DNA of 64,000 bases from an uncultured Bacteroidales bacterium (GTDB lineage: Bacteria; Bacteroidota; Bacteroidia; Bacteroidales; CAIXZF01), in the NCBI GenBank assembly GCA_903923925.1, contig CAIXZF010000035.1, positions 248,001-312,000 of the forward strand, given 5' to 3'. This document shows, piece after piece, positions 1 to 64,000 of the stretch. Every line of letters begins with the position of its first letter. The stretch's first letter is position 1. Below the pieces are notes generated by a model, which saw nothing but the letters and a program-made list of their open reading frames with translations, was not told where the DNA came from and did no database searches. Both the position numbers and the translations under genes were made by a program.

Positions 1-326
1 CTAGTCAGCTTATGATTGAATTCTATTGCGGTCATAACAGAAATATTTTGTGTTTAGGTTTGCAACGCAAATGTAATACAGTATTTCAAAAGTTGAACGA
101 GTTATTTAAAAATAATTTAAATAAAAATAAAATAAAATCACAATAGACTGAAAAACAGATATATAAAAATATTAACAATAAAATCATTGTTAATTTAAAA
201 ACAATAAAAAGTTAAACAAAAAATCATATGAATTAATATAAGATATCATGCAAAAGACTAATTTTAAGCCTTTCAGAACGTCATGGATTTGGAATAAACG
301 GTAGATAGGGTTTCTGGAGGATTAGC
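1..326. other. AT-rich intergenic region at left edge
   Basis: No reading frame of useful length or RNA gene is visible here. The stretch is extremely AT-rich, especially 100-240. On the minus strand a box TACATTTG lies at 68-75 and matches the Bacteroidota -7 consensus TAnnTTTG; it would drive a gene beyond the left edge of the window. A TTTG at 87-90 (minus) is only 11 bases from it, shorter than the usual -33 spacing, so the promoter call is weak. Confidence 0.4.
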
Positions 327-1214
327 CTAGAAATTTACAAGAATTGATTTGAATTCGGCCACTTTCTGAATCAAAATTACATTTTCGGGCATTTTATTTT
401 CTAAACCTTTCACTTGCATTCCTGATACAAAGATTTTTTTTTCAGAGAATTGATCTGATAGTTTGCTGATATACCATTCTGAATTAGTATCTTGAAGGCT
501 GCAGGTCATTATTGTAAAGAGAAAATCGGAGTCAACGCTTCTTGAAGCTTCTATTAAACTATCAAAAGGTAATGATTGTCCCAAATAGATGACTTTATGT
601 CCAGCCTTTTTAATAAAGTACGCATAAAAGAGTAATCCCAATTCATGCCATTCCCCTTCGGGAAGAAAAAGTAAGAAAGATTTTGCTTCAGTATTAAATA
701 CCGGAATGATTCCATCTATAGCAACAAGAATTTTTTGGCGGATAAGGTTTGATACAAAGTGCTCCTGGGCTGGATTTACTGAACCTGTCTGCCATAAAAT
801 ACCTACTTTCTCGAACATAGGATGGATTACACGTATAACGGTTTCCTCGAATCCGAAATGAATAATGGCATTGTTAATGATTTTCTCGAACTTCTGTTCG
901 TCAAGTTCTATCATTGCAGCCAATAGAATATCCAAATGATTATCTGTAGTGCTGTCGTTCTGAGTAACAGATAAAACTGTGTTATTAAGATCCTTGTTGT
1001 TCATTGTGGACAGCAGAGAAATTTTGTACCCGTGTTTGTTAAGAAGAGAAACGTTCAGGAGTTTCTTCAGGTCAGAATCTGAATAGAATCGGATATTAGT
1101 GTCTGTTCGTTCTGGACGAAGAATTCCATAGCGCTTTTCCCAAATACGCAGGGTATGTGCTTTAATACCGGATAAATTCTCCAGATCTTTGATAGAATAC
1201 CTTGCGTCTTTCAT
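327..1214 (-). CDS. MerR-family regulator with cobalamin-binding domain (CarH/LitR-like)
   Basis: A 295-residue transcription factor. Residues 5-70 form a MerR winged helix-turn-helix with the hallmark 'LRIWEKRYGILRPERT'. Residues 95-170 look like the helical B12 cap and 178-295 like a Rossmann B12-binding domain. W141 and E151-H152 give the W-x9-EH motif of the CarH photoreceptor family, and E188-x-H190-x-x-G193 is the E/DxHxxG cobalamin loop, with H190 the likely lower ligand. In CarH a His follows the Trp and becomes the upper ligand after light; here that position is Gln142, so light sensing may be altered or absent. The gene lies downstream of alaS on the same strand, 112 bases away, and probably has its own promoter. 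Family is secure; the signal (B12, light or both) and the targets are unknown. Confidence 0.85.
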   Translation of the reverse strand: MKDARYSIKDLENLSGIKAHTLRIWEKRYGILRPERTDTNIRFYSDSDLKKLLNVSLLNKHGYKISLLSTMNNKDLNNTVLSVTQNDSTTDNHLDILLAAMIELDEQKFEKIINNAIIHFGFEETVIRVIHPMFEKVGILWQTGSVNPAQEHFVSNLIRQKILVAIDGIIPVFNTEAKSFLLFLPEGEWHELGLLFYAYFIKKAGHKVIYLGQSLPFDSLIEASRSVDSDFLFTIMTCSLQDTNSEWYISKLSDQFSEKKIFVSGMQVKGLENKMPENVILIQKVAEFKSILVNF

Positions 1215-1246
1215 TTTTCACCTCACAGATGATATTCTAACACGTA

Positions 1247-1263
1247 TAAACTAAAAAAGTTTA
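1247..1263. promoter_or_regulatory. Perfect inverted repeat upstream of the B12-MerR gene, possible operator
   Basis: TAAACT-AAAAA-AGTTTA is a perfect 6+6 inverted repeat with a 5-base spacer, 33 bases upstream of the regulator's ATG. MerR-family proteins usually bind inverted repeats in promoters and many regulate themselves, so this is a candidate autoregulatory operator. In such AT-rich DNA a chance repeat is possible. Confidence 0.3.
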
Positions 1264-1326
1264 ATTTTCCTTGGAAATGATTGAACAGAAGTAATTTTCA
1301 GGTTAACGAAGTTACTATAAATTTAA

Positions 1327-3936
1327 TCAAGCAATAAAGCTTTTTGCTCTGGAAAGGGCTTTATCAAGTCCATCTGGGTTTTTTCCTCCTGCTGATGCAA
1401 AGAAAGCCTGGCCTCCTCCTCCGCCCTGTATGTCAACGGCAAGGTCGCGAACAATTTTTGAAGCGTCCAACCCTTTCTCTTTAACAAGAGATTCGGAGAT
1501 TGCAACTGTAAGGTTAACTTTTCCTTCGAAGGCACTGCCAAAAACCAGAAAAAGGTTTTCTGTACTCGCTTTAATCTCGAATACAAGGTCTTTAATTCCT
1601 TGCGCATCAATATTAACCCGGGTTGCAAGGATATTTATACCATTAACATTCTCAATTTGTTTAAGCAGATCTGATTTTAGCGAAAGAGCTTTCTCTTTAT
1701 TAAGTTCAGCTATTTGTTTCTTCAGGTTATTGTTTTCATCTATTAGGTTCTCGAGACTTTTTACTACATCATTTGTTGCTCTGAGCAGATTCTTTATCGT
1801 GCCGAGAGTCTCGATCTGTTCCATTGCCCACAATTCGGCATTACTTCCTGTTATTGCCTCAATTCTCCTGATTCCTGCTGCTATTGCTCCTTCAGAAACA
1901 ATTTTAAAGAATCCGATAGTACCTGTTGCAGAAACATGAGTTCCCCCACATAATTCCAAAGAATCACCAAATTTTATCACTCTGACTTTTTCGCCATATT
2001 TCTCACCGAACAAGGCCATAGCACCCATGGCTACAGCCTCCTCCATCGGAACAGCACGGTTTTCAACCATGTTTACATTTTCGCGGATCTTTGAATTAAC
2101 AATTGTTTCGATCTTTTTAATCTCTTCATCCGTGACTTTCTGAAAATGAGAAAAATCGAATCTTAATCTACCGGTATCTACAAGTGATCCCTTTTGTTCA
2201 ACGTGATTTCCAAGAATTTCACGCAAAGCTTTGTGCATCAGGTGTGTTGCAGAATGATTTCGGGCAATACTATTCCGTTTAGCAGTATCTACCACTGCAA
2301 TAAAGCTACTCTTTAATGTAGCAGGGAGCTTATCAGCCAGATGAATAATAAGGTTGTTCTCACGTAAAGTGTCATTTATCGTAATTTTCTCCTCCTCATT
2401 ATAAATATGACCTGTATCACCAACCTGTCCACCAGCTTCACCATAAAATGGTGTCTGGTTAAATACGAGTTGATAAAACTCTTTGCCTTTGGCCTTTACT
2501 TTTCTGTATTTTATGATAACGACTTCATATTCAGAGAAATCCCAACCAAGAAATACTTGTTCAATTTGAGGAATAAGTTCTACCCAATCGTCAGTATCAA
2601 CAACTGAAGCCTGACGTGAACGTGTTTTTTGTTCTTGCATTCCCTTATTAAACGCATCCATATCCACGATCATTGATCGTTCACCAGCCATAAGCTGAGT
2701 AAGATCTATTGGGAAACCATAGGTGTCAAATAATTCGAATGCAAACTGGCCATCCATAATTTGCTGATCAGAATGAGACTGGATATAATTCTCAAATTTT
2801 TGAATACCAATAGCTAAGGTTCGTAGGAAAGAATTTTCTTCTTCAGTAATCACCTTTATTATCAGATCCTGCTGTGAACGTATTTCGGGGAAAGTATCAC
2901 CCATGTTCTCAACCAGAGTTGCAACCAATTCATTAATAAATGGTTCTTTAAATTGCAGGAAGGAATATCCAAATCTCAGTGCCCTGCGTAAAATCCTTCG
3001 AATAACATATCCGGCTTTGATGTTAGAAGGTAGTTGCCCGTCTGCAATTGCAAATGTAACAGCCCTTAAGTGATCGGCAATCACTCTCATTGCAACATCA
3101 GCTTCATTATTTTGGCCATATATCCGACCTGAAAGCGTTGCAATTTTCTGAATAACTGGCTGAAAAATATCTGTATCATAATTCGACTGCTTTCCCTGGA
3201 GTACCATTGAGAGTCGTTCAAATCCCATCCCAGTATCAACGTGTTTAGAAGGCAATGGAACCAATTCTCCTGAGGACATTCTATTGTATTCAATAAATAC
3301 CAGGTTCCAGATTTCAATTACAAGAGGATTTCCTGTATTAACAAGATCTCTGCCCGGAATGATCTTCCGATCTTCATCATTTCTAATATCAACGTGTATT
3401 TCTGAGCAAGGACCACATGGGCCAGTATCTCCCATTTCCCAGAAATTGTCCTTTTTATTACCGTATATTATTTTATCGTCAGGAACAATTTGCTTCCAAT
3501 AATTAAAGGCTTCTGCATCAGCATCAATATTATCATCGGCTGCGCCCTCAAAAACTGTAATATAAAGGCGGTCTTTGTCAATTCCATAAACATCGTGTAA
3601 AAGCTCCCATGCCCATTCAATTGCTTCTTTTTTAAAATAATTCCCGAATGACCAGTTTCCGAGCATCTCAAACATTGTATGGTGATAAGTGTCGAACCCG
3701 ACCTCCTCTAAATCATTATGCTTTCCAGATACTCTGAGACATTTTTGGGTGTTGGCTATACGAGGATAGCTTACCGGAGCGTTACCAAGAAAGATTTCTT
3801 TAAATTGGTTCATTCCGGCGTTTGTAAACATCAGAGTTGGGTCGTTTTTCACAACCATTGGTGCAGAAGAAACAATATGGTGTTGTTTACTACGGAAAAA
3901 ATCAAGGAATTTTGAGCGTATCTCTTTGGAAGTCAT
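1327..3936 (-). CDS. alaS: Alanine--tRNA ligase
   Basis: This 869-residue enzyme charges tRNA-Ala and is of normal length for the family. The N-terminal class II catalytic core begins with the typical 'SKEIRSKFLDFF' and 'FTNAGMNQFK'. The editing domain carries HSATH near residue 560 and CGGTH near residue 662, the Zn-binding motifs that clear mischarged Ser/Gly-tRNA. A coiled region near 735-765 leads into the C-terminal DHHA1/C-Ala domain, with a glycine-rich stretch (GGGGGQ) close to the end. The start is supported by a -7 box at 3994-4001. It is divergent from the M23 peptidase gene. Identification is firm. Confidence 0.98.
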   Translation of the reverse strand: MTSKEIRSKFLDFFRSKQHHIVSSAPMVVKNDPTLMFTNAGMNQFKEIFLGNAPVSYPRIANTQKCLRVSGKHNDLEEVGFDTYHHTMFEMLGNWSFGNYFKKEAIEWAWELLHDVYGIDKDRLYITVFEGAADDNIDADAEAFNYWKQIVPDDKIIYGNKKDNFWEMGDTGPCGPCSEIHVDIRNDEDRKIIPGRDLVNTGNPLVIEIWNLVFIEYNRMSSGELVPLPSKHVDTGMGFERLSMVLQGKQSNYDTDIFQPVIQKIATLSGRIYGQNNEADVAMRVIADHLRAVTFAIADGQLPSNIKAGYVIRRILRRALRFGYSFLQFKEPFINELVATLVENMGDTFPEIRSQQDLIIKVITEEENSFLRTLAIGIQKFENYIQSHSDQQIMDGQFAFELFDTYGFPIDLTQLMAGERSMIVDMDAFNKGMQEQKTRSRQASVVDTDDWVELIPQIEQVFLGWDFSEYEVVIIKYRKVKAKGKEFYQLVFNQTPFYGEAGGQVGDTGHIYNEEEKITINDTLRENNLIIHLADKLPATLKSSFIAVVDTAKRNSIARNHSATHLMHKALREILGNHVEQKGSLVDTGRLRFDFSHFQKVTDEEIKKIETIVNSKIRENVNMVENRAVPMEEAVAMGAMALFGEKYGEKVRVIKFGDSLELCGGTHVSATGTIGFFKIVSEGAIAAGIRRIEAITGSNAELWAMEQIETLGTIKNLLRATNDVVKSLENLIDENNNLKKQIAELNKEKALSLKSDLLKQIENVNGINILATRVNIDAQGIKDLVFEIKASTENLFLVFGSAFEGKVNLTVAISESLVKEKGLDASKIVRDLAVDIQGGGGGQAFFASAGGKNPDGLDKALSRAKSFIA

Positions 3937-3993
3937 TTGTATACTATTTAGTCGATTTGATAAATTTTGTTAAAAATATTCTTTTAATCCTTG

Positions 3994-4001
3994 CAAAAGT
4001 A
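3994..4001 (-). promoter_or_regulatory. Promoter -7 box for alaS
   Basis: TACTTTTG on the minus strand matches the Bacteroidota -7 consensus TAnnTTTG and ends 57 bases before the alaS ATG. Confidence 0.55.
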
Positions 4002-4012
4002 CTTTAAATATT

Positions 4013-4020
4013 TATTTTTG
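4013..4020 (+). promoter_or_regulatory. Promoter -7 box for the M23 peptidase gene
   Basis: TATTTTTG fits TAnnTTTG, with a TTGC at 3991-3994 some 18 bases upstream as possible -33 element. It overlaps the divergent alaS promoter region, so the two promoters share about 30 bases. Confidence 0.45.
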
Positions 4021-4028
4021 TAATCCTA

Positions 4029-4044
4029 GAACCGTTTACGGTTC
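4029..4044. promoter_or_regulatory. Perfect inverted repeat GAACCG-TTTA-CGGTTC in the leader of the M23 gene
   Basis: A 6+6 GC-containing inverted repeat with a 4-base loop, lying between the predicted -7 box and the ATG at 4075. In RNA it forms a small tetraloop hairpin; in DNA it could be an operator. It is not followed by a T-run, so it is not an intrinsic terminator. Confidence 0.35.
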
Positions 4045-4074
4045 CAATATTGTTGTGTTATTTTTAAACATCCT

Positions 4075-5046
4075 ATGGCAAAAATCAAATATCATTTCAA
4101 TGCCAAGTCTTTAACTTTTGAAAAAGTTAGGATAAGATGGCGTGACAGGATGTTGAAAATTTTGTCGTTTCTTGCTACTGTTGCAGTATTCTCAACGGTT
4201 GTTATGCTTATTGCTTATAATTTTTTCAATTCACCGAAAGAAAAATCACAACAGCGTGAAATTGAGCAATATAAGCTTCAATATAAAATGCTTAACGACA
4301 GGCTCGACAGGATTTCTAAGGTTATGGCTGAGTTACAGGAAAAGGATGATAATATATACAGGGTGATTTTTGAAGCTGATCCTGTTCCTGGTTCTGAGCG
4401 TGAGGCAGCTTATGGCGGGGCAGACAGATACAGCAAGCTTGAAGGATATAAAAGTTCAGAGTTGATGATAGAAACTGCAAAAAAGCTGGATGATATTTCG
4501 AGGAAGATGTATGTTCAGTCGAAATCGTACGATGAAGTTTTTAACCTGGCAAAGAATAAAGAAAAAATGGTTGCCTGCCTTCCAGCGATTGTTCCCCTGC
4601 GTAATGGTATTGGACGAATAATTTCTGGTTATGGTTTCCGGATTCATCCCATTTATAAAAATCTCCGGATGCATACAGGGATTGATTTTACTGCTCCTAA
4701 AGGCACTCCCGTTTATGCCACTGCCGACGGAATTGTGGTTTCCCCGGACAGGGAAGGAGGAAGTGGTTATGGAATAACAGTTGTTCTGGACCATAGTTAC
4801 GGCTATCAAACTCTTTATGGACACATGAGTCGTACAGCAGTAAGAATAGGGCAGAAAATTACCCGTGGAATGGTAATTGGGTATGTTGGTAGTACAGGAT
4901 TAAGTGTAGCCCCTCATTTGCATTATGAAGTAATTAAAAATGGCAAGAAAATTAATCCTGTTAATTTTTTCTTTAATGACCTTTCTCCTGAAGAATATCA
5001 GAAAGTGTTGGAAATTGCATCCCGTGTTAACCAATCGTTGTCCTGA
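4075..5046 (+). CDS. M23-family membrane-anchored metallopeptidase
   Basis: A 323-residue peptidoglycan hydrolase-like protein. One transmembrane helix (about 28-50) anchors it in the inner membrane, residues 55-100 are predicted coiled coil, and the periplasmic part ends in a LytM/M23 domain. The Zn ligands are intact: H200 and D204 in 'MHTGID', and H281/H283 in 'HLHYEV', so an active endopeptidase is likely rather than an EnvC-like pseudo-enzyme. The neighbourhood alaS / M23 / small MerR recurs in Bacteroidota as far as I recall. The gene ends 35 bases before the MerR gene and may share its transcript. Exact substrate bond and partners cannot be read from sequence. Confidence 0.9.
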   Translation: MAKIKYHFNAKSLTFEKVRIRWRDRMLKILSFLATVAVFSTVVMLIAYNFFNSPKEKSQQREIEQYKLQYKMLNDRLDRISKVMAELQEKDDNIYRVIFEADPVPGSEREAAYGGADRYSKLEGYKSSELMIETAKKLDDISRKMYVQSKSYDEVFNLAKNKEKMVACLPAIVPLRNGIGRIISGYGFRIHPIYKNLRMHTGIDFTAPKGTPVYATADGIVVSPDREGGSGYGITVVLDHSYGYQTLYGHMSRTAVRIGQKITRGMVIGYVGSTGLSVAPHLHYEVIKNGKKINPVNFFFNDLSPEEYQKVLEIASRVNQSLS

Positions 5047-5081
5047 TTTTCTAAAGTTATTTATTTTAATATCTGATTTGC

Positions 5082-5417
5082 ATGTCATTCAACAATATTT
5101 TTCCTGATAAAATTTATTTCTCAATTGGTGAAGTCTCAGAAATGTTTGAGGTAAATGCTTCTATGATAAGATATTGGGAAAAGGAATTTGACATTCTAAA
5201 GCCAGCAAAGAATAAAAAGGGTAACAGGTTATTTACCCGTCAGGATCTGGAGAATATCAAAATTATATATCACCTTGTTAAAGAAAGGGGTTTTACACTT
5301 CAAGGGGCAAAAGATAAATTAAGTTCCAATAAAGAGGATGTTGTTAAATCAAAAGAGGTTACAGAGTCGCTCGAGAAAATCAAAAAATTTCTGATTGAGA
5401 TAAAAAATGAACTTTAA
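5082..5417 (+). CDS. Small MerR-family transcriptional regulator
   Basis: 111 residues holding little more than the DNA-binding domain. The helix-turn-helix starts at 'YFSIGEVSEMFEVNASMIRYW' (shortened: FSIGEVSEMF then IRYWEKEF) and the wing includes 'GNRLFTRQDLENI'. A short helical tail (about 90-111) could dimerise, but there is no effector domain and no cysteine, so it is not a metal sensor of the classic type. It follows the M23 gene by 35 bases on the same strand and converges with the heptose epimerase gene, whose stop lies 12 bases away. Targets unknown. Confidence 0.88.
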   Translation: MSFNNIFPDKIYFSIGEVSEMFEVNASMIRYWEKEFDILKPAKNKKGNRLFTRQDLENIKIIYHLVKERGFTLQGAKDKLSSNKEDVVKSKEVTESLEKIKKFLIEIKNEL

Positions 5418-5429
5418 ACGGTTTTTTTC

Positions 5430-6395
5430 TTAGTTTATAAGATCATTCAACAGATAAGCTTGCACATATTCCTCAATACCTTGCTCGAGCGAATAGAATT
5501 CTTTTGTATAACCTGCATTTCTTAGCTTCTGCATTTTAGCCTCGGTAAAGTACTGATACTTATCTCTTATATCGTCAGGTGTATCAATAAATTCAATGGC
5601 AGGAGTTCTTTGGAGTGCAGAGAACGTTGCATTGGCTAAGTCAGTGAAAGTTCTTGCAGTTCCGGTACCGAGGTTGTAAATACCTGATGGCGCACTCATC
5701 TTCTGTAGAAACCAGATAACGTCAACCACATCTTTAACATACACGAAATCGCGGAGTTGTTTGCCATCTTCAAAATCGGGTCGGTGAGACCGAAACAATT
5801 TCATTTGTCCGTTTTTCAGAATTTGATGATATGCATGAAAAATAACACTTGCCATTCTCCCTTTGTGATACTCATTCGGCCCATAAACATTGAAGAATTT
5901 CAATCCTGCCCAAAAAGGTGGAGTTTCAGATTGTTTAATGGCCCACTTGTCAAATTCATTCTTTGATTCGCCATATGCATTAAGAGGTTTTAAACGGTCA
6001 ATAATATTGTGATCGTCGGCATATCCGAATTCTCCCAATCCGTAAGTAGCAGCAGAAGAAGCATAAACCAGAGGAATACCGTAGTTAGAACAGGCTTTCC
6101 AAATCACTTTAGTATAACCATAATTAAGTTTGTCAAAAACGTCTTTGTTAAATTCAGTTGTGTCGGTTCTGGCTCCAATATGAAAAATAAAATCGACTTC
6201 GTCATAATTTGAATCCAACCATGAAAAGAAAGCCTCTCTATCGATTTTTTCAATAAAAGCTTTATTTTCTATATTCTTGTTTTTCAGTGGATTAGAAAAA
6301 TCATCAACAAGAATAAGATTTTTTTCACCCTTATTATTGAATTTATTTACCAAACAGCTTCCGATAAAGCCTGCGGCACCCGTAATTATAATCAT
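5430..6395 (-). CDS. rfaD: ADP-L-glycero-D-manno-heptose-6-epimerase
   Basis: A 321-residue extended short-chain dehydrogenase that epimerises ADP-D-glycero-D-manno-heptose at C6, giving the L,D-heptose used in lipopolysaccharide inner core. The N-terminal Rossmann motif 'TGAAGFIGS' is at 5-13, and the catalytic Tyr/Lys pair is Y141-x3-K145 with Ser113/114 upstream. 'FFNVYGPNEYHKGRMAS' near 168-184 and 'LRDFVYVKDVV' are characteristic of this epimerase rather than of GalE. Other heptose genes are not in the window. A -7 box at 6422-6429 supports the start. Confidence 0.92.
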   Translation of the reverse strand: MIIITGAAGFIGSCLVNKFNNKGEKNLILVDDFSNPLKNKNIENKAFIEKIDREAFFSWLDSNYDEVDFIFHIGARTDTTEFNKDVFDKLNYGYTKVIWKACSNYGIPLVYASSAATYGLGEFGYADDHNIIDRLKPLNAYGESKNEFDKWAIKQSETPPFWAGLKFFNVYGPNEYHKGRMASVIFHAYHQILKNGQMKLFRSHRPDFEDGKQLRDFVYVKDVVDVIWFLQKMSAPSGIYNLGTGTARTFTDLANATFSALQRTPAIEFIDTPDDIRDKYQYFTEAKMQKLRNAGYTKEFYSLEQGIEEYVQAYLLNDLIN

Positions 6396-6421
6396 AAGGA
6401 TCTCATTTTCTAATGATGATA

Positions 6422-6429
6422 CAAAGATA
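6422..6429 (-). promoter_or_regulatory. Promoter -7 box for rfaD
   Basis: TATCTTTG on the minus strand matches TAnnTTTG and ends 26 bases before the ATG of the epimerase gene. Confidence 0.6.
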
Positions 6430-6467
6430 TTTGATTTGAATGAAGGCTTTATTTAAAACTAAAAAAA

Positions 6468-7289
6468 ATGAAAAAGATAGTTTGGTTGTTGAGGATTTGG
6501 ATTCTCATTTATTTGTGCGGGCCTGTGCAATTATCTGCTCAACAGTGTATGGAAGGCAATGGCTGTGGAATGGCTGGTGTTGCAATGGAAGGAGTCTGGA
6601 TGAGTAAAGTTAATCCGGCTGGCCTGGCGGATAGCAGGAAATTGGCCATTGGAGTTGCAAGCAGTAACAGGTTTTTGCTGAAAGAACTTACTGAACGATT
6701 TGTAACTGTTGGTCTTCCGGTGAAAAGAGGTTTGTTTGCAGCTTCATATCAGGCTTATGGGGCAGCTTTTTACAGGCAAACTCAGGCTGCTCTTGCTTAT
6801 GGATGTCATTTGGGAAAGTATTTCAGTGCCGGAGTAAAAATTAATTATCATAATATACATTTCTCCGAAGAGTATACTGATAAAAGCCTTTTCACATTCG
6901 ATCTTGGAATCCGGACCAAAGTAACAAAGGATACCTACTTCGGTATAAAATTATTTAATCCTGAGGTATCAAAAAATAAAGGAAGTTCTGAAGTAGCTGT
7001 TCCATCTGGTTTATTGGCAGGTTTTCTATTCAGGCTAACATCCCAAAGTGTTTTTTATTTAGACATGAAACAGAACAGCGGTGAAAAACCTGTAGTGAAA
7101 ACCGCGATAAAATTTACAGATCATAAGGCATTTAGTGTTTCTGCCGGTATTAGTACTGAACCTGCAATTGTGAATATAGGAGTGGGGCTTCGGTTGCGAA
7201 ATTTAACCTTGGATTTTTCATCAGAATGGCACCAAATTCTGGGTTTCTCCCCTTCAGCCTCAATACTCTTTGAAATTAAATCTCAATAG
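6468..7289 (+). CDS. Outer-membrane beta-barrel-like protein (PorV/PorQ-like, unassigned)
   Basis: 273 residues with a signal peptide (hydrophobic 5-24, likely cut after 'LSA'). The mature part is built of alternating polar/hydrophobic strands with many Gly and aromatic residues, e.g. 'YGCHLGKYFSAGVKINYH' and 'AVPSGLLAGFLFRL', ending in strands, as in the small barrels of the FadL/PorV type common in this phylum. 'WMSKVNPAGLAD' near 45-56 resembles the 'NPAGLA' plug motif of PorV/PorQ-like proteins. It ends 10 bases before the helix-hairpin-helix gene and is surely co-transcribed with it. Barrel fold is inferred; function unknown. Confidence 0.65.
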   Translation: MKKIVWLLRIWILIYLCGPVQLSAQQCMEGNGCGMAGVAMEGVWMSKVNPAGLADSRKLAIGVASSNRFLLKELTERFVTVGLPVKRGLFAASYQAYGAAFYRQTQAALAYGCHLGKYFSAGVKINYHNIHFSEEYTDKSLFTFDLGIRTKVTKDTYFGIKLFNPEVSKNKGSSEVAVPSGLLAGFLFRLTSQSVFYLDMKQNSGEKPVVKTAIKFTDHKAFSVSAGISTEPAIVNIGVGLRLRNLTLDFSSEWHQILGFSPSASILFEIKSQ

Positions 7290-7299
7290 CTTTTAAAAT

Positions 7300-9207
7300 A
7301 TGAATGCAAATTGTAAAATAAAACCAGTTGCTTTTGTTTCAATGATGATTTTAATATTCTCTCTAATATCAGTTACTTCAATATATGCTCAAACGGAGGA
7401 ACTCCTTATTAATACTGAAGAATTATTACTAAAAGATGAAGGTCAATCTGTTTCTGAAATTAGTGATGCTGTAGAAGATTTAACAGAAAAACTGGAATAT
7501 TTAAAGAAGAATCCTGTAGATATTAATACAAACAGTCCGGTTGATTTGCTGAATATCCCGTATCTCTCAATTGTACAAGTAAATTATCTTCATAATTATC
7601 TGTTAGAGTACGGACCTTTTATTTCCATTTATGAATTAGAGGCTGTTCCTGGATTTGATGAGGACCTTATTGAAAGAATACTGCCATTTGTCAAAATAAG
7701 CAGCTTCAGGCCTGATTTGAGACGACATCGAATAAGAAATGAGTTACTTTTTGTAGTTAAAGAGAAACCTTCTGAAAATACGATAGATTCAGTGCAAATA
7801 TCACAGTTTGACAGGAATTTGGAACTTAAGAGCCGATATTTTTTGAGTATTAACGATAAAATGTTCCTGAGAATTAATACACTTAAAAGTAACGGATCGA
7901 CTTTAATGTCGGGAAGGGAGATAAGCGGAGTTAAATGTGCTTCAATTAATGCTGAATTAAAAAATATCGGCATTCTGGAAACGCTTGTTGCAGGAGATTA
8001 TAAACTCAATTTCGGGCAGGGTTTAACAATGTCGTCGGGTTCAGGTTTTTTTAGTTCAGCCGGAGATATTCGAAAAAAAGGAGGTGCAGTGAGGCCTGTT
8101 ACTGGTTTCTCTGGGATTGGGACTATGAAAGGAGCCGCAGGAAGCATTCATTCAGGGAAATTTGATTTTACCGGATTCTTTTCGATATGCCGCAACGACA
8201 CAATTAAGGAAGACTGTACAGGAGCACATCTGATATATAAATCAGAACGTTTTAATTTAGGGTTTACCTCTTTCAAGGTGATAGATAATAATCCAGCCAG
8301 GGAACATTATGAGCCATACCAGATTTACAATAATAAAGGAAGAGAATATTCCGCTACAGGATTTGATTTTTTATTAATTAGGAATTCGATGGCAGTTTTT
8401 GGTGAATTCAGTTATCCTTCGGGTAATGATCCAGCTGGATTGTTAGGTCTTCAATTTGAACCATTGCCACTTTTAGGGATAAATATTATTGCTCGCTATT
8501 ACCCTATTGATTATTACAATCCTTACTCAGGTGCTTACTCAAAGAACACACGGAATCAGCAGGAAACGGGATTGTTGCTTGAAATGCATGTAAAACCAAA
8601 GCCACGAACGGATGTTTCTGTTTCTATGGATCTGGTGAGATTTCCGTGGTACAAGTATCAGATTGATGCACCTTCTTCCGCAGCATATTTCCGCTTATGT
8701 TTTGGCTACAATTTCACTAAACAAAGCAATTTGTCGATTGTATCAGTTTATAATCATTTGCAGAATTCAGCGACTTTGATGACCAAAATAAATAGCCTTA
8801 GTTCTTGCGAACATCAGACATTTTCTATGAGATTTTCTCAAATGCTAACGGATAATTTCAGTGTAACAACAAGAGCGAATTTTTGCACGAATCGTACTGG
8901 TAAAAGTTTAGCAAACCATGGATACCTGATGGCGCAGGATTTCAGATATAAAATTCCTGTAATTAGCGGAAGATTTATATTGAGGTATGCATTGTTTCAA
9001 ACAGACACATATAATGAACGATTGTATATTTATGAAGATAATCTTGAAGGGAGCTTTTCGATGCCATCCTATTATGGGCAGGGATCAAGGGTTTATTGTA
9101 TTTTTAGTTTTAAGTTGAGAAGGTTAGGAGAGTTAAACTTCAAATACAATCTTTCTAAATCAACTGGTGAGCAAGAATTGAACATTGCTCTTAAATTCAG
9201 CATTTAA
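7300..9207 (+). CDS. Helix-hairpin-helix protein fused to a large beta-rich (barrel-like) domain
   Basis: 635 residues. After a signal peptide (to about residue 31, 'SIYA') and a helical linker, residues 70-130 hold two ComEA-like helix-hairpin-helix motifs ('DLLNIPYLSIVQVNYL' and 'ELEAVPGFDEDLIERI'). Residues 150-635 form a beta-rich region with repeated amphipathic strands and a terminal aromatic-poor strand, resembling an outer-membrane barrel. ComEA-type motifs bind DNA without sequence specificity, and this architecture (HhH plus barrel) is widespread but uncharacterised in Bacteroidota. With its barrel neighbour 10 bases upstream it could form a surface or periplasmic DNA-handling unit; that is inference. 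Confidence 0.75.
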   Translation: MNANCKIKPVAFVSMMILIFSLISVTSIYAQTEELLINTEELLLKDEGQSVSEISDAVEDLTEKLEYLKKNPVDINTNSPVDLLNIPYLSIVQVNYLHNYLLEYGPFISIYELEAVPGFDEDLIERILPFVKISSFRPDLRRHRIRNELLFVVKEKPSENTIDSVQISQFDRNLELKSRYFLSINDKMFLRINTLKSNGSTLMSGREISGVKCASINAELKNIGILETLVAGDYKLNFGQGLTMSSGSGFFSSAGDIRKKGGAVRPVTGFSGIGTMKGAAGSIHSGKFDFTGFFSICRNDTIKEDCTGAHLIYKSERFNLGFTSFKVIDNNPAREHYEPYQIYNNKGREYSATGFDFLLIRNSMAVFGEFSYPSGNDPAGLLGLQFEPLPLLGINIIARYYPIDYYNPYSGAYSKNTRNQQETGLLLEMHVKPKPRTDVSVSMDLVRFPWYKYQIDAPSSAAYFRLCFGYNFTKQSNLSIVSVYNHLQNSATLMTKINSLSSCEHQTFSMRFSQMLTDNFSVTTRANFCTNRTGKSLANHGYLMAQDFRYKIPVISGRFILRYALFQTDTYNERLYIYEDNLEGSFSMPSYYGQGSRVYCIFSFKLRRLGELNFKYNLSKSTGEQELNIALKFSI

Positions 9208-9211
9208 ACCA

Positions 9212-9376
9212 ATGAGATTAAAGTACTGGATTATTTCCCTGAGATTATGGAATCAGGTAGTGCAACGAGCCTGCGAAGACTTATACAACATACCCAAATA
9301 CACATCAGTCCTCTTGCCTATAAAAAAATCAGTGTGGCACGTTGACGAAATAATAAAAAAACAAGTGGTTTTGTAA
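9212..9376 (+). pseudogene. Possible recombinase remnant (very weak)
   Basis: In one frame a 54-codon open stretch starts at 9212 but encodes nothing recognisable. In another frame the translation has 'MESGSATSLRRLIQHTQIH', faintly reminiscent of the C-terminal 'ESG..LR.IQ..H......IYTH' segment of tyrosine recombinases, with key residues missing and frame broken. It may be a decayed fragment of a mobile element or chance similarity. Nothing else in the 258-base gap looks coding. Confidence 0.15.
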
Positions 9377-9400
9377 AAGGGAATGTTAATGCAAAGGCAT

Positions 9401-9453
9401 AAAAAAAAGGTTGCTCTAATCCTTTTATTAAAATAAAAGGATTAGAGCAACCT
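9401..9453 (-). terminator. Intrinsic terminator with perfect 22-bp stem
   Basis: Arms 9408-9429 and 9432-9453 are perfectly complementary over 22 bases with a 2-base centre. On the minus strand the stem is followed by eight T (A-run at 9401-9408 of the + strand), so it ends transcription of the T9SS protein gene that stops 14 bases upstream. For + strand transcripts there is no T-run after the stem. Confidence 0.85.
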
Positions 9454-9466
9454 CAAAAAAATCCGC

Positions 9467-10417
9467 TTAATTCTTAAAGAACTTTTGGATAAGTTGCACA
9501 CCTGAATTACCTGAAACTGTAATTACATACATTCCATTTTTCAGATCTGATACATTGAAAGAAGCATTGTCGTTTGACAGGTTTTCATACCTGGCAACTT
9601 CCTGCCCCAGAGTGTTAGAAATTACAACAGTAGTGATTTCTTTACTTGAAATTACATTCATCATATCACTCACAGGATTAGGATAAACTTGTACATTACC
9701 AACTAAAGCGGGTTGCTGAATACCTACAACCATGTTGTTATACCAGCCATAATATGTACTTGGACCAGCAGGTACGGTATATGTACGGTTTGCGCCACCA
9801 CTTGGGAATTCGCAGGTAGCATCGTTCCAGCTTCCGTTAATACGGAATTTGAACTGTTGCACTGATCCAAAAGGAAGACTATCGTAAGTAATGCTATAGA
9901 TACTGTCATTAGTACTTGATAAATGAAGACTACCTGACCAACCATTCATGGTACCGGCAACATCAACAAAATCAGTTAAAGGATTAAAAGTACCTATTAG
10001 GGCATAATACCACATATTTACTTCAAAAGTAACAGGTGATGTTGAATCATTGTTATACCATGCATTGTAAACATTTGCACCAGCAAGCATAGTGTAAGAG
10101 CGGTTTGGGCCACCACTTGGAAATTCACAGGTAGCATCAAGCCAGCTTCCGTTAATACGGAATTTGAAATCATAGGAAGTGCCGGCTTGTAAAGTATCAA
10201 ATGTAAAAGTATAAATAATATTGTCAATAGTGGTAAGGTGACAGTTTGCTCCATTCCAACCATTAAAACTACCTGCAACATCAACAAAATCAGTCGTTGG
10301 ATTGAAAACTCCTGTTGCAGTCCAGTACGACATATTTACATTCAAAGTAAGACTATCGGCTTTAGAAATTCCAAATCCGGCAATAACAATCATTAAAATT
10401 AGTAGCGTTCTTTTCAT
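9467..10417 (-). CDS. Secreted protein with two CBM48/AMPK-glycogen-binding-like repeats and T9SS type A tail
   Basis: 316 residues: signal peptide (1-20, 'ISKA'), two copies of a beta-sandwich module of about 100 residues (roughly 23-122 and 128-227), and a C-terminal sorting domain (240-316) that begins 'VYPNPVSDMMNV' and ends 'LIQKFFKN'. Each module contains 'FVDVAGSFNGW' or 'FVDVAGTMNGW' and then 'FKFRINGSW', the signature arrangement of early-set glycogen/starch-binding folds. The tail predicts export across the outer membrane by T9SS. It carries no catalytic domain. Carbohydrate binding is a fold-based inference; binding-site residues cannot be confirmed. It has its own promoter and terminator. 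Confidence 0.82.
   Translation of the reverse strand: MKRTLLILMIVIAGFGISKADSLTLNVNMSYWTATGVFNPTTDFVDVAGSFNGWNGANCHLTTIDNIIYTFTFDTLQAGTSYDFKFRINGSWLDATCEFPSGGPNRSYTMLAGANVYNAWYNNDSTSPVTFEVNMWYYALIGTFNPLTDFVDVAGTMNGWSGSLHLSSTNDSIYSITYDSLPFGSVQQFKFRINGSWNDATCEFPSGGANRTYTVPAGPSTYYGWYNNMVVGIQQPALVGNVQVYPNPVSDMMNVISSKEITTVVISNTLGQEVARYENLSNDNASFNVSDLKNGMYVITVSGNSGVQLIQKFFKN
9720..10340 (-). repeat. Internal tandem duplication, period 315 bp
   Basis: Two consecutive units of about 300 bases within the T9SS protein gene. The best-conserved block, 9794-9853, lines up with 10109-10168 at an offset of 315 with only a few mismatches, while the rest has diverged more. This indicates a domain duplication, with purifying selection or more recent homogenisation of the core 'FRINGSW..ATCEFPSGG' block. 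Confidence 0.85.
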
Positions 10418-10453
10418 AATTTAAGGGTTTAAGTGAAAATATTAAAAGTTAAA

Positions 10454-10485
10454 CAAATATAAAGAAAAATGAATTATATTCCAAG
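10454..10485 (-). promoter_or_regulatory. Promoter of the duplicated-module T9SS protein gene
   Basis: On the minus strand TTGG (10481-10484) and TATATTTG (10454-10461) are separated by 19 bases, a good match to the Bacteroidota -33/-7 arrangement. Predicted transcription start is about 30 bases before the ATG. Confidence 0.6.
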
Positions 10486-10761
10486 ACTTAGTTTTATATA
10501 TTCAATATGATTTTCGAGTTATTTATAACCAATCCACCCCAATAACTCCATAATTTTTATCCTTAGTATTAGTTGAATTTTAATGGATATACTCAAAGGT
10601 AAACAAATAAAATCGTAATTGGTTGCGTTCAATACAAAAAAAAATAAAATACGAACAGTTTATTCATTTTCAACGGATATTTTCGTTCTTGGCTGCTTTT
10701 CCTTTATCAAAAAAAGTCTTAGGTTTGTGAAAAATATTAGTTTCACTAAAAAATCCGGACT
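10486..10761. other. Intergenic region between divergent genes (10418-10761)
   Basis: The 344-base gap between the T9SS protein gene and the peptide transporter is AT-rich. Besides the promoter at 10454-10485 it has a second minus-strand -7-like box TACCTTTG at 10594-10601 and a plus-strand TAGGTTTG at 10720-10727. No small gene or RNA was recognised. Confidence 0.5.
10720..10727 (+). promoter_or_regulatory. Promoter -7 box for the peptide transporter
   Basis: TAGGTTTG matches TAnnTTTG and lies 34 bases before the ATG at 10762. No clear -33 box at normal spacing. Confidence 0.4.
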
Positions 10762-12420
10762 ATGTTTAAAGGACACCCCAAAGGATTGTTTGTACTGTTC
10801 TTCTCCAATATGGGAGAACGGTTTGGTTACTACACCATGCTCGCCATTTTTACACTGTTTTTACAGGATCACTTCGGATGGGACGAGACCCAGGCTTCTG
10901 GCCTTTATGGATTATTTCTGGGAGCAATTTACATTTTCCCTCTTCTTGGAGGTATAATTGCTGACGCCTGGCTTGGTTATGGTAAAACTGTAACTATAGG
11001 TATTGTAATAATGGGGTTGGGCTATGCTCTTTTGTCCCTGACAGGAGCGAATCCTACAAGTATGTACGTTGCTTTAGGGATTATTGCCCTCGGGGTCGGC
11101 TTATTTAAAGGTAATCTCGTGGTAATTGTTGGTAATTTATACGAAAACTCAAGTGTAAGTCATCTGCGTGATGCTGCATTCAATATTTTCTATATGGGTA
11201 TAAATGTTGGAGCTATGTTTGCACCACATGTTGCCCGTTATTTGAAAAATTTAATGATGACACGTTCAGGGTTTACTTATGATTCAGCAATACCAAAAAT
11301 TGCAAATGACCTGATTGCCGGTAATACAATCACTCCGGAACATATGGGAAAACTTCAGCAAATGGCTGGTACTACAGATCCTGCGGGCTTAACCCAATTT
11401 GCTGGTAATTACCTGAATGCACTTTCGCATGGTTACAATTGGGGATTTGCAGCTGCTGGCGTTTCAATGTTGGTGAGTATCATTATCTTCCTTGCTTTCA
11501 GAAAGCATTATAAGGAGGCAGACTATATGCATAAAGATAAAATTAAAACTGGCAGTGCAGTTGAATTAACACCTAAGCAGGTGAGAGACAGAATTATAGC
11601 TTTGTTATTGGTGTTTGTAATCGTAATTTTCTTCTGGATGGCATTCCATCAAAACGGTTCAACTTTTACTTTCTTTGCAAAAAATTACACTAACCTCACT
11701 GCCGGAAAGTACACATTCCTGATTTTCTCAATTCCAAACTTGCTGGCTATATTCTCCATTATTATTGGTTTTGTTGCAATTTTAAATAAAGAAACCAAGA
11801 AAAACTACAAGTTCCTTGGCGCCGCCTTTGCATTGGCGGGTGCAGCAGTTCTTTATTATAATCTACAGCGTCTTGGTAATACTAATAAAATTGATCCTGA
11901 ATTGTTTCAGTCATTTAATCCAATGTTTGTGGTGTTTATGACTCCAGTAATTGTTGGCTTTTTTGCATGGTTGCACAGTAAAAATACTGAGCCTTCTGCA
12001 CCTTCAAAAATAGGAATAGGGATGACAATTACAGCTATTGGTTACTGTATTATGCTTTATGCTTCAGTTGGATTACCAAGCGTTGGTGTTCTGAGTGGAA
12101 ATGCGATTGATCCTTCAATTGCAGTGAGTCCTTATTGGTTGATTTCGACTTATTTTACACTTACAATTGCCGAGTTGTTCCTAAGCCCGATGGGGCTTTC
12201 ATTTGTTTCAAAAGTTGCACCACCGAAGTTAAGAGGGACAATGCAGGCTGGTTGGTTAGGTGCAACAGCTATAGGAAATATTCTTGCAGGGTATATTGGC
12301 CGTTTTTACAAAAACTGGGAATTATGGCAGTTCTTCCTTTTTGTAGTTATTATTGCGCTTTTATCTGCTGTAATCATGTTCTCAATCATGCACATTATTA
12401 AACGGGCTTCCGTTTCGTAA
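10762..12420 (+). CDS. POT/PTR-family proton-dependent peptide transporter
   Basis: 552 residues with 12 or more membrane helices; belongs to the proton-coupled oligopeptide transporter family of the major facilitator superfamily and should import di/tripeptides. The first helix carries 'NMGERFGYYTM' (16-26), the family's ExxERFxYY motif but with Asn16 in place of the first Glu, a variant I recall in many Bacteroidota members. 'GIIADAWLGYGKTV' follows as the conserved loop 2-3. Two long hydrophilic insertions, near 170-215 and 250-275, sit between helices. It is a single-gene unit with promoter box upstream and a terminator at 12441-12475. Confidence 0.93.
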   Translation: MFKGHPKGLFVLFFSNMGERFGYYTMLAIFTLFLQDHFGWDETQASGLYGLFLGAIYIFPLLGGIIADAWLGYGKTVTIGIVIMGLGYALLSLTGANPTSMYVALGIIALGVGLFKGNLVVIVGNLYENSSVSHLRDAAFNIFYMGINVGAMFAPHVARYLKNLMMTRSGFTYDSAIPKIANDLIAGNTITPEHMGKLQQMAGTTDPAGLTQFAGNYLNALSHGYNWGFAAAGVSMLVSIIIFLAFRKHYKEADYMHKDKIKTGSAVELTPKQVRDRIIALLLVFVIVIFFWMAFHQNGSTFTFFAKNYTNLTAGKYTFLIFSIPNLLAIFSIIIGFVAILNKETKKNYKFLGAAFALAGAAVLYYNLQRLGNTNKIDPELFQSFNPMFVVFMTPVIVGFFAWLHSKNTEPSAPSKIGIGMTITAIGYCIMLYASVGLPSVGVLSGNAIDPSIAVSPYWLISTYFTLTIAELFLSPMGLSFVSKVAPPKLRGTMQAGWLGATAIGNILAGYIGRFYKNWELWQFFLFVVIIALLSAVIMFSIMHIIKRASVS

Positions 12421-12438
12421 CTATTGAATGCATTAATT

Positions 12439-12822
12439 CTAAAAAGGCAGTTGAGAATTCTCAGCTGCCTTTTTTAGTGTCTTTTTGTCTGCAAAGTGGG
12501 AAATTATAAACATCGTTCCAACAATAAAAAGGGGTAAAGAAATAAATCCGAAAACCATTAAACCCTGTTGCCATGTTTTGAAATAGATTGTAAAGATCAA
12601 TCCTGCAACCAGATATAGCATTCCTGCTATTAATGTCCTTTTCCATGTCAGAATTATAATAAGTATGAGAGCAACAGTGGGTAAGTTGTGGATGAGGAAT
12701 CCCAGAATCTTCAACATCAGGCTGGAATCGCCACTAAAAGCATCAAAGGAAAACAGCATCAGGAATAATGCATATACAATGGTAAGAATTCTTGGAATCC
12801 AGATCAGTTTATTTTTTAACAT
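12439..12822 (-). CDS. Small four-helix membrane protein (DUF7670-like)
   Basis: 127 residues with four predicted membrane helices (about 10-27, 36-58, 64-82, 89-110) and a charged C-terminus. 'IPRILTIVYALFLMLFSFDAF' at the start and 'GFLIHNLPTVALILIIIL' are typical of a small uncharacterised family I know as DUF7670. The last codons lie inside the bidirectional terminator: the C-terminal 'ENSQLPF' is encoded by the stem. Function unknown. It converges with the peptide transporter gene and is divergent from the radical SAM gene, 34 bases apart. Confidence 0.75.
   Translation of the reverse strand: MLKNKLIWIPRILTIVYALFLMLFSFDAFSGDSSLMLKILGFLIHNLPTVALILIIILTWKRTLIAGMLYLVAGLIFTIYFKTWQQGLMVFGFISLPLFIVGTMFIISHFADKKTLKKAAENSQLPF
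12441..12475. terminator. Bidirectional terminator overlapping the 3' end of the small membrane-protein gene
   Basis: Stem 12441-12456 / 12459-12474, with A-run on the left and T-run on the right, so it can work on both strands. It serves the transporter gene on the + strand. On the minus strand it also contains the end of the coding sequence, so the stop codon (12439-12441) sits at the T-run. Confidence 0.8.
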
Positions 12823-12856
12823 AACTTTGAATTTTTAAAAGGTAAATATAGAAATT

Positions 12857-13798
12857 TTGGACTTTCCTTGGAATCATCACAGACGCTTTAATTCATACGC
12901 TGAATATTTTCAGCGGGAATTTGGAGCCAGGGTACAAAAATTAACACTGGATGCCGGCTTTTCCTGTCCGAACAGGGATGCTGATACTCGAGAGGGAGGA
13001 TGTACATATTGCAACAATGATGCATTTAATCCTTCATACTGTTCTCCAACAAAAAGTATAACTCAGCAGTTACAGGAAGGAGTGGCATTTCATCGTAAGC
13101 GGTACAGACGTGCTAAGATGTATCTGGCTTATTTTCAGGCCTATAGCAATACTTTTGCCGGAATTGATAAATTAAAAACACTTTATGAGGAGGCACTGTC
13201 ATTCCCAGGCGTAACAGGCCTGGTAATAGGCACCAGACCTGATTGCATCAACGATGAAATCCTGGATTACCTTGCTGCACTAAAGGAACGGTATTATATT
13301 ATTATTGAATACGGTGTGGAATCGCATAAGGAAGATACTTTGCTGAAAATAAATCGTGGTCACACTTTTAAACAATCAGAAGAGGCAATTAAACGGACTG
13401 CAAATAAAGGAATTAATACAGGTGCCCACATGATTCTGGGTTTACCAGGCGAGAATAGAGACGATATGTTAGAAGGCTCAAAACGTGTGAGTAAGTTACC
13501 TATTTCTACCATTAAAATGCATCAGCTTCAGATTGTAAGTGGAACTAAAATGGCAGAAGAGTTCAAGTTATCACCTGAACTCTTCCGGTTTTTTTCTCTT
13601 ACTGAATATATTGATCTTGTAATCGACTACATGGAGCTGCTAAATCCATTTATAGTTGTGGAGAGATTTGCCGGTGAAGTTCCTCCTCGTTTTCTTGTCG
13701 GACCAGGTTTTGGACTCATTAGGAATGATCAGATTCTGATTCAGACTGAAAAACGGATGGAGGAAAGAAATACATATCAGGGCAGGCTTTTCGTGTAA
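12857..13798 (+). CDS. TIGR01212-type radical SAM protein (YhcC-like)
   Basis: 313 residues. The cluster cysteines C37, C49 and C52 have the C-x11-C-x2-C spacing of the YhcC/TIGR01212 family, not the classic CxxxCxxC, in 'FSCPNRDADTREGGCTYC'. 'HHRRFNSYAEYF' before it is diagnostic, as are 'GTRPDCINDEILD' and 'GAHMILGLPGE' further on. It should bind a 4Fe-4S cluster and SAM; the substrate is unknown, although links to tRNA or respiratory metabolism have been proposed. No ATG precedes the conserved N-terminus: the best start is TTG at 12857, since a stop lies in frame at 12836. Confidence 0.88.
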   Translation: MDFPWNHHRRFNSYAEYFQREFGARVQKLTLDAGFSCPNRDADTREGGCTYCNNDAFNPSYCSPTKSITQQLQEGVAFHRKRYRRAKMYLAYFQAYSNTFAGIDKLKTLYEEALSFPGVTGLVIGTRPDCINDEILDYLAALKERYYIIIEYGVESHKEDTLLKINRGHTFKQSEEAIKRTANKGINTGAHMILGLPGENRDDMLEGSKRVSKLPISTIKMHQLQIVSGTKMAEEFKLSPELFRFFSLTEYIDLVIDYMELLNPFIVVERFAGEVPPRFLVGPGFGLIRNDQILIQTEKRMEERNTYQGRLFV

Positions 13799-13859
13799 GA
13801 ATTTATTTTATAATAACCTGCTACCATTCTAACAACATATAAACGTAGCAACTATAGAA

Positions 13860-14027
13860 TTAGCCAGGTGAATCTTTGTCCTTATACCTGCCGGCCTTTT
13901 TTAGAGCTTCCGTTATAATCCATTCTAATTGACCATTCGTGCTCCGAAATTCATCGGAGGCCCATTTCTCCACTTTTTTAAGCAGTTCTGTATCAAGCCG
14001 GAGAACAAAAGGCTTTTTTTCAGCCAT
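13860..14027 (-). CDS. Small ribbon-helix-helix (Arc-like) DNA-binding protein
   Basis: A 55-residue gene missed by length filters. It begins 'MAEKKPFVLRLDTELL', the N-terminal beta strand of an Arc/MetJ fold with alternating residues, then two helices ('KKVEKWASDEF' and 'NGQLEWIITEALKKAGR'). The 'S.NGQ.EWII..AL' pattern is a known Arc-family variant. It starts 3 bases after the stop of the SPFH gene and so is co-transcribed with it. No toxin-like partner is present apart from the SPFH protein. It could autoregulate the pair. Fold assignment is fairly sure; target unknown. Confidence 0.8.
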   Translation of the reverse strand: MAEKKPFVLRLDTELLKKVEKWASDEFRSTNGQLEWIITEALKKAGRYKDKDSPG

Positions 14028-14030
14028 ATT

Positions 14031-14885
14031 CTATTGGTGCAAGGTACCTGTGTTAATAACCGGGTTCGCTGATTTGTCACCGCAAAGCACCACCATAAGG
14101 TTGCTAACCATCGCTGCTTTGTGCTCCTCATCAAGAGCAATGATGTTCTTCTTGGAGAGGTGATCAAGTGCCATTTCTACCATTGAAACAGCGCCTTCAA
14201 CAATTTTAAACCTTGCAGCAACAACCGCAGTAGCCTGCTGACGCTGAAGCATGGCATGAGCGATTTCCTGAGCATATGCCAAATATGCAATGCGAGCCTC
14301 AATAACTTTAATACCTGCCATACTCAAGCGTTCCAGAAGTTCTTTTTCCAATTTATGGTTAACTTCTTCGCCACCACCACGTAAGGTAATCTCAGCTTGC
14401 TCATCATCGAAATTGTCGTAGGAATAATGCCCGGCAAGTTTACGAACCGCAGTTTCACTCTGTATCTGAACGAACTTTGCATAATCATCGACTTCGAATG
14501 CCGCTTTAAATGTATCTTCAACTTTCCAAACCAAAACAACACCAATCATTATTGGATTGCCGAGTTTATCGTTCACTTTAAGCAATTCGCTGTTAAGGTT
14601 TCGTGCGCGAAGGGAAACTTTCTTTTTCAGAAAGAAAGGATTTGTCCAGAAGAAACCGTTTTGTTTTACAGTTCCCTTGTAAGCACCAAAAAGGGTTAAA
14701 ACGCTTGATTCGTTGGGGTTTACAATCATAAATCCACCAAGGCATGCGAATCCGATTATTGTGAAAGCAATAGCCCAAATCTGCTGAAGCAGAATAACGG
14801 CTGATAAGGAAGGACCAATCAGGATTAGTACAAATAATAATCCCTGGTAACCAGATACTGGGGTATAAATTTTTTCGTCTTTCAT
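14031..14885 (-). CDS. SPFH/band 7-domain membrane protein
   Basis: 284 residues. Two N-terminal hydrophobic helices (about 14-36 and 38-53) anchor it; then comes the SPFH domain ('VNPNESSVLTLFGAYKG' through about 205) and a helical C-terminal part with 'YAQEIAHAMLQRQQA', typical of the stomatin/prohibitin fold that forms ring oligomers in membrane microdomains. A longer frame begins at 14915, but its ATG lies inside the promoter box 14913-14920, so the ATG at 14885 ('MKDEKIYTP') is used. It is followed 3 bases later by the ribbon-helix-helix gene. Exact role unknown. Confidence 0.87.
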   Translation of the reverse strand: MKDEKIYTPVSGYQGLLFVLILIGPSLSAVILLQQIWAIAFTIIGFACLGGFMIVNPNESSVLTLFGAYKGTVKQNGFFWTNPFFLKKKVSLRARNLNSELLKVNDKLGNPIMIGVVLVWKVEDTFKAAFEVDDYAKFVQIQSETAVRKLAGHYSYDNFDDEQAEITLRGGGEEVNHKLEKELLERLSMAGIKVIEARIAYLAYAQEIAHAMLQRQQATAVVAARFKIVEGAVSMVEMALDHLSKKNIIALDEEHKAAMVSNLMVVLCGDKSANPVINTGTLHQ

Positions 14886-14912
14886 AATGTATATGATATT
14901 AAAATGATATTG

Positions 14913-14920
14913 CAAAGATA
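14913..14920 (-). promoter_or_regulatory. Promoter -7 box for the SPFH-RHH pair
   Basis: TATCTTTG (minus strand) matches TAnnTTTG and lies 28 bases before the chosen ATG; it overlaps the longer in-frame ATG, which argues against that start. Confidence 0.6.
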
Positions 14921-14954
14921 CTATTATAAATATGCCTTTGTCAAGTAAATTTTA

Positions 14955-14962
14955 TACATTTG
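14955..14962 (+). promoter_or_regulatory. Promoter -7 box for the AlkD-like gene
   Basis: TACATTTG fits TAnnTTTG and ends 41 bases before the ATG at 15004. Confidence 0.45.
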
Positions 14963-15003
14963 ATTACTTGGTTCATAAAATTTAGCTTTAAAAAATTATT
15001 ACG

Positions 15004-15711
15004 ATGACAAACATTCTTAACGAAATCAGAAAGGAGTTAGCTGCCAATAGTGATCCTGAAATTCAGGACGGAACTAAACGCTATTTTAAAGAGTCTATTA
15101 AGTGTTACGGAATCCGGAATGCCACGGTTACAAGCATTGGTAAGAAGTATTTCAAATCGGTTAAATCTCTTGCAAAGCCGGAAGTTTTTGAATTGTGTAA
15201 TGACTTATGGAATTCGGGAATGATTGAGGAGTCATTTATTGCAAGCCACTGGTCATATTCATTACGTAAAAAGTATGAACCTTCTGATTTTGAAATCTTC
15301 GAGAATTGGATTAGCAATAATATTTCCAATTGGGCCTCCTGTGATGGTTTTTGTAATCATACTATCGGGGAATTTATAGAAATGTATCCTGAGTTTTTGT
15401 TCAGGCTGAAGATTTGGGCAAGCTCTGACAACAGATGGGAAAGGAGAGCTTCTGCAGTTTCCATGATTGTACCTGCAAGAAGGGGGAAATTCCTGAACGA
15501 TATTTTTGAAATAGCAGACTTGTTATTATTGGATAAAGACGATTTGGTCCAGAAGGGCTATGGGTGGATGCTGAAGGTTGCCAGCCAGATTCATCAGAAA
15601 GAAGTCTTTGATTTTTTAATGATCCGCAAAACCAGGATGCCAAGAACAGCACTTCGCTATGCACTTGAAAAGATGCCTTTGGAAATGAGGGCTATTGCTA
15701 TGATAAAGTAA
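15004..15711 (+). CDS. DNA alkylation repair protein, AlkD-like (HEAT repeats)
   Basis: 235 residues built from helical HEAT-like repeats. 'NWASCDGFCNHTIGEF' (about 106-121) and 'DNRWERRASAVSMI' (about 140-153) carry the conserved Trp/Asp and Arg of the AlkC/AlkD glycosylase family, which removes bulky or cationic N3/N7-alkylpurines without base flipping. C-terminal 'KGYGWMLKVAS' and 'MPRTALRYALEKMP' are also typical. Single gene, ending at a shared bidirectional terminator. Enzyme activity is inferred from family. Confidence 0.88.
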   Translation: MTNILNEIRKELAANSDPEIQDGTKRYFKESIKCYGIRNATVTSIGKKYFKSVKSLAKPEVFELCNDLWNSGMIEESFIASHWSYSLRKKYEPSDFEIFENWISNNISNWASCDGFCNHTIGEFIEMYPEFLFRLKIWASSDNRWERRASAVSMIVPARRGKFLNDIFEIADLLLLDKDDLVQKGYGWMLKVASQIHQKEVFDFLMIRKTRMPRTALRYALEKMPLEMRAIAMIK

Positions 15712-15760
15712 TTTTTTTCAATTGTTTAAATTGAACTAAAAAAAATCTGGATTATAACAA

Positions 15761-15795
15761 AAAAAAGGCTGCATCTATAGGAGGCAGCCTTTTTT
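15761..15795. terminator. Bidirectional terminator between converging genes
   Basis: AAAAAAGGCTGC (15761-15772) pairs with GCAGCCTTTTTT (15784-15795) around an 11-base loop, placed between the stop codons of the AlkD-like gene (+) and the Cys-rich gene (-), serving both. Confidence 0.85.
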
Positions 15796-15808
15796 GGAAA
15801 TAATAAAA

Positions 15809-16114
15809 TTACTTCAATTCTTTTTCGGTAGTTGTTGTACCTTTTTTGTCTTTTGAGCAGCAACCTGACTTGCCAGCATCTTTACATTTTTTCTCGCAAC
15901 CTGCATCTTTTCCTTTTGCACAGCCAGCATCTTTGGAATGAGTACATCCTGCTGCTTCTTTACCATGATTGCAACCTGCTGCATCTTTAGCTTTCACATT
16001 TGAAGTGCTAACTTGTTCGGTTTTGGAATCCTTTTTAGGAGCATCCTGAGCGTGAGCAACAGTCACAAAACAGATAAAACTGAATAATGACAAAAGCAAT
16101 GCTAATTTTTTCAT
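15809..16114 (-). CDS. Small secreted Cys/Lys-rich protein with AGC repeats
   Basis: 101 residues. A clear signal peptide (1-22, 'AHA' before Gln23) is followed by a Lys/Asp linker and a low-complexity region in which 'AGC' recurs every 8-9 residues: Cys48, 57, 65, 73, then 77, 85 and 86, with His50 and His59 two residues after the first two cysteines. Seven cysteines in 40 residues suggest metal binding or redox buffering in the periplasm or at the surface. There is no lipobox Cys. I do not recognise a characterised family. It has its own promoter box and a terminator. Confidence 0.75.
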   Translation of the reverse strand: MKKLALLLSLFSFICFVTVAHAQDAPKKDSKTEQVSTSNVKAKDAAGCNHGKEAAGCTHSKDAGCAKGKDAGCEKKCKDAGKSGCCSKDKKGTTTTEKELK

Positions 16115-16146
16115 AATTGTTATATTTTTTTAGTTTAAAACTTTGA

Positions 16147-16154
16147 CAAAGTTA
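16147..16154 (-). promoter_or_regulatory. Promoter -7 box for the Cys-rich secreted protein
   Basis: TAACTTTG on the minus strand matches TAnnTTTG, 32 bases before the ATG. Confidence 0.5.
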
Positions 16155-16223
16155 ACGCTATATTGATGATTAGCGCATGTAGTTAATAACAGTATTTTGT
16201 TAATGAAACGTTAATTGCTGGTA

Positions 16224-16889
16224 TCAGGCAGAAAAACTTGCCAAAACTGTCATTTTACCTACTACTTTCTGGCCGAGTTCAACTTTTACATGAGAATTTA
16301 ATGGTAATAGCACATCCAATCTTGATCCAAACTTAATAAAACCAAGCTCGCTACCTTGTTTAACTTCTGTGCTTGGCTTAGCATAACAGACTATTCTGCG
16401 AGCCATTGCACCTGCAATTTGCCGAACAAGAATTTCATCTCCATTTCTATGCTGAATTACAGTTGTAGTCCTTTCATTGTCACTCGACGACTTAGGATGC
16501 CAGGCAACAAGGTATTTGCCGGGCATATAATTGAAATACTTAACTAAACCACTAATTGGATACCAATTTACATGAACATTTAAAGGGGACATGAAAATAG
16601 AAACCTGAAGTCTTTCTTCATTAAAATACTCATCATCATATACTTTCTCAATAACCACAACTTTCCCGTCTGCCGGGCAGAGTATGAAATCCAGTTCATC
16701 CTCAGTTTCCCGTTTAGGCGATCTGAAAAATCCGCCAACAAATGCCAGCGACAGAAAGCATAGAAAGTAAAAAATGTAATGAAGTAAATTCTTTTCCGGG
16801 AAAATCTCTTCAGTTGCAATGAGTAAACCAGTCATTACCACAAAATAAACAATAAGAATAGTATAACCTTCCTTATGGATCTTCATCAT
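16224..16889 (-). CDS. psd: Phosphatidylserine decarboxylase (archaeal/bacterial type II short form)
   Basis: 221 residues. It converts phosphatidylserine to phosphatidylethanolamine in the inner membrane. Two hydrophobic helices (about 9-26 and 35-53) precede the catalytic domain. 'CPADGKVV' (71-78) and 'SPLNVHVNW' (101-109) are family motifs, and G188-S189 in 'FIKFGSRLDV' is the self-cleavage site that turns Ser into the pyruvoyl group. Length fits the short form without the mitochondrial-type extension. It is the last gene of the rsfS-ftsH-LUD-DUF2007-cdsA-psd operon, one base after cdsA. Start could be Met1 or Met2. Confidence 0.93.
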   Translation of the reverse strand: MMKIHKEGYTILIVYFVVMTGLLIATEEIFPEKNLLHYIFYFLCFLSLAFVGGFFRSPKRETEDELDFILCPADGKVVVIEKVYDDEYFNEERLQVSIFMSPLNVHVNWYPISGLVKYFNYMPGKYLVAWHPKSSSDNERTTTVIQHRNGDEILVRQIAGAMARRIVCYAKPSTEVKQGSELGFIKFGSRLDVLLPLNSHVKVELGQKVVGKMTVLASFSA

Positions 16890-16890
16890 A

Positions 16891-17718
16891 TTAGTTTATA
16901 TAGAAATATATCATGTAAAGGTAGGCAAAGATTACTGGTGCTGCAAACAAGGCTGCATCAAACCTGTCGAGTATACCACCATGTCCTGGCATTATACTGC
17001 CGCTGTCCTTAATATTGAGGCTTCGTTTGAGCATTGATTCAATCAGGTCGCCAAGCGTGCCGAAAACTACAACCAGAATTGCAAATCCAAGCCATTCTAA
17101 AAGTGACAGTTGTGGAAGATAATATGAAATAAAATAAGCTGAAATCATTGTAAATACGGCACCACCAATACTTCCTTCCCATGTCTTTTTAGGAGAGATC
17201 CTTGGGAAAAGTGGTGTTCTTCCTACAAGCATACCACTTACATAGGCAAAGGAGTCGTTGATCCAGATTAGCGCAAAAAAGGACAGAAGTATTCCAGGGT
17301 GAGGTATATTGCCTAGTTTCGGATAAAAGAAAAAATTCAGCAATGCCAATGGTAAAGCAACATAAATTATACCAAGCAGTGTAAGGCTGATTTTAACAAA
17401 TGGATTAGTGGACTTGCAAAATAGTTCTGAAACAAAAATTGTTGCAAACGGAATTGCATTTAAAAATATCATCCAGCTAATGTTTGCGCCATGAGCAAAA
17501 AAGGCCAAACTGGTGTATAAAAACACACCTGCAATAGTTCCTGTTGTTTTATTTGCCTTTATCTCATTAAATGATGTAATTGTAAAAAATTCCCACATGC
17601 CGAGAATTGAAAATATTAACATCACAGAAGAAAATAGCCATGCATTATAAAGAAGTGATCCAAGAACCAATACTCCGAAAACTAAGGCACTTGCACTTCT
17701 GATGAGAAAAGTCCTCAT
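16891..17718 (-). CDS. cdsA: Phosphatidate cytidylyltransferase (CDP-diglyceride synthase)
   Basis: 275 residues, about eight membrane helices. It makes CDP-diacylglycerol, the precursor of all phospholipids, from phosphatidate and CTP. The C-terminal signature is visible: 'PKKTWEGSIGG' and then 'GDLIESMLKRSLNIKDSG' and 'MPGHGGILDRFD' (the S-x8-GD-x3-S-x3-KR-x3-KD pattern). The start codon overlaps the DUF2007 stop by 4 bases (ATGA), so translation is coupled, and psd follows directly; the two sequential phospholipid steps are thus linked. Confidence 0.95.
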   Translation of the reverse strand: MRTFLIRSASALVFGVLVLGSLLYNAWLFSSVMLIFSILGMWEFFTITSFNEIKANKTTGTIAGVFLYTSLAFFAHGANISWMIFLNAIPFATIFVSELFCKSTNPFVKISLTLLGIIYVALPLALLNFFFYPKLGNIPHPGILLSFFALIWINDSFAYVSGMLVGRTPLFPRISPKKTWEGSIGGAVFTMISAYFISYYLPQLSLLEWLGFAILVVVFGTLGDLIESMLKRSLNIKDSGSIMPGHGGILDRFDAALFAAPVIFAYLYMIYFYIN

Positions 17719-17921
17719 TTAAAAATTTGATTAATTAATTGCTGGGCAATGAAAGCCTGCTCTGAATTTACGTAAAGTTCTACTTCACCAATTAAATAAA
17801 GGGAGTCTTTTTTATTTATTATCACGCTGTCAATTTCAGATTCTGCCAGAACACCTTTAATAATGTCAACCTCATGTTCAAGAGAGGAAGAGAAAATTTT
17901 TGTCCAGTTTATATCTTCCAT
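17715..17921 (-). CDS. DUF2007-family small protein
   Basis: 68 residues from the chosen ATG ('MEDINWTKIFSSS'). The small alpha/beta fold with 'HEVDIIKGVLAESEIDSVIINKKDS' split pattern and 'GEVELYVNSEQAFIAQQLI' fits DUF2007, a putative signal-transducing domain related to PII-like folds. Frames starting at 17942 or 17930 are open but would overlap the upstream gene; the ATG at 17921 lies one base after that stop and matches usual family N-termini. It is translationally coupled to cdsA by ATGA overlap. Role unknown; its position between LUD protein and cdsA suggests a regulatory accessory. Confidence 0.8.
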   Translation of the reverse strand: MEDINWTKIFSSSLEHEVDIIKGVLAESEIDSVIINKKDSLYLIGEVELYVNSEQAFIAQQLINQIFK

Positions 17922-17922
17922 G

Positions 17923-18570
17923 TCAGCCATTTCCGTTCTCAATCAGAAAAACATAAAGTTCCTTGGGGCCATGTGCACCAAGAACCATTGTTTTTTCAAT
18001 ATCGGCAGTCCTGCTTGGCCCAGTTATTACGGAGATCATGGAAGGTAATTTTTTTCCATACTTGCTAAGCATTCCTGCGAAGGCATGCTTCAGATCTGCT
18101 ACAAGTTGTGATGTATTAGCCACCACAACATGGATTTCGGGATACACGTTCAGACGTCTGCCACCAGACTGTTTAGATGATACCATAATTGAGCCCAGAC
18201 GGGAAATCAGAAATTCGCAGCTTGTCATGCCAACTACCTGTTTCAGAAAATCATCCTCATTAGAAGTGAAGGCAATTCGTCCTTTTTGCAACAATCCTAT
18301 CAGATATTCATCATAACAAAAGACAGGAGGCCATTGATTCTGTACTGCAAGAAGCCGGTAATTCTCCATGAATTCGGTTTCATTCTCGCAATAAACAAAT
18401 TTCCCGTTAACTTTTGTGAATTCTTCTGCAAAATTCACATCTGAAGATTCGTTATTTTCTTCATATACAGGAGAAATAAAATCAACTTTTGGGAAAGGAT
18501 TTTCTGCCTCATTAATAAGGGCATTCCGAATATTCTTCAACACTTTTTCCTTGGAGGTACTTTCTTCCAT
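17923..18570 (-). CDS. LUD-domain protein (LutC/YkgG family)
   Basis: 215 residues. The C-terminal half contains the LUD signature: 'GSIMVSS' near 125-131 and 'ITGPSRTADIEKTMVLGAHGPKEL' (here split: GPSRTADIEKT, then LGAHGPKEL). LutC is part of the iron-sulfur lactate oxidase LutABC in other bacteria, but no lutA or lutB is here, and in Bacteroidota this gene sits with ftsH and cdsA. So lactate oxidation should not be assumed; a nucleotide- or sugar-phosphate-binding role is possible. Follows ftsH by 46 bases. Confidence 0.85.
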   Translation of the reverse strand: MEESTSKEKVLKNIRNALINEAENPFPKVDFISPVYEENNESSDVNFAEEFTKVNGKFVYCENETEFMENYRLLAVQNQWPPVFCYDEYLIGLLQKGRIAFTSNEDDFLKQVVGMTSCEFLISRLGSIMVSSKQSGGRRLNVYPEIHVVVANTSQLVADLKHAFAGMLSKYGKKLPSMISVITGPSRTADIEKTMVLGAHGPKELYVFLIENGNG

Positions 18571-18616
18571 AAGTTTTCCCGGGCTGAGATTTTAGTTAAC
18601 AATCGTACAAATTTAG

Positions 18617-20821
18617 CTAAGATTCTGAAGTTCCTGCATCCGGATTAGTATATACAGGAATTCCTGTTTCTGAAGTAGTATTTGTTTTTGCTTTTTCTTT
18701 TCCTGCAGCAATCGATGCATTAAGCAAGGCCTCGTTCTCCACATCTTTGTCGAACATTCTTTTTCCGAAAATTACCTCAAGATCCTCTTTGAAAATTACT
18801 TCTTTTTTTAACAGGATTTCGCCAAGTGCATTAAGTTTATCGATGTTATTCCGTAGGAGATCTTTAGCTCTGCTATAGGCCTCTTCAATAATCTTACGGA
18901 TTTCGTCATCAATAATTTCGGCAGTTTTTTCAGAGTATGGTTTAGACATAAAAAACTCCTGCTGCCCGCTTGAATCATAATAACTTACATTGCCTACCTT
19001 GGTGTTAAGGCCAAAATATACAACTATAGCGTAAGCCGATTTGGTTACTTTCTCAAGATCATTAATAGCACCTGTAGAGACTTTTCCGAAAACAACTTCT
19101 TCTGCAGCACGTCCACCCAAAGCAGCTGTTATCTCGTCGAACATTTGTTCAAAAGTAGTGATTTGTCTTTCCTCAGGTAAATACCAGGCTGCACCCAAAG
19201 CTTTGCCACGTGGAACAATTGTTACTTTTACAAGAGGGTGAGCATGTTCTAAAAGCCAGCTAATAGCGGCATGTCCTGATTCATGGAAAGCAATAACCCT
19301 TTTTTCTTCAACGGAAATAATTTTATTGCGTTTTTCAAGTCCACCAACTATACGGTCAATAGCATCCAGAAAATCTTGTTTTTGAATTACGGCTTTATCT
19401 TTTCTTGCTGCAATCAAGGCTGCTTCGTTACAAACGTTGGCAATATCAGCGCCTGAGAAACCTGGTGTTTGCCGGGCAAGAAAATCAACATCCACAGAAT
19501 TGTCCAATTTAAGTGGTTTCATGTGAACCATGAAAATGGCCTTACGCTCTTCCAGATCTGGGAGCTCAACGTTAATAGTTCTGTCGAAACGACCAGCACG
19601 CAATAAAGCACGGTCGAGCACATCTGCCCGGTTGGTTGCAGCTAGAATAATTACGCCAGTGTTGCTGGCGAAACCATCCATTTCGGTAAGCAACTGATTT
19701 AAAGTATTTTCTCTTTCATCGTTTCCTCCAGTAATCACGCTTTTACCTCTTGCACGACCAATGGCATCAATCTCATCTATAAAGACAATGCAGGGAGCTT
19801 TTTCCTTAGCCTGTTTAAACAGGTCGCGAACACGTGAAGCTCCTACTCCAACAAACATTTCTACAAAATCCGATCCTGAGATTGAAAAGAAAGGGACTTT
19901 TGCTTCTCCTGCAACTGCCTTTGCAAGTAAGGTTTTTCCAGTTCCCGGAGGGCCTACTAAGAGTGCGCCTTTGGGAATCTTTCCTCCCAGAGTTGTGTAT
20001 TTTTTAGGGTTTTTCAAGAAATCTACAATTTCCATAACCTCTACTTTGGCTTCTTCTAAGCCAGCAACATCTTTGAATGTAATTGGGATTATTGTTGAAG
20101 TTTTATCGAAAAGCTGAGCTCTTGATTTTCCAAAATTAAAAATTTGTCCTGTTCCGCCTGCACCACCACGGTTCATCATTCGCATAATCAGGAACCATAC
20201 TCCAACCAGCAGGAGAATAGGTAAAATATAACTAAAAACTTCACCACCCCAATTTCTGCGCTCATCTGCAGTTAAAACCACACGGTCTTTTTCACGGATT
20301 TCCTCTACTTGCTGAGGTGTTTTACCAATAGTATCTCTGGCGAAGATTCTTTGTTGAATATCTTTCATGTCATCGCGGAAAGCATCAACCGATAAGAATT
20401 TCATTGTAAAATGCGGACCGGGGTTTACAGCGTTTCCAAATCCTTTGGTTTTAACATCTTTATAGGTTGTATCAGCAGAACTTGCTAGCTTATCTTTTTT
20501 AATATAAACTTCAGCATATTTGTTGTTAATAACAACAACCTTTTCTACATCGTGCCTTAAAAGCATTTCTTCAAAACGATTCCAGGTGATTTCCTTTAAT
20601 TCATTATTGAAGCTAAAATATTGGAGGCTGATGAAAACGACAGCAAGAATACCATAAATCCAATAAAAATTAAATTTTGGTTTCAATGATTTTTTTTGTC
20701 CGTTTTTATCTTTATTAGCTGAGTTAGATGCAAAAGGATTCCCAGGATCAAATCCGCGCTTTTCATTTTTTGTCTCATTCTCGTTATCCTGAGTGTCCTG
20801 AATAGTATTATTATCTGCCAT
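18617..20821 (-). CDS. ftsH: ATP-dependent zinc metalloprotease FtsH
   Basis: 734 residues. An inner-membrane AAA+ protease that degrades membrane and regulatory proteins as a hexamer. Helix 1 at about 52-70, periplasmic domain 71-195, helix 2 at 197-215. Walker A 'GPPGTGKT' at 290-297, Walker B 'IVFIDEID' at 345-352, arginine finger region 'RAGRFDR' at 408-414, and Zn site HESGH at 513-517. The N-terminus has a 50-residue polar, Asn/Lys-rich extension before helix 1, common in this phylum. Second gene in the operon, 31 bases after rsfS; linking it with cdsA and psd fits its role in lipid homeostasis. Confidence 0.98.
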
Positions 20822-20852
20822 TATGTCTGATTATTTCAAATTGTTTTCCGGA

Positions 20853-21230
20853 TTATTCTATGTCCGGTAATGCAGTGATTTCAGCGTCAGCCCACAATCC
20901 TTCTAGGTTGTAAAACTTTCTCCGTGATTCTTCAAAGATATGGACGACCACATCGAAATAGTCTAACAAAATCCATTCCGCATTTTCAACACCTTCTGTA
21001 TGGAAAGGGTTCACTCCAACAGCAGATTTTACTTCATTGCGGACAGATTTTGCCAAAGCTTCAACCTGTGTTCGGGAAGTTCCATGACAAATTACAAAAT
21101 AATCGCTGATTGCTCCTTTAATGGAACGCAAATCGATACACTTTATTGATTTACCTTTTTTTTCCTGTAATCCTTTGATAATTATATCAGTCAGCATGGA
21201 AGATGCTTCCTTGACCGTTTTTTTCGCCAT
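20853..21230 (-). CDS. rsfS: Ribosomal silencing factor RsfS
   Basis: 125 residues. RsfS binds ribosomal protein L14 and blocks subunit joining when nutrients are short. The conserved core is present: 'IKCIDLRSIKGAISDYFVICHG', here in parts as 'DYFVICHGTSRTQVEALA', then 'GVENAEWILLDYFDVVVHIF' and 'RKFYNLEGLW'. Length is normal. First gene of the operon; -7 box at 21263-21270 supports the start. Confidence 0.95.
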   Translation of the reverse strand: MAKKTVKEASSMLTDIIIKGLQEKKGKSIKCIDLRSIKGAISDYFVICHGTSRTQVEALAKSVRNEVKSAVGVNPFHTEGVENAEWILLDYFDVVVHIFEESRRKFYNLEGLWADAEITALPDIE

Positions 21231-21262
21231 ATTATTTTGTTAAATCGACAGAAATCCTTTTG

Positions 21263-21270
21263 CAAAGGTA
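21263..21270 (-). promoter_or_regulatory. Promoter -7 box for the rsfS-ftsH-cdsA-psd operon
   Basis: TACCTTTG (minus strand) matches TAnnTTTG, 32 bases before the rsfS ATG. A matching box for the divergent OsmC gene lies only 40 bases away on the other strand. Confidence 0.6.
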
Positions 21271-21310
21271 AAATAAATTTAACAAGGCAGCATGAATCAT
21301 GAAAGCTGAT

Positions 21311-21318
21311 TACCTTTG
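21311..21318 (+). promoter_or_regulatory. Promoter -7 box for the OsmC-family gene
   Basis: TACCTTTG fits TAnnTTTG; predicted start of transcription near 21325 gives a leader of only about 15 bases before the ATG at 21340. Confidence 0.6.
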
Positions 21319-21339
21319 CAGGCATTTTAATATTCAGAT

Positions 21340-21747
21340 ATGGTTACTGCAGAAACAAAATATACAGGAGATTTACGTACAATAGCTAAACATGTTCTCT
21401 CCGGTGAAGTAATAACAACAGATGCGCCACCTGATAATAGCGGCAAAGGCGAATATTTTTCTCCCACCGATCTGGTTGCTACGGCATTGGGGTCGTGTAT
21501 GCTCACGATTATGGGAATTTTTGCCAAACGTCATAACTTTGATATCGATGGTACAGAGCTAAAGATAACAAAGATCATGGCTGATGGTCCAAGACGTATT
21601 TCAGAAATAATTGTAGAATTGGAATTCCCTCACAATCAATATAGTGAGAAAGAACGGATGCTGATTGAACAGGCGGCAAGGACTTGCCCTGTTGCTCAAA
21701 GTCTTCATCCGGACTTAAAACAAACTGTGATCTATAAATTTAAATAG
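21340..21747 (+). CDS. OsmC/Ohr-family protein
   Basis: 135 residues. The two redox cysteines of the family are present, C53 in 'ALGSCMLTIMG' and C116 in 'ARTCPVAQSLHPDL'. OsmC/Ohr proteins reduce organic hydroperoxides at the dimer interface. Sequence context of the second cysteine ('CPVAQSLHP') is of the OsmC-like YhfA/general type rather than Ohr. Followed 21 bases later by the RNA methyltransferase gene on the same strand, probably co-transcribed. Confidence 0.9.
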   Translation: MVTAETKYTGDLRTIAKHVLSGEVITTDAPPDNSGKGEYFSPTDLVATALGSCMLTIMGIFAKRHNFDIDGTELKITKIMADGPRRISEIIVELEFPHNQYSEKERMLIEQAARTCPVAQSLHPDLKQTVIYKFK

Positions 21748-21768
21748 TGATTAAAAGAGAGGTAGAAA

Positions 21769-22947
21769 ATGAGTAATGGACAAACGTTCCAAATGTTAGC
21801 CAAGACCTTTGAGGGGCTGGAAGATATACTTGCTGAAGAACTGGTTACACTTGGGGCACAAAATGTTGTTCCACACAAGCGGGCTGTTACGTTTGAAGGA
21901 GATAATCATGTGATGTATAAGGCAAATTATGCAAGTCGTCTGGCCCTGCGGATATTAAAGCCTATTCATTCATTCAAAGCTTCAGATGAAGATAGCTTAT
22001 ATAAAGGAGCAGGAGAAATAGAGTGGTGGAAAATTTTCAATATTCATCAGACTTTTTCAATTGACGCTGTTGTTAACAACGCACCAATGTTCCGGAATTC
22101 AATGTTTGCGTCTTTAAGAGTAAAGGATGCAATTGCAGATCAATTCAGGAATAAATATGGTGAAAGGCCCAGCGTTGCAAAAGACAATCCTGATTTCAGA
22201 ATAAGTGTTCATATTCAGGGACATGACGCAACAATTTCAATGGATAGTACCGGAGAATCTCTTCATAGAAGAGGTTACCGTGCGCTTGAACACATTGCGC
22301 CACTAAATGAAGTTCTTGCAGCAGCACTGGTAAAATTCAGTGGTTGGGATATGAACTCAAACCTTGTAGATCCAATGTGCGGTTCAGGAACGATTTTAAT
22401 TGAGGCCGGAATGCAAATGCTTAATATTCCTCCTGGGTATTTCAGGAAGCATTATGCTTTTCAAAGCTGGAAGGATTTCGATAATTCGCTTTGGGGTGAT
22501 GTAAGAGAATCTTTTAGGACAAAATCAGTACGACCATCCTTTAAACTTCGCGGGGTTGATATCAAAGCCAGGTCTGTTGAACAAGCAAGAGAAAACATCA
22601 GGGCAGCAGGATTACAACGTTTTATTACTATTGAACAAGCAGATTTCAGAGATTTTATACCACCGGATGGTGGTGGTTATATTATTACAAACCCACCTTA
22701 TGGGGAAAGAATTTCTGTTGAAGATATTGAAAAGCTGTATAAAGATTTTGGTGATAAAATGAAAAAAGATTTTGCAGGGTATACTGCATGGGTAATCTCT
22801 TCAGGAACAGAGGCTTTAAAGGCAATTGAACTGCACGTCTCAAAGAAACACACCTTATTTAACGGTGCTCTTGAATGCAAATTCCAGAAGTATGAACTTT
22901 ACGAAGGAACTAAAAAAACTGTTACAAAAGAATTGGAAGCAAAATAA
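21769..22947 (+). CDS. THUMP-domain class I SAM-dependent RNA methyltransferase (RlmL N-terminal-like)
   Basis: 392 residues. The N-terminal 1-165 is a ferredoxin-like/THUMP RNA-binding part ('GLEDILAEELVTLGAQNV', 'DVKDAIADQFR' type); the C-terminal methyltransferase has the SAM loop 'DPMCGSGTILIEA' near 200 and the catalytic 'TNPPYGER' near 307. This matches the RlmL/YpsC family that makes N2-methylguanosine in 23S rRNA (m2G2445 in E. coli). The RlmK half of the E. coli fusion is absent, as usual outside gamma-proteobacteria. Exact target site is inferred. Confidence 0.92.
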   Translation: MSNGQTFQMLAKTFEGLEDILAEELVTLGAQNVVPHKRAVTFEGDNHVMYKANYASRLALRILKPIHSFKASDEDSLYKGAGEIEWWKIFNIHQTFSIDAVVNNAPMFRNSMFASLRVKDAIADQFRNKYGERPSVAKDNPDFRISVHIQGHDATISMDSTGESLHRRGYRALEHIAPLNEVLAAALVKFSGWDMNSNLVDPMCGSGTILIEAGMQMLNIPPGYFRKHYAFQSWKDFDNSLWGDVRESFRTKSVRPSFKLRGVDIKARSVEQARENIRAAGLQRFITIEQADFRDFIPPDGGGYIITNPPYGERISVEDIEKLYKDFGDKMKKDFAGYTAWVISSGTEALKAIELHVSKKHTLFNGALECKFQKYELYEGTKKTVTKELEAK

Positions 22948-22982
22948 AGATCCAATCCATTTTTTTGTTCGCTTGATCTATA

Positions 22983-24302
22983 TTATTTTATCAGGTCGCC
23001 GTTAATTCTCATCAGGTTAGTTTCTGACGATTTTGCAGTAAACCGGGCATTCATAAGACGTAAACTTGCTTCAAGATAGGAGTTCTCTGCTTGTTTAAGG
23101 TCAAGCGAATTTATAGTGCCTAGTTTGAAGCGTTCTTCTGCCAGAAAAAGATTCTCCCTTGCCACTTCAATGTTTTCTTTTTCCATTGAAAGGATTTCAA
23201 GGTTTTGCTGATATTCCTGCCAGCTTCTGATTAATTCTGAGTTAAGTTTCAACTTAGCATCCGACAGTTTGAGATCAGCGCCCAAAGCTGCAAGTTTTGC
23301 ATTTTGTATCTGATTTTTAATGTTTAATCCATTAAATAGAGGCATTGAGATACTAAAACCATAGTTCCAGCCGAGAGTCTGAGAAGTCAGTAATAAGCCT
23401 GCCTGGTTATCAGATCGGGAGAAAACATAGCTTGAATTGAAAGCAACTTTCGGATACATGGCTGAACCAATTTCTTTAATAGCAATCAGTGAAAGGTCTT
23501 TATTCAGCTGATATTGATTTATTACTAAGTTTCTTAGGTTTGATGTCCTTTTAAGATCTTCAAGTTTAGGCTGATATGATATAATAATACTGTCTGATGG
23601 CTCAAAATCGACTTCTGGTGGCCTGGCAATCAATTGGTTAAGAGTTGTTTTAGTCGTTTTAAGGATGAGGTCCTGCTTTAATACTGCAGATTTGGCTGAA
23701 TTCCTGTCAACTTTAGCCTGAAGCATTTCAAACCTGGAGCCTGAACCAAGCTCAAATCTTTTTTCTGTTATTTTCAGGCGTTCCTCTGAGAGCTTCAACA
23801 TTTCTTTTGTATTTGCAAGCCCTTCTGATTGCCTGATTACGTCATAATATGCAATAATTATTGAGCTGATAGTACTCTCTAACTGATATTTATAATTCAA
23901 ACCTCCTGATGAATCCAATAGTGAAAGCCGGTCTCTGGCTGCAAACATTTTCATGCCATCAAAGAGTGTCCAGCTAAATAAAGCATTGGAGTTGAATGTA
24001 CTCGATTTAACTCCCTTTTTATCAAGAGTCTGACCGCTTGAATATTCCTGATTTGTAGTATTACTTGCATTATTTGTTGCAGCATTTATACTAAGGGCTG
24101 GTAAAAATCCGGCATTGCCCGGAGAATTATTATTCTTAGCGATTTCAGCTTCATTCTTTGCAACTAATATTGAATAATTATTTTTTAATCCGGTTTCAAT
24201 GGCTTGCTGCAATGAAAGTTTTCCTGCCTGAGCAAAAAGGACAGCAGGAAAGGAAAAGTATACCAGAATAAAAGTCCTGAAGATATTTCTTTGATTGCGC
24301 AT
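22983..24302 (-). CDS. TolC-family outer-membrane efflux channel
   Basis: 439 residues with signal peptide (to about residue 25, 'VLFAQA'). It has the two-fold repeat of outer-membrane efflux proteins: 'LSLQQAIETGLKNNYSI' at the start, long coiled-coil helices, 'RFELGSGSRFEMLQAKVD' near 175-192 and the second-repeat equivalent 'RFKLGTINSLDLKQAEN'. It forms the trimeric exit duct of the pump encoded just upstream; the start codon is 4 bases after the pump stop. No lipobox. Confidence 0.93.
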   Translation of the reverse strand: MRNQRNIFRTFILVYFSFPAVLFAQAGKLSLQQAIETGLKNNYSILVAKNEAEIAKNNNSPGNAGFLPALSINAATNNASNTTNQEYSSGQTLDKKGVKSSTFNSNALFSWTLFDGMKMFAARDRLSLLDSSGGLNYKYQLESTISSIIIAYYDVIRQSEGLANTKEMLKLSEERLKITEKRFELGSGSRFEMLQAKVDRNSAKSAVLKQDLILKTTKTTLNQLIARPPEVDFEPSDSIIISYQPKLEDLKRTSNLRNLVINQYQLNKDLSLIAIKEIGSAMYPKVAFNSSYVFSRSDNQAGLLLTSQTLGWNYGFSISMPLFNGLNIKNQIQNAKLAALGADLKLSDAKLKLNSELIRSWQEYQQNLEILSMEKENIEVARENLFLAEERFKLGTINSLDLKQAENSYLEASLRLMNARFTAKSSETNLMRINGDLIK

Positions 24303-24306
24303 AATT

Positions 24307-27300
24307 TTATTTCCTGTTTGTTTTGGATAGGTAAGTGTACATGGCAGGAATTACCAGCAGTGTAAATATTAATGAAAGCATGAGTCCACCGATTATTACA
24401 ATACCCATAGGAATACGGCTTTGCGAGCCTGCACCAAGTCCTAATGCGATGGGCAAAGCACCGAAAGCAGTTGCAAGACTTGTCATAAGAATAGGGCGAA
24501 GCCGCAGTGAGGCAGCTTCAAGGGCAGCATCTTTTTTTGAAAAACCCTGATGCCGTTTTTGATTTGCGAATTCTACAATTAGAATCCCATTTTTTGTAAC
24601 AAGTCCTATGAGCAGAATAATTCCGATTTCACTGAAAATGTTAAGCGTGAGATTAAAATACCACAATGAAAAAACGGCTGTTGAAATTGCAAGAGGGACA
24701 GTGAGCATAATTATTAAAGGATCCCTCCAACTTTCAAACTGGGCAGCAAGTATAAGGTAAACCAGAACTAGTGCCAGTACAAATGCAAACAATATGTTTG
24801 ATGAACTCTCTGAGAAATCGCGGGATGGGCCTGTTAAAGCACTGGAGAAGCTATCGTCCATCACTTTTCTCGAAATTCTGTTCATTGCGTCAATGCCATC
24901 ACCAATCGTTTTTCCTTTCGCCAATCCTGCAGAAACTGTAGCCGATTTATATCGATTGTAATGGTAGAGAACAGGAGGATTACTCTGTTCATCAACTTTT
25001 ACTAAATTATCGAGCTGAATAAGTTCACCGGTATTATTCCTCACAAATAAAGAAGTAAGGTCTAGAGGTTTATCGCGGTTTCCACGATCAGCCTGACAAA
25101 TAACCTGATATTGTTTCCCATTCTTAGTATAATAACCAATTCGCCTACCGCTATATACAAGTTGGAGCGTTTGTGCAATATCGTTGACAGATACTCCCAA
25201 AGCATTTGCTTTTTCTCTGTCGATAGAAATCCCCAACTCCGGTTTGTTAAATTTAAGATTCCAGTCAACCCCTTGAAAAGTAGGTTCTTTGGATGCAGCT
25301 TCAATGAATTTAGGCAATACCTCTTTAAGTTTTTCGAAATTTGGCGCCTGAATTACAAACTGAACTGGTAAGCCTCCTCTTCCTCCACCAACTCCAATTG
25401 TTTGATCCTGAAGGACAAATGCTTTGCCATCAGGAAAAAATTTCAGATTTCGGGTAATATAATCAGCTACCTGCTGTTGACTTCTTTTTCTGAGATCAGG
25501 TTCTGTTAACCGCATTCGTACTGTTCCCATGTTTACACTTCCGGAACCTGAGAAACCTGGAGCTGTGACGCTTAGCATTGCTGCTACCTCAGGGATTGAA
25601 TCATCAATAAACTGAGAAAGCCGGTCAACATAATTAGAAGTATAATCGAACGAACTTCCTTCAGGTAAAGTTGCATTAATTCTAAGCATACTTCTGTCTT
25701 CAAGTGGCGCCAACTCAGACTTTAACAAGCTTCCTATCCCAAAAATCATTACTATTGAAACTCCTATAATCACGAACGACCATCCTCTGTGTTTCAAAAA
25801 CTTAGCAAGCATGGTATGATAACCACTTATCATGCCCTGAAAGAATGGTTCAGTGCGAAGGTAAAATTTTGAAGGTTCGCTGTTTTTTCTGGCTAAAAGT
25901 ACGTTAAGTACAGGAGTGAGTGTAAGTGATACAAATGCGGAAATCAAAACAGCTCCTCCCAGCACAATTCCAAATTCCCGGAATAGCCTTCCAACAAAGC
26001 CCTGAAGAAAAATAATCGGCAAAAATACTATTGCTAGAGTTAATGAAGTTGAAATAACTGCAAAGAAAATTTCCTTTGTTCCTTTTTCTGCGGCTTCAAT
26101 AGGGGATAACCCTAGTTCAAGTTTCTTGAAAATATTTTCAGTCACAACAATTCCATCGTCAACAACGAGTCCTGTGGCGAGAATAATAGCAAGAAGTGTG
26201 AGGATATTTATAGAGAATCCAAAAATGTACATTATAAAGAAAGCGCCAATCAGGGATACAGGGATATCAATTAAGGGTCGTACTGCAATTATCCAGTCGC
26301 GAAAAAAGAGATAAATAATAACTACTACTAGTAAAACTGCAATAAGAAGTGTCTCTTCAACTTCTTTTACGCTTTGTCTGATGAACCTTGTGTTATCAAC
26401 AGCTATATCAAGCTGGAAGTCCTTTGGTAATTCCTTTTTTAATTGTTCGTAGCGTTTATAAAATTCATCTGATATTTCTATATAATTTGTTCCTGGCTGT
26501 GGAACCAATGCCAGACCGATCATCGGAACTCCTGATTGTTTTAAAATAGTTTCTTCATTTTCAGGACCCAATAAAGCATATCCGATATCTGATAATCTTA
26601 TGACTTTATTATCTACAGTTTTGATTATCAGATTGTTGAATTCGTCAATGGTTTTTAAACGACCATAAGTCCTTACTGTTAGTTCAGTGGCATCTCCAAC
26701 AATTTTACCACCTGGAAGGTCGACGTTTTCGCGGTTTAAAGCCGTATTAATATCGTTCGGCGTAAGACCGTAAGCTGCTAATTTTGGGGGATCCAGCCAA
26801 ATACGAATGGCATATTTTTTTTCTCCCCAAACTTGAATAGTGCTTACACCAGGAATTGTTTGAAGTCTTTCCTGAATTATATTTGTGGCATAATCGGAAA
26901 CTTCCAGTTGATTTCTTGAATCACTTTTCACAGTCATAGAAATGATTGCATCAGAATTAGCATCAGATTTCGTAACTGTTGGAGGAGCGTCGATGTCCTG
27001 AGGTAATTGACGCATTGCCTGTGAAACTTTATCCCGAACATCATTCGCAGCAGCTTCCATATTGCTGCCGAGATTAAATTCAACAGTAATATTACTGACC
27101 CCCTGGCTGCTGGAGGATGAAATGGTTCGAATTCCTTCGATACCATTTATAGATTTTTCCAGAGGTTCAGTAATCTGAGATTCAATTATATCAGAATTTG
27201 CGCCTGCATAATTAGTACGTACAGTAATCACTGGAGGGTCAAGAGAAGGATATTCACGAACACCGAGATAGTTATACCCAATCACTCCGAAAAGGATGAT

Positions 27301-27360
27301 GACTATCGACATAACCATCGAAAGTATTGGCCGGCGAATACTGAGTGATGAAATATTCAT
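24307..27360 (-). CDS. RND-family multidrug efflux permease (HAE1/AcrB-like)
   Basis: 1017 residues, normal length for AcrB/MexB relatives: 12 membrane helices and two large periplasmic loops. The N-terminus 'SIRRPILSMVMSIVIILFG' and 'LGVREYPSLDPPVI' are classical. 'GLVVDDGIVVTENI' in helix 4 retains the paired Asp of the proton relay. 'ILVYLILAAQFESW' is the helix 8-9 motif. It is the inner-membrane pump of a tripartite system with adaptor (11 bases upstream) and TolC (4 bases downstream). The substrate range (drugs, bile salts, lipids) cannot be told from sequence. Confidence 0.95.
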   Translation of the reverse strand: MNISSLSIRRPILSMVMSIVIILFGVIGYNYLGVREYPSLDPPVITVRTNYAGANSDIIESQITEPLEKSINGIEGIRTISSSSSQGVSNITVEFNLGSNMEAAANDVRDKVSQAMRQLPQDIDAPPTVTKSDANSDAIISMTVKSDSRNQLEVSDYATNIIQERLQTIPGVSTIQVWGEKKYAIRIWLDPPKLAAYGLTPNDINTALNRENVDLPGGKIVGDATELTVRTYGRLKTIDEFNNLIIKTVDNKVIRLSDIGYALLGPENEETILKQSGVPMIGLALVPQPGTNYIEISDEFYKRYEQLKKELPKDFQLDIAVDNTRFIRQSVKEVEETLLIAVLLVVVIIYLFFRDWIIAVRPLIDIPVSLIGAFFIMYIFGFSINILTLLAIILATGLVVDDGIVVTENIFKKLELGLSPIEAAEKGTKEIFFAVISTSLTLAIVFLPIIFLQGFVGRLFREFGIVLGGAVLISAFVSLTLTPVLNVLLARKNSEPSKFYLRTEPFFQGMISGYHTMLAKFLKHRGWSFVIIGVSIVMIFGIGSLLKSELAPLEDRSMLRINATLPEGSSFDYTSNYVDRLSQFIDDSIPEVAAMLSVTAPGFSGSGSVNMGTVRMRLTEPDLRKRSQQQVADYITRNLKFFPDGKAFVLQDQTIGVGGGRGGLPVQFVIQAPNFEKLKEVLPKFIEAASKEPTFQGVDWNLKFNKPELGISIDREKANALGVSVNDIAQTLQLVYSGRRIGYYTKNGKQYQVICQADRGNRDKPLDLTSLFVRNNTGELIQLDNLVKVDEQSNPPVLYHYNRYKSATVSAGLAKGKTIGDGIDAMNRISRKVMDDSFSSALTGPSRDFSESSSNILFAFVLALVLVYLILAAQFESWRDPLIIMLTVPLAISTAVFSLWYFNLTLNIFSEIGIILLIGLVTKNGILIVEFANQKRHQGFSKKDAALEAASLRLRPILMTSLATAFGALPIALGLGAGSQSRIPMGIVIIGGLMLSLIFTLLVIPAMYTYLSKTNRK

Positions 27361-27371
27361 TTATTTCCGTC

Positions 27372-28430
27372 CTATTTAAATTGTGAAATTTTTACTGCCG
27401 TTTCAGGCTTCAACATCATTATACCTGTTAAAATTACAGTGTCACCGGAATTCAGACCATCGGTAACTTCAACTGTAGCTTCATTCCGGATTCCAATAAT
27501 AATTTTCTTTGGTTGTGCTTTTCCGTTCTTTACAATGAATACTTTCTGTCCGCGTGCTTCAGCAATAACAGCTGCAGCAGGAATTTCAATAGCTGCAATG
27601 TGTTCTTGCAATTTCAAACTAACATCTGCAAATGCTCCTGGGAAGATATTGTCTTTAGTTCTGGTACACAGAGCTCTTATCATCACACTTCTTGTACTCT
27701 CTTCAATCTTTGGTTCTATAGCTGCTACTGTTGCTTTGAAAACGTCGGTAACACCTTGCACTGTAAAGCTCACCTCATCTCCTTTTTTAATCTGGTGAAT
27801 GTATTTTTCAGGGATGCTGAAATCCACTTTAACCGGGTCAATATCCTGCAAAGTAGCTATTTTTGTAAGTGGTGTAAGATATGCACCTTCGTCAACACTA
27901 CGTAAACCTATTACACCATTAAAAGGACTACGGACTTCTGTTTTTCTGATCTGTTCATTTATTAGCTCAATGTCAGCTTTAACGCCATTTAGTTGATTCA
28001 AAGTGTTGTCATATTCCTGCTGACTAATTCCGTTAGCTGCCATAAGTTGTTTCTGGCGTTGTTCAGTCCTCACAGTAAGTTCAAGTTGCGATTGCAGCTT
28101 TTTTCGCTGTGCCTGCAAATCAGCATCATTTAATTTTACCAGAAGATCTCCTTTTTTCACTTTTCCTCCTTCAGTAAAATTTATTGAAATAATCCGACCG
28201 GAAACTTCGCTGTGAATTTCAACCTCCTGATTTGCATGAACTGAACCAATTGCCTTTAATTCCTGCGATAATGATTGTGGCTTTACAATATAGGCGGTAA
28301 GTCCCTGAACAGTTTGGGTTTTAACTATTTTAGAATCAGTTGTTTCTGATTTTTGTAACAATCGTGGGACAAGAAAAATGATGAGTATTACCACAATTAT
28401 TACAGCGGTAATTATACTTTTAGTTTTCAC
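27372..28430 (-). CDS. RND efflux periplasmic adaptor subunit
   Basis: 352 residues from a GTG start. One N-terminal membrane anchor ('IITAVIIVVILIIFLV'), then lipoyl halves, coiled-coil hairpin (about 110-165), beta-barrel and membrane-proximal domains; 'EVSGRIISINFTEGGKVKKGDLL' (split as EVSGRIISI and GGKVKKGDLLVKL) and 'RSPFNGVIGLRSVDEGAYL' are typical of AcrA/MexA-like adaptors. The frame stays open to an ATG at 28502, but that lies upstream of the -7 box at 28475-28482, so the GTG at 28430 ('VKTKSII') giving a short cytoplasmic tail before the anchor is preferred. First gene of the efflux operon. Confidence 0.88.
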   Translation of the reverse strand: MKTKSIITAVIIVVILIIFLVPRLLQKSETTDSKIVKTQTVQGLTAYIVKPQSLSQELKAIGSVHANQEVEIHSEVSGRIISINFTEGGKVKKGDLLVKLNDADLQAQRKKLQSQLELTVRTEQRQKQLMAANGISQQEYDNTLNQLNGVKADIELINEQIRKTEVRSPFNGVIGLRSVDEGAYLTPLTKIATLQDIDPVKVDFSIPEKYIHQIKKGDEVSFTVQGVTDVFKATVAAIEPKIEESTRSVMIRALCTRTKDNIFPGAFADVSLKLQEHIAAIEIPAAAVIAEARGQKVFIVKNGKAQPKKIIIGIRNEATVEVTDGLNSGDTVILTGIMMLKPETAVKISQFK

Positions 28431-28474
28431 AAAGGTGTAATTTGAATTAATGGAAAGTTTTGTATTATAAAATT

Positions 28475-28482
28475 CAAAGTTA
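28475..28482 (-). promoter_or_regulatory. Promoter -7 box for the RND efflux operon
   Basis: TAACTTTG (minus strand) fits TAnnTTTG and lies 44 bases before the preferred GTG start; it lies within the longer open frame. Confidence 0.45.
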
Positions 28483-28548
28483 CAAAATTGCACCGGTTTC
28501 AATCTACTATTGCATGTGATTATATTCGTTTTATTATTTTAAAAGATT

Positions 28549-28556
28549 TAACTTTG
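28549..28556 (+). promoter_or_regulatory. Promoter -7 box for priA
   Basis: TAACTTTG fits TAnnTTTG and ends 46 bases before the ATG at 28603, divergent from the efflux promoter about 70 bases away. Confidence 0.45.
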
Positions 28557-28602
28557 AAAATCAGAAATTTTATAGCATAACTTCATACATCCCTGTTGGT
28601 CA

Positions 28603-31086
28603 ATGATTTACGATACTACTTATGTGGATGTATTATTGCCTCTTCCGCTTCCAGGTAGTTTCACATATTCTGTTTCAGATAATTTTATTAATGATCTTTC
28701 AGTAGGAGGAAGAGTTGTAGTACAATTTGGCAAGAGTAAAGTGTATACAGCGCTTGTTAAGAAGATACACAATCAAAAACCTAAGAACTACAATGCAAAA
28801 CCAATAATCGAAGTTCTTGATTCAAATGCAATTGTAAGTGAAAGCCAATTTATATTATGGGAATGGATTTCTAATTATTATATGTGTACTCAGGGTGAGG
28901 TAATGCAGGCTGCACTGCCATCAGCATTCAAGTTATCGAGTGAGAGCAGAATTCTGTTAAATCCTGGATTCACTGGAATACTTTCTGACCTGAGTGAAAG
29001 AGAAATTGCAGTATTATATGCTCTGGAGCATAAAAAAGAGTTGACGTTGGAGGATATCTCTTCTATTACAGGTTTGAAAAAGGTATTTCCCCTAATAAAA
29101 ACAATGATTGAAAAGTGCATCATTGTTCTGGTTGAAGAAATACAGCAAAAATTTGTACTGCAAACCGAATTGTTAATCAGTTTGGCACCTTATCTTAAAG
29201 AAGAAGGTAAGCTTAAAGAAGTCTTCGAAAGTGTGGAAAAGCGCGCTCCCAGACAAACAGATATTCTTATGACGCTGATTCACTTTAATCAGCAATCCGG
29301 TGAGACGAAAATTAAAAAATCAAAACTGCTTAAAGATTCTGGTGCAGCATCTGCTCAGTTAAATTCATTAATTAAGAAAGGAATTTTAATAGAGGAAGAG
29401 GTTGAGTTATCCCGACTTGGACCAAATGTATTGCCAGATTTGGCTGACTCGATTGTTTTTTCAGAATTTCAATCTCTGGCTTTCTCTCAGATTCGGGATA
29501 GTTTTCATGAAAAGGAAGTTGTTCTTCTTCACGGTGTTACTGCAAGCGGTAAAACAGAGATTTATACCAGGCTAATTAATGATGTACTCAAGCAAGGCAA
29601 ACAAGTTCTGTATCTTTTACCTGAAATTGCACTTACTGCTCAGATTATTAATCGCTTAAAGAAATATTTTGGTAACAGGGTAGGAGTTTATCATTCACGA
29701 AACAATGAACAAGAGAGGGCTGAGTTCTGGAAGCATCTAAAAAGTTCAAATCCGGACGATCCTGACCAATTATCAGTAGTTCTTGGCGCTCGATCTGCAT
29801 TGTTTCTGCCATTTTCGAACCTGGGATTGATAATAGTCGATGAAGAACATGATAGCTCATTTAAACAGCAGGATCCAGCACCCCGTTATCATGCCAGAGA
29901 TGCTGCTGTTGTAATGGCCAAATTATTTGGAGCTAAAGTCTTATTGGGCTCTGCAACTCCTTGCATTGAGACCTTCTTTAATGCTCAAAGCGGCAAATAC
30001 GGATTAGTAAGTCTTACAGAGCGTTATGGAGGAGTTCAATTACCTGAGGTTTTAATAGTGGATATTCTGGATGAATCCAGAAAGCGTACTATGAAGTCGC
30101 ATTTTTCTTCATTTCTTATAATGAAAATAGAAGAAGCCCTTCAGAAAAAAGAACAGGTAATTCTTTTTCAGAACCGGCGTGGATTCTCGTTGCGGTTAGA
30201 ATGCGAAACTTGCCATTGGATTCCGGGTTGTAAAAATTGTGATGTTACAATGACATATCACAAGCAGTTAAATGAATTGCGTTGTCATTATTGCGGTTTT
30301 ACAACAACTGTTCCGGTTCGTTGTCCTCAATGTTCTGGTACAGTATTGAAAATGAAGGGTTTTGGTACTGAAAAGATTGAGGAAGAAATTCCATTATTTC
30401 TTCCTCAGGCGAAGGTTGCACGAATGGATTTTGATACAATGCGCAGTAAACACTCACACCAGCGGATTATCTCTGATTTTGAAGAAGGACGTATTGATAT
30501 TTTAGTGGGTACTCAAATGGTAACAAAGGGTCTCGATTTTGGTAATGTTAGTTTAGTCGGGATTATGAATGCTGACAATATGTTGAGCTTTCCTGATTTC
30601 AGGGCTTTTGAAAGAAGCTACCAGTTAATGTCTCAGGTGAGTGGTCGCGCGGGAAGAAAACAGAAAAGAGGTACTGTTGTTATACAAACATATAATCCTT
30701 ATCATGCTATTATACAGCAGGTTATTAATCATGATTTCCTGGGAATGTTTAATGCTCAGTTATACGACAGGAAGAATTTTAATTATCCGCCATATTTCAG
30801 GTTAATCCAGCTAACACTTAAACACAAAAATTCGGAATTGCTGAATAATGCTTCTTCAAGAATGGCTTTATTGCTCAGAAAGCAATTGAAACATAGAGTT
30901 TTAGGCCCTGAATTTCCAATAGTTGCCAGAATAAATGAATACTATATTAAGCAGATTATGGTAAAAATTGAGCGTAATTCTGATCTGACAAAGAATAAGA
31001 CGCTCATTTCAACAATAATTGATGATTTTAAGAAACTTCAGGATTTCAGATCTATTCGTGTTATCATTGATGTCGACCCTTTTTAA
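28603..31086 (+). CDS. priA: Primosomal protein N' (replication restart helicase PriA)
   Basis: 827 residues, somewhat longer than E. coli PriA. N-terminal 3'-end DNA-binding domain (1-105), winged helix region, then superfamily 2 helicase: Walker A 'GVTASGKT' 311-318 and DEEH 413-416. Eight cysteines at 534, 537, 543, 546, 561, 564, 574 and 577 form the two Zn-binding sites between the helicase lobes. 'GTQMVTKGLDFGNV' and 'QVSGRAGRK' are helicase motifs V and VI. It reloads the replisome at stalled forks. Single gene, converging with the FtsB-like gene. Confidence 0.97.
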   Translation: MIYDTTYVDVLLPLPLPGSFTYSVSDNFINDLSVGGRVVVQFGKSKVYTALVKKIHNQKPKNYNAKPIIEVLDSNAIVSESQFILWEWISNYYMCTQGEVMQAALPSAFKLSSESRILLNPGFTGILSDLSEREIAVLYALEHKKELTLEDISSITGLKKVFPLIKTMIEKCIIVLVEEIQQKFVLQTELLISLAPYLKEEGKLKEVFESVEKRAPRQTDILMTLIHFNQQSGETKIKKSKLLKDSGAASAQLNSLIKKGILIEEEVELSRLGPNVLPDLADSIVFSEFQSLAFSQIRDSFHEKEVVLLHGVTASGKTEIYTRLINDVLKQGKQVLYLLPEIALTAQIINRLKKYFGNRVGVYHSRNNEQERAEFWKHLKSSNPDDPDQLSVVLGARSALFLPFSNLGLIIVDEEHDSSFKQQDPAPRYHARDAAVVMAKLFGAKVLLGSATPCIETFFNAQSGKYGLVSLTERYGGVQLPEVLIVDILDESRKRTMKSHFSSFLIMKIEEALQKKEQVILFQNRRGFSLRLECETCHWIPGCKNCDVTMTYHKQLNELRCHYCGFTTTVPVRCPQCSGTVLKMKGFGTEKIEEEIPLFLPQAKVARMDFDTMRSKHSHQRIISDFEEGRIDILVGTQMVTKGLDFGNVSLVGIMNADNMLSFPDFRAFERSYQLMSQVSGRAGRKQKRGTVVIQTYNPYHAIIQQVINHDFLGMFNAQLYDRKNFNYPPYFRLIQLTLKHKNSELLNNASSRMALLLRKQLKHRVLGPEFPIVARINEYYIKQIMVKIERNSDLTKNKTLISTIIDDFKKLQDFRSIRVIIDVDPF

Positions 31087-31139
31087 ACAGGTATCAAAAG
31101 GAATTATCAGAATTAAACCGAATTTCAACTACTATGAAA

Positions 31140-31448
31140 TTACTCAACTTGTTTTTGTTCAGGAATAACAAGATAGATATCTTCATTATCTTTCTTCATT
31201 AGATATTTTTCCCTTGCAAATTTTTCAAGGTTTCGAAGATCGGTTTTTAGCTCAGTTGCTGTTTGTCTGTCGGCTTTAATTTCATCAATAAAATAGAGCT
31301 TTTCTTTTTCAAGTTTCTGCATGTCAGCATAAAGTTCCCACTGATTGAATAAATTATTTCTATCGAAGATAGTCATCCAAACTACAAACAAAATTGTAGT
31401 TATAAGATATCTGTTAGTTAGTAATGGAATAATTTTTCCGGACGACAT
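31140..31448 (-). CDS. FtsB/DivIC-family septum formation initiator
   Basis: 102 residues from the ATG at 31448 ('MSSGKIIPLLTNRYL'). A short cytoplasmic tail, one membrane helix (about 12-28), then a coiled coil ('ELYADMQKLEKEKLYFIDEI') and a family-typical 'NLEKFAREKYLMKKDNEDIYLV', the part that in FtsB/DivIC binds FtsL and FtsQ/DivIB. A longer frame opens from a GTG at 31499, but it would start inside the terminator stem of the neighbouring region and before the -7 box at 31473-31480, so it is rejected. Confidence 0.85.
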   Translation of the reverse strand: MSSGKIIPLLTNRYLITTILFVVWMTIFDRNNLFNQWELYADMQKLEKEKLYFIDEIKADRQTATELKTDLRNLEKFAREKYLMKKDNEDIYLVIPEQKQVE

Positions 31449-31472
31449 AGGATAGTGCTCAGTTAAACACAT

Positions 31473-31480
31473 CAAAGATA
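31473..31480 (-). promoter_or_regulatory. Promoter -7 box for the FtsB/DivIC-like gene
   Basis: TATCTTTG on the minus strand matches TAnnTTTG, 24 bases before the ATG at 31448. Confidence 0.6.
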
Positions 31481-31483
31481 TAT

Positions 31484-31521
31484 GAAAAAAGGCAGCCACA
31501 CTTAAGTGGCCGCCTTTTTTC
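31484..31521. terminator. Bidirectional-type terminator after the SusD gene
   Basis: GAAAAAAGGC-A-GCCAC pairs with GTGGC-C-GCCTTTTTTC around a short loop, with one mismatch. On the minus strand it ends the SusC/SusD transcript (SusD stop at 31567) just before the next gene's promoter. Confidence 0.8.
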
Positions 31522-31566
31522 TTCTAACAACAAATTGTTTGTAAACTTTAGGTTGTTGATTTAAAA

Positions 31567-33006
31567 TTATTGTTTATCCCAGAAAATTTTGGTACCAACA
31601 TTATCGCCACCAATCGCAGCAGATGCTGCAGTCCACTGACCAGCATTTAATGTTTGCTCAGCCACAGGATATGTGTAGCGTAATGGAATAACACTGTTTG
31701 CATCTGGAGGAGCAACGAGAGCTGGATAATCAAGTTTTCTCCATTCTGTCCACGATTCAAACCCACGGTTGTAAAGTGCAAACCAGGCTTGAGTTCCAAT
31801 TTTCTCTTTCCATGTTCCGGCAGCACTTGTATAAGCAACAGCAGGCTGATTCAGATATGTAGTTGCTTCGGCATCTGTTCCACCCCAATAAATGATTGAA
31901 GCTCTAATCCCATTATCATAATGGTCTTTTGCAGTTCCTGTAACTCCTGTAAATCCTCTTTCAACAGCCTCAGCTAATAAAAATTCAACTTCTGAGTAGT
32001 CAATAATAGTACCTTCAAAGGTAGCTTCCTTGATTTTATCGCTAATGTGAGAGAATTTAGTATAGTCATTAGAAGCACCATAAACACCACCAATGTAAGC
32101 TGTTGTGTCATTTAATGCAAAGTAGAAAGGTCTTCTTGGGTCGTTTAAGGTATTCATTGGGTCAACGAGAACAGAAGTAGGAACAAAGTCGTTACGTCCA
32201 CTTGCTACCAAATCATCATAAAGAGGATTTGTGTTTGGTGAGGTAGAAAGATAAACGATTTTTCCATTATCAGCGCTTGAAGCAAAAACTCCTGAAGCAA
32301 ATGCTGATTCTACTGTTGTTCTTGCAAAAGCATTATCAGCATCCGCTAAAAGTAAACCGATATTTAATTTTAGTGAGTTTGCAAACTTTAACCAGGAAGT
32401 TACATCGCCCTGATACATATTATCTGCAACACCTAAACTTGCATGAGCTGCATCCATATTTGCAATCGCTGCATTCAACCTTGAAACGAGATCTTTGTAA
32501 ATAACCATTCCATCATCGTAAGCAGGATGTAATTCAGCAATATCCAAAGCTTTGGTATAAGGTATATTCCCAAAGGATCCAACTAAAACACTCCATGTGT
32601 AAACAGACATTATCTCAACAATTGCAAGCCTGTTTTTCTTGCCCTGACCATTATCTGCATCAGTTGCGTAATCAGTCGCTGCAATTATTTTTGCTGATTC
32701 CTTCAGATCCATCAAAACGTCTCTATAAAGAACATTCCAGTGATTATCAGGAATAGAACGTGTTGTAAGGTCATAATTAGACTCATCGATGTAGGTGGTT
32801 TCTGTCCAATACTGGCTGAAAAGTCTGAATATATTGTTATTCACGTTTGTGCTGACCATTTGGTCGAACAAATTAACCTGAGCACCAGTGAAAAGTGATT
32901 CACCCGGTACTGCAATAGGGTCAGTTATATTCTTGTTTAGGTCTTCCAACTTTGTGCAGGAAGCAGCCACAACAAAGACTAGTATAAATGCTATTATCTT
33001 TTTCAT
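31567..33006 (-). CDS. SusD/RagB-family nutrient-binding outer-membrane lipoprotein
   Basis: 479 residues. Lipoprotein signal with lipobox ending at Cys17 ('VVAASC'), followed by 'TKLEDLNKNITDPIAVP'. The protein is of the SusD_2-like subfamily (helical TPR-like scaffold, 'FRLFSQYWTETTYIDESNYD', later 'FLLAEAVERGFTG'), often found with SusC partners that take up peptides or non-starch substrates. It would act as the surface lid of the SusC transporter encoded 10 bases upstream. No glycoside hydrolase, lyase or peptidase gene accompanies it, so the substrate cannot be inferred. Confidence 0.92.
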   Translation of the reverse strand: MKKIIAFILVFVVAASCTKLEDLNKNITDPIAVPGESLFTGAQVNLFDQMVSTNVNNNIFRLFSQYWTETTYIDESNYDLTTRSIPDNHWNVLYRDVLMDLKESAKIIAATDYATDADNGQGKKNRLAIVEIMSVYTWSVLVGSFGNIPYTKALDIAELHPAYDDGMVIYKDLVSRLNAAIANMDAAHASLGVADNMYQGDVTSWLKFANSLKLNIGLLLADADNAFARTTVESAFASGVFASSADNGKIVYLSTSPNTNPLYDDLVASGRNDFVPTSVLVDPMNTLNDPRRPFYFALNDTTAYIGGVYGASNDYTKFSHISDKIKEATFEGTIIDYSEVEFLLAEAVERGFTGVTGTAKDHYDNGIRASIIYWGGTDAEATTYLNQPAVAYTSAAGTWKEKIGTQAWFALYNRGFESWTEWRKLDYPALVAPPDANSVIPLRYTYPVAEQTLNAGQWTAASAAIGGDNVGTKIFWDKQ

Positions 33007-33016
33007 GGTTTATGTA

Positions 33017-36000
33017 TTAGAAATTAAGTTTAAGATTAAAGCCAAAATCACGTGTTGTTGGCAGGGAACCAATAGAATATCCCTGTAAGTTGCCAGCACC
33101 AAGTCCTGATTCAGGATCTGCATAAGGCAGGTTTTTGTGGATAATCCATACGTTTGAACCAACAAGACTGAATGATGCGCCTGCAAGGAAGGTTTTTTCC
33201 AGCAGTTTTGCAGGAAGGCTGTATGAAATAGCTACTTCTCTGAGTTTTACATAACTGGCATCATAAACAAATGCTGAGTTAGGATTTCTCAGGTAACCAA
33301 ATGTTCCGTAGTTGCTTGCAGCAACCCTGGTTTGGTTTGGAGTTCCATCAGGATTAACACCAGGATTGATAAAGCCACCTGAAGTAGGACCATAACCAGC
33401 AGCTAATGAGCCAACAATCAGATTCCTCACAGGGTTACCAAGGTCATTGGTGTAAGCTGTTTCTTTATATAAACCTGTTGCAAGGCCGTAATACATGTCA
33501 AGAGAGAAAATGTCTCCACCCTGTTGCATATCAATCAGGAAGCTAAGTGACCAGTTTTTATAGGATAATGTGTTTGAAATACCACCATTCCAGTCAGGAT
33601 TAACATTACCAATAACATTGTTAGAAGTTGCTGTCATCAAATAACGACCGTTGGTTTTATTTACAATTTTTTCTCCATTTAAGTATTGGTAATCTGTTCC
33701 ATAAATAACGCCGTAAGGTTGCCCAACCATAGCATTAATTGTAACACCACCCTGGAAGGAACCCAAAGGAAGGTTTTCAACACCTTCGATAAGGGATACA
33801 ACTTTGTTTGTATTCTTCGACCAGTTAACTACTATATCCCATTTGAAATCTTTCATTTTAATAGGAGTATACATAATTGATAACTCAACTCCTTTATTTT
33901 CGATTTCGCCTGCATTGATATAAGTTGAACTAAAACCAGTAGCTTTAGAAACAGTGATAGGCAGAATCTGGTCAACTGAACGGGTTTTGTAGAAAGCTAG
34001 GTCGAAACCAAGTCTTCTTCCAAAGAAAAACATTTCAAGACCACCTTCGATACTCTTTGTTCTTTCAGATTTCAAATCAGGATTATTGTTGGTACCTGGA
34101 ACAGATGTTATCAAAGAGTTAAATGATGTTTTTACCTCATATGAATTATATAGTTTGTCAAAACCAGCTTCGTGTCCTACTTCAGCATAGTTCAAACGTA
34201 CTTTACCAAAAGATAACCATTCAAGATCTTTGATAAGGTTTGAAAAAATCATACTTCCGGCAATAGCTGGATAAGTATATTTGTTTTCGCCTTCCAAAAG
34301 TGTTGAAGCATAGTCTCTTCTGATAGACATATCAACATAATATGTGCTCTTATATCCAAGAGAAGCATTTGCATAAGTGCCACGCACACCAATTTTTGAT
34401 TTATATTCTTTCGGACTGATAATTGGATCTACACTGTTCTGCAAGGAGTATACACCAGCGATAGCCAGACCACCATTGGTAGAAGCGATCAGCCTGTTGT
34501 AATTTCTTCTGCTTTCGTTCATACCAAAAACGCCACGGATGTTGAGGTCTTTAGTTAGGTCTTTGTTGAAATTAACCATAAGGTCATAGTTATACTCGCT
34601 ATAAGTTATATCTCTTCTAAGATAACCTGAGCCCGCTTCACTTCTGCCTAAACTTCCGTCCAAAGCACTGCCTGTTCCAACTCCGAAAGGCGAAGCAATA
34701 CTACCAACAGCTCTTCTTTCTTCCTGTAATTCATTGTATGAATCACCTGAAACACGACCAAAAACATCAATCCAGTCATTTACCTTATAATTTAAAGACA
34801 TATTCCCGATGAAACGGTTTCTGCTGTCACTTTCATAGTTCTCGTAGCGGCTCCAGTAATAATTGTCCCAGAATATAGGCACTGCTGATGTTGGGTCAGC
34901 CCAGTTCCAGGTAATATTCCTCTTTGTAAGGTCGTACAAATCTTTTTGTTCTTTAATATCAACATTAGTTTGCATCCATTGGCGGAATGAAGACATAATG
35001 TTATCACTATAACCAGTTGAATTTCTACCTAAAGCTGAATTTCTTAAAAAATTAGCAGATCCAGTACCTGTGAGTCTGTCGGTAATTTTCCATGAGCTAT
35101 TGAAAAGGATGTTATCCTTATTCATTTTACTGTTTGGCAATAATCCATTTTGCTTATAATTAGTATATGAGAACCTGTAACCACCATTTTGCATGCTATT
35201 ATCAATAGCAATACTATTGGTATAGGTTGTTGGATTTTCAAAAAATGTGATTGGGCCATTATCAGCAGCTTTCCATGGAGTTGCTTTCATATAATTAGGT
35301 GATGCAGGGTCAACAGCATCCCACTGATAAACCATTAGGGATGGATCAAATGGAGCACCATAAGAAGCATCTTCTGAAGTAACTACCCATTGTTCGTCTG
35401 TTCCGTCTCCGTTTACATCGCGGATATACCAGAAATTATCTGGTCCTTCATAGTAACGACCATAACCACCACCATATTGATCCTGGTATTCAGGAAAAGT
35501 ACTCTTGTCAACAAAACCTACAGTCATACCTGTGTTTACAGTAACACCAATGTGGCTTTTACCAGGAATCGTAGTTTTTGCCTTTGTGCCTTTTTTGGTT
35601 GTAATCATAATAACACCGTTTGCAGCACGTGCACCATAGAGAGCACTTGCGGCAGCGCCTTTAAGGATATTAACTGACTCAATGTCGTCAGGATTGATGT
35701 CGGAAGCAGCATTACCGTAGTCAAATCCTTGTCCTGCCTGTTTTTGTGAAGATGTGTTTGTTACATCATTACTTACAGGCACACCGTCGATAACAAAAAG
35801 TGGCTGGTTATCACCAGTCAGAGATTTACTACCACGTAATAAAATGTTGGTAGAACCTCCCATATTAGTATTTTTCTTGATTTGTACTCCGGAGACCTTA
35901 CCTGACAATGAGTTAACAAAGTTGTTACCTCTTACAGTGTTTACGATATCTCCCTTTACTTCCTGTGTGGAATATCCAAGAGATTTCTTTTCCCTTGTGA

Positions 36001-36337
36001 TACCAAGAGCAGTTACAACAACACCTTCAATAGCAGTTGTTGTTGCCTCCAGTGTAACATTAATTACAGTTTTACCTGCGATTTCAACTTCTTGTAATTT
36101 CATCCCAATGAATGAAAATGCCAGTGTTTTCGCACTTGCAGGAACAGCCAGGGAATATTTACCATCAATATCAGTCAATGTACCGGTTGTTGTACCTTTA
36201 ACAGATACAGTAACTCCCGGTATTGCACTTCCATCCTCCGCACTGGTAACTTTCCCTGTAATCGTCCGATTCTGGGCGTTAACAACCTGAAGCCCTATGA
36301 ACATCAATAGGCTCAGGAAAATTGTAAATTTTCTCAT
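33017..36337 (-). CDS. SusC/RagA-family TonB-dependent outer-membrane transporter
   Basis: 1106 residues. Signal peptide (1-21, ending 'VVNA'), carboxypeptidase-regulatory-like domain (about 24-100, 'TITGKVTSAEDGSAIPGVTV'), plug domain with 'PLFVIDGVPVS' and 'IESVNILKGAAASALYGARAANGV', and a 22-strand barrel ending in aromatic 'NLKLNF'. It imports a large nutrient using TonB energy. The plug motif and the DxxDG sequence 'DIDGKYSL' are typical. Pairs with the SusD gene downstream. No anti-sigma/ECF or hybrid two-component regulator is adjacent. The upstream 257 bases (36338-36594) show no convincing -7 box. Confidence 0.96.
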   Translation of the reverse strand: MRKFTIFLSLLMFIGLQVVNAQNRTITGKVTSAEDGSAIPGVTVSVKGTTTGTLTDIDGKYSLAVPASAKTLAFSFIGMKLQEVEIAGKTVINVTLEATTTAIEGVVVTALGITREKKSLGYSTQEVKGDIVNTVRGNNFVNSLSGKVSGVQIKKNTNMGGSTNILLRGSKSLTGDNQPLFVIDGVPVSNDVTNTSSQKQAGQGFDYGNAASDINPDDIESVNILKGAAASALYGARAANGVIMITTKKGTKAKTTIPGKSHIGVTVNTGMTVGFVDKSTFPEYQDQYGGGYGRYYEGPDNFWYIRDVNGDGTDEQWVVTSEDASYGAPFDPSLMVYQWDAVDPASPNYMKATPWKAADNGPITFFENPTTYTNSIAIDNSMQNGGYRFSYTNYKQNGLLPNSKMNKDNILFNSSWKITDRLTGTGSANFLRNSALGRNSTGYSDNIMSSFRQWMQTNVDIKEQKDLYDLTKRNITWNWADPTSAVPIFWDNYYWSRYENYESDSRNRFIGNMSLNYKVNDWIDVFGRVSGDSYNELQEERRAVGSIASPFGVGTGSALDGSLGRSEAGSGYLRRDITYSEYNYDLMVNFNKDLTKDLNIRGVFGMNESRRNYNRLIASTNGGLAIAGVYSLQNSVDPIISPKEYKSKIGVRGTYANASLGYKSTYYVDMSIRRDYASTLLEGENKYTYPAIAGSMIFSNLIKDLEWLSFGKVRLNYAEVGHEAGFDKLYNSYEVKTSFNSLITSVPGTNNNPDLKSERTKSIEGGLEMFFFGRRLGFDLAFYKTRSVDQILPITVSKATGFSSTYINAGEIENKGVELSIMYTPIKMKDFKWDIVVNWSKNTNKVVSLIEGVENLPLGSFQGGVTINAMVGQPYGVIYGTDYQYLNGEKIVNKTNGRYLMTATSNNVIGNVNPDWNGGISNTLSYKNWSLSFLIDMQQGGDIFSLDMYYGLATGLYKETAYTNDLGNPVRNLIVGSLAAGYGPTSGGFINPGVNPDGTPNQTRVAASNYGTFGYLRNPNSAFVYDASYVKLREVAISYSLPAKLLEKTFLAGASFSLVGSNVWIIHKNLPYADPESGLGAGNLQGYSIGSLPTTRDFGFNLKLNF

Positions 36338-36594
36338 AATGTTGGATTTTGGTTAGAAAAATAGTTAGACACTTGATTTTCAATTAATTAAAAATAATAA
36401 AAATTCCCGCAGCACCCAAGCTTTGGAAGGTTAAGTATATTGTGTATTAATTAATTACGATATGCGCCCTATAACTGCACATATTCCAAATTGCACAGCC
36501 AATTTAATGCAAAAAGCGATTAAGTTCAAAAAAAAATTGATAAAAAATTAATATTATTTTCTAAGTAGAAAGAAAATCACAGAGAATAAGCTTG

Positions 36595-37050
36595 TTAGGC
36601 CATGTCCTTTAAAAAGACAGCGTACAACAAAACAAAGCTGGCTGAAAGCATTAGGTCTCCTGAAGGGAAATGATCAGAGAAAATGTAAAATGACGAAAGG
36701 AAAATTAAAGCAAACTGCGATAAAGTATAAACATGGAATCCTATTTTCTTTAAATTCCACATTTGCCGGGTACCAAAAATTGTTGCCAGATAGAAGAATG
36801 CACCGATTAAAAATATATTGGGAGGCGTTGCAAGTATTACCTCCATCCCAGCCATCTGAAATTGGGGTAGGTCTTTCATCTGTACAAAAGTGTCATGAAA
36901 CAGTCCAAGCATGCTGAAAGAAAACAGCATCATACCACTGCCGATAAAGCTTAATACACAAACAACAGAAAGCAGGACAGGCCGTGTTTTAATACGGCTG
37001 TCGGCTTCCTCTTCAAAATTATTTTCTTCTGTATTATTCAAGACTTCCAA
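36595..37050 (-). CDS. Four-helix membrane protein of unknown function
   Basis: 151 residues. A polar, acidic N-terminus (1-25, Glu/Asn rich) precedes four predicted membrane helices (about 26-50, 70-92, 103-121, 128-147). I do not recognise a family. It overlaps the end of the ammonia-lyase gene by 17 bases, so the two are translationally linked and probably functionally related, for example as a small membrane partner, but that is inference. No terminator was seen right after it. Confidence 0.6.
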   Translation of the reverse strand: MEVLNNTEENNFEEEADSRIKTRPVLLSVVCVLSFIGSGMMLFSFSMLGLFHDTFVQMKDLPQFQMAGMEVILATPPNIFLIGAFFYLATIFGTRQMWNLKKIGFHVYTLSQFALIFLSSFYIFSDHFPSGDLMLSASFVLLYAVFLKDMA

Positions 37051-38575
37051 TTGCTTTTTCGACTTCTTCTAAAATTTCACCAGATTTCACTAGTGCTTTC
37101 ATTTTATTGTGATCATTGTATAAAGGGCGGTCAATATCAAGATAATCAACGTGTTTTCTGATTACGGCATGCGCAACTTTAGTTCCTTTACCAAATTCAT
37201 ATTTCTGCTCATCAAATTTTACTCTCAGATCAAGTGCCTGTGCAGCTGCAAATAGTTCGATGCCAAGGATACCATATGCATTATCCAATATTTGCAGATT
37301 TTTCAGAGCAGTGTTGTAACCCATAGAAACAAAGTCTTCCTGATCAGCAGCAGCCGGAATCGACTGAATACAAGCTGGTGCAGAAAGAATCCGTTGCTCG
37401 ACAATTTGCATATCTGCAGTATACTGGCTGAGCATAAGACCTGAAAACATACCTGCACCTTTTGTCAGGAATGGTGGTAAACCAACACTTAATGCCGGAT
37501 TATTCAGTCTGTTCATCCTTCTTTCAGAAAGTACCGACACCATAGTTATACAATACCCAACCATGTCCATTGGAACTGCAATCGGACTTCCCTGGAAATT
37601 CGCACCGCTAAGCGCGAGATTTTCTTCAGGAAAGAATATTGGATTGTCTCCAACTCCATTCAGTTCAATTTCTACTTGTTCGCGGGCCCATTTCACAGCA
37701 TCATGTGCTGCACCAATTACCTGAGGCGTTGATCGCATCGAATATGCATCCTGCACCTTTACTTTTATACGTCCTTCTGCCAGATCGCCGCCAGCATTCA
37801 CGGTTCTTATTGCTTTAGCACTTCTAATTCCTCCGGGAAATCCACGGGCTTCCAGTATTCTGCTATTGTATGGTTTCAGATTTGCTTTTAACGCTTCTAA
37901 AGAAAGTGCACATGCAATTTCAGCCTGCTTCAACCAACGATTAACATCATAAATCATCAGTGCCCCCATGCCAGTCAACACGTTTGATCCGTTGATTGCA
38001 GCAAGACCATCCCTAGCCATAAGCCCTGGTATCGGAATACCTGCTTTTTCCATTGCAATATTTCCCTCATAAAGTTCGCCTTCATAAAAGGCTTGCCCTT
38101 CGCCCATAAGTAAAAGTGCAATCTGCGACATTGGAGCAAGATCACCACAGGCTCCAACTGAACCTTTATTACATACAAAGGGTACAACCCCCTTGTTGAG
38201 CATATCAACATAAGTCTGGGTAATTTCAAGCCGGCAACCGGAATTTCCATGAGCATGCACGTTAATTCTGCCTAACATTGCTGCGCGGACAATTTCCAGC
38301 GGAAGGGCTTCACCTATTCCGGCAGCATGATTATAAATAAGATACTTCTGGAAATCCTGTACCTGATCGTCTGTTAAAACTACTTCACTGAATTCTCCAA
38401 TGCCTGTATTAACCCCATACATAATTTCATGAGCATCAATTTTCCTTTCAAGCATCGCTCTGCAGGAATTGATCTTTGTGATTGAGTCGGGATGTAATTC
38501 AATTTTTGCACCATTACGGGCAACATCTACTACTTTTTCAATAGTGAGTCCCTGGCCTGAAATAATTATTGCCAT
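37034..38575 (-). CDS. Histidine/aromatic amino acid ammonia-lyase family, Cys variant of the MIO triad
   Basis: 513 residues, full length for histidine ammonia-lyase. The core 'MYGVNTGIGEF' (Y53) and 'GSVGACGDLAPMSQ' are clear. The electrophilic MIO cofactor normally forms from Ala-Ser-Gly; here the triad is Ala142-Cys143-Gly144 (codon TGT, 38147-38149). The substrate-selectivity pair is Asn82-His83, where histidine lyases usually have Ser-His and tyrosine/phenylalanine lyases His-Leu/Phe-Leu. So His-like substrates are likely but not proven. No hutU, hutI or hutG is nearby. From recollection, a laboratory S143C mutant of Pseudomonas HAL still forms active cofactor, so this enzyme may be active. 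Confidence 0.88.
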   Translation of the reverse strand: MAIIISGQGLTIEKVVDVARNGAKIELHPDSITKINSCRAMLERKIDAHEIMYGVNTGIGEFSEVVLTDDQVQDFQKYLIYNHAAGIGEALPLEIVRAAMLGRINVHAHGNSGCRLEITQTYVDMLNKGVVPFVCNKGSVGACGDLAPMSQIALLLMGEGQAFYEGELYEGNIAMEKAGIPIPGLMARDGLAAINGSNVLTGMGALMIYDVNRWLKQAEIACALSLEALKANLKPYNSRILEARGFPGGIRSAKAIRTVNAGGDLAEGRIKVKVQDAYSMRSTPQVIGAAHDAVKWAREQVEIELNGVGDNPIFFPEENLALSGANFQGSPIAVPMDMVGYCITMVSVLSERRMNRLNNPALSVGLPPFLTKGAGMFSGLMLSQYTADMQIVEQRILSAPACIQSIPAAADQEDFVSMGYNTALKNLQILDNAYGILGIELFAAAQALDLRVKFDEQKYEFGKGTKVAHAVIRKHVDYLDIDRPLYNDHNKMKALVKSGEILEEVEKAIGSLE

Positions 38576-38605
38576 TTCGATTGTTTTTTTTGATTTTTAA
38601 TAGTG

Positions 38606-38618
38606 ACGCATAATGCGT
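38606..38618. promoter_or_regulatory. Palindrome ACGCAT-A-ATGCGT upstream of the ammonia-lyase gene
   Basis: A perfect 6+6 inverted repeat with a single central base, 31 bases before the ATG at 38575. It could be an operator for a dimeric regulator. A long T-run (38583-38591 region on the + strand) lies between it and the start codon. Confidence 0.35.
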
Positions 38619-38767
38619 AAAGAGTGATGGTTCTGGCTTGATAGCAAAGCCACGAAAATTATTCAGAATACAATCCGGTTCGGTTAATTTGTATTTTGAA
38701 TCGTAAAAACCATGGAGTTTCCATTGGCAATATTTTGTGCTAAATTAATGATTTTATTCAAATAATA

Positions 38768-40144
38768 TCAGGATAATAGAAATTGCAGCAAATCCTCTGT
38801 TGTAAGAGATTGTTGTTCACCACTTTTCATATTTTTCAGTGTAACAAGGCCTTTGGCAAGTTCATCTGATCCGCAGAGAACAACAAATTGAATGTTTTTA
38901 GCATCTGCATAACTGAACTGTTTTTTCAGGCCTGCCGACTCAGGATAAATTTCAGATGGAATTCCCGATTTCCGGATCGTTTGCAATAAGCCAAGCGCAA
39001 ATTTTTCTTCATCTGCCCCAAAGTTTGTAATCAGAACTTTTGTGCCAGCAATAGCTTTTTCATTGAAAAGATTAAGTTCATTGAGTACGTCATAAATCCT
39101 GTCGGCTCCAAAAGAAACACCTACACCAGAAATTCCGTTTAGTCCAAACACCCCAGTGAGATCATCATAACGGCCGCCACCACATATACTTCCAATATTC
39201 ACACCCTGTGCTTTTACTTCAAAAATTGCTCCGGTATAGTAATTCAGTCCTCTTGCTAATGTGAGATCCAAAATAACAGGAGCTTTGGAGTTCAGTGCTT
39301 CGAGATAGTCAAGGATAGTCCGCATTTCGGAAACACCTTTCAGCCCGGTTTCACTTGATGCAAGAATTGTTTCAAGACTGAGTAATTTTTCCAAGAAGCC
39401 CCCCGATAGCGCAAAAATGGGCTGAAGTTTATTAATAGAGTCATTCGAAATGCCGTTTGATACAAGTTCTTTATTAACACCTTCAATTCCAATTTTATCG
39501 AGCTTGTCTATTGCTACAGTAATTGCAATGAATTTATCAGGTTCTCCAATTACTTCAGCAATCCCTGCAAGGATTTTCCTGTTATTGAGATGAATAGAAA
39601 CAGGAATATCCAATTGAAGGAAGATTTCCTCAATTATCTGAATAAGTTCTACTTCATTTATAAGAGCGTTGCTTCCGATTACATCCACATCACATTGATA
39701 AAACTCACGATAGCGGCCTTTCTGCGGCCGGTCTGCCCTCCAAACGGGCTGTATCTGGAAACGTTTGAAGGGAAACTGAATGTCGTTTCTGTGTTGTACA
39801 ACAAATCTTGCGAATGGAACTGTTAAATCATATCTTAAACCTTTTTCAGAAATCAGGTTTGTAAATGATGATGAAGATATTTTTTCTTTAGTATTTCCGT
39901 TTTCGTCAATAACCCCGGAAGAAGCCAGATAGTTACCTGAATTTAGAATTTTAAACAGAAGCTTATCACCCTCTTCTCCATATTTTCCCAACAATGTGCT
40001 GAGATTCTCCATTGCCGGAGTTTCTATTGGCTGGTATCCATATTTCTGAAAAACACATTTAACCTGGTCGAAAATGTAATTTCTTCTTGCCATTTCAGTA
40101 GGACCAAAATCGCGTGTTCCTTTTGGAATTGAAGGCTTCTGCAT
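38768..40144 (-). CDS. hisS: Histidine--tRNA ligase
   Basis: 458 residues. Class II synthetase motifs are visible: motif 1 region '[18 protein letters not shown]' (1-20 area), '[12 protein letters not shown]' and motif 2 '[19 protein letters not shown]' (split [25 protein letters not shown]), the histidine-specific '[14 protein letters not shown]' and motif 3 'GGRYDDL'. The C-terminal anticodon-binding domain starts near 355. It is the last gene of the five-gene operon beginning at 45648, 10 bases after ettA. It is next to, but not co-directionally spaced with, the lyase gene (gap of 192 bases). Confidence 0.97.
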
Positions 40145-40154
40145 GTACTTTTTA

Positions 40155-41831
40155 TTAGGATATCAATTTTTTGTAGCGAATTCTGTGAGGAGTATTATCT
40201 GAAAACCGTTTTTTACGATTCTCTTCATACTCGGTATAGCCTCCTTCAAAAAAGTATACCTGAGAGTCGCCTTCAAAAGCAAGAATATGTGTTGCTACTC
40301 TGTCGAGGAACCACCTGTCGTGTGATATGATAACTGCACAACCGGCAAAATTCTCAAGCCCTTCTTCCAAAGCACGTAATGTGTTCACATCAATATCATT
40401 TGTAGGCTCATCAAGCAGGAGAACATTTGCTTCTTCTTTAAGAGTCAATGCCAGGTGAAGTCTGTTTCTTTCTCCACCGGAAAGAACTCCACATTTTTTC
40501 TCCTGATCAGCACCGGTAAAATTAAATTTTGCAATATATGCTCTGGAATTCATAATTCGCCCGCCAAGTTGCATGCTTTCATGACCGCCAGAAACTACCT
40601 GATAAACACTTTTCTCAGGATCAATATCAGCGTGAGACTGATCAACATAGCCGATTTTTACAGTTTCTCCTATTCTGAATGACCCGCTATTCGGGGTTTC
40701 TGTACCCATTATCATCCTGAAAAGCGTCGTTTTTCCTGCACCATTAGCCCCGATTATTCCAACGATTCCAGCAGGTGGCAGAGCAAATTCCAGGTTTTCA
40801 AAAAGCAGTCTCTCACCAAATCCTTTTGCAACCTGCTGTGCTTCAATAACCAGATTACCCAATCTTGGCCCGTTAGGAATATTTAATTCCAGGCGATCCT
40901 CCTTCTGTTTACTATCTTCATTCAATAATTTTTCATAACCGTTCAAACGGGCCTTTCCTTTTGCCTGCCTGGCTTTTGGGCTCATCCGTACCCACTCAAG
41001 CTCACGCTCAAGAGTTTTACGTCTTCTGGATTCAGTTTTTTCCTCCATAGCCAAACGGGTTGATTTCTGTTCCAGCCAGGAAGAATAATTACCCTGCCAT
41101 GGAATTCCTTCGCCGCGGTCTAATTCAAGGATCCATCCTGCCGCATTATCTAGAAAATACCTGTCATGAGTGATCGCAATTACAGTTCCTTTATATTGCT
41201 GCAGATGCTGTTCAAGCCATTCAACCGATTCAGCATCCAGGTGGTTTGTAGGCTCATCAAGAAGAAGGATATCGGGTTCCTGCAGTAATAGACGGCATAA
41301 TGCAACCCTGCGTCGCTCGCCTCCTGAAAGATTAAGAATAGGGGAGTCAGGGTCCGGGCAGCGTAGGGCATCCATTGCTCTTTCAAGTTTACTGTCAAGT
41401 TCCCATGCATTATGATGGTCAAGAAGCTCTGTTAATTCTCCCTGCCGCATGATAAGCTTATCCATTTCACTGTCAGTCATAGGTTCAGCAAACTTATTGT
41501 TTACTTCATCGTATTCCTTTAAAAGGTTAACAACATCCTGTACTCCTTCTTCAACTATTTGCTTAACTGTTTTTGTATCATCAAGATCTGGTTCCTGAGC
41601 AAGGTGCCCAATGGTATATCCCGGCGAAAAAACAACCTCACCCTGGAAGGATTTCTCTATCCCGGCAATTATTTTTAGTAAGGTAGATTTTCCACTGCCA
41701 TTTAATCCAATAATTCCGATTTTCGCTCCGTAGTAAAACGAGAGGTAGATGTTTTTAAGAACCTGTTTCTGTGGTGGGAATGTTTTACTCACACCAACCA
41801 TCGAAAAAATAATTTTATTGTCTTCTGACAT
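40155..41831 (-). CDS. ettA: Energy-dependent translational throttle protein EttA (ABC-F)
   Basis: 558 residues. Two ABC ATPase domains with Walker A 'GLNGSGKST' (about 42-50) and 'GANGAGKTT', two 'LSGGERRR' / 'LSGGERNR' signatures, and the linker with '[17 protein letters not shown]' that contacts P-site tRNA in EttA. In E. coli EttA gates the first peptide bond according to ATP/ADP ratio. It has no membrane domain. Fourth in the LptF/G operon, 13 bases after the glycosyltransferase gene. Confidence 0.96.
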
Positions 41832-41844
41832 GCTTATTTTGAAT

Positions 41845-43008
41845 TTATGTATTTAGTATAGTTTTCTCAAGAATTCCTGTTGATACTTCCCAATTGTAAG
41901 TGCTATGCACAAATTGATTTCCATTGCTTGCCAATTTTTTTGCAAAATTACAATCTTCCAGAAGATTAAGAACGTGGTCGGCATATTCATCTGCAGAATT
42001 TCCGATTAAAACCTCAATGCCTGGTTTTGCACCCAGTGAGTTATTCGCGAGTTTACTGGTTATACAAGGCAAATTCATTGACATTGCTTCGAGCAACTTA
42101 TTCTGTAAACCTGTGCCTATTTGCATGGGAGCAATAAAAATCTTAGCCGAATTATACGAATCACGAATATCTTCAACCCACCCAGCAATTTCGATATTTG
42201 CTGATGCTAACTCCATTAATTTTGTGTCAGGATTTACACCTGCTATTTTTAATTTAATACCGGGTCTTTTTAAAATAATTTTAGGAAGAATTTCCTTTAT
42301 CAGAAAGATTGCACTCAGAATATTGGGAGCATAGCTCATGTTCCCAGTGAAAAGAAGGTCAGTTGTTTTCACTGTTTCCTTTTGTTGAAAAAACAGACTA
42401 TCAACCCCATTTGGAATAATAATTATCTGTCCTCTGTCAGGATGATGGATAAATTCCTGATCGGGTTTGGAAATGATTGTCTTATTATCGAACAGGCTAA
42501 ATACCTTTTTCTCATAGTTAAGCAGTCGTTTGTATTCAAAATTCAGAAAAGGTTTCATCCAGAATGGTGCAAATTCCTTTCTCCTGTCGATGCCTTTTGA
42601 AAATACATCCTGATAATCGAGAGTTTTTTTTGTACTGATGTTCCTTACATATTCAGCTGTTCGGATAAGTTGACAGTAAATATGATCCGGGTTTAATTCT
42701 TTAATTGTTTTTTCAATAGCAATATGAGCTTTCCGGCTGTAAAAATATCCTACCTGAAGAGGATTTCCAGTAAAAAGAGCACGGAAAATATTAATACCTA
42801 TTGACACTTTTGAAAGATTTACCACCTGAATAGTTTTGCAAAACTTTCCTAGAATATTTAGCGCATCTGGATGCAAATCAGTATCATTCAAACAGCATAA
42901 ATGAATTGTATGATGTTGAGAAAGACAACGGATCTGGTGGAATGCCCGAAGCTTATCGCCTTTTTCGAGAGGGTAGGGTACCCTCGATAATAGTATCAGA
43001 ATTTCCAC
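41845..43008 (-). CDS. Glycosyltransferase (GT4-like)
   Basis: 387 residues, GT-B fold. The N-terminus 'LSRVPYPLEKGDKLRAFHQI' and the C-terminal 'FTGNMSYAPNILSAIFL', 'IAPMQIGTGLQNKLLEAMSM' (the E-x7-E region of GT4 enzymes) are typical of sugar-nucleotide dependent transferases acting on surface polysaccharide or glycolipid. It follows the second glycosyltransferase by one base. The donor and acceptor are unknown; its position behind an LPS-export permease gene suggests lipopolysaccharide or exopolysaccharide assembly. Confidence 0.85.
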   Translation of the reverse strand: MEILILLSRVPYPLEKGDKLRAFHQIRCLSQHHTIHLCCLNDTDLHPDALNILGKFCKTIQVVNLSKVSIGINIFRALFTGNPLQVGYFYSRKAHIAIEKTIKELNPDHIYCQLIRTAEYVRNISTKKTLDYQDVFSKGIDRRKEFAPFWMKPFLNFEYKRLLNYEKKVFSLFDNKTIISKPDQEFIHHPDRGQIIIIPNGVDSLFFQQKETVKTTDLLFTGNMSYAPNILSAIFLIKEILPKIILKRPGIKLKIAGVNPDTKLMELASANIEIAGWVEDIRDSYNSAKIFIAPMQIGTGLQNKLLEAMSMNLPCITSKLANNSLGAKPGIEVLIGNSADEYADHVLNLLEDCNFAKKLASNGNQFVHSTYNWEVSTGILEKTILNT

Positions 43009-43009
43009 C

Positions 43010-44212
43010 TTAGTTTTGTTGTTTCAATTCATCATAAAAATTCATTAACTTTCTGATAACATGATTGTTGTCGTGTTCTTCTCTAACTAGTTGTTTGGCA
43101 TGCTGCCCGATCTCAGCAATTTTTTCAGGATATTTCATGCAACTACTGATTGCAGCTATAAAAGATTCTTTATCATTTGCTATCAGTATATTTTTCCTGT
43201 CAGTATATGAAATACCTGCAGCTCCGGTAGCTGTGGAAATTACCGTTTTCCCGGCTAACATTGCCTCAATTATCTTGATTCGTATTCCGCTTCCTGAAAA
43301 TAAAGGAACAATCATTATGGAATGACTATCGATGAATTCTGCTGCATTCTCAACCTCACCAACTATGACAACACCATTTGAATTGCAGTTTAACAACCAT
43401 TCAGGCATTTTTCTTCCAGCAAGGTGAACCTTTAATTGTGAGAATTTTGAATGAGTTTCAGGCCAAACCTCTTCAATAAACCATTTTATACCTTTTTGAT
43501 TCGGAATCCAGTTCATTGATCCGATATGAAATAAGCTAATCTCTTTTACATCAGCAATGTTGTTGGTTTCCGGAATCTTTACTCCGAATGGAATAAGTCG
43601 GATTTCTGTTTTTGAGCTGAATGTATTGTAAAAAGGAATGTCATCCTGACTTATTACAGCAATACCATCTACTTTTGGAAGTGTATGACGCTCGTACCGT
43701 TCAAGGGTTCTGGCAAGTTTAGAAAGAATAAACTTTTTAAACACATTCACTGATTCTAATGCAAGCTGCTTCCAGATCAAATGTTCTGTATTATGGGCTC
43801 TTAGTAGAATTTTTGCAGTAGAATTTTTACGGATAACGTCTATGTAAGGACACATATACAAGGTTTCAAGCTGAACAACATCATAGTTGTCAGCTTTCAA
43901 AACATGTATTAGTTTTGCTTTAAATTCTGCAGAATCAAACCGGGAAACATGATAGGATTCACCGGTGATAATACTTTTTATTAGTGAAACAGGACGGATT
44001 TTTAAATCGAAATGGATGGTCTCCAACCCTGTTCTTTCAAGATATTCTCTTGGAATTTTGGTAAAATCGACCTGAAACTTATGTGAAGTAACAGCCAGCA
44101 CCTTTACAGTGTTTCCTTCTGCTATCAATCCTTCAATCAATGCATTCATCGCAATTGACCCGCCTTCAACAGGTGGAAATGGTGATTTACTACAGAGGAA
44201 AAGTACTCGCAT
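43010..44212 (-). CDS. Glycosyltransferase (GT4-like)
   Basis: 400 residues, GT-B fold and a probable paralogue of the following gene. 'LCSKSPFPPVEGGSIAMNALI' opens the first Rossmann domain (glycine-rich acceptor loop), and the second includes 'FHIGSMNWIPNQKGIKWF' and 'IVPLFSGSGIRIKIIEAMLAGK' (here split IVPLFSGSGIRIKI; IEAMLAGKTVIS), the GT4 donor-binding region. It lies 8 bases after the permease gene and one base before the next glycosyltransferase. Sugar specificity unknown. Confidence 0.85.
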   Translation of the reverse strand: MRVLFLCSKSPFPPVEGGSIAMNALIEGLIAEGNTVKVLAVTSHKFQVDFTKIPREYLERTGLETIHFDLKIRPVSLIKSIITGESYHVSRFDSAEFKAKLIHVLKADNYDVVQLETLYMCPYIDVIRKNSTAKILLRAHNTEHLIWKQLALESVNVFKKFILSKLARTLERYERHTLPKVDGIAVISQDDIPFYNTFSSKTEIRLIPFGVKIPETNNIADVKEISLFHIGSMNWIPNQKGIKWFIEEVWPETHSKFSQLKVHLAGRKMPEWLLNCNSNGVVIVGEVENAAEFIDSHSIMIVPLFSGSGIRIKIIEAMLAGKTVISTATGAAGISYTDRKNILIANDKESFIAAISSCMKYPEKIAEIGQHAKQLVREEHDNNHVIRKLMNFYDELKQQN

Positions 44213-44220
44213 TTGTTTAT

Positions 44221-45648
44221 TTACTTAGTTTTTCTGAATATTCTTGAAATAAATTTTTGCCATGATTCCATATCAAATAATGGAGAATCAGTTGTGGCCT
44301 TATAGGTCAGAAAAACTCCTATTGGAAGAAAAACCATAGGCGCAATCCACATACCTTTCCAAGCAGGAAGTACACCTTCTCGACTAAATTTTTCTCCTGT
44401 TATTGAAAGAATATGGAAAATAACAAAGAAAAAGATAGAAATAACAACAGGCATCCCGAATCCTCCTTTTCGGATTATTGCTCCAAGTGGAGCCCCGATA
44501 AAAAACAGAATCAGGCAAGCCAGCGACAAAGTGAATTTACGCTGGATTTCAATTTCATACCGGTATAAGTTACCCGATCTGGATTCTATCTCATTTGAAT
44601 GCATTTCGAGATTCTCCTTAATTCCTCTGGCAGTACTAATTGCACCGTTAATTATCTGATTTTGCTCGGCCGGTGTAAAATTCGACATAAAGTCTGCTTT
44701 AACAGGTTTAAACGTGTCAATCAAAACTTTTTTCTCTTTTTTGTCAAGTAAAGTAAGATTGTAGAATCCGTTTTTAACAATACTGGTCATGTCCTCTGAC
44801 CGGTTTTTAATTTTCTTTTTAATCGAATCCGAAGCATACGTTAATTGACCCAGATTCAGCATTTGATAATTACTACGGAACAAATCTTCATTCGTCCTGT
44901 TCATCGAAAAATTCGAAAGGTCAAATCGCCTTTGATTCTCTTTAAAGATTGTTCGTTGAAACGACCTGTGTGAAAAATAATTTCTTTGTTCAACCTTTTC
45001 CTGGTAATTGATGCCATCATGGAGGGTGAAAATCAGGTTCTTTTTATCTGCTGTTAATTCCATTGTACCCCAATCTGCTGTTGTAAGGTTGGTGTTTCCC
45101 ATCCGCGCAGTATGATTGTATATTTTGATATTCCTGATTGTTTTTCCATCAGTTTCCTTTTTACCAACCCGGATTACATAACCATCAATTCCATCGTAAA
45201 AAAAGCCTTCTTTAATATTTAGAGCAAGCTTTTGTTCTCTTACATCATAAAGGATAGAATGGAATTTTAAATTAGCAATAGGTAAGATGTTATTCGAAAA
45301 ATAAAAGGCTATAATGCTTATGATTAATGATAATCCAACGAGTGGAGCCATTAATCTTCTTAAAGAGATTCCGGATGATTTCAGTGCAACCAATTCATAA
45401 TGCTCGCCTAGATTGCCAAAGGTCATTAGCGATGAAAGCAGGATGGCAAGTGGTAATGCAAGAGGCACAAAAGTTGAAGATGCATAGAAAAGTAATTTTG
45501 CTATAATATACCATTCAAGGCCTTTGCCAACCAGGTCATCTATATACTTCCAAACAAATTGCATAAGCAGGATAAACAGAGCGATGAAGAAAGTCATCAC
45601 CAGCGGTCCTACATAGGCTCTGAGAACGAGAATGTGAATCTTTTTCAT
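44221..45648 (-). CDS. LptF/LptG-family permease
   Basis: 475 residues. Three membrane helices near the N-terminus (about 14-37, 60-82, 98-118), a periplasmic beta-jellyroll-like domain (about 125-340), and three C-terminal helices near 375-455. This is the YjgP/YjgQ fold of the LPS exporter LptB2FG, which lifts lipopolysaccharide out of the inner membrane. Longer than E. coli LptF (366), as common in Bacteroidota. Only one such gene is present. First gene of the operon; promoter box at 45674-45681. Confidence 0.92.
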   Translation of the reverse strand: MKKIHILVLRAYVGPLVMTFFIALFILLMQFVWKYIDDLVGKGLEWYIIAKLLFYASSTFVPLALPLAILLSSLMTFGNLGEHYELVALKSSGISLRRLMAPLVGLSLIISIIAFYFSNNILPIANLKFHSILYDVREQKLALNIKEGFFYDGIDGYVIRVGKKETDGKTIRNIKIYNHTARMGNTNLTTADWGTMELTADKKNLIFTLHDGINYQEKVEQRNYFSHRSFQRTIFKENQRRFDLSNFSMNRTNEDLFRSNYQMLNLGQLTYASDSIKKKIKNRSEDMTSIVKNGFYNLTLLDKKEKKVLIDTFKPVKADFMSNFTPAEQNQIINGAISTARGIKENLEMHSNEIESRSGNLYRYEIEIQRKFTLSLACLILFFIGAPLGAIIRKGGFGMPVVISIFFFVIFHILSITGEKFSREGVLPAWKGMWIAPMVFLPIGVFLTYKATTDSPLFDMESWQKFISRIFRKTK

Positions 45649-45673
45649 TGCTTAATCTGCACTGCTTTTGGTG

Positions 45674-45681
45674 CAAAGATA
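45674..45681 (-). promoter_or_regulatory. Promoter -7 box of the LptF/G-ettA-hisS operon
   Basis: TATCTTTG on the minus strand matches TAnnTTTG, 25 bases before the ATG at 45648. Confidence 0.6.
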
Positions 45682-45695
45682 TGAGAAATATACCA

Positions 45696-45703
45696 TACAT
45701 TTG
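45696..45703 (+). promoter_or_regulatory. Promoter -7 box of the GNAT-like gene
   Basis: TACATTTG fits TAnnTTTG. Predicted transcription start near 45710 lies downstream of the longest frame's first codons, which favours the ATG at 45723. Confidence 0.5.
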
Positions 45704-45722
45704 TCCGGTAAAACGATGTGAG

Positions 45723-46916
45723 ATGAATCTGATAGCGGTAAACAGCAACAAAACCAGAGAACAATTCCTTGATGTCCCAAGAATATTATATAAGAACGAC
45801 CCAAACTGGGTTTGTCCTCTTGATGACGAAATAGAATATGTATTTAACCCTGAGCAGAATGTATTTTTCACACATGGAGAGGCATGCAGATGGGTTCTGT
45901 CTTCTGATAATGGAAAGCTAATAGGTAGGGTAGCTGCATTTATTAACAGGAAAAAGGCTTTTCAGTATCAGCAACCTACTGGCGGGATGGGATTTTTTGA
46001 ATGCATTCAAGATCAGGATGCAGCATTCTTACTATTTGATACCTGTAAAAATTGGCTTTCTGAAAGGGGCATGGAAGCCATGGATGGTCCAATAAACTTT
46101 GGCGAAAACGATAATTTCTGGGGATTACTTGCCGAAGGTTTTATGCATCAGAGTTTTGGAATGAATTATAACCCACCTTACTATGTAAATTTCTTCGAAA
46201 ACTATGGTTTTGTTTCTTATTTTGAACAAATTACAAACCATCTCGACTTATATAAACCTTTCCCTGAGCGCTTCTGGAAAATTGCAGATTGGGCTCTTGC
46301 ACGCCCAGGTGTGAGGTTTGAACATTTTAAAATGAAAGAGGCTGATAGATTTCTTAAGGATATGAAAGAAATTTATGACACTGCCTGGGCTTTTCATGAA
46401 AATTTCACACCACTCGATGAGCAATTTATCAGGGAAAGTTTACGTAAAGCAAAATCATTTCTCATTGAAGAGTTTATCTGGTTTGCTTATCATGAGGATA
46501 AACCAGCAGCCTTTCTCGTAATGTTTCCTGATATAAACCAAGTGCTTAAACGCTTTAATGGCAAATTGACATTAATAAACAAGTTGAGATTCCTATACTT
46601 TAAACATTTCGAACACTTTACCCGTGCCCGAATTACAATTATGGGTGTGAGTCCTCAGTTTCAGCGTATGGGGGTTGAATCCGGAATCTTTTGGCATTTG
46701 AGAGAGGTTTTTAATAAAAAGCCGGAATACTCTGAACTTGAACTTTCATGGGTTGGTGATTTTAATATTAAAATGAGAAAACTTCATGATGCTGTTGGTG
46801 GATATTTTGCAAAGAAACATCTTACCTATAGAAAATTGTTTAATGATATAGGTGAAGCACAGCGATATACAGTAATCCCCATTGATACAAAGGATAAATT
46901 TCTTGACAATCAGTAG
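45723..46916 (+). CDS. GNAT-like acyltransferase, uncharacterised
   Basis: 397 residues from 'MNLIAVNSNKTREQFLDVP'. The sequence reads as two GNAT-like halves: 'KNDPNWVCPLDDEIEYVFNP' near the start, 'GKLIGRVAAFINRKKA' (about 60-75) and 'DGPINFGENDNFWGLLAEG' near 130-148; 'MGVSPQFQRMGVESGIFWHL' in the second half resembles the acetyl-CoA loop (Q/RxxGxG/A). This is a family widespread in Bacteroidota, usually labelled N-acetyltransferase or hypothetical; substrate unknown. The longest frame starts at 45648, in the divergent operon's leader, so the inner ATG was chosen. Confidence 0.72.
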   Translation: MNLIAVNSNKTREQFLDVPRILYKNDPNWVCPLDDEIEYVFNPEQNVFFTHGEACRWVLSSDNGKLIGRVAAFINRKKAFQYQQPTGGMGFFECIQDQDAAFLLFDTCKNWLSERGMEAMDGPINFGENDNFWGLLAEGFMHQSFGMNYNPPYYVNFFENYGFVSYFEQITNHLDLYKPFPERFWKIADWALARPGVRFEHFKMKEADRFLKDMKEIYDTAWAFHENFTPLDEQFIRESLRKAKSFLIEEFIWFAYHEDKPAAFLVMFPDINQVLKRFNGKLTLINKLRFLYFKHFEHFTRARITIMGVSPQFQRMGVESGIFWHLREVFNKKPEYSELELSWVGDFNIKMRKLHDAVGGYFAKKHLTYRKLFNDIGEAQRYTVIPIDTKDKFLDNQ

Positions 46917-47002
46917 CTTGTGGTAATGAATATTTACACTTGTATCAGAGTTTAATCTCGTTTATTTATAGATTATTTCAGTTTTTTCTTCTTTTTTTTT
47001 CG

Positions 47003-47010
47003 TACGTTTG
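47003..47010 (+). promoter_or_regulatory. Promoter -7 box of the first Asp-box gene, behind a nine-T run
   Basis: TACGTTTG fits TAnnTTTG and ends 28 bases before the ATG at 47039. A run of nine T (46992-47000) lies directly upstream, where it would alter promoter spacing if it slipped. Confidence 0.5.
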
Positions 47011-47038
47011 GAGTGTCTCTAAACCAATACGCAAAATC

Positions 47039-48982
47039 ATGAAAAAATCTGTACTTGTGTTCTTTGCCTTAATTTTTGGCGGAATTACGTTCAGCCAATC
47101 GTTAAAAGTTAATGAAAAGCATCAGAATTCTCTGAAGAAGCACTTTTTTCAGCAATTGTCAATTGAACCTGCAGGGGCAAAAATGCCTGCTTTCAACCCA
47201 GCGACTGTACATCCTGATCCTGTTGCAAATCCTGATGCTGTTACTATTATTGATATGGGTCAGTCGGTGAATGCAAATGGACTATTAGGTGGACCGAGGG
47301 CATGTGTTTGGGCTGATAACAATACGAATGCCGTTAGTTTTGTACATCGAATGGTGGCTGATGCAAATTATGGCGGTAACAGGGTTGCTTACGATGTTTC
47401 AAAAGACGGAGGCGCCAGCTGGTCTAATAATATAAGAGTTTACGAACCAACAGGTCCAGGCACCACATATCCAATGGCTGCCGGCAGATATCCGCAGGGA
47501 GGTTTATACAATCCATCGGGGAACACAAATTCTGCAAATGCATATTTTTCTTATTTTATTCCTACAATTGATGGTTCCAACAGCGACACTTGGGGTGGAT
47601 ATGGATATGGAGTTCATAAGTTAGATTCAACTCAGCCCTATACTCAACATAACTTGAGCTCTCATGGAGCGTATCGCCAGAATGTACCTGATGCATTTAC
47701 TATTAATTCGAACGGAGATATGTGGGTTGTTGATCCGGCTGTTATTGCCGGAATTGCATCAAATTATACAGATACCCTCCTGATTTCAAAGGGAGTATTT
47801 AATTCTGTAACTCATGATTATGCAGTCACACAAACGCTAAAGTATTATGATTCTGATAAATATGTGGCGGATACAAAGATTGCCTTTGGTCCTGATGGAT
47901 TAACAGGATATATTTCGCTTATCACACACGATAGTTATATTGTTGATCCGGATTCTTCTTTTTATCCTGTTCTACTCAAAACTTCTGACGGTGGTAATAC
48001 TTGGTCAGAGCCGATAAGAGTTAAACTTTGGGGACCTGATGGCTTACCCGGATTGGTAAATTTCCTTTCAGATTCATTGATTTCTGCTTTTTACAATCCA
48101 CCGGTTCCTCCAAGAGATTCTATACCTTATACTACTGCATGGGAGCACGATCTTGCTGTGGATATAAACGGTAACCCTCATATCTGCGTTGCTGTGGGAA
48201 TTTCGGGAGGTGCCTGGAATATTTATACTCCAAGAGGTGGTTACCTTAGCACTTATGATATTTATTCCAATGATGGCGGGACCACCTGGGATGCAAGATG
48301 GCTGGATTCTTTAAAAACGTTTAGTGGTCAGTTTGGCGGCACCACTGGCATTACTGAATATAACAGAACAAATATCAGCAGGACAATGGATGGAAGTAAA
48401 TTGTTCTACTCATGGCTTGATACAGAAACAGAAGGACTTACAGATAATGTTGAACCAAACATTTATTGCAAAGGGTATAGCCTTGAAACAAATGTACTTA
48501 CAGCAACAAAAAATGTCACTAAATTTACGCTTGCCTATGCTCAGGCTTTTATGGGCAGCCAGTCACATTTTGTTTTTAATAACGCATCTGAGTATATTAT
48601 CCCTTTCGTGTATCAGGAAATGAACCCTTCAGCACCAAATGATCCTGTGCAATACAAGTATATTCACAACATGAAGTTTACAAATGCCGATTTTGGTGTT
48701 GGTATTAATGAGTATGATAAGCATGAAAATGTTGTTTCTCAGTTGTATCCAAATCCATGTGATGAAATTTGCATGGTCGAAATCGGACTTGTTTGTGCAG
48801 AAAAAGTTAAATTGGATGTTACTAATTTTATTGGACAATGTTTATTTAACATGTCAGCCAAACTTTATCCGGCAGGATCACACATGATAAAGCTTGATAA
48901 CGGGAACCTGAAATCAGGTATCTATTTGGTTAATATTACAGTTGGCTCAGAAAAATTCAGTCGGAAAATGATCGTTAAGTAA
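47039..48982 (+). CDS. Secreted Asp-box (BNR-like) beta-propeller protein with T9SS type A tail
   Basis: 647 residues from 'MKKSVLVFFALIFGG'; signal peptide ends about residue 19 ('TFSQ'). The main part is a sialidase-like propeller with Asp boxes (S-x-D-x-G-x-x-W): 'SKDGGASW', 'TSDGGNTW' and 'SNDGGTTW'. The C-terminal about 75 residues form the sorting domain ('QLYPNPCDEICMVEI' to 'FSRKMIVK'). No sialidase catalytic set (FRIP Arg, Tyr/Glu) was recognised, so it may be a binding or structural surface protein. A longer frame from 46940 was rejected because it would start upstream of the -7 box. Related to, but clearly more distant than, the three following paralogues. Confidence 0.82.
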   Translation: MKKSVLVFFALIFGGITFSQSLKVNEKHQNSLKKHFFQQLSIEPAGAKMPAFNPATVHPDPVANPDAVTIIDMGQSVNANGLLGGPRACVWADNNTNAVSFVHRMVADANYGGNRVAYDVSKDGGASWSNNIRVYEPTGPGTTYPMAAGRYPQGGLYNPSGNTNSANAYFSYFIPTIDGSNSDTWGGYGYGVHKLDSTQPYTQHNLSSHGAYRQNVPDAFTINSNGDMWVVDPAVIAGIASNYTDTLLISKGVFNSVTHDYAVTQTLKYYDSDKYVADTKIAFGPDGLTGYISLITHDSYIVDPDSSFYPVLLKTSDGGNTWSEPIRVKLWGPDGLPGLVNFLSDSLISAFYNPPVPPRDSIPYTTAWEHDLAVDINGNPHICVAVGISGGAWNIYTPRGGYLSTYDIYSNDGGTTWDARWLDSLKTFSGQFGGTTGITEYNRTNISRTMDGSKLFYSWLDTETEGLTDNVEPNIYCKGYSLETNVLTATKNVTKFTLAYAQAFMGSQSHFVFNNASEYIIPFVYQEMNPSAPNDPVQYKYIHNMKFTNADFGVGINEYDKHENVVSQLYPNPCDEICMVEIGLVCAEKVKLDVTNFIGQCLFNMSAKLYPAGSHMIKLDNGNLKSGIYLVNITVGSEKFSRKMIVK

Positions 48983-49003
48983 TTGTTATTTAAAAATTAC
49001 CAT

Positions 49004-49011
49004 TACTTTTG
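49004..49011 (+). promoter_or_regulatory. Promoter -7 box of the second Asp-box gene
   Basis: TACTTTTG fits TAnnTTTG, with TTG at 48983-48985 some 18 bases upstream as candidate -33. Ends 63 bases before the ATG. Confidence 0.5.
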
Positions 49012-49074
49012 CATTAGGGGAAAAAATATTTTAAACGAAAACGATAAATTAATCTTAACCAAAACAAAACGATC

Positions 49075-50940
49075 ATGAAAAAACTGTTACTCATTGGCCT
49101 TGCCTTGTTTATAAGCTTTGGCGTTTCAGCACAGCAACATGCTAAACACGCTTACAACCCATTGAAAAATGTGTCTGTAAAAAAGCCAGCAATGAAAGCA
49201 ATTGATGAATCAACCAATTTCCTTGCAGCAAAACCTAATCAGACTGTAAAATCAGGCCTGATTATAAGTGAAAGCAATGTTGGAACTAGCAGGTATGACC
49301 TGCAAACCAATGGTGCTACACAGAATCGTATCTACCTGCATTCAGATGGAACAATTGGTGCAACATGGACAATGGGTCTGGTTGATCCAGGTTTTACTGA
49401 CAGAGGAGCCGGTTATAATTACTATGATGGTTCTGCATGGGGTCCTTCTCCAACAGCACGTATCGAAGATGTAAAAACCGGATGGCCTTCATACCAGCCT
49501 TGTGGTGCTAATGGCGAAATCGTTGTTACTCACATGGGAACTGTTTCAGGACTCAAAGTTTCTAAAAGAGATACAAAAGGTACAGGTGCATGGAATTGGA
49601 GCGCTCTTGTCGGACCTGCTTCTGTTCCTGAACTGCTATGGCCGCGTATGGTCACCAGTGGTACAAATCATAACTATGTTCACGTTGCTTCTCTTACCGC
49701 TCCTGTTGCTAATGGCGGTACTGTTTACAACGGTCAGGATGGGTCCCTTATGTATAATCGTTCGTCAGACGGTGGAGTTACCTGGGATATTCAGAATGTT
49801 CAGTTCCCACAGTCAGATACAAATATTTCTTATGGTTTAAGCGGTGATAATTACGCATGGGCTCAGCCAAGAGGCAACACCATTGCTTTTGTTTACGGCG
49901 ACAACTGGGAGAATATCAGTTTATGGAAATCAACTGATAACGGAGCTAACTGGACTAAAACAACAATTTTCCAGCATCCTTATCCAAAATTCAAAGAAAC
50001 TACTACTCTTGTAACTGATACTCCTTACGTTTGTGATGGTGGTATTACTTGTGCAATCGATCCAAGTGGAAATGTTCACGTTGCTTTTGGTCTGATGAGA
50101 GTTCTCAATGATGACCTTACCGATGGTACTACTTCTTTTTTCCCATATACCGACGCTTTGGTATACTGGAAAGAAGGCGATGCTCCATTTGCTACGCTAA
50201 ATATTGATCAGCTTTATGCCGACAATAAAGTTATTGCTTCTACACCGGATTTAAATGGTAATGATACTATTTTCGAATATGTTGCTATCGGAACATATTA
50301 CCTTTCAATTACCGGCATGCCAAACATGGCTATCGATGATGACGGTAAAGTTTATGTTTTCTATACAACTGTTATGGAGCACATGGATAATGGCGTTGAA
50401 AATTATCGTCACGTTTGGGCAAGAGCTAAAGTTGATGGAATCTGGAAAGATGCTGTAAATATCAACAGCAGTATCGTTCATAATTTTGACGAGTGTATTT
50501 TTCCAAGTGTTTCTCCAACAACCGATGCTAATGTTTATATTATCTATCAGGCTGATGAAGAGCCAGGTATGGCAGTTAGAGGTTCTACTCCAGCTGATCC
50601 ATATACAGATAATTCACAAATCGTTGTTAAAATTCCTAAACCAGACCTTACTATTATTGGTATCAAAGATCAACCAGCTCCGCTTGCTTACGTTTCACAG
50701 AATATTCCTAACCCAACCAATGGAACAACTATGTTCAGGGTTAGTTTGATGAAACCTACCACTTTAAGTGTTGAAGTTATGAATTCTGTTGGCCAGAAGG
50801 TTTTCGAAATTCCAGCTTCTGCTGCAGGTGCAGGTACTCATGAATTTACTCTTGATGTTTCTAAGTTTGAGGCAGGCTTATATTTCTACACAGTTTCTGC
50901 TGGTGGAAACAAGGTTACCAAAAAAATGATCGTTCAGTAA
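49075..50940 (+). CDS. Secreted Asp-box protein with T9SS type A tail, paralogue A of tandem array
   Basis: 621 residues. Signal peptide ends about residue 20 ('VSAQ'). Conserved blocks shared with the next two genes include 'SRYDLQTNGATQNRIYLH', 'DRGAGYNYYDGSAWGP', Asp boxes 'SSDGGVTW' and 'STDNGANW', 'MEHMDNGVENYRHVWAR', 'HNFDECIFPSVSPT' and 'ADEEPGMAVRGSTPADPY'. The last about 75 residues are a T9SS type A sorting domain ('IPNPTNGTTMFRV' to 'TKKMIVQ'). No catalytic residues for sialidase are evident. Likely surface-exposed or released; ligand unknown. Own promoter; a strong terminator follows at 50963. Confidence 0.85.
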   Translation: MKKLLLIGLALFISFGVSAQQHAKHAYNPLKNVSVKKPAMKAIDESTNFLAAKPNQTVKSGLIISESNVGTSRYDLQTNGATQNRIYLHSDGTIGATWTMGLVDPGFTDRGAGYNYYDGSAWGPSPTARIEDVKTGWPSYQPCGANGEIVVTHMGTVSGLKVSKRDTKGTGAWNWSALVGPASVPELLWPRMVTSGTNHNYVHVASLTAPVANGGTVYNGQDGSLMYNRSSDGGVTWDIQNVQFPQSDTNISYGLSGDNYAWAQPRGNTIAFVYGDNWENISLWKSTDNGANWTKTTIFQHPYPKFKETTTLVTDTPYVCDGGITCAIDPSGNVHVAFGLMRVLNDDLTDGTTSFFPYTDALVYWKEGDAPFATLNIDQLYADNKVIASTPDLNGNDTIFEYVAIGTYYLSITGMPNMAIDDDGKVYVFYTTVMEHMDNGVENYRHVWARAKVDGIWKDAVNINSSIVHNFDECIFPSVSPTTDANVYIIYQADEEPGMAVRGSTPADPYTDNSQIVVKIPKPDLTIIGIKDQPAPLAYVSQNIPNPTNGTTMFRVSLMKPTTLSVEVMNSVGQKVFEIPASAAGAGTHEFTLDVSKFEAGLYFYTVSAGGNKVTKKMIVQ

Positions 50941-50962
50941 TCTTTTCTGAATTGGTTTTAAG

Positions 50963-50997
50963 AAAAGCTGCTTCAAACTTGAAGCAGCTTTTTTTTT
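50963..50997 (+). terminator. Intrinsic terminator after paralogue A
   Basis: AAAAGCTGCTTCAA (50963-50976) pairs with TTGAAGCAGCTTTT (50979-50992) around a 2-base loop and runs on into a T-run to 50997. Separates paralogue A from paralogues B and C. Confidence 0.85.
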
Positions 50998-51008
50998 GCC
51001 TTAATCTC

Positions 51009-51035
51009 TACGTTTGGCAATATTCATTAGATTTG
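51009..51035 (+). promoter_or_regulatory. Two -7-like boxes before paralogue B
   Basis: TACGTTTG at 51009-51016 and TAGATTTG at 51028-51035 both fit TAnnTTTG. Neither has a good -33 box at normal spacing; the second ends 25 bases before the ATG. Confidence 0.4.
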
Positions 51036-51060
51036 TAATTGATAATAAAACAAAAAAATT

Positions 51061-52905
51061 ATGAAGAGAATTTTATTTCTTATCGTTGCTCTGTCAACAA
51101 GTATTGTAGCATTGCCCCAGCAAAGACAACTGGGTAAAGTTGTTCCTGCGAACAAGGCCAATCTTGAAATGATGAAACCTTTCCGGAATGCTGTAAAAGA
51201 TATAAATAATTATATGGTTACGATCCCTCAGGTACCATATAAAGCAAAAGCTGTTGTTACTGAAGAGGTTATAGGACAAACTCGCTACGATCTGCAAACG
51301 AATCAAAGTGTACAAAACAGAGTTTATGCTTTTCCTGATCACACAATTGGAGCAGTCTGGACCAGGGGAATTGCAGATCCGGGATTTGCTGACAGAGGTT
51401 CAGGATACAATTATTATGATGGCTCAAGTTGGGCTCCGGCACCTTCTGCAAGAATTGAAACTACTAAAGCCGGCTGGCCATCATATCAACCTTATGGGCC
51501 GAACGGTGAAATAGTTGTAACTCACCATAATACAGCCGGTTTAATTGTTTGTAAACGCGATACTAAAGGAAGTGGTGCCTGGACTGAAAGTATTCTTCCT
51601 GGCCCTACAGGAGCAATTGATATCTCCTGGCCTAGAATGGTAACTTCCGGACCAAATCATGACAAAATCCATATAATAGCCAGCACTTATTCTGTTTACC
51701 AGGGTCTGAATCTCGCTTTACTCTATTACCGCTCCTTAGATGGTGGCACGACCTGGGACCAGCAACATGTTATTCTACCAGGTATGTCCAGTACCGAATA
51801 TGCCGGTTTTGCAGGCGATAGTTATGCAATGGCTCAACCTCATGGTGATACCCTGGCTTTCGTTGTTGGCGACAATTGGATTGATCTGTTTATGATGAAA
51901 TCCACGGATGGTGGAACTTCATGGACAAAAACAGTCATTTTTCCACATCCTTACCCGCATTTTGTTGAAACTACCACACTTGTTTTGGATACTCCAACTG
52001 TTACGGATGGCTCACTTGCAATAACCCTCGACAAATTTGGAAAAGCCCATGTTGCCTTTGGTCTCATGAAAGTATTGAATGCAGATCTTACCGATGGTAC
52101 AACCTCATTCTTCCCTTATACTGATGGTTTAGCATACTGGAATGAAGATATGCCGCAACTAAGCAGCCTCGATTTTAATGTGCTTGAACAATCAGGTAAT
52201 ATAGTTGGCTCAACTCCTGACCTGAACAATAATGATACTATTCTTGAATTTATCGATCTAGGAACATATTACCTTTCAGTTACCAGTATGCCAACTATTG
52301 CAGCATACGATAATGGAATATACCTTTCATACGCAACTGTAATGGAGCATATGGATAATGGAGTTCAGAACTACCGCCATATCTGGGCAAGAAATACTTT
52401 TAATGCTGGTGTAAGTTGGTCTGATCCTGTTAATCTCAATTCTTCGATAGTACATAATTTTGATGAGTGCGTGTTCCCTTGTTTTTCTCCTACACCTATT
52501 CTCTATCATTTTCCATTATCATATCAATATGATGAGGAACCTGGAATGGCTGTGAGAGGGGATGTTCCTGCAGATCCATATACTGATAACAGTATTGCCG
52601 TGATAAATGTGCCTCTGGCAATTGGCATCAATGAACTCTCAGATGTCAATTTTGAAGTTTTACAGAATTATCCTAATCCTGCTAACGGAAATACAACGAT
52701 CCCTGTAATCTTGAAGAATCCCGGAACAATTGAATTTACTGTGAATGATTATCTGGGAAGAATTCTTAATTCACAGGTGTTAAAGAATGTTGGAACGGAC
52801 AAGCAGCTGATCACACTTGATACCAGGAATTGGGCTTCGGGATTATATTTTTACACTGTTCGGTCAGGTAAACAGGAAGTTACGCATAAATTAGTCGTTA
52901 ATTAA
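51061..52905 (+). CDS. Secreted Asp-box protein with T9SS type A tail, paralogue B
   Basis: 614 residues, signal peptide to about residue 18 ('VALPQ'). Shares with its neighbours 'TRYDLQTNQSVQNRVYAF', 'DRGSGYNYYDGSSWAP', Asp boxes 'SLDGGTTW' and 'STDGGTSW', 'MEHMDNGVQNYRHIWAR' and 'YDEEPGMAVRGDVPADPY'. The sorting domain ('VLQNYPNPANGNTTIPV' to 'THKLVVN') differs more from those of paralogues A and C than they differ from each other. It ends 18 bases before paralogue C, so B and C are probably one transcript. Function as for paralogue A: unknown surface or secreted binding protein. Confidence 0.85.
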   Translation: MKRILFLIVALSTSIVALPQQRQLGKVVPANKANLEMMKPFRNAVKDINNYMVTIPQVPYKAKAVVTEEVIGQTRYDLQTNQSVQNRVYAFPDHTIGAVWTRGIADPGFADRGSGYNYYDGSSWAPAPSARIETTKAGWPSYQPYGPNGEIVVTHHNTAGLIVCKRDTKGSGAWTESILPGPTGAIDISWPRMVTSGPNHDKIHIIASTYSVYQGLNLALLYYRSLDGGTTWDQQHVILPGMSSTEYAGFAGDSYAMAQPHGDTLAFVVGDNWIDLFMMKSTDGGTSWTKTVIFPHPYPHFVETTTLVLDTPTVTDGSLAITLDKFGKAHVAFGLMKVLNADLTDGTTSFFPYTDGLAYWNEDMPQLSSLDFNVLEQSGNIVGSTPDLNNNDTILEFIDLGTYYLSVTSMPTIAAYDNGIYLSYATVMEHMDNGVQNYRHIWARNTFNAGVSWSDPVNLNSSIVHNFDECVFPCFSPTPILYHFPLSYQYDEEPGMAVRGDVPADPYTDNSIAVINVPLAIGINELSDVNFEVLQNYPNPANGNTTIPVILKNPGTIEFTVNDYLGRILNSQVLKNVGTDKQLITLDTRNWASGLYFYTVRSGKQEVTHKLVVN

Positions 52906-52923
52906 TCATCTAAAATCTAAATT

Positions 52924-54789
52924 ATGAAGAAAATTACTCTTATTTCCCTCCTGCTTCTTTCAGGACTTATTGTTTTCGGACAGGGTTTAAAAAAACCTGT
53001 TTATCCTGAATCAAAGAAGAATATTGCAACAAAGAGGCCGTTTCGTTTAACTGGCGAAATTCCTCAGAGTTTCCTTGAATCAAAAGGAAACCCAATGGTA
53101 AAAGCCGGGCTTGTACCTTCTGAAACTACTACAATGGTAACCCGTTACGATCTCCCTACAAACCAGGCAACACAAAACAGAATCTATCTGCACCCTGATG
53201 GAACAGTTGGAGCAACTTGGACCTGGGGTGTTTCGGATCCAGCATTTGCCGACCGTGGCACAGGTTACAATTACTTTGACGGATCTGCATGGGGCCCACA
53301 GCCTAGTGCACGAATTGAATCTGTTAGAACAGGATGGCCATCCTATGTACCTTATGGAACTGCTGGCGAGGCAGTCCTTTGCCATGATTTTGGCACTCCT
53401 GGTGGACTTGTTCTCAGCAAACGTACTACTAAAGGTACCGGCAGCTGGACCGAACAGACTATTCCAGGGCCTGCTGGTCAGAATGGTTTATCCTGGCCTA
53501 GAATGGTTACAAGTGGCTCAAATAATGGTTCTATTAATATTATTGCTGTTACCAGGCCTGTAGCCAATAGTGGTACGGTTTATCAGGGATTAGATGGTGC
53601 AATTTTATACAGCAGATCCGACGATGGTGGAGCTACCTGGCCTGTTCAAAATCAATTGCTGACCGGAATGACTTCAAATGAATATACCGGGTTTGGAGGC
53701 GATTGCTATGCCTGGGCTCAACCTAAAGGAAATACGCTTGCTTTTGTTGTTGGTGATAACTGGAGTGACCTTTTCCTGATGAAATCAACAGACAATGGAA
53801 ATACCTGGACAAAAACTGTAGTTTTCCAGCATCCATATCCTATGTTCGACGAAACTCATACAGTTGTTGCTGATACTCCAACCGTGGTTGATGGTGGTAT
53901 TGCCGTAGCCCTTGATAATAATGGGAAAGCTCATGTTTTCTTTGGTTTAATGCGGGTTTTGAATGTTGACACCACTGATGCGCAGACTACTTTTTTCCCG
54001 TACACTGATGGTTTAGCTTACTGGAATGAAGATATGCCAACATTTACCAATCTGAATTTCGATACCCTATACAACAACAATCATCTTGTTGGATGGCTTC
54101 AGGATTTAAACGGAAATGATACTGTAATGGAATTTGTTGCTATTGGTACATATTACCTTGCACTTACAAGCATGCCAAATGTTACTATTGATGATCAGAA
54201 CAGAATTTATTTATTCTTTACGGAAGTAATGGAACATATGGATAATGGTGTTGAAAATTATCGTCACGTTTGGGCAAGAGTTAAAACAGGAGAAACATGG
54301 GGCGATTTTTACAATGCAAATAGTAGCATTATTCACAATTTTGATGAGTGCATCTTTCCTTCAGTTTCACCAACAAGTGATAATTATTGCCATATTCTGT
54401 ATCAGGCAGATGAAGAGCCTGGAATGGCTGTGAGAGGTTCAAGTCCTGCTGACCCATACACAGATAATAATGTGATTTATTCGAAGATTCTTAAATCTGA
54501 AATTGTTGGGATTAAAGAAAAAATTAATTCTTCTACAGTTGTTTCTCAGAATTATCCCAATCCTGCATCTTCAACTACCTCTATTCGAGTTTGTATTCAG
54601 AAACCAGGAAAACTTGGAATAGATGTAATGAATTCTGTTGGGCAAAAAGTTTTTGAGATTCCTTCAACTCAAGTTGCATCTGGAACGCATCAGTTTATTT
54701 TTGACGTTTCTGGATATACACCAGGCCTTTATTTTTACACTGTAAAAACAAGAGATTCTTCAATTACCAGAAAAATGGTAGTACAATAA
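52924..54789 (+). CDS. Secreted Asp-box protein with T9SS type A tail, paralogue C
   Basis: 621 residues, signal peptide to about residue 19 ('VFGQ'). Same organisation as paralogue A: 'TRYDLPTNQATQNRIYLH', 'DRGTGYNYFDGSAWGP', Asp boxes 'SDDGGATW' and 'STDNGNTW', 'MEHMDNGVENYRHVWAR', 'ADEEPGMAVRGSSPADPY', then a sorting tail 'NYPNPASSTTSIRV' to 'TRKMVVQ' sharing a 13-residue identical block with A. Terminated by a stem at 54847. Probably translated from the B-C transcript. Ligand or substrate unknown. Confidence 0.85.
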   Translation: MKKITLISLLLLSGLIVFGQGLKKPVYPESKKNIATKRPFRLTGEIPQSFLESKGNPMVKAGLVPSETTTMVTRYDLPTNQATQNRIYLHPDGTVGATWTWGVSDPAFADRGTGYNYFDGSAWGPQPSARIESVRTGWPSYVPYGTAGEAVLCHDFGTPGGLVLSKRTTKGTGSWTEQTIPGPAGQNGLSWPRMVTSGSNNGSINIIAVTRPVANSGTVYQGLDGAILYSRSDDGGATWPVQNQLLTGMTSNEYTGFGGDCYAWAQPKGNTLAFVVGDNWSDLFLMKSTDNGNTWTKTVVFQHPYPMFDETHTVVADTPTVVDGGIAVALDNNGKAHVFFGLMRVLNVDTTDAQTTFFPYTDGLAYWNEDMPTFTNLNFDTLYNNNHLVGWLQDLNGNDTVMEFVAIGTYYLALTSMPNVTIDDQNRIYLFFTEVMEHMDNGVENYRHVWARVKTGETWGDFYNANSSIIHNFDECIFPSVSPTSDNYCHILYQADEEPGMAVRGSSPADPYTDNNVIYSKILKSEIVGIKEKINSSTVVSQNYPNPASSTTSIRVCIQKPGKLGIDVMNSVGQKVFEIPSTQVASGTHQFIFDVSGYTPGLYFYTVKTRDSSITRKMVVQ

Positions 54790-54846
54790 TAATTAAATAG
54801 CTCCCGAATAAAATGGGCTAGGGAATTTTTTATTAATATTGATTTT

Positions 54847-54882
54847 CAAGGACATATCTTAATTGATATGTCCTTGTTATTT
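54847..54882 (+). terminator. Intrinsic terminator after the Asp-box array
   Basis: CAAGGACATATC (54847-54858) and GATATGTCCTTG (54865-54876) form a perfect 12-bp stem with a 6-base loop, followed by a T-rich tail. Separates the array from the type B cargo gene. Confidence 0.8.
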
Positions 54883-54932
54883 AAATAGTTATGAAGTTAT
54901 TAACATCAAGAAACAGTAATCCGCTTTCTGGT

Positions 54933-54961
54933 TTTGATTATTTTGGACTTGAATAGATTTG
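54933..54961 (+). promoter_or_regulatory. Promoter of the type B (CHU_C) cargo gene
   Basis: TTTG (54933-54936) and TAGATTTG (54954-54961) are 17 bases apart, matching the Bacteroidota -33/-7 pattern. Predicted start of transcription near 54968, about 42 bases before the ATG at 55010. Confidence 0.6.
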
Positions 54962-55009
54962 TTTTTTAGATATTAAAATATGTAAAGACTAGATTATCAA
55001 TGAGTTAAG

Positions 55010-57169
55010 ATGTTAGATGATTTGATTTCACTTCATGTATTTCTGTTAAGAAAAAAGAACTTTTTCTTAACTTTAGCGTATAAATGGAAGGTAACTTTGA
55101 CCTCAATAGTTGATAACTCATTATTTATTAACATTTCAGTTTTGAAATTTAAATTCAAAATATTAAATTCAGTAGTCACTAATGGTGGAAGAATCCTTTC
55201 GTTATGGTTGCTAAAGATATTAATGTTATGTACTTCACCGGCGTTCGGACAGTGTTGGGTTACTCTTTATGTAGATTCGGTTAATAGTGATACTGTTCAT
55301 ATTTGTAAGGGAGATACTGTAACGATGAATGCTGATGGGCAGTGTGTGCTTATAAACAGTAATTTTAATTCAGGAACATTGGGAGACGGTTGGAATTATT
55401 GTACACCTAATTTTATTTTTCATGCACCTTGTGATACATCTTTGATAGAAACCAATTATTTATGGTTTGGTGAGGATTGTGTTCCAAACCGCCGATTGGA
55501 ATCTGTTGATTTGAATATGACAAATGGCGGACAGATTGCTTTTAGCTTGAAGTTTGGGATTCAGGGTGATCAACCTTCTTGTGAAGGACCTGATGAATTA
55601 TGGGATGGGGTTTCTGTACAATATTCAACTGATGAAGGAATTACCTGGGTAGATATTGTTTATTTTGCACCTAATGGTACAATACAGCCGGCAAACCCGA
55701 ATGTTCAAACTCCACTGACATACTGGCCTACAGTATTCTGCCAATGGGATGACTATAGCTTTAATATTCCAACTGCAGCTCAAACTCCTCATACCAGGAT
55801 CCGATGGATTCAAACACATTGTAGCTACTTCAACAATCATTATGATGATAACTGGGGTTTGGATAATGTAACAATTTCAAACTCAAGCAATACTGGCATT
55901 GAATGGGGTACTGCCTCTTCTGGTACCTTTGTACCAGACTCAACTGCAACTTATGTGGTTTATATTCTTGGATTAGGGAATCCTCCGGACACAGTTGCTA
56001 TTGATTCCGTAACTATTGTTGTTCACAATCTGCCGGGTTTTACTATTAACGGTGATACTACAATCTGTTCTGGTGACGAAGTAAATCTTTCAGTTTCCGG
56101 ATCGTATGAGTTTTTATGGAGTAATGGAAGCATAGGAAGTAATTTAATTACTAGTCCTGTTCTATCAACACTTTATTTTGTCACAGCTACTGATAACCTT
56201 GGATGCAGGAATGTAAAAAAAACAAATATTACTGTTAATCAACTTCCATTGGTAACTGCAATTGGGGATACTGTTTGTAAAGGAAGCGATGCCCAGTTAA
56301 CAGCAACAGGTGGTGTTAATTATTTATGGAGTAATTCAAATTCTGGAGCACAAATTATTGTTCATCCCGAAAGTTCAACTCTCTACCAGGTTAGTGTTAC
56401 AGATACGAACGGTTGTGTAAATACTGCATCAGCATCAGTGCTAATTAATCAGGTTCCTGAACCGGGTTTGGATAATCATTTTATTTTATGTTTCGGTAAT
56501 CCACTGATAGTTAAAGCTGAAGGTGGGGTTGTGTACGAATGGAGTAATGGGTTAAATACGCCTCAGGTTGTTCTTAAACCAGAAACAAACTCTACGTTTT
56601 TTGTTACAGTTACAAATTCTGAAGGTTGTTCTCATACAGATTCCATTGTTGTTTATGTTAGCCCGGAATATGTTATTTCTGCCATTTCTTCTGCAGATAG
56701 CATTTGTGCTGGAGAATCCTTGACCTTATCAGCAAGTGGTGGTGACTATTACGAGTGGAGTAATGGGAAAAGGACAGCAGAAATTGAAGTAGAGCCAGAA
56801 AAGTCTACGTATTATTCTGTTACTGTTTCAAATATTTTCAGTGGTAAAGAATGTGCAGAAGAAAGACAGCTTTTTGTAAATGTGAATGATTGCAACGTTG
56901 TATTCCTGGCTAATGCTTTTTCACCGAAAGGTTATAATAGCATCTTTAAACCAATTGGACAACTGGAAAATGTTACAGACTATAGTTTCCGGATTTTTAA
57001 TAGATCAGGTAAGCAGCTCTTTGAAACCCGTGACCCTTTTGCAGGATGGGATGGAAGGTATAATGGAGAGTTTGTAGAGAATGGAGTTTACGTTTATATT
57101 CTTCGATTTATGCCTGAGTTCGGAACAAAAGGATTTGAAAAACTAGGGTCTTTACTTATTGTTGAATAA
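55010..57169 (+). CDS. Ig-repeat surface protein with T9SS type B (gliding motility-associated, CHU_C) sorting domain
   Basis: 719 residues. An unusually long N-terminal part (1-58) precedes the signal-peptide core 'LSLWLLKILMLCTSPAFGQ'. Residues about 110-290 resemble a reelin-type beta-sandwich ('WDGVSVQYSTDEGITWVDI', 'RIRWIQTHC', 'DNWGLDNVTI'). Four Ig/PKD-like repeats of about 80 residues follow, each starting 'ICSGDEVNLSVSG', 'VCKGSDAQLTATG', 'LCFGNPLIVKAEG', 'ICAGESLTLSASG' and containing 'LWSNG'-like strands. The C-terminal 65 residues ('FLANAFSPKGYNSIFKP', 'FRIFNRSGKQLFE', 'GWDGRYNGEFVENGVYVY') are the CHU_C domain of type B cargo. Start uncertain: ATG at 55010 follows a good promoter, yet no better ATG lies nearer the signal peptide. 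Confidence 0.85.
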   Translation: MLDDLISLHVFLLRKKNFFLTLAYKWKVTLTSIVDNSLFINISVLKFKFKILNSVVTNGGRILSLWLLKILMLCTSPAFGQCWVTLYVDSVNSDTVHICKGDTVTMNADGQCVLINSNFNSGTLGDGWNYCTPNFIFHAPCDTSLIETNYLWFGEDCVPNRRLESVDLNMTNGGQIAFSLKFGIQGDQPSCEGPDELWDGVSVQYSTDEGITWVDIVYFAPNGTIQPANPNVQTPLTYWPTVFCQWDDYSFNIPTAAQTPHTRIRWIQTHCSYFNNHYDDNWGLDNVTISNSSNTGIEWGTASSGTFVPDSTATYVVYILGLGNPPDTVAIDSVTIVVHNLPGFTINGDTTICSGDEVNLSVSGSYEFLWSNGSIGSNLITSPVLSTLYFVTATDNLGCRNVKKTNITVNQLPLVTAIGDTVCKGSDAQLTATGGVNYLWSNSNSGAQIIVHPESSTLYQVSVTDTNGCVNTASASVLINQVPEPGLDNHFILCFGNPLIVKAEGGVVYEWSNGLNTPQVVLKPETNSTFFVTVTNSEGCSHTDSIVVYVSPEYVISAISSADSICAGESLTLSASGGDYYEWSNGKRTAEIEVEPEKSTYYSVTVSNIFSGKECAEERQLFVNVNDCNVVFLANAFSPKGYNSIFKPIGQLENVTDYSFRIFNRSGKQLFETRDPFAGWDGRYNGEFVENGVYVYILRFMPEFGTKGFEKLGSLLIVE

Positions 57170-57268
57170 TCTATTTTATCATTTCCGATTGATGTTTCCT
57201 AATCATGGGGTTTTCATACCTTTATCCTAATTAAAGTTTATATTATTTTTATCTGAGATAAATTCTTA

Positions 57269-60200
57269 ATGGAAAGAATATTTTCTGCGGGGCAGTCACA
57301 TTTAAGGACATTGCTAGTCATTTTTGTTATTGTATTACTTAATTCAAATTTGCATTCTCAGCAATTCGGTAACGAATGGATAAATTATAATCAGCCATTT
57401 TATCGCTTCAAGGTTTACAAAGACGGAATTTATCGGATAAATTATTCAACTCTTGATTCTGCTTTACAGCAAAATGGAATTCAACTGTCCAACATTTCAC
57501 CAAATTATTTCCAGATTTGGGGTAGAGGAGAACAACAATATATCTTTATTCAAACAGGAATCGATGGCTTATTTAACAGTGGCGACTATATCGATTTCTA
57601 TGGGAGAAAGAATAATGGCTATTATGATTCATTGATATATGACCACCCATCAAGCCAGGTTAATCCCTATGTAAGCCTGTTTAGCGATACTGCATATTAT
57701 TTCTTTAGTTTTAATTCATCAGGTAATAATAACAGAATTATTAGTGAGACAACAGGGAATTATTCTGCTTATCAACCTCTTAATTATGTTTGGTGGACAA
57801 GCGTTTTCGTATACCCGGAAATATATTCTTCTGGTGAAAGGTTCATTACTTCTGATCCTGCCACTACAATTAGTGATGCTGCTTATACAACTGGCGAAGG
57901 AATTACCTCTTACGGTTTTGGTGTTAATGGATCTCAAACCAGGCAACTTGCTGTTAGCAAGGTTTATGCCCAGGGGCCTCCTGCAATCTTTCAATTTGCT
58001 GCCTTTGGCGGTAGTAGCAGAGTGGAGGCAGTCCCAAACTGCCATTTAAAAAGCAATTTCCAGAATCTGCAAATTGTTGATACAAACATACTTAATTACC
58101 ATGTAGGTCATTTCTCTGCCACCATTCCCAATAATCAGATTTACAACCAAACTCCAACTGTCCAATTCTCGAATATTGGTGTAACTGGCCAGAATGGATA
58201 CGAATGGATGACAATCCCTTACATGGTCCTGGAATATGCTCACTCACCTGACTTTTCAAATCTGCAGTCTGCTAGATTCCAATTGAACCAGGTTTCTTTG
58301 CAGCCTTATTTGTATTTGAGGATTAGCAATTTTAATCTGCTAAATGGAGATTCTTTGCATCTCTATGATATCAGAAATCACAAAAGAATCAAACCCGTCC
58401 AAAACGCAGGGATTTTACACTTTCTGATTCCTAATTCACCGGACTCTGAAGATTGCTACCTGGCCGGAGATTCCCAGACTAATATTGTAAAATCACTTAA
58501 ACCTGTTGGGCAGGGCAGTGGTTTTTTTCAGGATTTTTCGTCACCAGCTTATGCTGATAACTGCGACTATCTCATTGTTACCCACGATACTTTGTTTCAG
58601 GCTGCAAATCAATATTCAGATTACCGGAAATTAAATGGATTGCCTGAGAAATTTAAACCAGTTGTTGCCGGGATTGATGATTTGTATGACCAATTTGCAC
58701 AGGGTATTGATAAAAATCCATTAGCAATCAGAAATTTTGCCAGATTTTGCCTGACCCATTTTAGTAACCGTCCAAAATATTTATTTCTTATAGGAAAATC
58801 ATACTGTCCTTCCACATTTAATTTGAACTCCTGGTATTACAATCATACTATTTTACCAACCTATGGAAGTCCGCCTTCTGACTGGATGTTCACATTTGGA
58901 ATTGAGTTACCCAATGAGGTAGCTTTTCCAGTGGGTCGCCTTAGTGCATACGACCAAAGCGATATTTACAATTATTTGGATAAAGTTGCACTCTTTGAAC
59001 AAAATAATTCACACCCTGCTGAACCGGCAAAAAATGTGCTGAATTTTGGTGGAGGTAGCAGCTCTTTTGAACAGGGAATTTTCAGTTATTATCTTAGCCG
59101 ATATACTGAAAAATTAAAAGCACCTTATTTCGGTGCAAATGTGAGAACTCTTCTAAAAACTTCACCTGACCCAATTCAGGTGAACCAAACTGATTTTATT
59201 CGAAATATAATTGAAAATGAAGGTGTTGGTATTCTTAATTATTTTGGACATGCCAGTGGAGTGAGTTTCGATATGAGCATTGGAGATCCCGGGGATTATA
59301 ACAATTATGGTAAATATTATTTTGTACTGGCAAATTCCTGCTGGGCAGGCGATATATTTGAGTACCATTCAGGATTAAGCAGCGAACGATATGTTTTGAT
59401 TAAAAATAAAGGTGCAATTGCTTATTTGGCTTCAGTTTCAGAAGGTGAACATGTTTTTCTTAATGCTTATTCAAATAATTTTTATGATGAACTTACTAGT
59501 CTTAATTATAGCAAATCTCTTGGGAATGTTATAGCTCAGGGAATTCATAAATTACTCACAAATCCTCAGAATACTTCATTCAGCTACAAAGAAACTTGTC
59601 TTGAGTTCGCTCTCCATGGCGATCCAGCAATTGTATTAAATCCAACTCCTTTTCCGGATTATGATATCAAACCGGGTATAATTACTCCGGAAAAAGTTTT
59701 TTTTACCCCTTCTCTGATTACAAATGAAATTGATTCCTTCAGGATTAGCATTATACCTGCAAATAATGGGAAGGCAATTGATACTTCATTCTTTGTCAGG
59801 ATTACCAGGGAGGTGCCATCGAAAACAATTATGGATACCCTTATCAGGATCAAAGCGCCTTTATTCAGGGATACTTTCAGTATAACCTTACCGGTACTTA
59901 GTAACATTGCTTCTGGTATTAATACATTTAGAATTTATCTTAATGCATTAAATGAAATTGATGAGAATGGTTTTCTCGAAAATAATAATGCTATCGTTAC
60001 AATTAATGTAAATACTAATAATGTTTATCCGGTTTATCCGTATAAATATTCAATTGTTCCTGAATTGCCTCTGAAATTATTCGCTTCGGTTTCTTCCTCC
60101 TTCAACCAAATATCGGATTATAATTTCCAGTTAGACACAACCGATTTGTTCAATAGCCCGGTACTAAAGGATACAATTATATCTCATGGAGGTGGTGTTA

Positions 60201-62365
60201 TTTGCTGGACACCTCAATTTTCTATACTTTCCGACAGTATTGTTTATTACTGGAGATGTTCCATCAAGGCTGCAAATCCTGATTCAGCAGTTTGGCAGGA
60301 AAGCTCATTTCAATATATACAGGGTAAAAAAGGTTGGTCTCAGGCACATTTTTACCAGTTTTATGATAATAAATATCAGTATATAAAATACCAGCGGGAT
60401 TCTTTAAAGTTTGCTTTTGTTCAGGACTTTAAAACACTTTTTGCTTCTACTTTTATGACGGGCCATCCATGGCAGGATGAACTATTTAAACTTAACGGAA
60501 ATGTACTCGACATATGGTCGTGTGCTCATACAGCCTGTGCCAACAGTAGTGGATTGAAATTTGCAGTTTTTGATCCGGTTTCATTTAATCCATGGATTAG
60601 CTATAATCAGGGTAACGGTATTGGACAGTACGGGAATAAACATTGCCGGTGGTACCCGCTTGGAGCCTTCGATTTTTGTACTTTCTATCCTTCTGACCGC
60701 GTTTTAATAAAGAAATTTATTGATACTATTCCTATTGGCCATTATATTCTGGCTTTCAGTCATTATAGTCATTATGCTGAAGAATATGAAGAAAATGTCT
60801 ACCAGGCATTTGAATCATTTGGCAGCCAGTTTATTCGCTCTGTTAATGATACCTGTTCCTATATTATCTTTGGGCGGAAAGGCGGCCCAGTAGGCTCTGC
60901 TGTAGAAGCAGGAATGAGCAGTAACCGCGATTCACTAATAAAGATAAATGTTAGTGTTCCAACGAATTGGAACGAAGGCTTCATTGAGTCGGTTCCGATT
61001 GGTCCTGCAAAAAAATGGGAGAGTTTGCACTGGGAAATTACTCATGCATTTACTGATTCAGTAAGATTAAATGTAATCGGCATTAAAGAAAATGGGAGTA
61101 CTAAAGTGCTGATAGAAGGACTTACAGTAGATTCTGCCGATGTTTTTAATTTGCAAAACAGAATCGACCCAGCAATTTACCCTTATCTGAAATTGGTCTT
61201 ACACATTAAGGATACAGCAGTTAATCCAGCTGTAGGTTATGAACCACCTCAACTTAAAAGGTGGCAGGTAATTTTTGAAGGAGTACCTGAAACTGCCGCA
61301 GATCCGGCTTCTGCCTATTCTTTCCATGCAGACACATTGTGGCAGGGCGACCGTCTGAAAATGTCGCTGGCATTTCATAACATCAGCGGGTTTAATATGG
61401 ATAGTCTATTAATCACCTATTGGCTGTCGCATGAGGGTAAGGATGATACAATTCTAACTCATAGGTTGCGTTCACATCCGGCTGGTGATATACTCATCGA
61501 TTCTGTTTCTTTTCAGACAAATACACTCGAAGGTAATTATTCATTGTGGGTTGAAGCGAATCCCTGGAATGATCAACCTGAAACGTATCATTATAATAAC
61601 TATGCAAACATCCCTTTCTTTGTAAAAAAAGATAAAACAAACCCGGTTCTGGATGTACGATTTGATGGGATCCATATAATAAATGGTGATTATATTTCTG
61701 CTACCCCAAAGATTGAAATAACTCTTATTGATGATAATCAATTTATTCCGCTTAATGATACTTCCCTTTTTTCTATTAGAACAGCTAAAGTTCCAGCAGA
61801 TCTTCAGCCGGTTTATTTTACTTTAAATGGCGCAGTAAACATGAAGTTTATTCCAGCAGCTAAACCGGATGATCCCTGCAGTGTTGAGTATAATCCTGTT
61901 TATTCTGAAGATGGTACTTATGAATTAAGCGTTCAGGCACATGATTCTTCAGGGAATTCCAGTGGTATAAATGATTATCATATTTATTATAAGGTCATAG
62001 GAAATTCTGGAATAACAGAGCTTTCAAACTATCCAAACCCTTTTATTGATTATACATGGTTTAGTTTTGTCATTACTGGTAATAAATTACCAGATTATTT
62101 TGTCTTAAAGATATCAGATATAAGAGGGCGCTTGGTTAAAGAGGTCACGCAAGATGAATTTGGTCCGCTTAAGATTGGAACGAATTTAAGCAAAACGCCC
62201 TGGTATGGAATTGACGATTACGGATGTAAACTGGCAGCCGGTGTTTATCTGACTGAGCTTGTGTTGAAAATTAATGGAGAAGATTTAACGGTAAACTCAA
62301 ATCTTCAATCAGCCAAAACTAAAAAAACAATTAGCTCTAAAGGGAAACTTGTACTTATTAAATAA
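57269..62365 (+). CDS. PorU2-like C25-family T9SS sortase
   Basis: 1698 residues, well beyond PorU (about 1100-1300) but fitting the PorU2 group as I recall it. Signal peptide to about 31 ('LHSQ'). An N-terminal beta region (35-430) leads into the gingipain-type C25 caspase fold (about 435-790): 'DYLIVTHDTLFQAANQYSDYR' (split: DYLIVTHDTLF), 'NFGGGSSSFEQG', catalytic H661 in 'NYFGHASG' and C691 in 'LANSCWAGDIF'. Long beta-sandwich modules fill 800-1580, and the C-terminus (about 1590-1698) is a FlgD/T9SS-like Ig domain ('LSNYPNPFIDYTWFSFV'). PorU cuts the sorting tail and links cargo to A-LPS; PorU2 is presumed to act likewise. Directly downstream of the type B cargo gene (99 bases). Confidence 0.85.
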   Translation: MERIFSAGQSHLRTLLVIFVIVLLNSNLHSQQFGNEWINYNQPFYRFKVYKDGIYRINYSTLDSALQQNGIQLSNISPNYFQIWGRGEQQYIFIQTGIDGLFNSGDYIDFYGRKNNGYYDSLIYDHPSSQVNPYVSLFSDTAYYFFSFNSSGNNNRIISETTGNYSAYQPLNYVWWTSVFVYPEIYSSGERFITSDPATTISDAAYTTGEGITSYGFGVNGSQTRQLAVSKVYAQGPPAIFQFAAFGGSSRVEAVPNCHLKSNFQNLQIVDTNILNYHVGHFSATIPNNQIYNQTPTVQFSNIGVTGQNGYEWMTIPYMVLEYAHSPDFSNLQSARFQLNQVSLQPYLYLRISNFNLLNGDSLHLYDIRNHKRIKPVQNAGILHFLIPNSPDSEDCYLAGDSQTNIVKSLKPVGQGSGFFQDFSSPAYADNCDYLIVTHDTLFQAANQYSDYRKLNGLPEKFKPVVAGIDDLYDQFAQGIDKNPLAIRNFARFCLTHFSNRPKYLFLIGKSYCPSTFNLNSWYYNHTILPTYGSPPSDWMFTFGIELPNEVAFPVGRLSAYDQSDIYNYLDKVALFEQNNSHPAEPAKNVLNFGGGSSSFEQGIFSYYLSRYTEKLKAPYFGANVRTLLKTSPDPIQVNQTDFIRNIIENEGVGILNYFGHASGVSFDMSIGDPGDYNNYGKYYFVLANSCWAGDIFEYHSGLSSERYVLIKNKGAIAYLASVSEGEHVFLNAYSNNFYDELTSLNYSKSLGNVIAQGIHKLLTNPQNTSFSYKETCLEFALHGDPAIVLNPTPFPDYDIKPGIITPEKVFFTPSLITNEIDSFRISIIPANNGKAIDTSFFVRITREVPSKTIMDTLIRIKAPLFRDTFSITLPVLSNIASGINTFRIYLNALNEIDENGFLENNNAIVTINVNTNNVYPVYPYKYSIVPELPLKLFASVSSSFNQISDYNFQLDTTDLFNSPVLKDTIISHGGGVICWTPQFSILSDSIVYYWRCSIKAANPDSAVWQESSFQYIQGKKGWSQAHFYQFYDNKYQYIKYQRDSLKFAFVQDFKTLFASTFMTGHPWQDELFKLNGNVLDIWSCAHTACANSSGLKFAVFDPVSFNPWISYNQGNGIGQYGNKHCRWYPLGAFDFCTFYPSDRVLIKKFIDTIPIGHYILAFSHYSHYAEEYEENVYQAFESFGSQFIRSVNDTCSYIIFGRKGGPVGSAVEAGMSSNRDSLIKINVSVPTNWNEGFIESVPIGPAKKWESLHWEITHAFTDSVRLNVIGIKENGSTKVLIEGLTVDSADVFNLQNRIDPAIYPYLKLVLHIKDTAVNPAVGYEPPQLKRWQVIFEGVPETAADPASAYSFHADTLWQGDRLKMSLAFHNISGFNMDSLLITYWLSHEGKDDTILTHRLRSHPAGDILIDSVSFQTNTLEGNYSLWVEANPWNDQPETYHYNNYANIPFFVKKDKTNPVLDVRFDGIHIINGDYISATPKIEITLIDDNQFIPLNDTSLFSIRTAKVPADLQPVYFTLNGAVNMKFIPAAKPDDPCSVEYNPVYSEDGTYELSVQAHDSSGNSSGINDYHIYYKVIGNSGITELSNYPNPFIDYTWFSFVITGNKLPDYFVLKISDIRGRLVKEVTQDEFGPLKIGTNLSKTPWYGIDDYGCKLAAGVYLTELVLKINGEDLTVNSNLQSAKTKKTISSKGKLVLIK

Positions 62366-62369
62366 TAAT

Positions 62370-63218
62370 ATGGAATTTAAATTTGATTCTATTGGTCTGA
62401 TTACGAAAGAAGAATTATCTGTTAAAACTCTTGAAATACTCGACCAACCTTTAACGGACATTTCCAATTCAGAGGCTTTATCTCTAGCCCTTTCTTGTAT
62501 CGACTTAACTACTTTAGATGGTAATGATAATTTTAAGGTTATAAAGGATCTCTGTGATAAAGCAACTTCATATCAAAATATTGAAAAAGGTATTCCTTCT
62601 GTTGCTGCAGTCTGCGTTTATTCGAATTTTATTCCTGAAGTAAAGAAACTTTTATTTGGAAAGGGAATTAAATTAGCCTGTGTTGCCGGAGGTTTTCCGT
62701 CTGGTCAGGGGTTGTTGGAATCAAGAATATTTGAAGTTAGAATTGCAAAAGAGGCTGGAGCCGATGAAATTGATATCATTTTTCCTCGTGGTTTGCTTTT
62801 TGCAGGAGAATACAATGCTGCCTTTGATGAAATCTGTATGATGCGGAAGGCCTGCAGCGGACTTACATTAAAAGTAATCCTTGAAACTGGCGAGATGTCA
62901 AATCCTCTCGATATATGCAGAGCTGCTGAGATTTCAATTTTTGCAGGAGCTGATTTTATTAAAACCTCCACTGGGAAAACTACAATAGGAGCAACACCTG
63001 AGGCACTTTGGATTATGTTAAAGCTTATTAAAGATTATAATATTCTCACAGGCAAGAAAATTGGAATAAAACCTTCCGGTGGAATAGGAGAACCAGAAAC
63101 TGCACTTAATTGCATTAAGCTGATTTCTTCCGTGCCTGGTAAGGATTGGTTAAATAATTCTTTGTTCAGGATTGGGGCAAGTCGTTTAGCAGATAAGATA
63201 TATCAGAAATTATGCTGA
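62370..63218 (+). CDS. deoC: Deoxyribose-phosphate aldolase
   Basis: 282 residues from the ATG at 62370. It splits 2-deoxyribose 5-phosphate into glyceraldehyde 3-phosphate and acetaldehyde in nucleoside breakdown. TIM-barrel with the Schiff-base lysine K198 in 'DFIKTSTGKTT', catalytic Asp135 in 'ADEIDIIFP' and the second Lys236 in 'GIKPSGG'. All catalytic residues are present. The longer frame from TTG 62349 would overlap the sortase gene. It begins 4 bases after the PorU2-like stop and so is surely on the same transcript, although no functional link is obvious. Confidence 0.96.
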   Translation: MEFKFDSIGLITKEELSVKTLEILDQPLTDISNSEALSLALSCIDLTTLDGNDNFKVIKDLCDKATSYQNIEKGIPSVAAVCVYSNFIPEVKKLLFGKGIKLACVAGGFPSGQGLLESRIFEVRIAKEAGADEIDIIFPRGLLFAGEYNAAFDEICMMRKACSGLTLKVILETGEMSNPLDICRAAEISIFAGADFIKTSTGKTTIGATPEALWIMLKLIKDYNILTGKKIGIKPSGGIGEPETALNCIKLISSVPGKDWLNNSLFRIGASRLADKIYQKLC

Positions 63219-63230
63219 TGGTAAAATTTG

Positions 63231-63238
63231 TACATTTG
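63231..63238 (+). promoter_or_regulatory. Promoter -7 box of the thioredoxin-fold T9SS gene
   Basis: TACATTTG fits TAnnTTTG, 21 bases before the ATG at 63260. Confidence 0.5.
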
Positions 63239-63259
63239 TCACTCCCAATCGTAAAGAAT

Positions 63260-64000
63260 ATGAAAAAAATATTTACACTCCTGCTATTTAGTTTTTTATA
63301 CGTTGGATTATATTCCCAAACAACCTTAGATACAGCAGTTAATTTTCAGGTTAAAGATACTCATGGAATTACGCATCACCTTTTCGATATTCTTGATCAG
63401 AATAAATTTGTGCTTATAAATGTTCATTCAACTTCTTGTGGACCATGTGTAACTTACGCTCCGGATATGCAACAGGCTTATATTCAATATGGTCAGAATA
63501 ATGGGGATGTATATTTCCTGGGAATTGTTTGGGGTGCATCGAATGCTGCAGTAATGGATTTCGATTCAACCTATGGTATTACTTATCCTTGCGCCAGCGG
63601 ATCTCAGGGTAATGGGAATAATGTTATCCTTTCTTTTGATATTCAATCTTATCCAACTGCATTTCTTATTGCCCCTGATAGACATATTGTCAATAAGTAC
63701 ATATATCCTCCAAGTATACAGGTCTTAGACAGCAATTTGTCTGCGATATTAGCAACTACAACTGTTTTTAATCCATTGGGATCAAAAGAGTCTATAACCA
63801 TAGGACCTGTATCCCCGAATCCTGTAAAACAAAGTATTGATTTATCTGTTGAACTTTCAGAAAAAGAACAGTTAGACTTTACTGTCTATAATATTCTGGG
63901 CCAGAAACTAACACAGCTTGATCAAAATGAGTATGAAAGGGGAAGAAATCAGATTAAAATTGATGCTTCCGGATTGAAGGCTGGCATATATTTTGTTAAC
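63260..64000 (+). CDS. Thioredoxin-fold (TlpA/redoxin-like) protein with T9SS type A tail, cut by window edge
   Basis: 247 codons are visible and the gene runs off the right end. Signal peptide ends at about residue 20 ('LYSQ'). A redoxin/TlpA-like thioredoxin fold carries the active motif 'TSCGPCVTYAPDMQ' (Cys60 and Cys63) and the conserved cis-Pro region 'FDIQSYPTAFLI'. A T9SS sorting domain starts at about residue 185 ('VSPNPVKQSIDLSV') and the visible 'LKAGIYFVN' is its penultimate strand, so only about 20-25 residues are missing. A CXXC thiol oxidoreductase exported by T9SS would work outside the outer membrane or on the surface. Own promoter box. Confidence 0.85.
   Translation, partial: MKKIFTLLLFSFLYVGLYSQTTLDTAVNFQVKDTHGITHHLFDILDQNKFVLINVHSTSCGPCVTYAPDMQQAYIQYGQNNGDVYFLGIVWGASNAAVMDFDSTYGITYPCASGSQGNGNNVILSFDIQSYPTAFLIAPDRHIVNKYIYPPSIQVLDSNLSAILATTTVFNPLGSKESITIGPVSPNPVKQSIDLSVELSEKEQLDFTVYNILGQKLTQLDQNEYERGRNQIKIDASGLKAGIYFVN

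Follow-up and report, generated by a model that had tools for sequence, protein, structure and literature searches.

Can an ammonia-lyase whose MIO cofactor would have to come from Ala-Cys-Gly rather than Ala-Ser-Gly be a working enzyme, and on which substrate would it act? The question is raised by a gene in a window of 64,000 nucleotides, the whole stretch of DNA analysed here, from an uncultured Bacteroidales bacterium (assembly GCA_903923925.1, contig CAIXZF010000035.1, positions 248,001 to 312,000 of the forward strand). The gene encodes a protein like histidine ammonia-lyase (HAL, HutH) in which the middle residue of the triad is Cys143. An original prediction, made from the letters of the DNA, had offered three fates for this residue, namely formation of MIO after loss of H2S, a modified cofactor, or an inactive protein, and had named ergothioneine among the histidine analogues to be assayed.

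One source calls the Ala-Ser-Gly triad strictly conserved (PMC3903478), and a family review states that the first residue of the triad alone may vary (PMC9002059). The known triad variants described there keep the middle Ser, whereas the window protein varies this middle residue, the source of the methylidene, to Cys (PMC9002059). In the literature searched, chiefly open-licence papers, we found no report of a natural Cys triad or of S143C.

Results

An intact lyase gene with an Ala-Cys-Gly triad

The lyase ORF (Table 1) begins with ATG, contains zero internal stops and matches the PF00221 profile from position 1 to 466 of 466, with an E-value of 5e-155 and 517 bits against a cut-off of 27.3. 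Both the ORF list and the translation bear out the extent and strand originally given for the gene. The codon for Cys143 is TGT, at 38149-38147 of the minus strand, inside the motif GSVGACGDLAP. Its equivalence to Ser143 of P. putida HAL, as predicted, follows from two alignments of L020, itself a Ser-His HAL, one to PDB 1gkm and the other to the window protein. The reading of the selectivity pair as Asn-His instead of Ser-His was likewise correct.

Table 1. Coordinates of the lyase, its diagnostic residues and its immediate neighbours in the window
Feature	Position	Strand	Basis
Predicted small membrane protein, adjoining the lyase downstream; start uncertain, overlaps the lyase end	36595..37050	(-)	ORF; no Pfam match
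Lyase of the Asn-His clade resembling histidine ammonia-lyase; 513 aa	37034..38575	(-)	ORF, translation, PF00221
Gln328 (NFQG); His in other HALs (NFH)	37592..37594	(-)	Q in 113/113 clade ORFs
MIO triad codons, Ala142-Cys143-Gly144	38144..38152	(-)	Sequence; position of Ser143 of P. putida HAL
Asn82-His83 (YNHAAG), substrate-selectivity pair; Ser-His in usual HALs	38327..38332	(-)	NH in 113/113 clade ORFs
hisS, histidyl-tRNA synthetase, 192 bp upstream of the lyase	38768..40144	(-)	PF13393 and PF03129

A sharply bounded clade with Cys or Ser at position 143

Comparison of 182 unique homologous ORFs separated a clade of 113, to which the window protein belongs, from 69 others. The boundary is sharp, with members at 64% identity or more and the others at 41% or less (a gap from 64.4% to 40.5% among the compared ORFs). 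Four clade rows (L001, L043, L074 and L175) had been dropped as duplicates, being equal to L002, L006, L008 and L163. Within the clade the triad is Ala-Cys-Gly in 75 ORFs and Ala-Ser-Gly in 38, while none of the 69 non-clade ORFs has Cys at 143 (44 ASG, 24 SSG and 1 GSG). The Ser-His pair is found in 67 of these 69, and residue 328 is His in 23 of the 24 non-clade rows compared, the remaining one having Met. Asn82 and Gln328 are the clade's own marks. Met381 and Glu413, which are also kept in the clade, are common to Ser-His HALs but not to the three farthest homologues compared. What had been described as a variant of the triad is natural, yet it is no single variant, the state being clade-wide; nor do all close homologues have Ser, the finding against which the original prediction had been set.

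Ser-Ser-Gly occurs in L117-L121, L123-L129, L131, L132, L134-L136, L138, L140, L141, L143, L145, L146 and L173, and Gly-Ser-Gly in L174; the share of Ser-Ser-Gly among non-clade ORFs is not a fair sample, because most loci are the best-scoring PF00221 matches.

In a 32-row tree the clade forms a single branch with support of 100/100, and on the opposite side the other HALs are grouped with moderate support (88/85). This second group includes hutH from annotated hut operons (Peptoclostridium, Cetobacterium) and a hutI-adjacent gene in Thermus.

The clade was sampled in three ways. Among 59 related genomes, the window's own included, 17 encode a full-length close orthologue, the 16 besides its own being 72-82% identical, and the other full-length matches lie at 30-38% identity. 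A scan of genome contigs with an alignment of the 17 orthologues matched at least 581 stretches, 548 of them confirmed, and the best 80, ordered by similarity to the window protein, were kept. Their labels are mostly Bacteroidota, with some Zixibacteria, Bdellovibrionales, Neomarinimicrobiota, Delongbacteria, Chlorobiota, Thermoplasmata and others, and lone short contigs among them may be mis-binned. The third sample was drawn from 296 genomes of the phylum, 208 of them with PF00221, from which 26 were picked for weak PF00221 scores; 18 of these 26 carry the clade gene, and since the sample consists of low scorers, with the 182 others left out, clade genes with a better-scoring HAL next to them would go unseen. 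The numbers of ACG and ASG members are 10 and 7 of 17 among the relatives, 51 and 29 of 80 among the contigs, and 16 and 2 of 18 in the phylum sample. Among 859 matching plasmid records none reaches 60% identity, the best among the matches listed being 43.8%, and 39 viral stretches retrieved with two patterns yielded no relative by tblastn.

Repeated interchange of Cys and Ser

Cys and Ser at position 143 interchange repeatedly within the clade, even between 97%-identical proteins. On the best tree of 120 rows, built with the trait column excluded and holding 110 clade rows (109 different) rather than all 113, the Cys label changes 18 times, at least 7 of these changes being forced by starred branches; FastTree with the trait column retained gave 14 Cys/Ser changes. 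The closest view is offered by three mixed pairs above 90% identity: L099/L107, L041/L050 and L040/L050, two of which share L050. L099 (Cys, TGT) and L107 (Ser, AGC), both from Bdellovibrionales, are 96.7% identical and differ at 17 positions.

A residue compensating for Cys was considered in these pairs and rejected, as all three share C143S and no other change; F164Y appears in two of them, L099/L107 and L040/L050. Across the alignment, the column most strongly associated with Cys holds Ala221 in 74/75 Cys rows versus 27/38 Ser rows, relatedness being ignored.

Both serine codon classes occur in the 38 Ala-Ser-Gly members, TCN in 21 and AGY in 17. A dead-end model, in which Cys never goes back to Ser, fits far worse than the alternative (AIC 184 versus 160). 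A strict bridge model, in which the Ser codon classes interchange via Cys alone, was also rejected, contrary to expectation (AIC 166.2 versus 159.7 for an unordered one-rate model); as the unordered model fits better, a bridge through Cys stays a suggestion. Four models give Cys a probability of 0.66-0.96 at the clade root, a four-rate ordered model gives 0.46, and the dead-end model, by construction, gives 0. We hold it conceivable, with somewhat less than even confidence, that this is a natural, widespread HAL subfamily in which Cys is the usual MIO precursor, with loss of H2S, that Cys is ancestral, and that Ser was regained several times, in both TCN and AGY form.

Gene neighbourhood

ORFs of the hisS type form a cluster found in 39/81 sources, many contigs ending early. 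By a stricter hisS motif, 32 of 79 sources have the gene in their flanks, and in 30 of the 79 it shares the strand of the clade gene and lies at most 2.5 kb upstream; these 79 sources, used for the motif and HAL-distance counts, omit L037 and L075, where no clade ORF was called. The small membrane protein downstream belongs to a family with 56 related ORFs in 36/81 sources, often in two copies.

A gene order recurs in the window (31567-45648) and in many of L033-L112. It runs from an LptG-like protein through two glycosyltransferases, an ABC-F ATPase and a cupin-like protein (absent from the window) to hisS, the lyase, the small membrane protein, SusC and SusD. Except for hisS, the names LptG-like, glycosyltransferase, ABC-F, cupin-like, SusC and SusD are our assumptions from reading the sequences. 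Farther along, at 49075-54789, the window holds three tandem, paralogue-like ORFs of 614-621 aa.

Histidine as the probable substrate

The window protein is probably a working HAL of a distinct subfamily, marked by Asn82-His83, Gln328 and Cys or Ser at 143, whose MIO would arise from Ala-Cys-Gly with loss of H2S. For the Ala-Cys-Gly enzymes of the clade, MIO formation, H2S release and the substrate are what we infer; the genomic company of the gene bears on the last of these.

In the host genome (4.6 Mb, 117 contigs) PF00221 matches the window lyase and no other protein. The same genome encodes a urocanase of 664 aa (C115), imidazolonepropionase (C19) and FtcD (C6), each on a contig separate from the others and from that of the lyase (C35), and hutU, hutI and FtcD all score over their NCBI cut-offs, as the HutH pathway calls for. 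The earlier statement that no other histidine-degradation gene is near thus holds within the window, where ORFs of at least 150 aa were read, but the pathway genes are present elsewhere in the genome. Neither those ORFs of the window nor the ORFs of that size in the 12 kb surrounding each of hutU and hutI showed a local hut operon.

The same association is found in other genomes. Among the relatives, urocanase was detected in 15 of the 17 clade genomes, in 9 of the 11 that have no match besides the clade gene (as judged by protein search, and by PF00221 for the window's own genome) and in 0 of 16 without such a gene; hutI over its cut-off was found in 17/17 clade genomes versus 0/16. In the phylum sample, all 18 genomes with the clade gene as their only PF00221 gene have urocanase, whereas none of 20 genomes taken from the 88 that lack PF00221, 12 of the 20 belonging to a single family, has a convincing urocanase. 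Three of these 20 gave marginal matches (2.5e-4 to 8e-4), two of them over the cut-off when in-frame neighbours are counted. Among genomes with an Ala-Cys-Gly lyase only, 21/22 retain urocanase (relatives 5/6, phylum 16/16), and a convincing one is found in 0/36 genomes without such a gene, relatedness being ignored. The clade genomes without a detected urocanase are G017 (Ser) and G058 (Cys), the latter being the one exception among the 22. Urocanase frames in the taxonomic order to which the window belongs mostly span about 665-700 codons (for example L178:4908-6902), and those of clade-bearing genomes outside its class about 550-604.

Asn-His in place of Ser-His and Gln328 in place of His make another substrate possible. 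Under such a reading MIO would form from Cys or Ser, but Asn82 and Gln328, constant throughout the clade and rare or absent outside it, would reshape the pocket for a different substrate, such as a derivative of histidine or some other aryl amino acid. The profile scores can be read in this direction. With the NCBI hutH equivalog TIGR01225 the window protein reaches 475.5 bits, under the cut-off of 539.15, and three other clade members reach 491.6-506.2, compared with 609-701 for three Ser-His HALs; with a looser subfamily model, NF006871 (cut-off 524), one of those three members passes at 525.2 and the window protein reaches 508.1. These two HAL models, both under cut-off, are nevertheless the best NCBI models for the window protein, and it also stays below the cut-offs of the Tyr/Phe lyases and aminomutases (TIGR03832, 350 of 501; TIGR04475, 341 of 800; FlxA, 311 of 700; PAL, 196 of 519). 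A further point for a different substrate is that 18 of 79 sources, though not the window, have a same-strand Ser-His HAL within 27-611 bp of the clade gene, an arrangement that plain replacement leaves unexplained. The genomes keeping both HALs may use them on two substrates or regulate them differently. Set against this are the presence of urocanase where the clade gene is the sole gene of its type and the retention of Met381 and Glu413, and we regard a different substrate as unlikely.

In L048, L059, L067, L073, L108 and L110 the Ser-His HAL is separated from the clade HAL by an ORF on the opposite strand that we take, from reading it, to be thioredoxin-like.

Conservation and selection

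The catalytic residues of P. putida HAL are, as we take them, Tyr53, His83, Asn195, Gln277, Tyr280, Arg283, Phe329 and Glu414. Their equivalents in the clade (Tyr53, His83, Asn195, Gln275, Tyr278, Arg281, Phe327 and Glu413) are unchanged in 113/113 ORFs. In Geobacillus kaustophilus HAL, equivalent residues were mutated as catalytic, and Y52F, H82L, N194D and E411D were inactive (PMC11432326).

A dS value could be computed for 41 of the 48 pairs above 90% identity, and these pairs gave dN/dS values of 0.013-0.042, rough figures since dS is often above 1, near saturation, and many pairs share lineages. The range is alike for Cys/Cys pairs (0.017-0.042), three Ser/Ser pairs and three mixed pairs. 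By this measure the clade enzyme appears to be under purifying selection and to have been kept working.

These values stand against Cys143 as a loss of function, in which the Ala-Cys-Gly members would be degenerate or inactive, or would use a free thiol in some other role. In favour of such a loss, changing Ser143 of P. putida HAL, or the matching serine of parsley PAL, to Ala lowered activity more than 1000-fold (PMC3903478), and the Ala-Cys-Gly gene of G230 changes frame near residue 435, through either a frameshift or a faulty record. In G049, one more of the 59 related genomes, the clade lyase is present only as broken pieces (G049:C79:33360-33918, 47-76% identity, with stops inside one piece), and this genome also encodes homologues of the Ser-His type; the broken copies in the two genomes mean that the clade gene can be dispensable or that some records are faulty. 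A decayed enzyme is nonetheless hard to reconcile with the poor fit of the dead-end model and with the urocanase retained in nearly all genomes that have an Ala-Cys-Gly lyase only. Nor is Cys commoner where a back-up enzyme adjoins; it is rarer there, being present in 7 of the 18 clade genes beside a Ser-His HAL versus 44 of the 62 other loci of the best 80 (Fisher p 0.024, with relatedness ignored and contigs ending early counted as without a Ser-His HAL). Loss of function is therefore very improbable in our judgement, and among the fates first proposed for Cys143, MIO formation via H2S loss is the best supported.

An AF2 model of the window protein has a mean pLDDT of 92.4, and its best Foldseek match is a P. 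putida HAL entry (TM 0.92, rmsd 1.9). By the modelled fold HAL cannot be distinguished from the other MIO enzymes, whose matches are nearly as good. Ergothionase, whose substrate ergothioneine the original prediction had named among the analogues to assay, shares the fold (Foldseek rank 8). Its sequence match (E 2.8e-56) is weaker, however, than those of P. putida HAL (2.1e-78) and Thermoplasma HAL 7tqr (2.6e-87), and the host urocanase, the urocanase gene being the one compared, passes hutU (414 versus 375) but is far under the thiourocanate hydratase cut-off (298 versus 930). Both this reading and inactivity are disfavoured because of the purifying selection, the interchange of Cys and Ser between orthologues and the ordinary hutU, hutI and FTCD in a genome without another HAL, which leaves an ergothionase-like enzyme or one for such analogues only the slightest likelihood. 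A sequencing or assembly error of one genome is excluded in practice, since the identical Cys recurs in 75/113 unique clade ORFs with both codons in use, TGT in 31 and TGC in 44.

Discussion

The comparison reveals a clade-wide, natural Ala-Cys-Gly triad in an otherwise known MIO enzyme family, wider than the original prediction had supposed. Compared with HutH of known structure (P. putida HAL, 1b8f/1gkm; Thermoplasma, 7tqr; Trypanosoma, 6v6h), the window protein is alike in fold (query TM 0.89-0.93), catalytic residues, length, triad position and a genome with hutU, hutI and FTCD. It differs in having Ala-Cys-Gly and not Ala-Ser-Gly, Asn-His and not Ser-His, and Gln328 and not His; in its 31-33% identity in the structure alignments and its score under the hutH equivalog cut-off; and in the position of its gene apart from the other hut genes.

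For a working HAL with a Cys-derived cofactor, the following course may be envisaged. After folding, the amide nitrogen of Gly144 would attack the carbonyl of Ala142, so that the backbone of residues 142-144 cyclises, and the ring thus formed would then lose water. The side chain of Cys143 would lose H2S where Ser loses H2O, giving the same methylidene and hence the same MIO. This would act as in an ordinary HAL, converting histidine to urocanate, which would pass on via HutU, HutI and FTCD, whose genes lie on other contigs of the genome. A laboratory precedent reportedly exists in P. putida HAL S143C, which Langer, Lieber and Retey are said to have found in 1994 to be converted post-translationally into fully active enzyme. 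Both proteins have Cys143, but S143C is an engineered mutant, whereas the state seen in the window is natural and common in its clade.

A natural and common Ala-Cys-Gly triad suggests that the methylidene-forming residue of this family can be Cys, and annotation that relies on the motif would miss such enzymes. The natural Cys/Ser pairs are usable for probing MIO cyclisation and elimination. Besides, a single catalytic position that mixes TCN, TGY and AGY codons can be used to test how one class of serine codon turns into the other. If Cys is indeed the ancestral precursor from which Ser was regained, the clade would be a living example of a catalytic serine switching codon class through a functional cysteine.
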